DNA from: a virus
Strand: one strand, 5' to 3'
DNA: 41,352 nt
IMG/VR virus record: IMGVR_UViG_3300032241_000369
Coordinates: 1-41,352 of that record
The position numbers were made by a program, and so were the translations under genes. The notes beneath the pieces are model-generated. The model saw nothing but the letters and a program-made list of their open reading frames with translations, had not been told where the DNA came from and made no database searches. Positions 1 to 41,352 of the stretch are shown here, one piece after another. Each line of letters opens with the position of its first letter. Positions within the stretch are counted from its first letter, which is position 1.

Positions 1-309
1 CCAGAAGATATTTTGGACGGCAAGGTTAAGAAGATGGACATCAAAGAAATTTCAGCGATGTACTCTTTGACAATTAGTATGTGCTACGAACTCCAAAGTT
101 CTTGGGAAAAGAAAGCCAAGAATTGGAATGAAATGGCAGATAACTTCTTTGGGTTTATGATGGACAATTTTCCAACAGAGTTGGTTGTAATGGGTTCCAA
201 AGTTGCGCTCACTAACTACCAATTACCGTTTGACGCTAGTAAGCTCAAGAACTTTGATAGGTTCCATGAGAACTACGGCAAATATGTAATGGTTGCAATG
301 GAGAACTAA
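1..309 (+). CDS. C-terminal part of a probable MoxR-like AAA+ ATPase (5' end outside window)
   Basis: The reading frame is open from base 1 (PEDILDGKVKKMD...) and ends with TAA at 307-309, so the visible 102 residues are the end of a longer protein. A TTG at 13-15 could be mistaken for a start, but the frame continues upstream of it and has no ribosome-binding site there. No Walker motifs are visible because they would lie upstream. The mostly helical tail, with KEISAMYSLTISMCYEL and a D/N-FFGFMMDNF segment, resembles the C-terminal end of MoxR-type AAA+ ATPases I have seen in T4-like phages; this is recognition by eye, not a search result. The downstream VWA/metallopeptidase gene supports the call, because MoxR ATPases usually pair with VWA proteins. 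If correct, it would be an ATP-driven chaperone or remodelling factor. A strong terminator follows directly. That a gene is present is near certain; the family is moderate confidence. Confidence 0.55.
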   Translation, partial: PEDILDGKVKKMDIKEISAMYSLTISMCYELQSSWEKKAKNWNEMADNFFGFMMDNFPTELVVMGSKVALTNYQLPFDASKLKNFDRFHENYGKYVMVAMEN

Positions 310-333
310 AAGGGGCCCTTCGGGGCCCTTTTT
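308..333 (+). terminator. Rho-independent terminator with UUCG tetraloop
   Basis: An 11-bp stem (AAAAGGGGCCC against GGGCCCTTTTT, with one G-T pair) closes on a TTCG tetraloop at 319-322 and ends in a T-run. It begins inside the stop codon of the upstream ATPase-like gene. It should end transcription of that gene before the small 357-524 gene. The 3' arm plus A-run also makes it potentially bidirectional. Confidence 0.9.
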
Positions 334-356
334 CATTTAAAAAAAAGGAAAATAAA

Positions 357-524
357 ATGGCAGTGAAATCTTGGTATTTGAGCATCGTTGATTCTAAAAC
401 ACATAAACCTGTTTTCCATCAAATGTTTTTTACAGCACCTAAAATGAACGACTTTATTAAAGAAAAAGATCTTTTGGAAAAATATCCTAAGCCAGAATTC
501 TATTTTGTCAAAGAAAACTATTGA
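357..524 (+). CDS. Small hypothetical protein (55 aa)
   Basis: ATG at 357 is preceded by an AAGGAA ribosome-binding site about seven bases upstream, and the frame runs to TGA at 522-524. The product begins MAVKSWYLSIVDSKTHKP and ends FYFVKENY. It is lysine-rich (about 9 of 55), with no signal peptide or membrane segment. I do not recognise the family. The pattern (WYLSIVD, KPVF, a short helix-like KMNDFIKEKDLLEKY) could be a small alpha/beta fold. It lies between a terminator and the sigma70 promoter that starts inside its stop codon, so it has no obvious promoter of its own and would need readthrough of the preceding terminator or a weak promoter not seen here. It is too short to be sure it is expressed, but the ribosome-binding site and clean frame support it. 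Confidence 0.6.
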   Translation: MAVKSWYLSIVDSKTHKPVFHQMFFTAPKMNDFIKEKDLLEKYPKPEFYFVKENY

Positions 525-549
525 CCTTTTGGTAAAAAGAATATATAAT
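521..549 (+). promoter_or_regulatory. Sigma70-type promoter for the VWA operon
   Basis: TTGACC at 521-526 and TATAAT at 544-549 are separated by exactly 17 bases: a near-perfect host sigma70 promoter, with the -10 box fully consensus. Transcription would start near 556, giving a leader of about 28 bases before ATG 584, which carries the AGGAGT ribosome-binding site at 571-576. The -35 box overlaps the stop codon of the preceding small gene. It implies early or middle transcription by unmodified host RNA polymerase. Confidence 0.85.
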
Positions 550-583
550 ATTGTTATACACTGAACTTTTAGGAGTAAAAAAT

Positions 584-1846
584 ATGTCTGTTATGAAACA
601 AGAAAAGACTAAAAAAGTAGACAAGACTCGTGTCTATACAGATGCAGAAAAAAATAAAGTAATTGAAAAATTAACTACTGCACGGGTTGGTCTTTTACTT
701 AAACATCCATTCTTTGGAAATCTAGCTACTCGCATGAAATTAGTTGATGCTAGCACATGGTGTTCAACTCTTGCAACAGATGGCCGTACTTTTTATTACA
801 ATGTAGGATTCGTAGATCAACTTACTCCACGTGAAGCAGAGTTTGGCTTTGCACATGAAGTACTACACAATGTATTCGATCATATGGGTCGCCGTAACGA
901 GCGAGATCCACAGTTATCAAATATCGCGGCAGACTATGCGGCCAATCAGATTCTTAAAGATGAGCGAATTGGTGACGTTCCACACATGATTAAAATTTTC
1001 CAAGATGACAAATATCGCGGTTGGTCTTATGAAAAGATCTACGCAGATTTAGAGGAAAAGGCAATCAAGATTGACTTAAACCAATTAGGGGAACTGCTCG
1101 ACGATCACTTAGATGATGAAGGTGACGGAGAAGGTGACGGAGAGGGCAAGGATGGCAACGGTGATAAAGAAGGTAAAGGTCGTCCGAAACTTACTCCAGA
1201 AGAAAAGAAAGCTATCCGAGACGAAATCAAAGAAGCAATGATTAGTGCCGCACAAGCCGCTGGCGCCGGTCGTGTGCCTGCAGGTATTGCTCGTATGATT
1301 AAAGACCTAACAGAGCCTAAGATGGATTGGCGTCAACTGTTACGTATGCAAATTCAAAGTCTAATTAAAAACAACTTTAGTTTTGCTCGCCCAAATCGTA
1401 AATCGCAAATGTGCGGTGCTATTCTTCCTGGACTTATGAACGAAGAAACTATTGATGTGTCTTGTGCAATTGACATGTCTGGTAGTATTTCAGATGAACA
1501 AGCAAATGACTTCCTATCAGAGGTTAAAGGCATTATGGAAGAATATCAAGACTTTAAATTGGATATTTGGTGTTTCGATACCGAGGTATACAATTACCAA
1601 TCTTATACTGGTGATTCAGCAGATGAGATCCATGACTATAAAGTCAAGGGTGGTGGCGGTACCGATTTTGATGCAAACTTCCGTTTCATGAAAGACGAAG
1701 ATATTGTACCTAAAAAATTCATCATGTTTACTGACGGTTATCCATGCGGTAGCTGGGGTGATGAGGACTACTGCGATACGCTGTTTATTATCCACGGAAC
1801 CGATTCCATAATCCCACCCTATGGTAACGTGGCCTACTATAAATAA
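584..1846 (+). CDS. VWA-domain / HExxH metallopeptidase-like protein
   Basis: The frame could extend to a TTG at 551, but that overlaps the promoter -10 box. ATG 584 has an AGGAGT ribosome-binding site, giving 420 aa. The N-terminal half carries FAHEVLHNVFDH, a zinc-protease HExxH motif with H91, E92 and H95, followed by AADYAANQIL. The middle (about 170-202) is an acidic Asp/Glu/Gly linker. The C-terminal half begins CAIDMSGSISDEQ, a DxSGS metal-ion-dependent adhesion motif with D297, S299 and S301, then FDTEVY and a GGGGTDF element, all typical of von Willebrand A folds. This order (metallopeptidase-like N domain plus VWA-like C domain) matches the DUF2201-type family. VWA proteins of this kind usually work with MoxR AAA+ ATPases, and a MoxR-like C-terminus lies just upstream. 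The substrate is unknown, and whether the peptidase is active is not shown. Three small genes follow in the same direction. Confidence 0.85.
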   Translation: MSVMKQEKTKKVDKTRVYTDAEKNKVIEKLTTARVGLLLKHPFFGNLATRMKLVDASTWCSTLATDGRTFYYNVGFVDQLTPREAEFGFAHEVLHNVFDHMGRRNERDPQLSNIAADYAANQILKDERIGDVPHMIKIFQDDKYRGWSYEKIYADLEEKAIKIDLNQLGELLDDHLDDEGDGEGDGEGKDGNGDKEGKGRPKLTPEEKKAIRDEIKEAMISAAQAAGAGRVPAGIARMIKDLTEPKMDWRQLLRMQIQSLIKNNFSFARPNRKSQMCGAILPGLMNEETIDVSCAIDMSGSISDEQANDFLSEVKGIMEEYQDFKLDIWCFDTEVYNYQSYTGDSADEIHDYKVKGGGGTDFDANFRFMKDEDIVPKKFIMFTDGYPCGSWGDEDYCDTLFIIHGTDSIIPPYGNVAYYK

Positions 1847-1858
1847 AATAGGTACATT

Positions 1859-2137
1859 ATGGCACTAGCTAGAAAAGAAGTTAATGCTCTTAATGTTTTA
1901 GGAGTAAGAAAGTTAGATCATATTCCAGACAATTTTACCAAATTGTCTATTAATGGAGTAGATACTACAGCATTGGAAAGCTGGGTTATGTATAACCTGG
2001 AAAGTAGGTTTGCTATTAAAAAAGGTCTTAAATTAGATCTTAATAACAAACTTACTGAAAACCAAGAAATAGGTATTGAGGATCCTAGAGAGATAACTAT
2101 GCTTACCCTGGCGTGTCCACATTTACATAGGAGATAA
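1859..2137 (+). CDS. Hypothetical protein (92 aa)
   Basis: ATG 1859 lies 12 bases after the VWA stop codon with only a weak AGG seven bases upstream, so translation may be coupled to the previous gene. The product is a 92-residue soluble protein with a basic start (MALARKEVN), a central NGVDTTALESWVMYNL segment and a C-terminus ending CPHLHRR. There is no signal peptide, membrane helix or recognisable catalytic motif. It is the second gene of the operon driven by the promoter at 521-549, and its stop codon is four bases from the next start. The opposite-strand frame here is rejected because it lacks a ribosome-binding site and this operon is continuous. No function can be assigned. Confidence 0.7.
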   Translation: MALARKEVNALNVLGVRKLDHIPDNFTKLSINGVDTTALESWVMYNLESRFAIKKGLKLDLNNKLTENQEIGIEDPREITMLTLACPHLHRR

Positions 2138-2141
2138 TAAA

Positions 2142-2453
2142 ATGGCAGATACACAAGATCAAGGTCAAGCAGAACAACAAGCACAAGCTGATGCACAACA
2201 AGCACCGGCGGCCGCTCCAGATTTAACTATTGCTGATCTTACAAACCTACGCTCAGTTATTGACGTAGCCGCACAGCGTGGTGCATTCCGTGCCGCTGAA
2301 ATGAGTGCCGTTGGTGCAGTTTTCAACAAATTAAATTCATTCTTAGAAGCAGTTTATCCACAACAACTACCACCAAGCCCTGGTGTAACTGATGGCGTAC
2401 AACAACCTGATCCTCAGGCTCAAGCCCCAGCACAAGCCCCAGCCGCTCAATAA
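2142..2453 (+). CDS. Ala/Gln/Pro-rich hypothetical protein (103 aa)
   Basis: ATG 2142 has a strong AGGAGA ribosome-binding site and starts four bases after the previous stop. The first 28 or so residues and the last 25 or so are low-complexity (Q, A, P, D), probably disordered. Between them lies a compact helical core (LTIADLTNLRSVIDVAAQRG, then AFRAAEMSAVGAVFNKLNSFLEAV). From memory, proteins with this core flanked by Q/A-rich tails are frequent uncharacterised proteins in aquatic T4-like phages; I cannot name a family. The lack of cysteine and of catalytic motifs suggests a binding or assembly role rather than an enzyme, but that is inference. It is the third gene of the operon. Confidence 0.75.
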   Translation: MADTQDQGQAEQQAQADAQQAPAAAPDLTIADLTNLRSVIDVAAQRGAFRAAEMSAVGAVFNKLNSFLEAVYPQQLPPSPGVTDGVQQPDPQAQAPAQAPAAQ

Positions 2454-2465
2454 CAGGAGCCCATT

Positions 2466-3062
2466 ATGAAACACATTGGTAAAATGAAAAACAATGGAGC
2501 GAAAATTGTCATTGTTTACCGTACTTTGCCAGGTGATCCCCATAGTGCCCTAGTAGTTGGTACACAAGGATTGACTGACATGTATCACGACGGCATGATG
2601 ACTGTTGTCGAGAGCGATAGTGGTCAGCAAGCAAATGAACTAGCAGATGTATTAGCTGTTCGTAAATTTGCTGACGGAACAAATATGTTGGCATACTTAC
2701 ATACCAACGGACATCTTAAAAAAGTCCCAACAACACAGGTTACAGTTACTCCAAAAGTAAACTCAGACCATATTGCATTAGATGAATTAAATGTGTTGAT
2801 TGCCGAACAGAAAGGTGTTTTATTAGAAGATTTGGCTGTTAGTGATGGCAGTGGTGAAAAGACTGTTGCTACTAAAAAGCCAACAACTAAAAAAGCTGAT
2901 AAGGCCGAAGAAGTTGTTACAGAATCTAAAGGCGGGTTAGAACTTACTCCTGCGGAATTGCGTTCACGTGCAGATGCTTTGTTCAAGCAAGCACAGACTT
3001 TACGTAAGCAAGCAGATAGTTTAGATCCACCAAAGAAGAAAGCAACAAAAGCAGAAGCATAA
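2466..3062 (+). CDS. Hypothetical protein with charged coiled-coil tail (198 aa)
   Basis: ATG 2466 is preceded by AACAGGAGCCC, a strong ribosome-binding site. Residues 1 to about 120 look like a folded alpha/beta domain (AKIVIVYRTLPGDPHSALVV, then a long helix-like stretch and LNVLIAEQKGVLLEDLAV). The region of about 125-150 is a Lys/Thr/Ala-rich linker. The last 45 residues (TPAELRSRADALFKQAQTL and on) form a probable charged helix or short coiled coil with a lysine-rich end (KKKATKAEA). No enzyme motif is visible and I do not recognise the family. It is the last gene of the rightward operon and stops inside the A-run of the terminator shared with the structural block. The basic, disordered tail might bind nucleic acid or another protein, but nothing in the sequence decides this. 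Confidence 0.75.
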   Translation: MKHIGKMKNNGAKIVIVYRTLPGDPHSALVVGTQGLTDMYHDGMMTVVESDSGQQANELADVLAVRKFADGTNMLAYLHTNGHLKKVPTTQVTVTPKVNSDHIALDELNVLIAEQKGVLLEDLAVSDGSGEKTVATKKPTTKKADKAEEVVTESKGGLELTPAELRSRADALFKQAQTLRKQADSLDPPKKKATKAEA

Positions 3063-3088
3063 AAAAGCCCCTTAATTGGGGCTTTTTT
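3061..3088. terminator. Bidirectional Rho-independent terminator between convergent operons
   Basis: A perfect 11-bp inverted repeat (AAAAAAGCCCC against GGGGCTTTTTT) surrounds a TTAATT loop at 3072-3077. The A-run and T-run make it work in both directions. It overlaps the stop codon of the rightward gene ending at 3062 and that of the leftward gene ending at 3087, so it terminates both the VWA operon and the long late structural operon. Confidence 0.92.
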
Positions 3089-5273
3089 AGACCTTAACTT
3101 CGACTACTCCAAGTCCGTCGGGTACATTTTCTAATGCCCGTCCAATTACTGCTAGTGTATTATCACCGTCCTTATATGCTTCTGCATATCCCGGTGTTGC
3201 GCTGGTAACTAATAAATCACCTTTGTTGATTGGTCCCACTACTTTACATGGAACACGACCTTTAAGGGCAACTGCTACTCCTGGCATTAGATTGTTCATC
3301 AAGTGTGCAGGATTTGTAGATACTATACCTGCCCAGCTAGTTGTTGCTCTTACATTACATTCTGTAACTTCGTATTCTCCGCCTATTACTAAAACTGTGC
3401 CTGGTTCATAATCCGAATCGGATGAGTAATTTTCTGCCAAGTCAGCATAGTTAGCACTTGTAGCAACACCGTGGAATGTATTACCATATAAATCATTATC
3501 AAATGTAGCATCGCCGCTAACGTGCAATGTACTTCCAAAAGAACCAGTTCCGCTCGCATATAAATTTACAACGCTTAATCCACCAGAAGAATCTCTTTGT
3601 GCGATCGTATTGACCTGAGCACTCGTAGTTGCTTGGAAGGCTCCACCTGTTCCTAGTAAACTAGTTGCGGCTAAGTTAGCTCCCTGGCCTAGACTCCATT
3701 GTCCATTGATTGTTCCAGCCGCACCCGAGTTTGATCCAGCATTTAAGTTTGGAGATTGTAAGAATGCTCCATATACTCCAACTCCTGTAATACCACCTGC
3801 TCCATCACGTTGTACGATAGAATTATTTGATCCAGATGTTGATAGTGTTACGTATCCTGTACTGCCCGATCCTAGTAAACTAGTTGCTTGTAAAGTAGAA
3901 CCGCTTGCTACAGTCCATGCCCCAGATATTTGTCCTGATCCAGCTTTTCCATTTAACGCTGATGCTGTTAATGCACCAGTACCGCTATATTGTACGATAG
4001 CATTATTTGTTCCATCTGTTTTTGCAGTAAAATAATTTAGGCCATCGGACCCCAATAAGGCATTTGCGTAAGTTGCTGTACCAGCTGTTGTCGCCGCAAC
4101 TGTGCCACCGCCACCTACAGTAAAGTTACCATTAACTACCCAATTACCTGTAATAACACCGTTACCCGATGAAGGTGTTGCAGGTACTGTAGCACCTGGT
4201 GCTGTTAGTGTTGCTGATATGGTATTAGTTGCATATAAATTATTGAAATTATTTCCAGCGCCTGTGGCACCAATATTTGTTGTTACGCTAGGATTTGGAA
4301 GTATAGAATTGTAAGACGGAGTGCTACCATCAATGTGGAATACTTCAGTTAGTGTTCCACTCTTTGTAACATTGAAATTAATTCTAGTAGAAACAATATT
4401 TGATAAATTACCAATAGTGTTTTGTGTTACGTGTAGGTGAACAACTCTACCTTGACCAATATATATACCGTCATCTGTAGCTACGTTAATAGAACCTGAA
4501 AAATTAGCTAGTTCTGATTTTAATAAGAAATCATCACCGAAGTGTACGTTGTTATATCCTTCACTAACTCGAACCAGACCAATAGCAGACTGCGCGGTAC
4601 CCCATAGATAATATCCGCTGTTTGCAGAACTCCAACCTTTTTGTGAAGAATTACTATTGGTATTAGTAACTCCTTGCAATGTTATACCTTGTCCTGCTAT
4701 AGGAAACTTTGTATTCAAAGGAGCAACTGCCGGATCTGGATTTAGTGTAAATCCGGGACTTGCTATTATAGCAGGAACATCATTATTAAGTTGTTGTAGT
4801 AATACTGTTTCGCTGATGTTATTATTGTCTACTATTGTTCCTACTACAGTTCCGCTTTGAGCAGAACTTGCTGAACCTATAGGACCAATAAGAATGTATT
4901 GAGTGCCGTCATAAACATATAATTTTTCTAGTGACTTATCCCAATATAAATCTCCAACTGTTTGATCTAAGGGAAAACCTGCGCTGTCGTTGTTTATTAT
5001 CGCTAATTTTTTCCAACCATTAACTGTTCCATCTACGTTGACATTTAATTTCTTATTGGAAGTATCCCACCATAGTTCGCCAATAACTGGCTTTGCTGGA
5101 CCAATAGGATTGGCAAAATTTTCCAATAACTGCAAAAAGTTTTCGTTTAATACTTGGCCATAGCCAGAATAGTTTTTTCCGACAAATGTTAAATCGGCCG
5201 CAGTGGAATTAATAGTACCGTCTTGAATAACGGCTACTTGTTGACCACTAGTGTCATTTAAAATATATGGCAT
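3087..5273 (-). CDS. Tail fibre paralogue 4, with C-terminal G2-peptidase-like domain
   Basis: 728 aa; ATG with GGAAG ribosome-binding site, two bases after the previous stop. The N-terminal module is shared with the next three upstream genes: LTFVGKNYSGYG, then LLENFA, then VIGELWWDTSNKKL, then GDLYWDKSLEKLYVYDG ending in ILIGP (residues 1 to about 135). The middle is beta-rich; about residues 370-580 hold three imperfect repeats (GQISGAWTVASGSTLQATSL type). The end has SANYADLAENY, YEPGTVLVIGGEYEVTECN and GRVPCKV, seen at the C-terminus of many phage fibres and resembling the Peptidase_G2/IMC-type domain, which in some fibres is an autocleaving trimerisation chaperone. Whether this one cleaves is not decided here. 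It is the last gene of the late operon, and probably a trimeric adhesin at the baseplate edge. Confidence 0.8.
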   Translation of the reverse strand: MPYILNDTSGQQVAVIQDGTINSTAADLTFVGKNYSGYGQVLNENFLQLLENFANPIGPAKPVIGELWWDTSNKKLNVNVDGTVNGWKKLAIINNDSAGFPLDQTVGDLYWDKSLEKLYVYDGTQYILIGPIGSASSAQSGTVVGTIVDNNNISETVLLQQLNNDVPAIIASPGFTLNPDPAVAPLNTKFPIAGQGITLQGVTNTNSNSSQKGWSSANSGYYLWGTAQSAIGLVRVSEGYNNVHFGDDFLLKSELANFSGSINVATDDGIYIGQGRVVHLHVTQNTIGNLSNIVSTRINFNVTKSGTLTEVFHIDGSTPSYNSILPNPSVTTNIGATGAGNNFNNLYATNTISATLTAPGATVPATPSSGNGVITGNWVVNGNFTVGGGGTVAATTAGTATYANALLGSDGLNYFTAKTDGTNNAIVQYSGTGALTASALNGKAGSGQISGAWTVASGSTLQATSLLGSGSTGYVTLSTSGSNNSIVQRDGAGGITGVGVYGAFLQSPNLNAGSNSGAAGTINGQWSLGQGANLAATSLLGTGGAFQATTSAQVNTIAQRDSSGGLSVVNLYASGTGSFGSTLHVSGDATFDNDLYGNTFHGVATSANYADLAENYSSDSDYEPGTVLVIGGEYEVTECNVRATTSWAGIVSTNPAHLMNNLMPGVAVALKGRVPCKVVGPINKGDLLVTSATPGYAEAYKDGDNTLAVIGRALENVPDGLGVVEVKV
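3540..4165 (-). repeat. Three imperfect tandem repeats of about 60-70 codons in fibre paralogue 4
   Basis: The units begin near GVITGNWVVNG, GQISGAWTVASG and GTINGQWSLGQG. They contain ATSLLGSG/ATSLLGTG and NNSIVQRDG/NNAIVQYSG type motifs. At the DNA level CCTAGTAAACTAGTTG occurs twice (near 3652 and 3873), and TGTACGATAG-ATTATTTG-like stretches occur near 3813 and 3993. This suggests fairly recent unit duplication in a beta-rich fibre shaft. Confidence 0.65.
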
Positions 5274-5275
5274 AA

Positions 5276-7465
5276 TTAACTTCCATTCCTAAATTTGATT
5301 ATTGGTAACAATGCAACGTTGCGTGGGCGAACTTCTCCCGCAGTACCTGCAGATTCTGTTCTATTTTTAATTGTCCAAATAGCGTTATCGTTTACACCAC
5401 CGTCATTGTAACTAGTGTCATTTACTGGAGGACTATCAGATGTAAAAAAACCTGCCTCTGGTTCTGGTTGTCCAAGTGCGTTACGTGCAGGATATCCAGA
5501 ACTACCATCTAGGTTTCTATTGCCGCTCAACGGATTATTTCCATCGCCCTGTATATACCATACGTCATCAAATAAGTGAGAGTGATTACCTAGATCGCCG
5601 GCTTGTTCTGAACCTAAATTACGTCCTGAATCAACACCGCGTCCCATATCCCATCCTCGGATAAATTCACCTAGTAAGTTTGGAAGAACAAATTGATTTC
5701 CTCCGCCGCCATATGTATATCCAATCGCTGTAAACAAATCAGGATATGATGTAGTAGCTACTGTAGATCCATCACAGATCAAGAAACCAGCTGGTGCTGA
5801 TGATCCGCCGTGATGCATAATCGTACCTGCTGGTATTGCTGTAAAGTTATTGATCGAAGCGTTAAGTGCATTTGTTAGAGCGTTTATTTCGCCTTGTAAC
5901 TGAGCTATTTGAAAATCAACATAATTTTTAACAGCATATTGAGTAGGAATTCTACTAGGTTCGTCGGCTGTTAGCATCGGATCGTTATCGAAGCGTGTAA
6001 TTGAGTTACTAAATGCATCTGTTAACGTTGCTACTTGAGCTGTTAATGCGTTTGTTTCAACTGAGACAGCTTGTACATCTCCAACAACCATAGATTTCCA
6101 ACTTGACCCAGGAGCTCCTAAGTTATAAGTAGAATCCGTTTCAGGAAGCATGTCACCTTGTATCGACCATTCGCCGATTAAGTTACCCGGTTGATTAAGT
6201 CCTGCATCAATCGTTTTAGAAAATATCGTATCAAATCTTTGTGATACGGAACCTAAACTATTACCGTAATCAGTATTAGGAAGTATTGTTGTTCCGTTAT
6301 CTAAGCGCCAATTTCCTGTTACTAGACCTTGCTGACCTAATCCAGGATTGATTGTAGAAGCGTATACTGTTTGCCAGCGTAAACCATTCGAACCTAAACT
6401 ATTACCTAAATCAGCGAAAGGAACTAATTGGCTGTTGTTAGTCAACTGCCATTGGCCATCTAATACTCCAGTTGCAACCGCAGATCCTGCGCTAAGTCCC
6501 GCAGAGTAGATATTGCTCCAAATATAACTTTGATCACCTAATTGTTGTCTCTTATTGCCTGCAGGAATAATTCCTTCTTGCAACATCGTAGCAACAGTTG
6601 TTCCACCGTTTATAGCAAATCCAAGTTGTGGACCCGCCGCGGTCATGTTTAAATTATCGGAACTATCATCTGCTATAACAGAAGCAGTACCAGATGTTCC
6701 GCCTATCTGTAATCCGTTTTGAAAAACCCATGTATTTGCGATAGTTTCATTTACATCTCGCTGTGGATATGTAGTATCTAATAAATTTGGAATTCCATAT
6801 AGTGCAACATCTGTAGTTGTACTAACATGACGGTCGCTAGCACTATAATTCTTAAATGTTAAACCTCTATAAATTTCTGGGAAGCCCGTGGCAACTAAAC
6901 TGCTAGTCGATACGAAAGTTTTCTGAGAGAATACAGCGATTGCTTCTCCGTTGATAACAAGCTCAACCACAGGATGCGGAGATCCTGAATTGTCTGCCAC
7001 TGAAGTAGAACGCCATTCTGTTTCTAAGAACCCAGGAACACGTTGTGGTCCTACTAGTATGTAACCACTGCTCGATGTCGCAACATATAATTGTTGATCA
7101 TCACTCTTGAACCAGAAATCGCCGGGTTGATTAGCTGAAACTGCGGCACCCGATGGATTAATAGTAGCATCAGTAGATGTAGTACTGTATAATGTTACAC
7201 CTAGTGGTCTCCAATTTGTACCATCATAGGCCATTGGACGTAATATGCCTGCTGTATTGTCAAACCACATTTGGCCTTGTAACTTGTTTACTGGTTCAGA
7301 TGCACCCGCAAAATTTTCTAATAACCACACAAAGTTATCATTTTGATATTGACCGAATCCAGAAACATTTCTTCCAATAAGATTTAAAGAGGTAGATTGA
7401 TCTACCTGTCCATCTGGAACTGTTGTTATTAGTGTGTTATCGTATAATCTTATTAGATATGACAT
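5276..7465 (-). CDS. Tail fibre paralogue 3, with C-terminal tail-collar domain
   Basis: 729 aa; ATG with AAGGAATA ribosome-binding site. It has the same N-terminal module as its neighbours (LNLIGRNVSGFGQYQNDNF, LLENFAG, LQGQMWFD, then GDFWFKSDDQQLYV and ILVGP). The shaft carries about four repeats of G-x-W-x-L then a GNSLGS-type turn then RW/RF (GQWQLTNN, GNWRLDNGTTILP, GEWSIQGDMLP). After a short helical stretch (VDFQIAQLQGEINALTNALN) the C-terminal 180 or so residues form a phage tail-collar domain: PAGTIMHHGG, PAGFLICDGS, Y-x2-LF-x-AIGYTYGGGG, FVLPNLLGEFIRGWD, GNHSHLF and PRNVALLPIIK. This matches the T4 gp12/short-tail-fibre type tip. It is a likely receptor-binding fibre. It stops two bases before the next fibre gene. 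Confidence 0.87.
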   Translation of the reverse strand: MSYLIRLYDNTLITTVPDGQVDQSTSLNLIGRNVSGFGQYQNDNFVWLLENFAGASEPVNKLQGQMWFDNTAGILRPMAYDGTNWRPLGVTLYSTTSTDATINPSGAAVSANQPGDFWFKSDDQQLYVATSSSGYILVGPQRVPGFLETEWRSTSVADNSGSPHPVVELVINGEAIAVFSQKTFVSTSSLVATGFPEIYRGLTFKNYSASDRHVSTTTDVALYGIPNLLDTTYPQRDVNETIANTWVFQNGLQIGGTSGTASVIADDSSDNLNMTAAGPQLGFAINGGTTVATMLQEGIIPAGNKRQQLGDQSYIWSNIYSAGLSAGSAVATGVLDGQWQLTNNSQLVPFADLGNSLGSNGLRWQTVYASTINPGLGQQGLVTGNWRLDNGTTILPNTDYGNSLGSVSQRFDTIFSKTIDAGLNQPGNLIGEWSIQGDMLPETDSTYNLGAPGSSWKSMVVGDVQAVSVETNALTAQVATLTDAFSNSITRFDNDPMLTADEPSRIPTQYAVKNYVDFQIAQLQGEINALTNALNASINNFTAIPAGTIMHHGGSSAPAGFLICDGSTVATTSYPDLFTAIGYTYGGGGNQFVLPNLLGEFIRGWDMGRGVDSGRNLGSEQAGDLGNHSHLFDDVWYIQGDGNNPLSGNRNLDGSSGYPARNALGQPEPEAGFFTSDSPPVNDTSYNDGGVNDNAIWTIKNRTESAGTAGEVRPRNVALLPIIKFRNGS

Positions 7466-7475
7466 CGTTTATTCC

Positions 7476-9332
7476 TTAAGCGATTGGGTTGCCTGGATCA
7501 GCTACCCAAACCTGACCCGATACATAGTATCTATAAATGTGTTGGACACAAACTGGTTGTTGTCCTGGTTGTGTGCTTACAGTAATACCAGGAGTTCCAT
7601 ATAGTACTGCTTGGCTATTTTGTATTCCGCCTTTATCGACAGAAACATACTGTCCTGCAAATGTTACGTTAGTTAATAAACTAGGTAAAATATAATTCAA
7701 AGTATTAACACGTGCTTCTGCTTGGTCTGGAATATTATATAATGAACTGTTAGGATCAACCGGTGGTAACATAATATTTAAAAAGTTGTTTATGACAAAG
7801 GAATCAACGTTAGCTTTACCGGTGATGTCAACTGTAAACACATATTTCTTGCTGGCCGCAATCTGTTGAACGCTGTCAACATAGCCCTTTGTAGCAAGAG
7901 TGCTTGTACTATCTGAGATTAATGTCGGTTTAGCGTTGATAATTTTCTTGCCGCTAATATTAATATTTCCAAGACTAGCGTTTTGCAAAATTAGATCACT
8001 AGTTGCATCTGTAGTGTTAATAGTCGATGTCGAAACTGATACATTACCAACTTGAATATTTGTAAGTGTTCCAATGGTTGTTAGATTTGGCGCTCCAACA
8101 ACGTTGGTCAAATTCAATCCACTAGTTCCGTATCCAATAATAGGATTGCCTGCAACATTTAATGTATTAGGGGAAAGAACATTTATACCGTTATTGAATT
8201 CCCACCAAGAATTTGCTGACCTATAATAGATAGTATGATCAACTGTTCCGTGTAACACAATACCAGCGTCATCTAAGTTAACATCCGGTATACTAGGATA
8301 TGCTAACTCAATAATCTTATTCTGTACCTGTAGATTTTTTATTTGTGTTTCTGTAGCATTGTTGATAATATCTAAGTTGCCCTGTATGCGAACATTACCT
8401 GCAATATCTAAATTATAATAAACGTTAGATCCATTTTTTCCTGGATCATCTGTCCATATACCAATTTGTTTAGTAGTAGGTTTAATTCTAATAGCTGTAA
8501 TGTCACCGCCCTGAGACGCACTAGCTACCTGTAATGTTAAATCTTGTTCAAGTGTGCTACTTGAAATAGTATTACCCGTTATGTTATCATTGTAAATCTG
8601 TATACCGCCATCAACTGCGTTAATACCGCCAACTGTTACTAGTGTACCTGTGATAACTGCCGTTGCTGTATTAAAGAATGCAGTAATTTTACTAGAATCT
8701 ACACCTGCAACTCCGCCTGCGTTACTTGCAGTACCTTGCATTTCTGCTGTGGTTATAAGATTTAAACCTTGGACTAGATTTGTTAAACCACCTAATGGGT
8801 TAGCAAGAGTAAATGCAGAGTCAGTTAATATACCGATCAATACACCGTTGTTGTATAGATTAGAAACTGTTCGGAATGCTAGTGTACTATCTTGTACTGT
8901 CTCAACAACAAATCCTGCTTTTCCTGTTACATCTGAATATATCTTACCTGTTTGCGCATAGTTGCCTGAAATACCATCATAGTATTTTAATTGTCCGTTA
9001 GTAGTATCGATCCATAGATCACCTGCTACAGGTCCTACTGGCTGTAGGTTACTAATAATTGGACCACCAACTGGGCGAGGTAGATTTTGTTCATTAAACA
9101 CATATAATCTTCCAGCATTGGTATTAAACCAAAGTTGACCAACTATTGTTTTTTCTGGGGGCTCGGTGTTAGCAAAGTTTTCTAATAAAGCTACTAAGTT
9201 GTCGTTGTAGTATGTTCCATAGGCATTAAAATTTTTGCCTATTAAGGTAAGACTAGTGCTAACCTGATTGATTGTTTGATCAGGTATAGTCGTTAAAATA
9301 TCGCCGTTTGTTTTATTAATTGTATATGCCAT
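7476..9332 (-). CDS. Tail fibre paralogue 2
   Basis: 618 aa. ATG 9332 is four bases after the previous stop, with only a weak AAGAC-type ribosome-binding site, so translation is probably coupled. The N-terminal module is clear: LTLIGKNFNAYGTYYNDN, LLENFAN, VGQLWFNTNAGRLYVF, then GDLWIDTTNGQLKYYDG, and a third block with NNGVLIGILTDSAFTL. The shaft has TLEQDLTLQVASASQGGDIT and IAGNVRIQGNLDI elements of the type seen in fibre repeats. STLATKGYVDSVQ precedes the last 150 residues. The C-terminus (KYVFTVDITGKANVDSFV to QVWVADPGNPIA) has no tail-collar or G2-like signature. So this member shares the attachment end but carries a different tip that I do not recognise. Confidence 0.8.
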   Translation of the reverse strand: MAYTINKTNGDILTTIPDQTINQVSTSLTLIGKNFNAYGTYYNDNLVALLENFANTEPPEKTIVGQLWFNTNAGRLYVFNEQNLPRPVGGPIISNLQPVGPVAGDLWIDTTNGQLKYYDGISGNYAQTGKIYSDVTGKAGFVVETVQDSTLAFRTVSNLYNNGVLIGILTDSAFTLANPLGGLTNLVQGLNLITTAEMQGTASNAGGVAGVDSSKITAFFNTATAVITGTLVTVGGINAVDGGIQIYNDNITGNTISSSTLEQDLTLQVASASQGGDITAIRIKPTTKQIGIWTDDPGKNGSNVYYNLDIAGNVRIQGNLDIINNATETQIKNLQVQNKIIELAYPSIPDVNLDDAGIVLHGTVDHTIYYRSANSWWEFNNGINVLSPNTLNVAGNPIIGYGTSGLNLTNVVGAPNLTTIGTLTNIQVGNVSVSTSTINTTDATSDLILQNASLGNINISGKKIINAKPTLISDSTSTLATKGYVDSVQQIAASKKYVFTVDITGKANVDSFVINNFLNIMLPPVDPNSSLYNIPDQAEARVNTLNYILPSLLTNVTFAGQYVSVDKGGIQNSQAVLYGTPGITVSTQPGQQPVCVQHIYRYYVSGQVWVADPGNPIA

Positions 9333-9336
9333 AGTC

Positions 9337-11289
9337 TTAAGTCTTTATTAAGTAGTTTAGATAAGGACCAGTACCCTGATTGCTTGCTAAACCTTGATTT
9401 CTTAAATCAGGAACCTTAAAGTTTCCAGGCCCTGTCCCGCCATAGATAATTCCTATAACTTGATATAGATTATAGTATGGGCTAGTTGGTAATGAACCAT
9501 CGTAGGCTGTACCATCACACAATAACCATGCCGGTCTTGTAGGATCGTCTAACGATGGATAATTGGTGTTGTTTGCAAAACTAGGTAGCTTGTTGCTTGG
9601 ACCTGCAAAAGGAATTACACAACCTGTTTGTATCAATCCAAAATATAAATCTTGTAAGAAATCTGATTTCTGTTGTCTATAAACTGTTCCGTTTCCGCTA
9701 GCACCAGTATCTGGAATATTATTTCCGTATTGATCTTGGGCTTGTCTATAGATCATTATCTGATCTGATACTCTAGTAGTTGCTGTTGTTCCGCCTTTGG
9801 CTAGATAAATTAGATCAGGTGTGGCACGTGTTTGGAATGTAACAGGGGAAGATCCATTAAATGGGATCGATGTTAGTGAATTAGTTTGAGCACTAAACGC
9901 TTCTATGCCGCCCTGTATAGTAAACTGCTGAGGCGATGATAGTGCCGCGGCTGTAGTTGCATTTCCGGCAAATGTTGCAGTACCGCCTGGCCCCGTAAAT
10001 GTCGAAGCATATATATTTCTAAATGCTAGATTAGTATCACCGATATTATATATGTTAGTTTGACTAGGAACAATCAATGATATTTGAGGATTTGCAGGAG
10101 CAGTAATAGGGTTAGCACCAACTGTAAGTGCTTTCTTAAGAATATGCTCACCTGTAACCAACAAGTCGCCGCCTATTCCTGCGCCACCATTTACATATAA
10201 TGCGTTTGTTATCGTTGAGACGTTACTGCTTGTAGACGAATTTACTACAAGTTGATCAAATGTACCTTTGGTACTGGCAGTTATGCCACCCTCAACTGTT
10301 AGATCAGCATTTGTTATTCCTGGATATCCAACATAAACTTGATTGCTGTTACCATCAACTGTGAGCAGTTGTGCTGTTATATTATTTTTTATTGCCTTAA
10401 AGACAAATCGGCCACCTGATGTATTAGATGAACCAAATGTATTTAGAAATGTTGCATCATACTGATTCTGTCTTTGTATCGCAAACGTAGGAGTGCTTCC
10501 TATTAAGATACCTCTGTCGTTGTTATCACCGAATGTAACAACGCTAGCGAATGTTTGTGCTATATCTAATCTAGCAAAGTTATCTGCTATTACAGGAGCT
10601 GTTGAAGAACTTTGTAATAATGCCTTTGCAGAATTAGCTGTTCCGTTAACTGACGCAAGTATAGGGCTTTGTGTTGTACCAAAGTTTTTGGTTGTTACGT
10701 TTATACCCGATTTAATTTGTGGGAAACCGTCAATAGACTGTAAAGGAGTAAATGCAGTAGGGGAAATAATCTCTATAGCATTACCATTTACATAATTGAT
10801 AATAATATTATTTGAAACACCAGTTACATCTGTAACTGCTGTTGCATAAGGACCTGTTTTGCTAGTGCCAGAATATGCAGGACCGACTAGTATCCAACCA
10901 CTACCATTCCAAATGTTTAATTGTTGTTGAGTAGTATCTACCCAAATATCTCCAATGTTAGCATTGGTTGGTGCAGATGGCTCCTGGTGTACTCCATTTA
11001 CAGGTGACCAAGATGATTGATAAGCTGTTCCATCATTAACAAACAGTTTTTTGTTCAAAGGATCGCTGGTGTTAAACCATAGTTGCCCTTCGATTGGATT
11101 GTTAGGTGGACTAGAACTTGCAAAATTTTCAAGTATATGAACTAGATCTTCTGATAAAGCAGGGCCATAACCTGGATAGTTTTGACCTACTAGTTTGATG
11201 CTAGTGTCAGAGGTGTTTAGAGTTCCATCAACTACAACTATAGGTGTGGTTTTACCTGGATCAGAATAATAAACGTTATAATTCGCCAT
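9337..11289 (-). CDS. Tail fibre paralogue 1, with tail-collar-like C-terminus
   Basis: 650 aa; ATG with AGGATAA ribosome-binding site four bases after the previous stop. The N-terminal module is IKLVGQNYPGYGPALSED, ILENFAS, IEGQLWFNTS, then GDIWVDTTQQQLNIWNGSG and ILVGPAYSG. A third shared block follows (VNGNAIEIISPTAFTPLQSI and a GFPQIKSGINVT stretch). The shaft contains GGAGIGGDLLVTGEHILKK and NIYNIGDTNLAFRNIYAS, common in phage fibre shafts. The C-terminus has LLCDGTAYDG, YYNLYQVIGIIYGGTGPGNF and KVPDLRN, the core of a tail-collar domain, but it ends about 40 residues later without the HSH and RPRN-type ends present in paralogue 3. The collar is therefore shortened. It is the first of four paralogues, so it may be the ancestor or the membrane-proximal fibre; order alone cannot decide. 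Confidence 0.83.
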   Translation of the reverse strand: MANYNVYYSDPGKTTPIVVVDGTLNTSDTSIKLVGQNYPGYGPALSEDLVHILENFASSSPPNNPIEGQLWFNTSDPLNKKLFVNDGTAYQSSWSPVNGVHQEPSAPTNANIGDIWVDTTQQQLNIWNGSGWILVGPAYSGTSKTGPYATAVTDVTGVSNNIIINYVNGNAIEIISPTAFTPLQSIDGFPQIKSGINVTTKNFGTTQSPILASVNGTANSAKALLQSSSTAPVIADNFARLDIAQTFASVVTFGDNNDRGILIGSTPTFAIQRQNQYDATFLNTFGSSNTSGGRFVFKAIKNNITAQLLTVDGNSNQVYVGYPGITNADLTVEGGITASTKGTFDQLVVNSSTSSNVSTITNALYVNGGAGIGGDLLVTGEHILKKALTVGANPITAPANPQISLIVPSQTNIYNIGDTNLAFRNIYASTFTGPGGTATFAGNATTAAALSSPQQFTIQGGIEAFSAQTNSLTSIPFNGSSPVTFQTRATPDLIYLAKGGTTATTRVSDQIMIYRQAQDQYGNNIPDTGASGNGTVYRQQKSDFLQDLYFGLIQTGCVIPFAGPSNKLPSFANNTNYPSLDDPTRPAWLLCDGTAYDGSLPTSPYYNLYQVIGIIYGGTGPGNFKVPDLRNQGLASNQGTGPYLNYLIKT

Positions 11290-11293
11290 TGCG

Positions 11294-11962
11294 TTATCCT
11301 GTTATGCTAGTCAAAGCCTGGACTCTAACTGTATAGTCAATTTGAAGCATACGGTTCAAGCTCTTTTGAACTGGGTGGAATATCACATGAGTTAACAAGT
11401 TACCTGTTCCGGGACCGTTCGTACCGTATGCTCTTAGACCTAATTCATCAAATACATAGTTACTGTTTAATTGTGTAGCTGTATCAAATGCCTGCTGACC
11501 GCTTGGTTCACCAAAATCTAATAAACAACTTACTAAGATGTCTGTATATGCTGTACCTGTAATATGACGCACATCCATAAAGTTACGTGTGGGATCTAAA
11601 TCCAACGGGTTACTTGAATCAACAACTTTAATATAGGTTTGATTGTATAAGTTTGCCGCAACACCAACGGTATTAGGAGTCAAATACGTAATAATACCGG
11701 TAGGATCGACACGTGTTCCGCCATTTCCAAAGCACATTTCAGCGATCCAGCCCTGTCCTTGATTACTAACTGCTTGCGCAAGTGCTAGACTAAAGTTTTC
11801 GTAGTGGATAGCATTTGGCTTATCGATAAAAACTTCTTTAGTTTCGGGGTCGAATATCTTAATATGACCGCGCAAATAGATACCACTAGTTTCGTCGGGC
11901 TTTTTTTCTTCTTGGATTGTTTGATTTTCAGTCATTTTAGGGTCTTTGTTTTCTTCTATCAT
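11294..11962 (-). CDS. Baseplate/fibre-associated structural protein (222 aa), unrecognised family
   Basis: The first ATG (11962) lacks a clear ribosome-binding site. A second in-frame ATG nine codons in (11935) is possible, so the start is uncertain. The first 20 or so residues are charged and probably disordered (KMTENQTIQEEKKPDET). The rest is a compact beta-rich domain: YLRGHIKIFDPETKEVFIDK, NAIHYENFSLALAQAVSN, FGNGGTRVDPTGIITYL, YNQTYIKVVD, DVRHITGT, SCLLDFGEP and HVIFHPVQKSLNRMLQIDY. The same motif series appears, from memory, in structural proteins of other large T4-like phages, but I cannot place it as a specific gp8 to gp11 equivalent. Its position between the collagen-like fibre and the fibre paralogues suggests a connector. 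The product is probably beta-sheet-rich and oligomeric. Confidence 0.75.
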   Translation of the reverse strand: MIEENKDPKMTENQTIQEEKKPDETSGIYLRGHIKIFDPETKEVFIDKPNAIHYENFSLALAQAVSNQGQGWIAEMCFGNGGTRVDPTGIITYLTPNTVGVAANLYNQTYIKVVDSSNPLDLDPTRNFMDVRHITGTAYTDILVSCLLDFGEPSGQQAFDTATQLNSNYVFDELGLRAYGTNGPGTGNLLTHVIFHPVQKSLNRMLQIDYTVRVQALTSITG

Positions 11963-11991
11963 GTTATTTATTCGCTTTTAAAAGTATGTGG

Positions 11992-14571
11992 TTATACTAC
12001 TTTAACCCACGCACCGTTTAGGAAAATCTGTAAGTGCTGTACACCGTCTGTTTGAGGGTTCCAACTAGTTCCGTTTGATACGGCTAGCATGCCATTAACT
12101 GGGCTAGAAGGCTGGGCACCTGGTTGTAGGGTCATTGTAGCCGCAATGTTAGTAGTAGCTATAACTCCAGCACCGCTAACAACTATCGAAGATCCATCAA
12201 CTTTAACACCACCTAGCTGTGTCATACTTGCTGTAGAAATGCTAATCGTTCCAGACGCATTAACAATACCGCTTGTGCCAACTGCTGGAATAATAACTCC
12301 ACCTAGCACAGAACTCGTAGCTGTTGTTAGAACAACGTTAGAGCTAATAGTACCGCCCGCATTGACTGTGATACTTGTTCCGTCGACTTTGACACCGCCT
12401 AATACGCTAGTACTAGCAGTCGGCAATGTATATGCTGTATAGTTTGCTTTAATCGCACCGTTACTGATTGTAATGGTACTATTATCTATCTTAACTGTAC
12501 CGTACTGGCTTGCAGATGCTTGTGGTAAGTTGGCATAGGTCGCAAGAATAGTACCATCTCCTTCAATTGCTACAGTTACTCCATCTACTTTAACACCGCC
12601 CACAACCGAGGAACTGGCTGTGTTCAATGTGTATGGGGTAGGAGGATATAATGTATATACTCCGTTGGAATATGTTAGAGTTCCTGTTCCACTACTTGCG
12701 GCTGTCACTGCACTTAAACTAGAAGATTGCAAAGGAGTATAACCTAATGCAGTAGTAACTTGATTGCCAGTAATTCCTGTTAAAAATTGCGATAGTAGCG
12801 GAGGAGTATAAGAAAATACTCCGGTTACGTTGTTATATGTTAAAGCAGGAGTGTTACTTGGTGCAGTTGTTGTTACACTTAAATTAGTTAGTTGCAGACC
12901 AGTTGCACTAATTTTTCCTTGACCGTTAATTTTAATAGTAGTACCATCGACGATAACACCGCCCAGTAAAACAGTTGTAGCTGTTTGTAAAGCAAAAGAT
13001 GCTGTTGTAACGCTGATAGTGCCGTCTGGCGCTATTCCAATACCAGTACCAATTTTAACACCACCAACACTTGTATATGTTGCTGTACTAGCAGTTAAGG
13101 TAACGTCTGCTAAGTTAGCAATTGGTACCCAGGAACCGTTCCATGACTGGAATAGTCTTCCATCTGCATTACTTTGAGCAAGTGAGCCTGCATAGTTTGC
13201 GGCAACTGGAAAGAATGTTTGGTTTGGATAGTAAAAAGGTATAATATTATTAGTCGATGCCGCAATCATCTGTCCGCCGAATACGGCTTCTCCAGTTACT
13301 GTTAACTGATTCGTAACTGTTGTATATTGTGATTGAGAATAATTAAACGACCATGGAGATTTTGTTTGATATGTTACTGTTACAGAATTATAAGTAGTAT
13401 CTGCAGGTGCTCCAGGATTTACAACATTAATAGTTCCTTGCATCGCAGGATGGAACTGACAATTATAGTATAGTGTATCAGGTGCCGAACTATCAACTAC
13501 CCAAGTAATAACGCCAGTATCGGTACCAGCATTTGTTACACCCATACTGTAAAGATTAGCAAGTCCGTTGCCTGCAACAGTTTTAATCCAAAGAGGATGT
13601 CCAGTTGCATTAACGTTAAAGGTGTATGTGTTTCCTCTAACTACATATATAGTTTCATTATTAATACCATCGACTACGTATGCTTGACTGTGTACATTGT
13701 TAACGATAAATTGATGATTATTCGATTGACCTTGTACTGTATTATTGTAAACTGCACTAACAGCAGGTGACCATGTTATATATGCTTGTCCTGGATAAGG
13801 ACTAGAGTTTGGTGCTGTTACAGCCGCAGTAATAGTTGCAGAGTAAGGCCCGACACTCGAATCATATGTAAATGGACCTGTAAATGAAAGTGTTGTTCCT
13901 AACAAACCAGCAGGAGTACTTATTCCGGGTGGCAAAGGCATGTAACCTTCTGTAAATTTCCATAATCCTGTTTGTGCTACCCCGCTAGTTCCGTTACTAG
14001 AATCTCCATTCAATACTACTGACGCTGTATTAATACTGACTACCGGAGCTCCCTGCACACTTAAGGTTCCATCTCCCACCGAACTCAAACCGTTTCCAAC
14101 TTTTACACCGCCTAATGTTACAGATGTTGCCGTGCCTAACACTTGCGCTAGAGCAGTTAATGTACCTGCGGCACTGATTGATAATCCCGATCCTACTTGT
14201 ATACCGCCCAGAGTTGAAGTTGTTGCTGTTGACAATACAAAACTATTTTGTGCGCTGATGGTTCCATCAGCTGTTATATTAATATTTTGACCAATCTTAA
14301 CACCACCAAGTCGTGCACCAGTTGCTGTAGTTAGAACAAAAGATGCACCTGGATCTCCTTTAGCGCCTTGGGGGCCTTGCGGGCCTGCAGGGCCTTGCGG
14401 ACCAGTGGCTCCTTGTGGGCCTTCGGATCCTGTAGCACCTTGTGGGCCTGTTAGGTTTTGGCTAAGATAACTGTATGTTAATCTTTTGCTAATTCCGCCA
14501 TCAACAATCAGGAACGCTGATTGCGGACTTAGTGGAGCAGTAACTAGGGGCAGTTGTGTTATTTTTGTCAT
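11992..14571 (-). CDS. Collagen-like tail fibre protein with embedded cupredoxin-like domain
   Basis: 859 aa; GAAGGTGA ribosome-binding site three bases beyond the previous stop. Residues 42-77 are 12 Gly-x-y triplets (GPQ/GAT/GPA type), a collagen-like stalk. Then come ten repeats of about 25-30 residues (x-A-T/S[20 protein letters not shown] type), three before and seven after a non-repeat insert of about 300 residues. In the insert, about 315-390, is a cupredoxin-like domain: [16 protein letters not shown] (H325), then ITWVVD, then [12 protein letters not shown] with C371, H374 and M377. The four potential copper ligands have amicyanin-like C-x2-H-x2-M spacing. The C-terminus ([17 protein letters not shown]) resembles fibre tips. 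It probably forms a trimeric fibre at the baseplate edge. Whether it binds copper is unknown. Confidence 0.8.
14347..14448 (-). repeat. Collagen-like Gly-x-y repeat region
   Basis: About twelve consecutive Gly-x-y triplets at residues 42-77 of the 859-residue fibre protein, mostly GPQ, GAT and GPA. The base composition is locally GC-richer than the flanks (runs of GGGCCTTGCGG type on the + strand), as expected for Gly-Pro codons. It probably forms a short triple-helical stalk. Confidence 0.85.
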
Positions 14572-14574
14572 TTT

Positions 14575-17500
14575 TTATTCACCTTCAATTGGGGTTCCGT
14601 CTTCATCTTGTAATATAAATTCTGTTTCTAGGATAATTACTGGATCTCCACCATAATATGTGTCGTCTGGTAATTGTGATGTATCTTGCAATAAGAATCC
14701 TTTTACAGTATCTGTAAATTCTTGTCCCGGTCTCAATACTGTTTCACTTGCTTGAGCAGGATCTGCATAGCTCGAGAGTTTAAACATACTCTGACCTACA
14801 CGCTGTCTTACAACTACTGTCTGGCCTGGAGTCACTTCAATATTTAACTGTACTACCGGACTTGTTAAACTATTTGTTATAGTAAATTCCGGAGAAACTG
14901 TCATATTACTGGTATTTCCATTACTATCTGTTTGATTAGAATCGTATGCAACTGGATTATAAGTTACAACTGTATTTGTAGTTGGTTTTAACAATTTCTT
15001 GCCGCCGTAAAATACATCAACCTGATCCCACGGATTCGCCAGGGCAGTAAATTTGATGTTTTGCTCAAATGACAAGTTATCGATAGTCAATGCTATATCG
15101 TTTAGACAAATAGCACCATTAGTTACAGTAGTAACATCGCTAGTTGCTGTGCCATTTACAACAACAAAATTTGTTCCTGTAGAAGTTACAGTATAAATTC
15201 CATTGAATGCATTTGGCTGTATTCCAGACACAGTAATTTGATCGCCTGCTACAAATGTCTGAGACGGTGTTGCAGAATAGTAATACGTTATATATGATCC
15301 ATCGCTAATGATGCTTGTTATGTCAGTAAACGCAGGAATATATGTTTGAGTTATAGTCTGATCTAATACAGGTACATTTGCGCCAACTCCTTGGTCGATA
15401 ACTTTAGTGCCTGCAGAATATGCAGAACGTGCGCCAGTGCCTAGTGTAGCTCTGGTGATTTGACTTAATACATTTCCATATTTGGCAAAATATTCAATGC
15501 GCTCGCCTGCAACGTATATGATCCCCGGCAATCCTTTCTGTGGATTTGGGTAACTCAATACTGATCCATCTTCAACTAAAATACTTGTATCTGTTATCAA
15601 TAATGGATTAGTTAATGTAGTTGTTGCTCCATCGCCAATGCGTTTAACGCTAGTTCTGCCTAGGATATCTGTAAACATTCTATAGCTCAAACTACCAACA
15701 TAGGCATCCTGGCTCATGCTCATGATAACAATAGTATCGGAAGGGCCTGTATAGAAACTTGGTCTGATTGTAATTGTAGTCCCATCAGTGCCTATGGTAT
15801 AATCTATATCAGCAATTAAACTGGCACCGTTGTATTCTACCCAGATATATGCGCTGTCGAATACAGGACGCTGTATTTTGTAAACACCTAAACTATTACC
15901 ATTGAATTTTTCTTTTCTTAAGAAATCACCATCATGGTTAGTGAATGATGTAATTCTAATAGTATCGTTAGCACCTCTATAGCTTAGTGTTTGCAGTAAC
16001 AATTGATTGTCTATAATTTGATATTCATAGCTATCAAAGATAACAAATGCCAATGCATCTCCTGTGTTTAAGCGGCCTGACGGAAACTGTACGATTCCTT
16101 CGGCGGCATTTAAGAAATAGTTAGAAGGTGTGTTATCTAATTTAGATCCGTTCAACCAAACTTCGAGTTTGCTATTATCGATGTAACCTCTAGGATAGTT
16201 GATGTCTTGATTTAATCTAACACCAGTAGCATCCAATATAGTCCATTGAATATGTGTACCTGGATTTGCTGGTACATTAGTTGATGTACTATCAAATGTT
16301 GTAATAGTACCGCTTCCTGATAGTTGGAATGACGTTAAGTTGCTTCCTACTATAAAATAAATTGTTGCAGGAGGAATCAATCTACGATTATTCAATTCTA
16401 CGATCACTTGACTGCTGTAAGGACCTGCTATTCCTGGAGGTTGTTCTAACGCAAATACTGTTCCTTGAGCTCTTGGAATAACTTGGGTATAAACTTCCCC
16501 TGCGGCTTTATAAGGTGCATCAAAATACCAAACTTGTACTTTGTTAATCGCGGCGTTGTTGATTCCTTCGATAACTCTAGGTTTGATAATAGTTAAGTAT
16601 GCACGTGGATTACCTCTATTTTCTCCAGACGGAGCAGGTTGCATAGTCCAGCCATATGTCTGTGTAGATGTGCTTGAAAACTCAGGAACCGGAATTCCGT
16701 TAACTGTTACATACACACTACCAATATCGTTCATTGCTACATTTGATAATACGTTGGTTATTGTTGCGGCACTAAACTGTACTTGTTTGTCTATAACGTT
16801 TATTCCACCAATATCAAAAGAACTGATGCTTAGGTAATCAGGACCAGGTAGTGTCGCCAACAATGCGATATTATTGTTAGTGATGTCAAGCAAATAGTCA
16901 GTACCGTAGTGTAGAGGAGTGTTACCTGCAACTACAATTAGCGAACTAGTATTTGCAATATTGCCCATGTAAAACGATTGAGTTTGTCCATCTAACTGAT
17001 ATTTGTAATTTGAAATGAGCGGAGCACTTAAGAATCCTGTAGCACTAGTTAAAGTGTTTACACTGAACACGCTGATCGCAACTGACTCTTGAATTTCTCC
17101 AGGAATCATTTCTTCAGGCGCATGGCTAGCATTAGCAGTAATATATGCATCACCATCTATAACTATGTCAGCAGGATTAATACCTAAAATAGTTCCGCTA
17201 TAGTCGCCACCGCTTATTATTGTATCTAGACTTTCATCATCTGTTGGAATTTGTGTACCATCATCTTTAGAATTTCTAAATGTTACAATATTGTTAGCTG
17301 TTGAAATAGTTGTTATTCCTAATCCAAAACTTCCTGGATTTATATTGTAACTTAGTGTTATAGTAGTAGTCGACGCTGTAGTTGCTTGGTAAGTACCATC
17401 GATCGCAACGTTTTCATTTCCTGCAATTATCCAAGTACCTAACGAAGGAATACTAGTTTGAGTTGATATACCAAATGTAACAAGGTATGGACCTACTCCT

Positions 17501-20500
17501 GTAGTTGTTACTATGTTAGTTACTGTAACATAAGGAATCAATTCTGATTTAGGAATATATACTGTTTCACTAGTTCCATTGCCCGATAACGTTCTTGTGA
17601 TATTAGGTACGCCCTGTACAGAAATTGCTTTGATAGAACCTGCTGTGCTTGTGCTTGTAACTGTAATTATTAAATCGTTTTGATCATAGTGAGTATAAGT
17701 TACGCCATCACTGTTTAGAGTGTAGTAGCTTCTTTGACCACCAAGGCTAGTTCCAAATATTCTTAGAATGTCGTTGACTACATAGCCTGTACCTGTAGTA
17801 ATAGTTGTTACTATATAATTGCTAGGAATAGTATTTGTTATTCCAACATCAAATGTTGCTCCGTTGCCTAGGCTATGCTCTGTTTCGTCTACACTAACGT
17901 TGTTGAATGAGCTTGCTCCGTCAATTCTTACACCATTTAGATATGTATTAATCTGTGTTCCTGTAGCAATACTAAATGGAGTAGTAACCCCAACGCTACC
18001 GTTGTTTAGCTCGGCTAGCTGTAATGACAATGTAGCCACTGTTGCACTCACAACTGCTACTTGAGACTGTAGCGATTCTATCTGTGCCACCAATGATGTA
18101 TAGTAAGGATTTAATACCGATTGGTTTCCTAATGCGGTACTTACGGTCGTGTACTGTGCTACCGTGCCTAGTGTATTTTGTACATAAGTTATCTGGCTGT
18201 TTAGACTTGTTTGTTCTGCTGTTGCAGAAAATAATTCGGATGATATTAAATTAAAATCGTTTGAATTAGAAACCTGAGGATTTAAAACAACCCCATAATA
18301 ATCAGGAGTAGAATAGTTATCCCACGCAGAAGTCCAGTAAGGTAACACTCCATAACCGCCCGAGAAGCTGTATGGTAGAGTATCAACTTTAACACCAGGA
18401 AAATCAATACCTGTCATTAATTGACCTAGCTGATCGGCACCAGGCATTCCTGATGTAGGTGCATAATAATCTTGTATTCTATCTACTGCTGTAAAATATT
18501 CTATATCTTTTGGATATGTTATTTCTATAGTGCTTTTGATAGTAGGAACTGCAGATAATTCTAATGTTGCAAATTCTTTGCTATATTCAATATCGCTTTG
18601 ACTGTACTTGGTTTCAAACCCAGTTGGGCCTGTCATTATGTAAGATGTACCTGTATTTGTTACAAAAGAACCTGTGCTAATAGTAATCGTGTAGGAATCA
18701 GAAAGTTGGAGAACCCCATTAATTTTCAATTCTATATTGGCTTTGTCCATAGTAGGAATCCATGTCAATGGATAACGGAACGTTTCTCCATCTGCTAGAT
18801 AATTGTCTGTAAAATCTTTGGATCCAACTTCTCTATTATATCCAACACGGTCAAATTTAAGTGTTGTAGTTATAGAACGAACAGCACTATTTCCTAATAT
18901 AGGATAAGCTGTTGCAATTACAACTGTAGGTCCGCCACCTCCTGCCATTACTATAGTAGGTGTTGTAGCGTAGCCTGTTCCTGGATTTGTTACGATGATC
19001 TTGTAAACAGTTCCATTAGAAATATATGCATCTGCTGTAGCGCCAGTGCCCAAATCTCCAGGTGCAGAAATAATCTGTACTGTAGGAGCAAATTGATATC
19101 CTTTACCTCCACTAGTTACAATAATTTCTTGTATACCGTAGGTGTAATTTGTAAACCAATTGTTCCAAGGAGCAGATAGTAACTCGCCATTTCCAAACCC
19201 AACTGTACGGAAACGCTTTTGATTCGCATCCCAATAACTAGGTAAGTCAAAGTCGGTTACTAGTGTACTGCTGTAGTCAGTTGTTGTATAGTTTACTGTA
19301 AAATTACGAATCTTAGTATGATATGGTTTAACTTCGTTAATATATGATTCGTAGTAGTTACTGTCTTGTAGTTTATAGGTAGGACGTTGATCCAAAGAAC
19401 CTGCATGATTTGTTACACCAATAAATGTTGTCTTGAATGTCCAGTCTAGATTTTTTTGTTCGCTTAGTGCGTACTTGACTGCTTTGAAATATAAAGTATT
19501 CCAGTAGACTCTTAAATCTCCTACAAATATATCATCTTTCAATGCCAGCAATATATAGTTTAATTCTTGATCAGGTGTTTGGTCAAAGGCTGTTTGGTCA
19601 AACGACGATATTTCATCAAACGCATAAACGGAATTTATAGTGTTCCATAACAAGCTACTGAATTGAATAGTGCCATTTTCGCTAACCATTAAATCCCAAT
19701 TCGCATCAAATGTGCCAACCAGGTTTCCACTAGCGGTTCTTCTCAAGATTAGATAACGGCCATCGCCTCCGTTTCTAACTTTGACATAATTACCTTCTGC
19801 TACTGTACTTAGGATATCTAATTCATATGTGCTATCAACAGTACTCACAGCAGGCTGTAGTTCGTTATATGACGGATCTTTCCAATCGATATAATTCCAA
19901 TAGTATGTTGTATTGTAAGATTGTGTTTGAGATTTAACCCATACTTGTTTACTTTGGACCCATTGATAGATCGCCCAATTACCGTTGCTGGAAGAATCTG
20001 TCTGAACAACACCTGCATATGGTCTTATATTACCGTATGCTACAGTATATCCTTTACCGGCTGATATTATATTAGCACCTACAATTTGTCCTTGAGAATT
20101 TAATACAGTCGTTACAACAGCACCTGTACCATCTCCTGTGATTTCGATATATGGCGCATTTATATAACCGTTTCCAGGATTTAGTATCGTTATTGCATCA
20201 ATACCGCCGTTATCGTTGACACTAATTGAAACTTCTGCCTGTGCAAAGAACTTAGTTACAATAAAGTTTAATGTAGCTAGGTCGGGCACAACTGTATCAT
20301 ACACTCCGGTATTGGCCGCAAGAATTTCTTCCATGGCATTTAGGTTGCTAAAGCTACGCGATCCATTTATTAATTTTGTTGATAAAATACTGTTTGCATA
20401 TTCAAATATATTTTTCATAGCTTGTCTTCTATCAACAAACATGCTTTGACGCGGACGAATATTGATACCTGTTTGCAATCTACTTGGTAGAGTAGGATCA

Positions 20501-23500
20501 GGGACAAGATTACCTAGCGAATCGTGACCTAATATACTATCAATTAATTTTTGTTCTAGCATGGAATTAGGCATACTTTCCGAGTTGCCTTCTTCAACTA
20601 ATAACCATTCAGTATGTATTTGGGCCGCGTTATCTATAGTATCCATTTCTATCGACAAGTGAATATTGTCAGACACTAATGACGTTTTATAATTTACCAT
20701 AGCCAATGCTGTTGGTCCAAGCAACATAGCATACTGTAATCCCTGTGCTTGAGGATTGCTGATTAAACTAGCAACGTCAAATGCACTCATTCGTCTAGTT
20801 GTATTTGCAGGAAGTACTGTTTTATTTTTAACCCAGAAATAATATACATTAGTGAATGACGCTGAAACAGAGTTATAAACTTGTTTAACACTCATTACTG
20901 AATTATCAGAATACTTAGGTTGTCCGCTTATTCCTTGCGCCAGACCATCTGCTGTATCTGCTAATGCCGCCCACTGGCTTGGTAGGTATTGTGTACCGAC
21001 CCATTCGTATACGTCAAACGTACTACCAGGAAATACTCCTCCCCAATTATTTCGTCTATAATCATAGGTGTCTTGCTCATACCACATGTACTTGACAGAG
21101 CTCAAATCCCACCATAGTTGACCAACATGTTCATCAATCCAGTTAGTATTCGTGTCTACAACTACTGCGGAATTTCCTAGACTATAAACAGCAGGGTCAA
21201 ACAATGATTTAAATTTTAATTCTTGATCAGCTTGTCCAGGTATACGACCTTTAATAGGATCTATAAATTCAATGTAATCTACGATTTCTTGATTAAAGTC
21301 ATCTAATGTTACTACTCTTGTTATTTTGTCTAAGTCAACTAGATCATCTTCCGATCTAATAACTTTCCAAGAATTTGTTGTTCCATCTTTACCTGTGAAT
21401 AAAACTATCTGTCCTGTAGCGGCTCCTGCTAAAACTGTAGTAGGTGCTCCAATTATAATCTCATTTGAAGTAATGGTAGCATTATTTCCAAACCCGCTTC
21501 CGGCAACTGCATCGGATGAACTTAATTGTTGACCAAATGCAAAATAGTTGTTATACTCAGTATACACATATACTGATCCAGAACTTGTTGTTATTGAAAC
21601 AAAATGTGTAGCTCCAGAATCCCAAGTAATAGGATTATCTTTGTTAAATGTTGTGTTAGGATCGTAAGCACTTCCGAACGCAGTTACTACTAGTGTTTTG
21701 CTGTCGGGACTAGATGCAATATCAAATCCAAATGTAATACCGTTTATTTGATTTGGAGTTTCAATTATTTGACTAGGAACATATTGACCATTTGTAAATG
21801 TTGATACTACTACTGCTCCTTTAGAAATACCTGTCGGTAGTCCTGTTAGAGAAGCAAATAAGAAATTGCCATCCGGTGACATTACAACCTTATTACCAAA
21901 TCCACAAGTTCCTTGTAAATTGGCTCCTAGTGCAGAATTAATAGTAGCAGTAGTAATGCGTTGAACCTGCGTCATTGTTGGTTGGTTTCCAACCGGAGTA
22001 TCCGAATAGACATCTGATAAACTGTATATTGCTACCTCGCCTGCGCCAGGCACACCTATTGCAACATAGTCCATCGTAGAAGTTGATGCAATCGAATAAC
22101 CAAATTGTGCAGATCCCGAATAGCTATGAGACAACTGAACAGGTGTAGTTGCAGTCATAGATATACTTGTCTGTGTTGAAATTAAAGCGTTCGTTACTGT
22201 TAGTCCGTACTCGTATACTTGACCTGCGCCTTCGCCTGGTGCTCCTACTAGTAGTATCTTTTGTCCGGGGATATTTTGTATAGCGAGAGATTGTCCAAAC
22301 AATGCATTAGCTGGTGAGCCATTCGTGCTACCAATTACTGCCAAAGTATTTTGTAGGTTGGTTTGGGTATTGATATTAGATATTTTTACAAGACCACAGT
22401 TATTAAATCCATTTCCAACGAGACTACCAATGCTATGTGCTACTCCGTTAATTACTTGTAGTTTAACATTGCTTGCATTAGGAGCACCCGCTATTATGAT
22501 CCTATCATTGCTTTCATAGGCTATGCTACTACCAAAGTTAGCAGGGATTCCCGAATCAGAAAATGCCGCGTTTGAGTCATTTAACTCCCAGTTTGTTACT
22601 GGTAACAATACTGTTGTAATAACATTTTTGGCATTGCGAGTTAGCTGTGTGTTATAGAAAAATACTCGACCGATATCATTATTAGCCGCATTGCCCAATG
22701 CAGGATTACTATATCCAGGGGCAGATACTATAAGCACACTATCATCTGCAGAAGAATAAACAACAGAACCATATTTTGCAGATTGTTTTGTTATACCACT
22801 AGACAACACACTGCTTTGGAAATTATCCACTCTTTCAATAACTGCCCATTTACCGTCATTGTTGTCAACCCATACCTTAGTGCCAAACCCTGATGTTTCT
22901 AATACTGGATTGTATTGTATGTCACTAAACGTATTAATTCTAGCAGAAACAAAACGGAATAATAATCCCACAGTAGTTTCTGTATTTGTAGGTATACCCG
23001 ATAGCGAAGTGTTTACTAAGAAGGTGTAGGGATCTGGAGTTCCTACTACAATATAAACAGCATCCATTCCTGTGTTGAATCTCGTAACACTTACAACATC
23101 ACCTGCACTAAGACCGTGCTGTTGATCTGTTGAGAATGCAAATTGATTAGGTGCTCCAATTACTAATTGCGCAGATATAGCTTTAGCAGATAATAGTGTA
23201 TATCTTAGAACATCCCAATCGCCGTCCTCTTTGAATCCCATCCATAAGATATCGCCATCTTTCAATTGATTAGGATTTGCAATATCTAGAATACTATTCT
23301 TGTTGTAAACTGTTGCAGTAATATCATCATAGTGTACATAACCTGCGACAGGCATTTTAATACTGCTACTATTGTATGTTGCAGATGTAGTTGTGAACAC
23401 CCATGATTGGTCAGCAAAATTAATAAAGCCTTCTGGTTTTACTAATAGATCATAAGGAGTTTTGTAATATGTTAGGTCGTTAGCAACAACAGGAATTGAA

Positions 23501-26500
23501 TCAACAAACTCAATTAACTGTGGATTTTCTAAGAACGCAGAATCGCTAAGAGCTACTTCGTATTCGTTCTTGGTAATGATACCACCGTAGGTTCCCACAC
23601 GGAATGCCCAAGCTTCATTGAAAGTTACTAGACCCTGTAGGTTATGAAGGCTAGCCTTTGCTAACTTGTCAATAGCACTCTTAGTACCTTTTTCTCTGAT
23701 GTATCCTTGATAGAATTTATATTGTGCAATAGGATCATTAAAAATATTATCTAGATAGATTCTAGGAGTATAACCTGTTAGATGTTGTGCCATCTTTTCT
23801 TGGCCAGCATCAAAATTGTCGATATCTAATGAGTAGAAATCTTCAAACTGATTGATCTTGTAATCAAAGTTAGGATATAAAGTAGGAACAGGTTTTTTAG
23901 GTAACAAACTCCATTGATTGAAATTAAATGCTATGCTACCGGGAATTAAAACGTTAGTGCCGTAATATTTTCCGTTGTATCTTACAACATCGCCTGCTTG
24001 ATAATCAGTATATTGTGCCCAGTTTTGTATTTCAGCATTATCATATACAAAGCCAGGGCTAAAGAAATCGCCAGTCCACTTTGCTGTTCTAAATCCGCTT
24101 ACGTTTACCCTTAACTGTCTGTAACCTGTTTCTATCTGATAGATTATATCACCAAACAAACTTGTGTTATTGATAATAATAGCATGTTCTTTTTGAACTG
24201 TGCTAAACTGTGCAAAGAATATTCCTTCTTGTGTGTTTATTGTTTGTACTGTAAACACACTATCTTGTCTGCTGATTGTATAGTTGTGTTGAGGGAATGG
24301 ATTTCCATCTGCCTTATAAAGACTGTACTCATAATAAGGATCATCTAAGTTATCAACAACTCCACTAGTCATGTTAAACTTGATTCTATCAGCAAAAGGA
24401 CTTACTGTAATAATAGAATTAGGTTCCCAATTTTGAGAAGTCCAATATAAAAATTCTCTACCACTGAATGTCCAGTCCATGACTACATTTAAATCTGGCT
24501 GTACTTCGTCAAATACGAATCCTTGAGTTTTCAACCACTCGCCGTAACCCACGATTATATCAAATACAGCCTGTATAGTTGGGAATGTAGTGCCGTATGG
24601 TACTATTGTAACTGTTGATTCAAATCTAACAGCACCCAACACGCTTACTCCACCTAGTGTAGGAAGTTTAGGTAACTGCTGGAAGTATTGAGACCCGCCA
24701 AAAGTATTGCCGGCAGTATGAGATAATGTAACAATATAATATGCTCCGGAATATCCAACATACTGTCCTTTCTGATAGAATTGTCCAGCCGTCCATACAA
24801 CATATGATTCGCTCACTCCACCCACGTTGATAGTAGGATCAGTACTGGTTCTAACAGGGCGGTATATTCTATAGTAAGGACGATTCTTGTCGTAACCTCG
24901 GATAGTATATCCGTCGACTCCTTTTTGTACAATTATACCCGAAGCAGAATAAGTGTTGCTAGGATTACTTACGTTGAAGTAAATGTCATAATCTTCTTGT
25001 GGTAATAAAACACCGGGGTTAGCACTTGTAGGATCTACCGCATCAATAATAATTCTAATTTTATCCTTGCTGATAAATCCGCCCATTTTTCCAAATAGGT
25101 TATAATCTATATTTGATAGATCTTCTTGTAATTGTGTTGCATATCCGTATGTTCGTTGATTGTTGGCTTCTACTAATAGTACATTGTAACCAGACGAAAG
25201 GATTCTGTTTCCGTTTATATCTAATTGATTCCATAACAGCAAGTTAGATATATCTAAGAATTTTTGTGTATCTTCTTCGACCAGCTGTGTTGCTTGAGTA
25301 TTTGCTAATATAGTTTCAGTAGTATATCTATATTGATCTGCAATATTTTTAATCATTCTGCTAGGATCAAACATGTATGCAGAATAAATCACAGGACGAG
25401 TTAAGGCTAGCAATATCTGTACAGCATAAGGCCATAAACTGCTTCGGCGCCATGCAGTTTCTGCAGGTCCTTGATCTCCAAAATTCCACGGTTGAGCTAT
25501 TAGAGCAGTATCAATACTTCCGATTATATTTGTAATATCAACTGTTAAAAGATTTCCGTTAGAATCTACAGGAATTATGTCTAATAGATTTGGACGTACA
25601 TATAACGGATCTACTCCGGCACGATCGCCTTGACGAATACGTCCATCACGTAGGTCTTCCCACAATAATAAATTACCGCTAGTATACGGATATGATCCAT
25701 ACTGTGCATCCCACCAAGATGGCTTGACAGTGAATCCTAACATTTCCCAAGGACATGTATGAGGACGATCTGTGTCATAGTACCACTTAAATATCGCTCT
25801 CCAGTTGCCAGGTAATGGTAATCCTGTTACAACGTCTGTTGCGGCGCCATTACTATAATTCCATGTCTTTGGATTTAAGGCATTAAACGAATCATTAGTC
25901 TGATAATCTATTCCAAAGAATCCTGCCCATTTTAAGAAATCAGAAATTATAATATTGTTAGTGTCAAAAGGACCATAGTCATTAGATCTAAATGCACCAG
26001 GAATGATCTCGTTCATGTCCAGCAATTCTCTGTTGTACTGGACTTTTAAATTGTTATAGATTCTAGTTTCTAACTCTAATATAACAGCATCTCTAAAATC
26101 ACCATAGGCGGTAATAATACTACCATCGTGACCTTGTATCACAGTTGTAGGAGTTACATAAGTATCGTCAAGGTATATAGAAGGAATATATGCAGGATAT
26201 AATCCTAACTTAGTAGGAGTTGGAGGAATATAACATCCTGCAGTATTGCCGTAGTCTTTTACTGTAATAACATCATTTAACTTTAAGGTTATTGATAGTG
26301 TTACTACAGTTTCTACCTCACTAAAGGTATAATCTTGACCATAGACTAACTGCGTGTTATTATGATAAACTAAAATAGCACGAACGCCTAATACGTCATT
26401 ATTAAATTCGCTAGTTAGACTATAGTTCTTAACACGTGGATCAGTTACTGTATAATTCCTAACTATTGCATCTTGTCCAAATGCAATCATATCAGAATAG

Positions 26501-29205
26501 CCGTAAGCAAAAGAACTATTTTTACCAGTTGTCATTGCTGTCATTACAACATCAACTGCTTCTGCGGGAGTGTATGTTCCTTGTAATTCTGTTACTCGTT
26601 TTACAAAAGCCAATTTAAATTGACTATAATGATCGGCAACTTTTTTAACTGCATCGAGTAAACTATGTTCTTTGTTACCGATAAAAAATTGAGCGAAACT
26701 CAAAGGAGTTCCGTGATTAACTAATCTAGTTCCATACTGTGAGATAGGACCGATATCTCTTAGATTACTATTGCCTGGGAAAGATCCTTGTAAGTTTAAA
26801 GATGCTCCCGGAGGAGATGCAATGTCTTTAAGACTATGGACTACCTCTGCAAGCGTAAATGATCCAATAGGACCATTTAACGGGTTATTAGTTCCTGCAA
26901 TCGCAATATCATAAAATCCGTTACCATTAGGAGGTTGAGCTGTGAATATTCTTAATAATATGCTGTCATTAACTTTATTGTTAGTTGTAAAATACACAAA
27001 GTACTGACTTCCTTGAGATACTAGATAGTAATCCTCTGTTGGGTTGAATAAAGAATCGTTAACATATACTTGTATCTGTATATCTGTTAGATATCCGGGA
27101 TTATTAACTGCTGTAACTTCGACATAATTTGAAGCAGTAGTACACACTTGGAATTGTACTATAGGAATTTGATAGAAAGGATTTTGTACCCAGGTGTTTA
27201 TATAAGTCGATTGACTTACTGATACCGTACCTTCTGAATTAATAGTTCCCGGAGCAGATAGTCCTGCTGAGAAATTTGTAGTCTTACCAACTTTTAAAAA
27301 GTTATTTTTAACCCATATTGTTATAATATTGTTATTTTCAATAACAGTAAATGTGTCGGTATTAAAATAGTTATTGAATAGATAATCGCCAATATTGTTT
27401 ACATTTAGATATTCTAAAGGAAACCCTAATACAGAATCAGGTGTACCTGTACCTATGCGATATCCAAATAATTTTGTGCCTTGAAACGTGCTTCTATAAT
27501 ATGTAGCATCGCTATAACTAATACCATTCTCATCAAACACATCAAACAGCGGAGCTTGATTCAACGCTGTTTTTTGTTGAGAGAAAATCCATTCGGTTCC
27601 GTTGAACCACCAATTTTTTCCAGCATTTTCTGTACCGCGGAGAACTGAAACGCTAGAATCTGTTGTAGGAACATTATCAGTCGCAGGAGTTAAAGAAATA
27701 ACATTATTTCCGTTGATGTTAACAAAACTAACTGTATATATTCTTCCTTTTACTAGATTATCTGTATCTGCATTAAAGATAACTCGATAACCGTCTTGCA
27801 GGAGTTCGCCATCTACATAGTAACCCGCCTGTCCTTCAACATTTTTAAATGCCGATAGTGTTAGATTATCGATAACGTCAACAGGTGCTGTAAATGTTGA
27901 TCCATAATTATATAATTTTATGTTAGGATAAAATTCAACAATAGGACGTTGTGCTCTATTTTCGTATGGGAACACTACTGTTATATTGTTTGCTTTTGCG
28001 GCCGCTGTTATAACATTTGCATGGCACCAACGATTTCCTCGGCTCCATGGATTTACATCTAGGCTGGCGCGGTTGATAGTTACATACTCCGGGGTCAACG
28101 GAATATTTGTAAAGTTATCAAATGGGTATTGATCAAAATTAGTAGCATCAAAATTAACATCTAAGTCAACTGGTGTTTGGCTACCGACAGACAACGAAGC
28201 CCAATCAGTTAGCGTTATTGCAATACCTACTCCCTCAACTACCCATTCCTTATCATTATAAGATGCTGGGGTTATGTTTCCGTTGAAACGGATTTTCATA
28301 CCATTTGAAAATTGTATTCCGTTTCCAGATGTATATGTTGTCTTGCCTAAAATATCAGCTTCAACATCTAATGCTGTGTTTTGTTCAAGATTCTTAACTA
28401 CAAATTGTCCTACTATAGTGTCATCGTCACCGGCGACATAATAGATAATATCGGGAGTGTTGTCATCTACAACAAATACAATTTGACCAGCAGTACCTGC
28501 ACCGTTGTTGCTTACTGTAGCTGTATAGGCATCCTGAGAACCACTGCTTATAGCAGTTTTAAACCAAACATTATGTATACTATCAACGTTGAATACATAA
28601 GTCATTCCTCTGTATAATGTAATTAAAGGATCTGGTGTTATCCCGTCTGGAGTAAAAACAAAAATCTGTCTTGTTGGATCATCTGTGATAGTATATGTAC
28701 TAACAGTAGCTTGTTGTATTCCTGTGATTTCTATCGTGGTTGGTCCGGTTGGTAACCAATAATATTCTGTGTAGTTTAAAAACTTATCTAGATCAACTTG
28801 CGGATCATAGGCATAGGTTACGCCTTTAAAAAGCCTATTATGGTTTTCAATATTACCATTTTCAAATGCTATTTGATTTAGTATGTCGTCATAGCCAACG
28901 ACTTTTTTAATACTTTGTGCATTGTCTCTAACAATCAATGCTGGTTCTAATTGATAATCGCCTTCTAACTGATTGGCCGCAGGAATATATATGTCAGTAG
29001 CTGGATTATAATTTGGACTTAGTGTGCTACCAATAAATCCACTGATACGCTCTATGATCGGAGGTTGAATCAGTTGATCGATAGTACTGGTTAAAAATTT
29101 TGTATTTTTATCTGTTCGTAAGTATTCTGGTAGTAAATCTACTGCTCTACGTGTAGTAGAAGGATTTCCGACGTCGACAACATTGATAATTGAATTATTT
29201 GCCAC
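14575..29205 (-). CDS. Giant baseplate/tail structural protein (4876 aa), gp7 position
   Basis: Starts at GTG 29205, two bases after the gp6 stop, with GGAAC upstream. Position (gp25, gp6, then this) is that of T4 gp7, about 1032 aa. Landmarks: conserved start LLPEYLRTDKNTKFLTSTID (about 23-42); DKFLNYTEYYWLPTGP (about 140-155); a cupredoxin-like copy lacking ligands (about 194-270); GNWRAIFKWYYDTDRP and WEDLRDGRIRQGD (about 1083-1215); a seven-blade FG-GAP propeller (about 2139-2610); VGQLWWDLSSVKYMWYEQD (about 2695); GxGY repeats (about 2997-3059 and 3354-3436); a coiled coil (about 3652-3738). Many V-x-L-N-G-x-x-L...DY modules lie toward the C-terminus. There is no transmembrane segment or frameshift. 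Other large T4-like phages carry similar giant baseplate proteins. It probably combines a wedge function with surface-exposed modules. Confidence 0.78.
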   Translation of the reverse strand: MANNSIINVVDVGNPSTTRRAVDLLPEYLRTDKNTKFLTSTIDQLIQPPIIERISGFIGSTLSPNYNPATDIYIPAANQLEGDYQLEPALIVRDNAQSIKKVVGYDDILNQIAFENGNIENHNRLFKGVTYAYDPQVDLDKFLNYTEYYWLPTGPTTIEITGIQQATVSTYTITDDPTRQIFVFTPDGITPDPLITLYRGMTYVFNVDSIHNVWFKTAISSGSQDAYTATVSNNGAGTAGQIVFVVDDNTPDIIYYVAGDDDTIVGQFVVKNLEQNTALDVEADILGKTTYTSGNGIQFSNGMKIRFNGNITPASYNDKEWVVEGVGIAITLTDWASLSVGSQTPVDLDVNFDATNFDQYPFDNFTNIPLTPEYVTINRASLDVNPWSRGNRWCHANVITAAAKANNITVVFPYENRAQRPIVEFYPNIKLYNYGSTFTAPVDVIDNLTLSAFKNVEGQAGYYVDGELLQDGYRVIFNADTDNLVKGRIYTVSFVNINGNNVISLTPATDNVPTTDSSVSVLRGTENAGKNWWFNGTEWIFSQQKTALNQAPLFDVFDENGISYSDATYYRSTFQGTKLFGYRIGTGTPDSVLGFPLEYLNVNNIGDYLFNNYFNTDTFTVIENNNIITIWVKNNFLKVGKTTNFSAGLSAPGTINSEGTVSVSQSTYINTWVQNPFYQIPIVQFQVCTTASNYVEVTAVNNPGYLTDIQIQVYVNDSLFNPTEDYYLVSQGSQYFVYFTTNNKVNDSILLRIFTAQPPNGNGFYDIAIAGTNNPLNGPIGSFTLAEVVHSLKDIASPPGASLNLQGSFPGNSNLRDIGPISQYGTRLVNHGTPLSFAQFFIGNKEHSLLDAVKKVADHYSQFKLAFVKRVTELQGTYTPAEAVDVVMTAMTTGKNSSFAYGYSDMIAFGQDAIVRNYTVTDPRVKNYSLTSEFNNDVLGVRAILVYHNNTQLVYGQDYTFSEVETVVTLSITLKLNDVITVKDYGNTAGCYIPPTPTKLGLYPAYIPSIYLDDTYVTPTTVIQGHDGSIITAYGDFRDAVILELETRIYNNLKVQYNRELLDMNEIIPGAFRSNDYGPFDTNNIIISDFLKWAGFFGIDYQTNDSFNALNPKTWNYSNGAATDVVTGLPLPGNWRAIFKWYYDTDRPHTCPWEMLGFTVKPSWWDAQYGSYPYTSGNLLLWEDLRDGRIRQGDRAGVDPLYVRPNLLDIIPVDSNGNLLTVDITNIIGSIDTALIAQPWNFGDQGPAETAWRRSSLWPYAVQILLALTRPVIYSAYMFDPSRMIKNIADQYRYTTETILANTQATQLVEEDTQKFLDISNLLLWNQLDINGNRILSSGYNVLLVEANNQRTYGYATQLQEDLSNIDYNLFGKMGGFISKDKIRIIIDAVDPTSANPGVLLPQEDYDIYFNVSNPSNTYSASGIIVQKGVDGYTIRGYDKNRPYYRIYRPVRTSTDPTINVGGVSESYVVWTAGQFYQKGQYVGYSGAYYIVTLSHTAGNTFGGSQYFQQLPKLPTLGGVSVLGAVRFESTVTIVPYGTTFPTIQAVFDIIVGYGEWLKTQGFVFDEVQPDLNVVMDWTFSGREFLYWTSQNWEPNSIITVSPFADRIKFNMTSGVVDNLDDPYYEYSLYKADGNPFPQHNYTISRQDSVFTVQTINTQEGIFFAQFSTVQKEHAIIINNTSLFGDIIYQIETGYRQLRVNVSGFRTAKWTGDFFSPGFVYDNAEIQNWAQYTDYQAGDVVRYNGKYYGTNVLIPGSIAFNFNQWSLLPKKPVPTLYPNFDYKINQFEDFYSLDIDNFDAGQEKMAQHLTGYTPRIYLDNIFNDPIAQYKFYQGYIREKGTKSAIDKLAKASLHNLQGLVTFNEAWAFRVGTYGGIITKNEYEVALSDSAFLENPQLIEFVDSIPVVANDLTYYKTPYDLLVKPEGFINFADQSWVFTTTSATYNSSSIKMPVAGYVHYDDITATVYNKNSILDIANPNQLKDGDILWMGFKEDGDWDVLRYTLLSAKAISAQLVIGAPNQFAFSTDQQHGLSAGDVVSVTRFNTGMDAVYIVVGTPDPYTFLVNTSLSGIPTNTETTVGLLFRFVSARINTFSDIQYNPVLETSGFGTKVWVDNNDGKWAVIERVDNFQSSVLSSGITKQSAKYGSVVYSSADDSVLIVSAPGYSNPALGNAANNDIGRVFFYNTQLTRNAKNVITTVLLPVTNWELNDSNAAFSDSGIPANFGSSIAYESNDRIIIAGAPNASNVKLQVINGVAHSIGSLVGNGFNNCGLVKISNINTQTNLQNTLAVIGSTNGSPANALFGQSLAIQNIPGQKILLVGAPGEGAGQVYEYGLTVTNALISTQTSISMTATTPVQLSHSYSGSAQFGYSIASTSTMDYVAIGVPGAGEVAIYSLSDVYSDTPVGNQPTMTQVQRITTATINSALGANLQGTCGFGNKVVMSPDGNFLFASLTGLPTGISKGAVVVSTFTNGQYVPSQIIETPNQINGITFGFDIASSPDSKTLVVTAFGSAYDPNTTFNKDNPITWDSGATHFVSITTSSGSVYVYTEYNNYFAFGQQLSSSDAVAGSGFGNNATITSNEIIIGAPTTVLAGAATGQIVLFTGKDGTTNSWKVIRSEDDLVDLDKITRVVTLDDFNQEIVDYIEFIDPIKGRIPGQADQELKFKSLFDPAVYSLGNSAVVVDTNTNWIDEHVGQLWWDLSSVKYMWYEQDTYDYRRNNWGGVFPGSTFDVYEWVGTQYLPSQWAALADTADGLAQGISGQPKYSDNSVMSVKQVYNSVSASFTNVYYFWVKNKTVLPANTTRRMSAFDVASLISNPQAQGLQYAMLLGPTALAMVNYKTSLVSDNIHLSIEMDTIDNAAQIHTEWLLVEEGNSESMPNSMLEQKLIDSILGHDSLGNLVPDPTLPSRLQTGINIRPRQSMFVDRRQAMKNIFEYANSILSTKLINGSRSFSNLNAMEEILAANTGVYDTVVPDLATLNFIVTKFFAQAEVSISVNDNGGIDAITILNPGNGYINAPYIEITGDGTGAVVTTVLNSQGQIVGANIISAGKGYTVAYGNIRPYAGVVQTDSSSNGNWAIYQWVQSKQVWVKSQTQSYNTTYYWNYIDWKDPSYNELQPAVSTVDSTYELDILSTVAEGNYVKVRNGGDGRYLILRRTASGNLVGTFDANWDLMVSENGTIQFSSLLWNTINSVYAFDEISSFDQTAFDQTPDQELNYILLALKDDIFVGDLRVYWNTLYFKAVKYALSEQKNLDWTFKTTFIGVTNHAGSLDQRPTYKLQDSNYYESYINEVKPYHTKIRNFTVNYTTTDYSSTLVTDFDLPSYWDANQKRFRTVGFGNGELLSAPWNNWFTNYTYGIQEIIVTSGGKGYQFAPTVQIISAPGDLGTGATADAYISNGTVYKIIVTNPGTGYATTPTIVMAGGGGPTVVIATAYPILGNSAVRSITTTLKFDRVGYNREVGSKDFTDNYLADGETFRYPLTWIPTMDKANIELKINGVLQLSDSYTITISTGSFVTNTGTSYIMTGPTGFETKYSQSDIEYSKEFATLELSAVPTIKSTIEITYPKDIEYFTAVDRIQDYYAPTSGMPGADQLGQLMTGIDFPGVKVDTLPYSFSGGYGVLPYWTSAWDNYSTPDYYGVVLNPQVSNSNDFNLISSELFSATAEQTSLNSQITYVQNTLGTVAQYTTVSTALGNQSVLNPYYTSLVAQIESLQSQVAVVSATVATLSLQLAELNNGSVGVTTPFSIATGTQINTYLNGVRIDGASSFNNVSVDETEHSLGNGATFDVGITNTIPSNYIVTTITTGTGYVVNDILRIFGTSLGGQRSYYTLNSDGVTYTHYDQNDLIITVTSTSTAGSIKAISVQGVPNITRTLSGNGTSETVYIPKSELIPYVTVTNIVTTTGVGPYLVTFGISTQTSIPSLGTWIIAGNENVAIDGTYQATTASTTTITLSYNINPGSFGLGITTISTANNIVTFRNSKDDGTQIPTDDESLDTIISGGDYSGTILGINPADIVIDGDAYITANASHAPEEMIPGEIQESVAISVFSVNTLTSATGFLSAPLISNYKYQLDGQTQSFYMGNIANTSSLIVVAGNTPLHYGTDYLLDITNNNIALLATLPGPDYLSISSFDIGGINVIDKQVQFSAATITNVLSNVAMNDIGSVYVTVNGIPVPEFSSTSTQTYGWTMQPAPSGENRGNPRAYLTIIKPRVIEGINNAAINKVQVWYFDAPYKAAGEVYTQVIPRAQGTVFALEQPPGIAGPYSSQVIVELNNRRLIPPATIYFIVGSNLTSFQLSGSGTITTFDSTSTNVPANPGTHIQWTILDATGVRLNQDINYPRGYIDNSKLEVWLNGSKLDNTPSNYFLNAAEGIVQFPSGRLNTGDALAFVIFDSYEYQIIDNQLLLQTLSYRGANDTIRITSFTNHDGDFLRKEKFNGNSLGVYKIQRPVFDSAYIWVEYNGASLIADIDYTIGTDGTTITIRPSFYTGPSDTIVIMSMSQDAYVGSLSYRMFTDILGRTSVKRIGDGATTTLTNPLLITDTSILVEDGSVLSYPNPQKGLPGIIYVAGERIEYFAKYGNVLSQITRATLGTGARSAYSAGTKVIDQGVGANVPVLDQTITQTYIPAFTDITSIISDGSYITYYYSATPSQTFVAGDQITVSGIQPNAFNGIYTVTSTGTNFVVVNGTATSDVTTVTNGAICLNDIALTIDNLSFEQNIKFTALANPWDQVDVFYGGKKLLKPTTNTVVTYNPVAYDSNQTDSNGNTSNMTVSPEFTITNSLTSPVVQLNIEVTPGQTVVVRQRVGQSMFKLSSYADPAQASETVLRPGQEFTDTVKGFLLQDTSQLPDDTYYGGDPVIILETEFILQDEDGTPIEGE
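18895..19150 (-). repeat. GxGY repeat pair in giant protein
   Basis: Two repeats read GIQEIIVTSGGKGYQFAPTV and YKIIVTNPGTGYATTPTIVM, separated by an alanine- and glycine-rich GTGATADAY stretch. The same unit occurs in gp6 and at 20030-20215. It is a short beta module of unassigned function. Confidence 0.65.
20030..20215 (-). repeat. GxGY repeat pair in giant protein (second site)
   Basis: The motifs are IDAITILNPGNGYINAPYIE and VGANIISAGKGYTVAYG, with GTGAVVTTVLN between. It is the same module type as at 18895-19150 and in gp6. Confidence 0.65.
21378..22790 (-). repeat. Seven FG-GAP-like repeats in giant protein (probable beta-propeller)
   Basis: Seven repeats start with (K)YG or FG and continue into a V/I-rich strand and mostly G/S-A-P: YGSVVYSSADDSVLIVSAPG, FGSSIAYESNDRIIIAGAPN, FGQSLAIQN with ILLVGAPG, FGYSIASTSTMDYVAIGVPG, FGNKVVMSPDG with LFASLTG, FGFDIASSPDSKTLVVTAFG, and FGNNATITSNEIIIGAPT. 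Several blades end in a strand like GRVFFYN, GQVYEYG, EVAIYSL or GQIVLFTG. This matches the integrin-like FG-GAP family. The calcium-binding D-x-D-x-DG loop is not obvious. Confidence 0.75.
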
Positions 29206-29207
29206 TT

Positions 29208-32200
29208 TTATGTTCCGATTGTGTTAACAACAATACTTGCGGTAGTGTTGATTTGTGAAGCTGTCAATGCACTAATAACTTCTATGTCGTTAATAGTTGC
29301 TCCGCTTACGAAAATTTCGTTTGACTGGCAGGCTATTTCAAATAGACTACCAAATACTATATTTGTTTTAGGTACAAGTACAAAGTTAGTTATGTCAGGA
29401 GTCATTATATTCATGACATAGGTTGCTAATTCACCAAAATTAAATTTCTGACCAAAGTCCCAATTCTCTATCGCAAAGAAATCATTGATCGCTTGTAAAA
29501 TACCTGTGCTGATTTGATTAGAACTTAATGTGCTTGTAGGACTTTGAACAGCTTTAAATGTTCCTTGGAGCTGTACAGGAGCTTGACTGCCGAATAGCAC
29601 TTTGTAATTTGCATTGTGATATATGATAGTATCACTGATACTTTTTATTGGTTCTAACAGCGAAGCATATTGAGATTCTAAACTGTTTGTTGACGGTGCA
29701 ACTGGTGCTCCGGTTGTTGCGCCAGAAGATAACCATCCACGATATGCTGTATCGTAAGCGGAAGATAATAGATAGATATCTACAATATTTGTCTTGCTTG
29801 GATCTAATCTACGTTCTTCTCCTGCATTATGCTGATACTGGAACTTAAGATTTCCACGGCCTGGTTTAACAAAATAGCTAGGTTCTAATTGATATGTATA
29901 AGAATTAGTAGAATCTGCGTATGTTGTTACTGATGTTATACTCTTAACAACATCTGCTGTATAGAAATAAATCAACTGTCCAACTCCGTACAGCCCGCCA
30001 GTTGTTGGAACTGTAGTTTCATCCGGATAGGCAACAAACTGACTAGAGTCAACTGTTTTATAGCGCAAGCCATCTGCTAGTGTCATAAAATAAACAAAGT
30101 TACATAGATATCCTGTTTGAGGACTTACTGTCTCTGGACTAACAATATCCATAAAAGAATCCGGATTGTCTATGTTACCATCATTATTTGCATCATAAAA
30201 ACTAATTTTAACTTTTTTAGGTTCAACATACCCGTCTGGGTCTATAACTGGACTGTCTATTTGCCAGTTAAAGTCTTGACCAAGATGGTCTATAGTCGAC
30301 GATGCTAGTATACTCTGAGAAGCATTGCCAATAGTCACGCTAGAATTAAGAGTTACGTTTGTTCCAGAGTTGGCTATATAATAATTAGAAATAGAACCAT
30401 TAGTTAGGAAAGGAATAACAAGCGCATTGCCGATCGAGACTGAGGGTGTACTAGTATAACCTGAACCAGGAACATCTATACTAAGTCCTAAAAGATTACC
30501 TGGACCAACAGATGATACAACAATGATTGAATTGGAACCACCTGACGGTATGATTTGATCCCCTACTTTATAACCACGACCGGGGTTGACTATAACCGCA
30601 CTAGTGATCGCACCATTTGTTTCTGTTATAGTCACTGTCAAGCCTGCACCTGCGCCATTTGTAGTAGTTGCAATAGCAGTACCGTCACTGTATCCAGAAC
30701 CTCCGCCGATTATACGTATACCTGTAGCAGGACCAGCAGTTGCCGATATTGTAATTTGTGCCGGTGTGTAGCTGTTAGGAGACCAATTTACTCCCAATAC
30801 CTTGATAGTATCTTTAATCACACGGTTGTTGATGTAGTCATAATTCTGTGAAGTATTATCAATATAAAATGCAGTTTCTGCCGCACTCTCAAACAAATAA
30901 TCTAGTATTCTATAATAGACGTTATAACTGTTTCCAGTCCATTGAAATGCAATCATCCAACTAGCATCTTTATTGGCATTGGTTGTGTCTCCTTGATAAA
31001 TCAAATCAAAGGGACTGTTAAGATCTAAATTTGTATCAACTATAACAAACCATTGTCTAGAAATTCTATCAAAGCTCAATCCAAAGTTTCGGTTGATTAA
31101 TCCAAGATTAACTATTTGATTTTCTAACGCATATGACCAATTAGTAACAAACGTTGGAATAACTTCAACAGGTACCGCAGTCGAAGGCACGTAGTTTGCT
31201 AGTGTTATAGGACCCGAACCATCAACCAACTTACCTGCTCCACTATTTGCACCATCGCCTATAATTTGTATTACTTTGACCCACATGTAATCTGTAGTAG
31301 TTTCATCTCGAGTTGAAGTTAGCTGACCAGTTGGTAAAAAATAATAATTCTGTGGTGGCGCAAATTTAATCAAAGAACCGGGTGTTACGTATTGTAAATT
31401 GCTTGAACTGAAGTAGCCGGTTTCAGTAGGTGCACCATACTGGTTATTAAAATAACCAGTTGTTTGATTAGTTGAATTTTTTACAGTTACCCAAGACAGC
31501 GACAAATTAGACAAAGTCGGTCTAGGATAATTTTGCATGTAGAAATTTTTAAAACTAGGACTTTGAACGATTGGTTCTATTTTTCCTTTTAGTGTTCCAA
31601 AGAAATCATTTCTTGTTGTAAATTTAAAATTAAGAGTCTGCTGACTTTGTTCTTCGTAGATAATTCCGTCATCGCAAAAAATATTAGTACTTGAATATTT
31701 TCCTGTTATGTCGCTTAGTTCAAAATATTTTGAAATGCCACTGCTGGATCTATTGATACTCTTTACTTTTAAAATATCTGTACCCACTGTTAAAGGACCA
31801 ATCTGATAGTCCTCACCTGTGATCATACGATTCTGTAGATAATAAGTCTGTGGTGCTTTTTGTTTTATAGAAGCAACAGATTCTGATCCAGAACTATTTG
31901 TTACTGTATATTGTAATGTCAGTGTTAGTTTAAGGGTGTTTAATTGTCCGCTCTTATTGTAATACGGAATAGAAACTGATATTCCGCTAACTTGTTCAGG
32001 CGTAATAGAATATGTTAATCCATTACTTTGTCTGTAGAATAACCGGAAGTTACCTTTAGGTAAGTTTCCAAAGCTACCATCTGCAAAATTTAAATCAATT
32101 TGATCATTTGCTCTTGTTGATACTGCATATAGATTTCTTATATCACTAGACAAACTATTATAGATAACATTGTTACCCACAGTTGAAGGAACTTTAGACC

Positions 32201-33113
32201 ATAAAGTATTATAGGCTCCGTTAGTACTTTGTTGCCATAACCATACATCTGTATTGTTAATGTTGTTGGCGTTGATTCCAATTATCTCATCTGCTACAGG
32301 ATTTGTAATTGAAAAATCACTGTAGTTTGTTGTACCTTGGCGGAAGTGGAAGAAGAAACCAGTGTTAGCAGATCCAGCACCTTGATTATCATTCTGAAAT
32401 ATAAAACTTAGTGTATTACCTGCCAATGGGGGATCTTCATAGATATAAGACTGTCCTGAAAACAAACTACCTACTATTTCAAAAGGCATGTTAGTTCCGT
32501 TTATAGAACTTTGGAATCCATAAACAGGAACATCTGTGTTAGCAGTATTCAAACGATACTGTTCTGTTGGAATTCCGTTTATTGTTGCTTTATCATAAGG
32601 CTGACCAAAGGTAAATGTGTTTGGCATAGCAGAATTCATAATGCTGATAAACTGTTGATACCAATTTGTGTTAGTAGGATCATTCCATCCCACGATCTGA
32701 TTTGCTAAATTAACTCCATTAGCATCTATAACGTTATCTGTTGTTGTAACGGCAGTTATCTTTAAAAAGCCACTAGCAGGCACGTTGCGCACAGGATTAT
32801 AGCTGACTAGCTGAGCTAGTCGTAATACGCTATCAGTGCGTTGTGCTGTTTCTAGGAAGTTTTCGCGAGCATTTAAATCAATACGAAAACTTAGGTTCTG
32901 ACCAAGATAAGCAATAAGATCTACTAGGGCAATATACTCACTGCTGTCAATATAATCATTGAAATCCTCCGGATAATTTTCACGAAGGTATTGAATCATT
33001 ACACGGCGTAATGTGTCAAAATCGTATGAAGTAAAGTCTGAATTTTGAAAAGATTGGTAAATCTTTTTCCAATCTTCTGCGACGAGTAGTTGTGAATTAG
33101 TTGCTGGTATCAT
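29208..33113 (-). CDS. 6: Baseplate wedge protein gp6 (enlarged)
   Basis: 1301 aa. The N-terminus is typical gp6: YDFDTLRRVMIQYLRENYPE, DYIDSSEYIALVDLIAYLGQ, LSFRIDLNARENFLETAQR, then LVSYNPVRNVPASGFLKI. This family (T4 gp6, related to P2 gpJ) forms the wedge ring that clamps the hub and drives baseplate expansion. T4 gp6 is about 660 aa, so this one is twice as long. The extra length includes a region at about 793-930 with three GxGY repeats (IGGGSGYSDG, NPGRGYKVGDQI, VPGSGYTSTPSV), also found in the giant protein. The C-terminal part keeps the end of the family (AINDFFAIENWDFGQKFNFG, then LATYVMNIMTPDITNFVLVP). ATG 33113 has a weak AGGGC site. The gene is downstream of gp25 with a 52-base gap that holds a possible late-promoter motif. 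Confidence 0.93.
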   Translation of the reverse strand: MIPATNSQLLVAEDWKKIYQSFQNSDFTSYDFDTLRRVMIQYLRENYPEDFNDYIDSSEYIALVDLIAYLGQNLSFRIDLNARENFLETAQRTDSVLRLAQLVSYNPVRNVPASGFLKITAVTTTDNVIDANGVNLANQIVGWNDPTNTNWYQQFISIMNSAMPNTFTFGQPYDKATINGIPTEQYRLNTANTDVPVYGFQSSINGTNMPFEIVGSLFSGQSYIYEDPPLAGNTLSFIFQNDNQGAGSANTGFFFHFRQGTTNYSDFSITNPVADEIIGINANNINNTDVWLWQQSTNGAYNTLWSKVPSTVGNNVIYNSLSSDIRNLYAVSTRANDQIDLNFADGSFGNLPKGNFRLFYRQSNGLTYSITPEQVSGISVSIPYYNKSGQLNTLKLTLTLQYTVTNSSGSESVASIKQKAPQTYYLQNRMITGEDYQIGPLTVGTDILKVKSINRSSSGISKYFELSDITGKYSSTNIFCDDGIIYEEQSQQTLNFKFTTRNDFFGTLKGKIEPIVQSPSFKNFYMQNYPRPTLSNLSLSWVTVKNSTNQTTGYFNNQYGAPTETGYFSSSNLQYVTPGSLIKFAPPQNYYFLPTGQLTSTRDETTTDYMWVKVIQIIGDGANSGAGKLVDGSGPITLANYVPSTAVPVEVIPTFVTNWSYALENQIVNLGLINRNFGLSFDRISRQWFVIVDTNLDLNSPFDLIYQGDTTNANKDASWMIAFQWTGNSYNVYYRILDYLFESAAETAFYIDNTSQNYDYINNRVIKDTIKVLGVNWSPNSYTPAQITISATAGPATGIRIIGGGSGYSDGTAIATTTNGAGAGLTVTITETNGAITSAVIVNPGRGYKVGDQIIPSGGSNSIIVVSSVGPGNLLGLSIDVPGSGYTSTPSVSIGNALVIPFLTNGSISNYYIANSGTNVTLNSSVTIGNASQSILASSTIDHLGQDFNWQIDSPVIDPDGYVEPKKVKISFYDANNDGNIDNPDSFMDIVSPETVSPQTGYLCNFVYFMTLADGLRYKTVDSSQFVAYPDETTVPTTGGLYGVGQLIYFYTADVVKSITSVTTYADSTNSYTYQLEPSYFVKPGRGNLKFQYQHNAGEERRLDPSKTNIVDIYLLSSAYDTAYRGWLSSGATTGAPVAPSTNSLESQYASLLEPIKSISDTIIYHNANYKVLFGSQAPVQLQGTFKAVQSPTSTLSSNQISTGILQAINDFFAIENWDFGQKFNFGELATYVMNIMTPDITNFVLVPKTNIVFGSLFEIACQSNEIFVSGATINDIEVISALTASQINTTASIVVNTIGT
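30320..30740 (-). repeat. GxGY repeat cluster in gp6
   Basis: Three copies of a module of about 45 residues, IRIIGGGSGYSDGTA, SAVIVNPGRGYKVGDQ and LSIDVPGSGYTSTPSVSI, lie in the part of gp6 that has no counterpart in length in T4. The same motif recurs in the giant protein next door. Confidence 0.7.
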
Positions 33114-33137
33114 ATATATTATCTGCCCTAGATAACA

Positions 33138-33145
33138 TATTTATT
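33138..33145 (-). promoter_or_regulatory. Possible T4-type late promoter core before gp6
   Basis: Read on the - strand this is AATAAATA, one mismatch from the T4 late core TATAAATA. It lies 24 bases before the gp6 start in a 52-base gap, one of the few real gaps in the cluster. AT-rich DNA makes chance matches likely, so this is tentative. Confidence 0.3.
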
Positions 33146-33165
33146 GAAAAGTTTAAGTACGTATA

Positions 33166-33603
33166 TTATTGTTGTACCAGTCCGAGCTCTTTATCAAAGG
33201 ATAATTTAAGCACATCAGTCTGGTTTGTTCCAACATAGGACAGGGTTGACTCTAACAGCAGGCCATATGGCTCTTCAGTTAGGTTAATCGACACAGGAAC
33301 CACTCTAGGATCAAAATTTAATATGCGATTAACGTCTTGTACAACTGCTTCTTTAAGTTGTTCTGTTAGAGGATCAAATATAACGTTCCATATAATCGTG
33401 CCAAAATTTGGATTCATAACACGCTCGCCTTGTCGTGTGCGGAACATGTTTAATATGTCCTGTTTGATTAGATCATAATCATATAACTTAGGATTGATCT
33501 TAGTTTCATCTACCGTGCTGAATCCTTTGTAAAACTGTGATGTTTGATTAGAAATCACAGGATTCTTATTTGTTGGGGTTATGACTAGATTCTTATATGG
33601 CAT
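33166..33603 (-). CDS. 25: Baseplate wedge protein gp25
   Basis: 145 aa, close to the T4 gp25 length (about 132). The family signature is present: LIKQDILNMFRTRQGERVMN followed by PNFGTIIWNVIFDPLTEQL, DVNRILNFDPRV and the YVGTNQTDVLKLSFD end. gp25-like proteins (GPW_gp25) are the conserved wedge component that links the baseplate to the sheath. The first 40 residues are a neutral, probably extended tail (VITPTNKNPVISNQTSQFY). ATG 33603 is eight bases after the gp5 stop and lacks a clear ribosome-binding site (the nearest is ACAGGT, 15 bases away), so it is probably translated by coupling with gp5. The AATAAATA just upstream includes the gp5 stop codon and so may not be a promoter. Confidence 0.95.
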   Translation of the reverse strand: MPYKNLVITPTNKNPVISNQTSQFYKGFSTVDETKINPKLYDYDLIKQDILNMFRTRQGERVMNPNFGTIIWNVIFDPLTEQLKEAVVQDVNRILNFDPRVVPVSINLTEEPYGLLLESTLSYVGTNQTDVLKLSFDKELGLVQQ

Positions 33604-33611
33604 AGTGTTAT

Positions 33612-35780
33612 TTATTGACCTGTTCTAACCGGGTTTCCTGAGCTGTCTGTTAAAACGCCGCCCGATCCAGTTGTAACTACGTTAGACGCAGTTGTAGTAG
33701 TTGCACCAGCATTTATTCCTTGAGTTGTAAACAAGTTTTTATAGTATGCGTATGCCGAAATACGTTGGGATAATCCGTTCGTACCGCCATTAACAAGAGC
33801 AGAAACAGAATTACAATCATCCCAGAATGTCGTAGTATCAGTATAAGGTTGTGTCATCGTTTTATTTTTAAATCCTATATTTTTAAAGACATTAAAAAAG
33901 AATAGGACGCTCTTTGCGGCTAACTCAATCTGTTCTACTAGTTCAGGTGAACCAACAACATCTTGTCCAAAGTATTTGGCCATAGATTGATATGTTTTTC
34001 TACCTGTACATTGTATGAATCCACGGCCCTTGAATTTAACACCATCTCCTGATTGTGTATTACCAAGGTCTGAACGACCCTCGTATTCAGATCCGCTTGC
34101 AAGTTCTTTAAGGTATATAAATCCGCCGCTTTCAACTTTACATTGTGCCATCCAGGCCGCTAGTTTGATAGGATCTGTAACTCCCCCGTTAATCAAAGTC
34201 TGTTTTAAGAAAGCTTCATTAGATGAGGCATTTTTTCCTAAAGGTTTTCCTATAGGATTATTATTAACAGGTACCGGTCCGCTTCCCGCAGTTGGACTAG
34301 ACGGTGCATCCAAAGGTTGATTAACCTGTGTATTTGTTTTATCAGGAGTAAAATTACTAGGATTAACACTTTCATGATGATCCCACGGCTCGTGTGTTGG
34401 AACACGTTGCATAATACTTTGAATATCGCTATCTTTATAGAACTGATTATTAGACCAGCCAACTCCTGCTGTTCTGTTAGGTAAGGAAAATACTTCTAAC
34501 GGTGTGGGCACATCAGGAGTAGTTGGGGCATCTGTGTCATACGAGTTCAATGATATAGTAGGGGCAACTAATTTTTGTTGTCCTGTAGCACCTAAACTCA
34601 TGTTTGCGCCCGATATCGCTCGTATATCTCCACCAGCAGAAATACTCATTGCACTACTAGATTGCAATCTCATTTCTGCATTAGAATCTAGATTATAATT
34701 TCCACCAAATTGTAATTTTCCTTGCTTACCGACCAAAAGGTAATACTGATCGATAACGTTAGTTTCCATCGTACCGCTAGCCTTGATATGCATGTTTCTG
34801 CCTGCTTCAAAGTTTATATCACGGTCGGCTCTAAAGTTAAAATCTTGTTCGCTGTGTATGCTTACAGAATCCTCGGCATAGATGTCTATCTTACCATTAC
34901 TGGTCATTTCTAACCACGCAGTTCCTTTGGCATTTGCTATGTAAATTAAATCTGCAGAATTGTGCAACAGAATCTGATGCCCAGTTCGTGTTCTTAATCT
35001 TACTAGTTCGTTCTTACCATCTTTGTCACCGTCATCCATGACAAAGGTCGTTCCTCCCAACCGGCTAACTGGTGCTTTGACAGGATTCTCAAATCCAATT
35101 TCAGCTCTCTTAGCATTTGGTGACTGATCGATAGGACCAGGAGTGCTTATTCCAAATACCTGGCTTGGAACTTCTCTTCGAGCACTACTGCTTGTTACTC
35201 CGCGAATAGTATCTAATAATAAACCTTCTTGTAGTAATCTATCTGCGAAAGGATGTATAGGTTTAGTAAACGTGCTAGGAGTAGGTAACTGTAATGTTCT
35301 ACTTTTCTTATGGAATTCTGCAACAGGCAAATAGTTAGTACCATATTTTGTCTGCTGTTCAGGTGTCATTTCTGTGTATTTGCTAGCCGCAATACCAGGA
35401 ATCATATGGTTCTGAAAACGATCCTGTACACAACCTATCCAATAACCAGCGTTAGAATCTCCATCTATGAAGATACACAAAACTGTGCTTCCAATGTCTG
35501 GCGGTACCATCCACATTCCGTAGGATTTTTGTACATCCTGGAAATTTGCAGAATCGTTTCCTTCAAAATCAACATTGGTTGATCCGGCAAACGGACTTAG
35601 GTATCGAACAGCAACCTGTGTACCTTTAAGATCTATCTTTCCAGAAGTTCCTTTGAGTAAAGTAACTTCAAGCATACCCATGTATGTGGTATCCAGGTGG
35701 TTGGTTACTATCCCTAGATAGGGACCTTTTCCTATATGTTTTCCAGGACCTCTAGATTCTATATTGACTGGACTACTCAT
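33612..35780 (-). CDS. 5: Baseplate hub/needle protein gp5 with C-terminal GH19 lysozyme
   Basis: 722 aa; ATG overlaps the hub gene stop (TAATG), with GAAGG upstream. Residues about 18-135 are the gp5/VgrG OB-fold (GPYLGIVTNHLDTTYMGMLE, MWMVPPDIGSTVLCIFIDGD, AGYWIGCVQD). About 255-411 is a triple beta-helix needle of short repeats (TGHQILLHNS, IYAEDSVSIHSEQDFNFRAD). After a Pro/Thr/Ser linker, residues about 515-690 match GH19 glycosidases as in phage endolysins: AAWMAQCKVESGGF (E550), EYEGRSDLGNTQ (E565, E567), GDGVKFKGRGFIQCTGRKTY. In T4 the lysozyme is GH24 and sits between the OB-fold and helix. Here it is GH19 and after the needle. It should pierce the outer membrane and locally cut peptidoglycan. 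Catalytic residues are inferred from the motif only. Confidence 0.9.
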   Translation of the reverse strand: MSSPVNIESRGPGKHIGKGPYLGIVTNHLDTTYMGMLEVTLLKGTSGKIDLKGTQVAVRYLSPFAGSTNVDFEGNDSANFQDVQKSYGMWMVPPDIGSTVLCIFIDGDSNAGYWIGCVQDRFQNHMIPGIAASKYTEMTPEQQTKYGTNYLPVAEFHKKSRTLQLPTPSTFTKPIHPFADRLLQEGLLLDTIRGVTSSSARREVPSQVFGISTPGPIDQSPNAKRAEIGFENPVKAPVSRLGGTTFVMDDGDKDGKNELVRLRTRTGHQILLHNSADLIYIANAKGTAWLEMTSNGKIDIYAEDSVSIHSEQDFNFRADRDINFEAGRNMHIKASGTMETNVIDQYYLLVGKQGKLQFGGNYNLDSNAEMRLQSSSAMSISAGGDIRAISGANMSLGATGQQKLVAPTISLNSYDTDAPTTPDVPTPLEVFSLPNRTAGVGWSNNQFYKDSDIQSIMQRVPTHEPWDHHESVNPSNFTPDKTNTQVNQPLDAPSSPTAGSGPVPVNNNPIGKPLGKNASSNEAFLKQTLINGGVTDPIKLAAWMAQCKVESGGFIYLKELASGSEYEGRSDLGNTQSGDGVKFKGRGFIQCTGRKTYQSMAKYFGQDVVGSPELVEQIELAAKSVLFFFNVFKNIGFKNKTMTQPYTDTTTFWDDCNSVSALVNGGTNGLSQRISAYAYYKNLFTTQGINAGATTTTASNVVTTGSGGVLTDSSGNPVRTGQ

Positions 35781-38700
35781 TAACCTTCACCCCATCCATT
35801 GTTTATATTCCCTTGGTTTGTCGACGCCACTAACTTATCTAGTGGACTCGATACTCTGTTAGAACCAAATACAGCAGATGCTGATTTAGAAAGATCTGCA
35901 GACCCGCCTTGCACTAAGCTAGTAATTGCAGATTGATTTGATTCAACTGATCCTAATCCTGCTTGTGCTGGCGATAATCCTGCTAGACTGTTAGACACAT
36001 TAAGATTCGATCCTACAAGGTTATTTAAACTCGCCTGGGATGCTGTGAGTTTGTCTGTGAGTGCAGTTGGACTAACTGACCCTAATCCCTGTGTTAGTCC
36101 GCTTGTTGACTGTCCAATTGAATTAGTCAACTGGTTAAATCCGGAAATACCTGGTAAGTTTCCTGAACTGATGGGTGTTGTTAGCCCGCCCTGAGTTAAT
36201 GATCCTGCACTGGCCATCATTAATGCGGCATTTGTATCTGCGCCTAAGTTGTCTAGCTGTACTGGAGGTAAATTTCCTACGTTATCTTGTGTTACGTTTG
36301 CCATAACAAGACCCTGTCCCTTAAATGAATTTAAGTCAACGTTGTCTGGTACTTCGCTTTGGAATGTTTGTAGCTGTGAAAGCACTTTACTTTGTATTGA
36401 GGGATCCAATCCAGATACTTGAGAGGGATCTATTCCTACACTAGATGCTAGTCCTGCGGGATCTAAGTTTGGAACGCCCGCTGTTACTGCTGTTATATTT
36501 GCTTTAGCGTTGTTTAATAGAGAATCTGCTTGACCTGTTACATTGCCAACTGCTGATCCTGTTAACCCAGTTATGCTTCCGCCACCGGCAGTAATTTGAC
36601 TAGTAACACCAGATGCTAGGGTGGCGGCAGAGTTTGCAGTAGGAACTGCTCCACCTATTATATTATCAACACTGGCAACAGTTGCAGGAGCCAATTTAGA
36701 TGCGCCGCCTATTATATTTGACAGTCCGCTAGTGGCTAACCTAATACCAGATGCTAACGCATTTACACCATTTAAACTTGACCCCACGTTGATCCCTAAT
36801 TGAGGTCCTATAGTTCTAACTTGTCCTACTATATTTTGTACCGCGCCGCCTACTCCCGCAACACCGGTCAGTCCGCCGGTAGCCGCACCAACAAGTCCTC
36901 CAATTCCGCCGCCTGCCGCATTAGTAAAGTTAGGAAGAGACCCTAAACTGCCAGCACTAGGCAAGCCTCTAACAAGTGTAGCTATTTGTAAATCGTTTGG
37001 TCGTGAACCACTAGACTGAACTCCAATCGGAGCAATGTCTTTAACCTGTTGTTGTCCTGGTTCAGGCGTTGTTTTAAATCCAGGACTTGTGTCTGCTTTC
37101 TTAGCTTCTATTAGTTGGCCGTTCATACGTAAAACTGTCATAGACTGTTTAAACACACCACCGTTAAAATCGGAATTAACTTCTGTAACTTTGTAAATTC
37201 CACTAAATGGCAATATTTGAGAATCGAAATACATTGAACCGCCATTTGCAAATGTATCATAATCTATCGGAGTTCGCCAATTTATGTTTATATAAACATC
37301 TCCGCCATACATAGGAGCTTCGCCGTTTGATGTTAGTCCTAGATTTACTAAAGGATGTATTTGATTTCCTACACCCCCTGTTGTTACATAATACGGATCT
37401 CCGTATATTTCAAGATTGCATTTCATCAAATCAACCGAAGCAGTTATCGCATTGTGCATTGTCTGTGCCAATTGATGATAGGGATCTTGTTGCTTTGCTT
37501 GGCCCTGTAATCCGTTAGCTGGTACAAATCCTTCTGGTATCGTTACTACTTTAGCTGTAGGATTTTTCTTTTCTTTGACAGTCTCTTCATTTGCCTTAGG
37601 AGCAGTTACGTTTACTGTATTTCCAGCCGCGGCGCCTGTTGAGGCCGCACTACTATCAACAGTTCCTGCTCTAGGAGGCATTGCCTGAAAATATAAATGA
37701 TTGAATTTTAAATTAAAATTGATAACATCTTTATTTTTTCCCATATACAAATAGTCATAGGTTCTTCTAATCTGATTTGTTATAGGAGTATAATCTGTTA
37801 CGCCTAATTGTTCGCCTGGTATTTGTGTATAGTGGATGCGATAAGGACATACCACAAATCTAAATAATTTATTTTTTGAAAGACCTTGTGGATCTGTATT
37901 TCCTTCTAACAGTTCCACATCTGTTCTAACCATAAAATATTGAACTATTCCATCTCCTTTTTTTGCATCGTCAATGGACCTAAGCATATTTTTAGTATAT
38001 TCACTATCTCTAATCAAAGCTTCGATAACTTCGCTAACTTTTGACCCTTTTGCAAAATTCGCCAAGTTCTTGCTTGGTTCTAATTTTATAGTATTATCTG
38101 TTTTTGTAGGATTTGAAGAAGACTTGTCCTGACCAACATAACCTTCACCAGTTGTCTTGGCTTGATCGGGTGTAGAAAAAGCATATATAGGATTAGCTCT
38201 CAATTCATCATTTAGTGGCGAAGCATAAATGCTTCCAGGTCCAGTCCATTCATCAGATTGACCTAATGTTGTAGATACTACTTTAGTGCCAGGTGCTTCT
38301 GCTTTTGCAAAATATATTTCATAACGATCTTTATTCTTAGTTTCTGTGCCTTTTGTTTCTTTTGCATCGTCTTCTGTAGCTTTGTTTAAGTTTATAAAAA
38401 GATTTTTTAAAAGTTCTCCAACTGTAGTACCTTCTGCTTTTATATCACTTCTTAAATTGTTAGGAAGACCATAGGCCATATCATTTTCTGAATTACATTT
38501 TACCTGATATGTAGTTCCTTTGTCTGATGTCTCTACATCTACTCCTGTGATTTTTACAGGATAATATCTAGTAGTGTTTGGAATTAATTCGGGAGAACCA
38601 TCTGGGCCTGTTACGGTATCTTTATAACCATAAAATTCTATCTTAAGACAAAAATTACCTGCAGGGTATGATATCGCACCAGCCGCACTAGACGAAGTCT

Positions 38701-39244
38701 GTAGTGCTTCTAAGAATCCACCCATGCTATAAGGTTCATATACGCTAAAACTAATCTTTCTAGGCAAGGCAGTTCCACCTTGCGGAGAGTACGACATGAC
38801 TGTATTGATTTTTAAATTATCAATGTACATGTCAAATCTTCCAGGACTATTTTTATTGAAGTCATTTATTAGTCCTAATAACTCTGTTTTGTTTGTTTCA
38901 GTATTAGAAACAACCCGTTGACTTAATTGATTTGAAATTACTTGTGTACCTTTGCCAGAAGATTTTAATATAATATATTTCTGACTAGAAACAGCATAAT
39001 TTGTTGGATCTGATAATGCAGAATCTTCTAATGCACTTAATGTGAGAACATAATTCCAAGATCTATAGTCATGTAAAACATTGTACTCGCTTCCTTTGAG
39101 TACCAGTGGTTGATTTCCTGCTAAGATAGTTCCGTTGGCGGCTTCGTTTGTGGTTCCCGGAACTGCACCCTGCTGAGTAGCTATATCCGCTTGATTAGAA
39201 TCTTGCGCAGTTTTGCGATCGCCTTCTGGGCCCGGAGTTGCCAT
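35780..39244 (-). CDS. Large baseplate hub protein (gp27-like, inferred)
   Basis: 1154 aa. ATG with TTAGGAAT upstream, three bases after gp53. N-terminal 20 residues disordered. Residues about 50-262 are beta-rich (YNVLHDYRSWNYVLTLSAL, FDMYIDNLKINTVMSY, RKISFSVYEPYSMGGFLEAL, YYPVKITGVDVETSDKGTTY), resembling the hub domains of gp27-type proteins. A charged linker near 285-310 (TEDDAKETKGTETKNKDRYE) follows, then mixed alpha/beta to about 740. The last 400 residues are low-complexity Gly/Ser/Asn/Ala/Leu with many short amphipathic segments (GGIGGLVGAATGGLTGVAGV, SGITSQ-like motifs), extended rather than globular by eye. Position between gp53 and gp5 fits a hub. The call is from position and weak motifs; a tape-measure-like or scaffold role for the C-terminus is possible. 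Confidence 0.65.
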   Translation of the reverse strand: MATPGPEGDRKTAQDSNQADIATQQGAVPGTTNEAANGTILAGNQPLVLKGSEYNVLHDYRSWNYVLTLSALEDSALSDPTNYAVSSQKYIILKSSGKGTQVISNQLSQRVVSNTETNKTELLGLINDFNKNSPGRFDMYIDNLKINTVMSYSPQGGTALPRKISFSVYEPYSMGGFLEALQTSSSAAGAISYPAGNFCLKIEFYGYKDTVTGPDGSPELIPNTTRYYPVKITGVDVETSDKGTTYQVKCNSENDMAYGLPNNLRSDIKAEGTTVGELLKNLFINLNKATEDDAKETKGTETKNKDRYEIYFAKAEAPGTKVVSTTLGQSDEWTGPGSIYASPLNDELRANPIYAFSTPDQAKTTGEGYVGQDKSSSNPTKTDNTIKLEPSKNLANFAKGSKVSEVIEALIRDSEYTKNMLRSIDDAKKGDGIVQYFMVRTDVELLEGNTDPQGLSKNKLFRFVVCPYRIHYTQIPGEQLGVTDYTPITNQIRRTYDYLYMGKNKDVINFNLKFNHLYFQAMPPRAGTVDSSAASTGAAAGNTVNVTAPKANEETVKEKKNPTAKVVTIPEGFVPANGLQGQAKQQDPYHQLAQTMHNAITASVDLMKCNLEIYGDPYYVTTGGVGNQIHPLVNLGLTSNGEAPMYGGDVYININWRTPIDYDTFANGGSMYFDSQILPFSGIYKVTEVNSDFNGGVFKQSMTVLRMNGQLIEAKKADTSPGFKTTPEPGQQQVKDIAPIGVQSSGSRPNDLQIATLVRGLPSAGSLGSLPNFTNAAGGGIGGLVGAATGGLTGVAGVGGAVQNIVGQVRTIGPQLGINVGSSLNGVNALASGIRLATSGLSNIIGGASKLAPATVASVDNIIGGAVPTANSAATLASGVTSQITAGGGSITGLTGSAVGNVTGQADSLLNNAKANITAVTAGVPNLDPAGLASSVGIDPSQVSGLDPSIQSKVLSQLQTFQSEVPDNVDLNSFKGQGLVMANVTQDNVGNLPPVQLDNLGADTNAALMMASAGSLTQGGLTTPISSGNLPGISGFNQLTNSIGQSTSGLTQGLGSVSPTALTDKLTASQASLNNLVGSNLNVSNSLAGLSPAQAGLGSVESNQSAITSLVQGGSADLSKSASAVFGSNRVSSPLDKLVASTNQGNINNGWGEG

Positions 39245-39247
39245 TTA

Positions 39248-39550
39248 TTAAATTCCTAATACTGATTTTAGTGTAGTGATCTTTGGAATAAAGATCGTTA
39301 CACCCGGAACTAGATCATACACAGGGTCTTTAATTATATCTTTATTTCTCATAGCAAACACCCACCATAGTTCTGCATTTTGATAATAATCGTATGCTAA
39401 TAGATCTGGTCTGTGCATATAGATAGGATCCACGACATATTGTATATCGTCGGCTTGGCTTGGAATATCTCTAAATGCGATGACATCTAAGTATCCCTGG
39501 CTTTGATCTGTAAAATAATACGGACTTGCTTTATCGTATGTTGATGTCAT
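39248..39550 (-). CDS. 53: Baseplate wedge protein gp53
   Basis: 100 aa. The motif series YMHRPDLLAYDYYQNAELWW, VFAMRNKDIIKDPVYDLVPG and TIFIPKITTLKSVLG is the gp53 family signature, which has a LysM-like core. T4 gp53 is about 196 aa; this one keeps mainly the conserved C-terminal core, as in other aquatic T4-like phages. gp53 bridges adjacent wedges. ATG 39550 overlaps the preceding stop codon (TAATG), so translation is coupled. The unusually short length is worth noting but fits phages with small gp53. Confidence 0.93.
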   Translation of the reverse strand: MTSTYDKASPYYFTDQSQGYLDVIAFRDIPSQADDIQYVVDPIYMHRPDLLAYDYYQNAELWWVFAMRNKDIIKDPVYDLVPGVTIFIPKITTLKSVLGI

Positions 39551-41199
39551 TATAGATATCCTTTACCTGCTAATTTTCCATTCAGCCATGCATCTACTCC
39601 GTAGTTCATAGCTTCGGTTCTACTGTACATTACATTCAATGTTATTGATAATGTGCAACTTGTAGGAACCATTGTGTTTCCGTAACCCATTGTACCTCTA
39701 CCAACTTGAATATAATCAACACCATCTGGCAACTCTAATTTAAAATCTGCAACAGTTACTGGAATATTTTTAAATTGATAATCACCGTAGGCATCAAATC
39801 GACAGATAGGCGGAGGAGATCCTGCGTTTTGATCATTCCCCCATTTCATTTTTGTTAAAGCACGTAGCACATGCTGGCATGCTAGAATATATGCGGCTTC
39901 AAATTCATTTTGTGCTGTAAGTTTACCAGATACAGTGATTGGACCAACTGACGAGCTTTGATAATTGTAAAATTGATAGTTACTATGTGTTACTTTATTT
40001 TGACTGTATGCCGCTTGAGTCGATGCGCTTACTTGTGGGGTATAGGGAAATAATATCCCACCTAACTGTTTTAGTCTACCCTCTGGTCCGGCCGCTGGGC
40101 CTACTAGATAATTGTCTGGTATGCGCAATTTAACTCGCATGTCTAACGAAGAAAATTCTGCTTGGGCGGCCGCAGGAGACTGAGGTACAGAGTTTAGAGG
40201 TGCTCGTTGAAGATTGGCTCCTTGTACAAGACCGCGTGTTGCGCCTGCTCCTGATTGTGTTGCTTGATCTTTTGCTTGAGATTCTGAATCTATACTTCCA
40301 TTTCCGCCTAATGGTGCTGGAGGATTTGTTACGCTTTCTGTATTTCCAGATGCGGTGGCCGCCTGTTCTGCGGCTTGAGAAGCCTGTTGAGTTTGTAGTG
40401 CCGTATTGTATGCGTCAGTTGCAGTAGCCAATGCATCATTAGCTTCATCAAAATTATCTTGAGCCGCACTAAGAGCATCTTCTGCATCTGTAACATCTTG
40501 TTCATCAAGAGGAATGTATTGTTCTTGCTCATCTATCTTTGCATCAATCTCTGTAGTATCCTCACCATTCTCGATAGCAGTTGCTTGTTCTTTTTGTAGA
40601 TCTTGTAAAATATGCTGGTCGGCTAATAGACCAACATTTGCATTATCTAGTGCTTGTTGTGCCGAGTCGAGAGTTTTCTTTGCAGAATTAGAATTGTTTT
40701 GTGCTTCGGTTAGTGCATCAGATGCAATTTTAAGATCTGCATTTGCTTGAGCAAGCGGTACAGGAGGCGTTGGACTAGGAGTTGAACTAGTTGTACCATC
40801 GGGGTTAGTTGTTAATGTGCTTCCATCGTCAAATGTTTGTACTGTCGTGCCACCGTCATCAACTGCTGTATTGGCACCCGGCTCTCCGCTTGGATTTGTT
40901 CCAGAATTTGTTGGGGCCGCGGGTGCTGATGGAGGAGTTTGGTATCCGGAGGAAAATGTCGCGGCCGCCGCAGATGCGTTAGCTGGTGGTACTGCTCCTG
41001 CAGATCCTGGTAAGGTTGTTCCTGCACCATTAGATTGAGATACAGATGTTTGTAGGTTTGATAACTCGTCTTGCTTTTGCTTTAACGTAGTTGATAACAA
41101 ATTAACATAGCCCGCATCAATGCTGTCCCCAGAGAGTTCTGCAGAAATCTTTTGGTTTATTACATTTATTTGAGAATTTAATTCGTCTACAGTTGCCAT
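39550..41199 (-). CDS. Tail tube/baseplate cap protein (gp48/gp54-like), with coiled-coil N-terminal extension
   Basis: 549 aa; ATG with AAGGA ten bases upstream. It is the first gene of the leftward block. Residues 1-55 are a coiled-coil-like helix (VDELNSQINVINQKISAELS), 55-150 a Pro/Ser/Thr/Gly-rich linker, and 150-283 a Gln/Ala/Asp-rich helix (ANADLKIASDALTEAQNNSN and on). From about 353 the beta-rich domain has MRVKLRIPDNYLVGP, LGGILFPYTPQV, GPITVSGKLTAQNEFEAAYI, HVLRALTKMKWGNDQ, PPPICRFDAYGDY and LPDGVDYIQVGRG. This resembles the tail-tube-cap/baseplate tube-junction proteins of large myoviruses; T4 gp48 and gp54 are about 364 and 320 aa. The N-terminal half has no counterpart in T4 that I recognise. 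The name rests on motif resemblance and position. The gene could equally be a tail-tube-proximal hub component. Confidence 0.62.
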   Translation of the reverse strand: MATVDELNSQINVINQKISAELSGDSIDAGYVNLLSTTLKQKQDELSNLQTSVSQSNGAGTTLPGSAGAVPPANASAAAATFSSGYQTPPSAPAAPTNSGTNPSGEPGANTAVDDGGTTVQTFDDGSTLTTNPDGTTSSTPSPTPPVPLAQANADLKIASDALTEAQNNSNSAKKTLDSAQQALDNANVGLLADQHILQDLQKEQATAIENGEDTTEIDAKIDEQEQYIPLDEQDVTDAEDALSAAQDNFDEANDALATATDAYNTALQTQQASQAAEQAATASGNTESVTNPPAPLGGNGSIDSESQAKDQATQSGAGATRGLVQGANLQRAPLNSVPQSPAAAQAEFSSLDMRVKLRIPDNYLVGPAAGPEGRLKQLGGILFPYTPQVSASTQAAYSQNKVTHSNYQFYNYQSSSVGPITVSGKLTAQNEFEAAYILACQHVLRALTKMKWGNDQNAGSPPPICRFDAYGDYQFKNIPVTVADFKLELPDGVDYIQVGRGTMGYGNTMVPTSCTLSITLNVMYSRTEAMNYGVDAWLNGKLAGKGYL

Positions 41200-41230
41200 G
41201 AATGTTTTTTCCTTGTGTGTTATTTACCCA

Positions 41231-41238
41231 GATAAATA
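41231..41238 (+). promoter_or_regulatory. Possible late-promoter-like octamer (weak)
   Basis: GATAAATA, one mismatch from TATAAATA, in the + direction 91 bases before the rightward gene at 41322. It may be chance, given the AT-rich gap and the better sigma70 promoter nearby. Confidence 0.2.
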
Positions 41239-41270
41239 ATGTGTGCAGTTAATCACATCTTACAAAATGG

Positions 41271-41300
41271 TTGACTCTCCTGTAAACATTATGTTACAAT
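41271..41300 (+). promoter_or_regulatory. Sigma70-type promoter of the rightward gene
   Basis: TTGACT at 41271-41276 and TACAAT at 41295-41300, with 18-base spacing, fit a host sigma70 promoter. Transcription should begin around 41306, followed by the AGGAG ribosome-binding site at 41310-41314. It shows that the divergent region serves a non-late gene to the right. Confidence 0.75.
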
Positions 41301-41321
41301 ACTAACTGTAGGAGAAAAATA

Positions 41322-41352
41322 ATGACCGGTATAATAACAACAAGAAAGGTCA
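41322..41352 (+). CDS. N-terminus of a protein that leaves the window (unknown)
   Basis: ATG 41322 is preceded by an AGGAG ribosome-binding site at seven bases and by the promoter at 41271-41300. The visible frame MTGIITTRKV is open to the window edge. Ten residues are too few to identify it. The promoter and ribosome-binding site make a real gene likely. It is divergent from the baseplate block. Confidence 0.65.
   Translation, partial: MTGIITTRKV

Follow-up and report, generated by a model that had tools for sequence, protein, structure and literature searches.

The cupredoxin superfamily is characterized by a Greek-key beta sandwich of ∼7–9 strands, and type 1 copper sites by ligands in the order His...Cys-xn-His-xm-Met. 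Both are classic. In amicyanin of Paracoccus denitrificans (NCBIfam TIGR02657; PDB 1aac and 2gb2), the copper ligands are His53, Cys92, His95, and Met98 (PMC12723479). In phage tails, the nearest published idea concerns iron, as T4 gp37 holds iron in HxH sites and HxH motifs occur in the fibers of marine phages (the Ferrojan horse hypothesis; PMC11705849). Here we describe a predicted cupredoxin domain that recurs in phage tails with an intact ligand set, which is the new part. Our searches of Pfam, PHROGs, and NCBIfam gave no name for the domain, and no description of a tail cupredoxin was found in the open-access papers covered. Two open-access matches were rejected, as one, for cupredoxin and cyanophage, concerns Borgs and the other, for copper binding, viral NirK.

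The window, that is, the whole stretch of DNA analyzed, comprises the 41,352 nucleotides of IMG/VR record IMGVR_UViG_3300032241_000369. Its minus strand encodes a collagen-like tail fiber protein of 859 aa, P0001 (11992..14571), in which stretches of LGGVKVG-type repeats flank a non-repeat insert on either side. The Pfam scan matched Collagen (PF01391) at residues 42–75, slightly below the gathering score. The PHROG search returned tail fiber families and the baseplate wedge tail fiber connector, the latter (phrog_677) matching residues 148–385 with E = 8e-20. The fiber gene adjoins the gene of a 4876-aa virion structural protein (14575..29205, minus strand; phrog_10938, 1050 bits), next to which lies a baseplate wedge subunit gene (29208..33113, minus strand; phrog_10646, 926 bits, and phrog_219). 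The tail genes near the fiber encode wedge subunits, a gp25-like subunit, and a hub with lysozyme. Hence, both PHROG homology and the baseplate genes alongside identify P0001 as a tail fiber or fiber connector, and these neighbors indicate that the virus is a contractile-tailed phage. The wedge protein shares ∼35% identity with its counterpart in PA5oct-type jumbo phages; as these nearest relatives infect other hosts, we dropped the assignment of the window to a cyanophage.

The domain of interest occupies residues ∼288–385 of P0001 (13417..13710, minus strand), as delimited by the homology span. The preliminary description had placed it at 13250–13680, which overshoots the C-terminal end by ∼160 bases and misses ∼30 bases at the N-terminal end; the residues it had listed, H325 and C371-x2-H374-x2-M377, are indeed present in the 859-aa protein. 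The motif GNTYTFNV starts at residue 313, GHPLW at 324, and ITWVVD at 355, and the segment with Cys, His, and Met covers residues 368–379. The predicted ligands, all on the minus strand, are the first His, H325, within GHPLW (13597..13599), C371 (13459..13461), which is the only cysteine of P0001, the second His, H374 (13450..13452), and the axial Met, M377 (13441..13443). A likeness to amicyanin had been proposed from the spacing, and the profile alignment agrees with it, setting GHpfwi of the domain on GHNVHF of amicyanin (H325 on His53) and YYncqlHssM on DYHCTPHPFM (C371, H374, and M377 on Cys92, His95, and Met98). Thus, the alignment puts the ligands in the type 1 order at homologous places. 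The C-x2-H-x2-M triplet arose by chance in one of 20,000 shuffles of P0001, and H325 is invariant in both domain alignments, A1 (31 distinct copies) and A2.

At the sequence level, matches to known proteins are weak. A single-sequence search of the PDB with the window domain yielded nothing useful (profilin at E = 0.94). The domain profile gave weak matches to PDB sequences, mostly cupredoxins, in one search (nitrite reductase, laccase, amicyanin, and auracyanin), and in another retrieved plastocyanin (1kdi, E = 0.0068), nitrite reductases, auracyanin, amicyanin, pseudoazurin, and azurin; a non-cupredoxin match was the penicillin acylase group at E = 0.25–0.41. The single-sequence comparison with cupredoxin family models, proposed as a check in the preliminary description, had a negative outcome for PF00127 (plastocyanin/azurin), the window domain being absent from the matches listed and 3 of the 31 relatives having weak, sub-cut-off ones (best E = 0.0052). 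The amicyanin equivalog TIGR02657 scored 14.2 bits against 110.2, the best NCBIfam amicyanin match having E = 0.0011. The nearest Pfam model was PF25489 (At5g54830-like), matched by 17 of the 31 relatives; the window domain scored 21.5 bits against the gathering score of 27 (E = 2.4e-4).

The domain shares with amicyanin the ligand order, the C-x2-H-x2-M loop, and the fold, but the identity is ∼20%, and the phage domain has no apparent signal peptide and is embedded in a fiber. Plastocyanin, auracyanin, CuNiR, and laccase domains (PF00127 and relatives) likewise share the fold, and their weak profile matches span the ligand motif. Plastocyanin, however, has a longer ligand loop, and laccases, unlike the P0001 domain, are multi-domain enzymes with extra copper centers. 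Pro stands directly behind the first His in 29 of 33 domain copies, as opposed to Asn54 of amicyanin and Ser of rusticyanin; this His-Pro recalls the multicopper oxidases, where Pro follows the first His ligand within the HPxHxHGH motif. In amicyanin and rusticyanin, the residue at this position tunes the potential and also affects stability (PMC12723479). Therefore, were the site filled, its potential might be unusual.

The structure of residues 285–388 (104 residues) was modeled with AF2 from alignment A1, and the predicted domain is all-beta, with eight strands and a mean pLDDT of 96.6. In model numbering, H41 and M93 directly precede strands 43–46 and 94–100, respectively, and C87 ends strand 82–87, positions that fit a type 1 site. 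The best 50 Foldseek matches in PDB are all cupredoxins or multicopper enzymes with probability 1.00; they include AcoP (the best one, E = 1.2e-5), rusticyanin, purple cupredoxin, plastocyanin, amicyanin, CuNiR, laccase, and CueO, the E values from AcoP through laccase in this list running from 1e-5 to 8e-4. The TM-scores by query length are moderate, 0.47–0.67 among these 50 matches, as would be expected of a distant member of the superfamily. The best fold matches, AcoP and rusticyanin of Acidithiobacillus ferrooxidans (E from 1.2e-5 to 1.6e-4, TM-score by query 0.57–0.67), differ from the P0001 domain in being longer (∼126–155 vs. 104 residues) and in being exported electron carriers, with identity of 12–23%. 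The modeled domain has the strand number and topology of the superfamily, so the fold comparison suggested at the outset came out in favor of the copper protein fold, and the insert almost certainly adopts it. The fold is matched as well by small beta-sandwich proteins from Pithovirus and Marseillevirus (LCPAC and LCMAC; BFVD A0A481Z6J5, A0A481Z7Q7, and A0A481YVH3), with TM-scores by query of 0.80–0.83 and 20–30% identity.

With tblastn, we found the domain in 344 of 50,697 GenBank phage records, mostly in phages of Synechococcus and Prochlorococcus, and the profile scan of IMG/VR yielded at least 567 confirmed stretches containing it. The usual carrier in the phage records is a protein labeled as baseplate wedge tail fiber connector. 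In S-SSM5, ACG-2014d, S-RIM50, P-RSM1, P-RSM3, P-SSM7, S-RIM14, S-SSM7, and syn9, the domain forms the last 100 residues of the connector, while other virion proteins carry it in P-SSM2, the podovirus P-GSP1, and S-TIM5. The cyanophage connector (gp9 or gp10-like; phrog_677) thus shares with the window fiber the domain, usually C-terminal and with all four ligands, but differs from it outside the domain, and the baseplate genes of the window are nearer to those of PA5oct-type phages. The labels of the domain-bearing proteins are inconsistent (subtilisin-like protease, wedge connector, or hypothetical protein). In P-SSM2, four domain copies are distributed over three different open frames (L044 and L188–L190). 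A protein of S-H9-1 annotated as subtilisin-like serine protease (L199; MW117966.1, 77755–79761) ends in the domain.

The GTDB scan produced 60 loci, some of which are phage contigs binned with bacteria, while others encode bacterial proteins with lipoprotein-like starts. Flavobacterium proteins, for example, contain CHRD domains and a copy of the domain at the C-terminus, and a Bdellovibrionales protein of ∼146 residues is hardly more than the domain itself. The same two layouts, that is, lipoprotein-like CHRD proteins with a C-terminal copy or near-bare domains of ∼150 aa, were seen in L129–L165 (Flavobacteriaceae and others), L131, L174, and L181. These cellular relatives, lipoprotein-like or otherwise apparently exported, are candidates for uncharacterized blue copper proteins. 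Given their lipoprotein-like starts, exported bacterial cupredoxins are a plausible source from which the phage domain may have been derived. In addition, several marine proteobacterial genomes encode a conserved protein of ∼430 aa in which the domain occurs twice in tandem (L127, L128, L130, L132, L153, L162, and L164, from the PS1 clade, Rhodobiaceae, and other proteobacterial genomes).

The window itself contains a second copy of the domain, close to the N-terminus of the 4876-aa virion protein (28390..28695, minus strand; YYVAGDDDTIVG). It is 40% identical to the fiber domain and is a natural ligand-less copy, which keeps the first His but has Ala for Cys, Asp for the second His, and Ile for Met. 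Relatives of the 4876-aa protein in four loci (L166–L169; 37–40% identical over ∼600 residues) have the domain in the same place with all four ligands intact. These loci are binned as Porticoccaceae, Pelagibacter, and Betaproteobacteria genomes and are probably phage contigs. A rearranged form was seen in four tail proteins with LamG lectin domains (L034–L037, found again as L209–L212), which have the two halves of the domain in reverse order, the C-terminal one first. The halves are joined by SGT-EK, are complementary without overlap, and keep all four ligands; in L036, the rearranged domain covers ORF residues ∼918–1026. The AF2 model of this form, built from three sequences, is poor (pLDDT 47.7), but by sequence these proteins apparently represent a natural circular permutation preserving the predicted site.

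We then considered whether the four ligands are retained or lost as a set. As ligand residues form part of the patterns in two of the three scan types, the ligand counts from the pattern scans (75 of 81 viral and 51 of 52 bacterial copies) are inflated; they were set aside, and pattern-free copies were counted apart. There were 40 distinct pattern-free copies, or 33 at 80% non-redundancy, and 27 of the 33 have all four residues. The remaining six (HSDM, HSTL, FAVM, HADI, and two incomplete alignments) each lack at least two ligands, and none lacks just one. When the columns were shuffled independently, 17.6 intact copies were expected, and a count of 27 did not arise once in 100,000 shuffles; with the two incomplete rows removed, the expectation was 21.3, and again no shuffle reached the observed number, although these figures are not clean probabilities, as the sequences are related. 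Retention or loss of all or several ligands together would be expected if the four residues share a metal site. Among the pattern-bearing copies, only 2 of 219 have lost a single ligand. In the set fetched with tblastn (17 genome records with isolate or single-cell names together with P-SSM2, S-SSM5, and P-GSP1), every main copy retains the site except that of RB11-B. The mean column identity among domain copies is ∼45%, most copies having all four ligands, and in homologous phage fibers few positions are as conserved as the His, Cys, His, and Met; a lack of such conservation had been named in the preliminary description as a refutation.

These counts bear directly on whether a metal is needed at all. 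The fold could have been reused as an immunoglobulin-like adhesive spacer, with the four residues kept for packing only; ligand-less degenerate copies exist and persist, one of them in this window, and beta-sandwich domains are often reused in fibers. Packing, however, would not demand that Cys, two His, and Met be lost together, and most copies keep exactly these four across the mean column identity given above, so that we regard a metal-free domain in the fiber as quite improbable. The adhesin without metal, put forward earlier as a fallback, thus fits some copies, including the second one of the window, and does not fit the fiber copy with its four intact ligands. Nor is the locus likely to be a product of chimeric assembly. 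The record is a metagenomic fragment without an isolate, but two independent contigs encode the fiber region at 98 and 96% identity (L001 and L002), the former in one open frame of equal length, and the domain recurs in many isolate genomes. The chance of an artifact is therefore negligible, and we consider it ruled out by these two contigs.

If the site is real, the metal could still be another one, zinc or iron, serving to stabilize the fiber or to mimic a metal source in the manner of a Ferrojan or Trojan horse. Cupredoxin sites do accept other metals in vitro. The iron sites of T4 gp37 and the HxH motifs of marine phage fibers are a published precedent for metal in a tail fiber (PMC11705849). 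Still, those sites have other ligands, another fold, and iron rather than copper, while the ligand set and order in the P0001 domain are those of type 1 copper and not HxH, and its PDB relatives are copper proteins; another natural metal is accordingly unlikely. About as unlikely, in our estimate, is a redox-active copper domain whose site would be switched by the host surface, light-driven redox, or oxygen species, and would gate adsorption or tail triggering. Type 1 sites are adapted to electron transfer, the nearest PDB folds are electron carriers, and marine Synechococcus and Prochlorococcus are the hosts of most annotated phages that carry the domain; the adsorption of several marine cyanomyoviruses has been reported to be light-dependent (PMC2984593). 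This link to light is no more than an association, phages of other apparent hosts have the domain too (L166–L169), and the window baseplate resembles that of non-cyanophage jumbo phages. Moreover, we know of no redox partner in a phage tail. In its broad form, where redox-active type 1 copper on many marine phage tails, including those of most sequenced domain-bearing T4-like cyanophages, controls attachment or tail triggering, the proposal is a little more doubtful yet.

We therefore favor metal-clamped attachment over electron transfer, as no redox partner in the tail is known to us. With a probability of about 0.7, the P0001 insert is a genuine cupredoxin with an amicyanin-type type 1 metal site, carried by the tail fiber of a contractile phage, related to an extracytoplasmic bacterial family, and used for metal-clamped attachment. 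H325, C371, H374, and M377 very probably form a metal site, copper is its likely natural metal, and for the role we lean towards a mainly structural or adhesive one. The apo-domain would fold together with the fiber in the host cytoplasm and take up copper after lysis; the timing is suggested by the very tight copper binding of type 1 sites, which are largely preformed in the apo state. Once filled, the site would clamp the domain, which could serve in attachment to the host surface as a metal-stabilized adhesin or recognition module. A counterpoint to copper is the place of synthesis. Free copper is scarce in the cytoplasm and type 1 copper proteins are mostly exported, but P0001 is made in the cytoplasm, and by eye its N-terminus shows neither the signal peptide nor the lipobox of an exported carrier.

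Since the domain is found in hundreds of sequenced phages, mostly of marine cyanobacteria, many virus tails may carry copper. If copper is bound, virions of abundant marine phages would have blue-copper centers at the tail end that contacts the host, and copper would join iron in the proposed link between viruses and trace metals. This would also open a way to test whether adsorption depends on metal or redox state, and would assign a function to a large, nameless, and wrongly labeled domain family. We know of no explanation for the light dependence of cyanophage adsorption; should the redox-active alternative be true, copper or redox control of the tails could underlie it.
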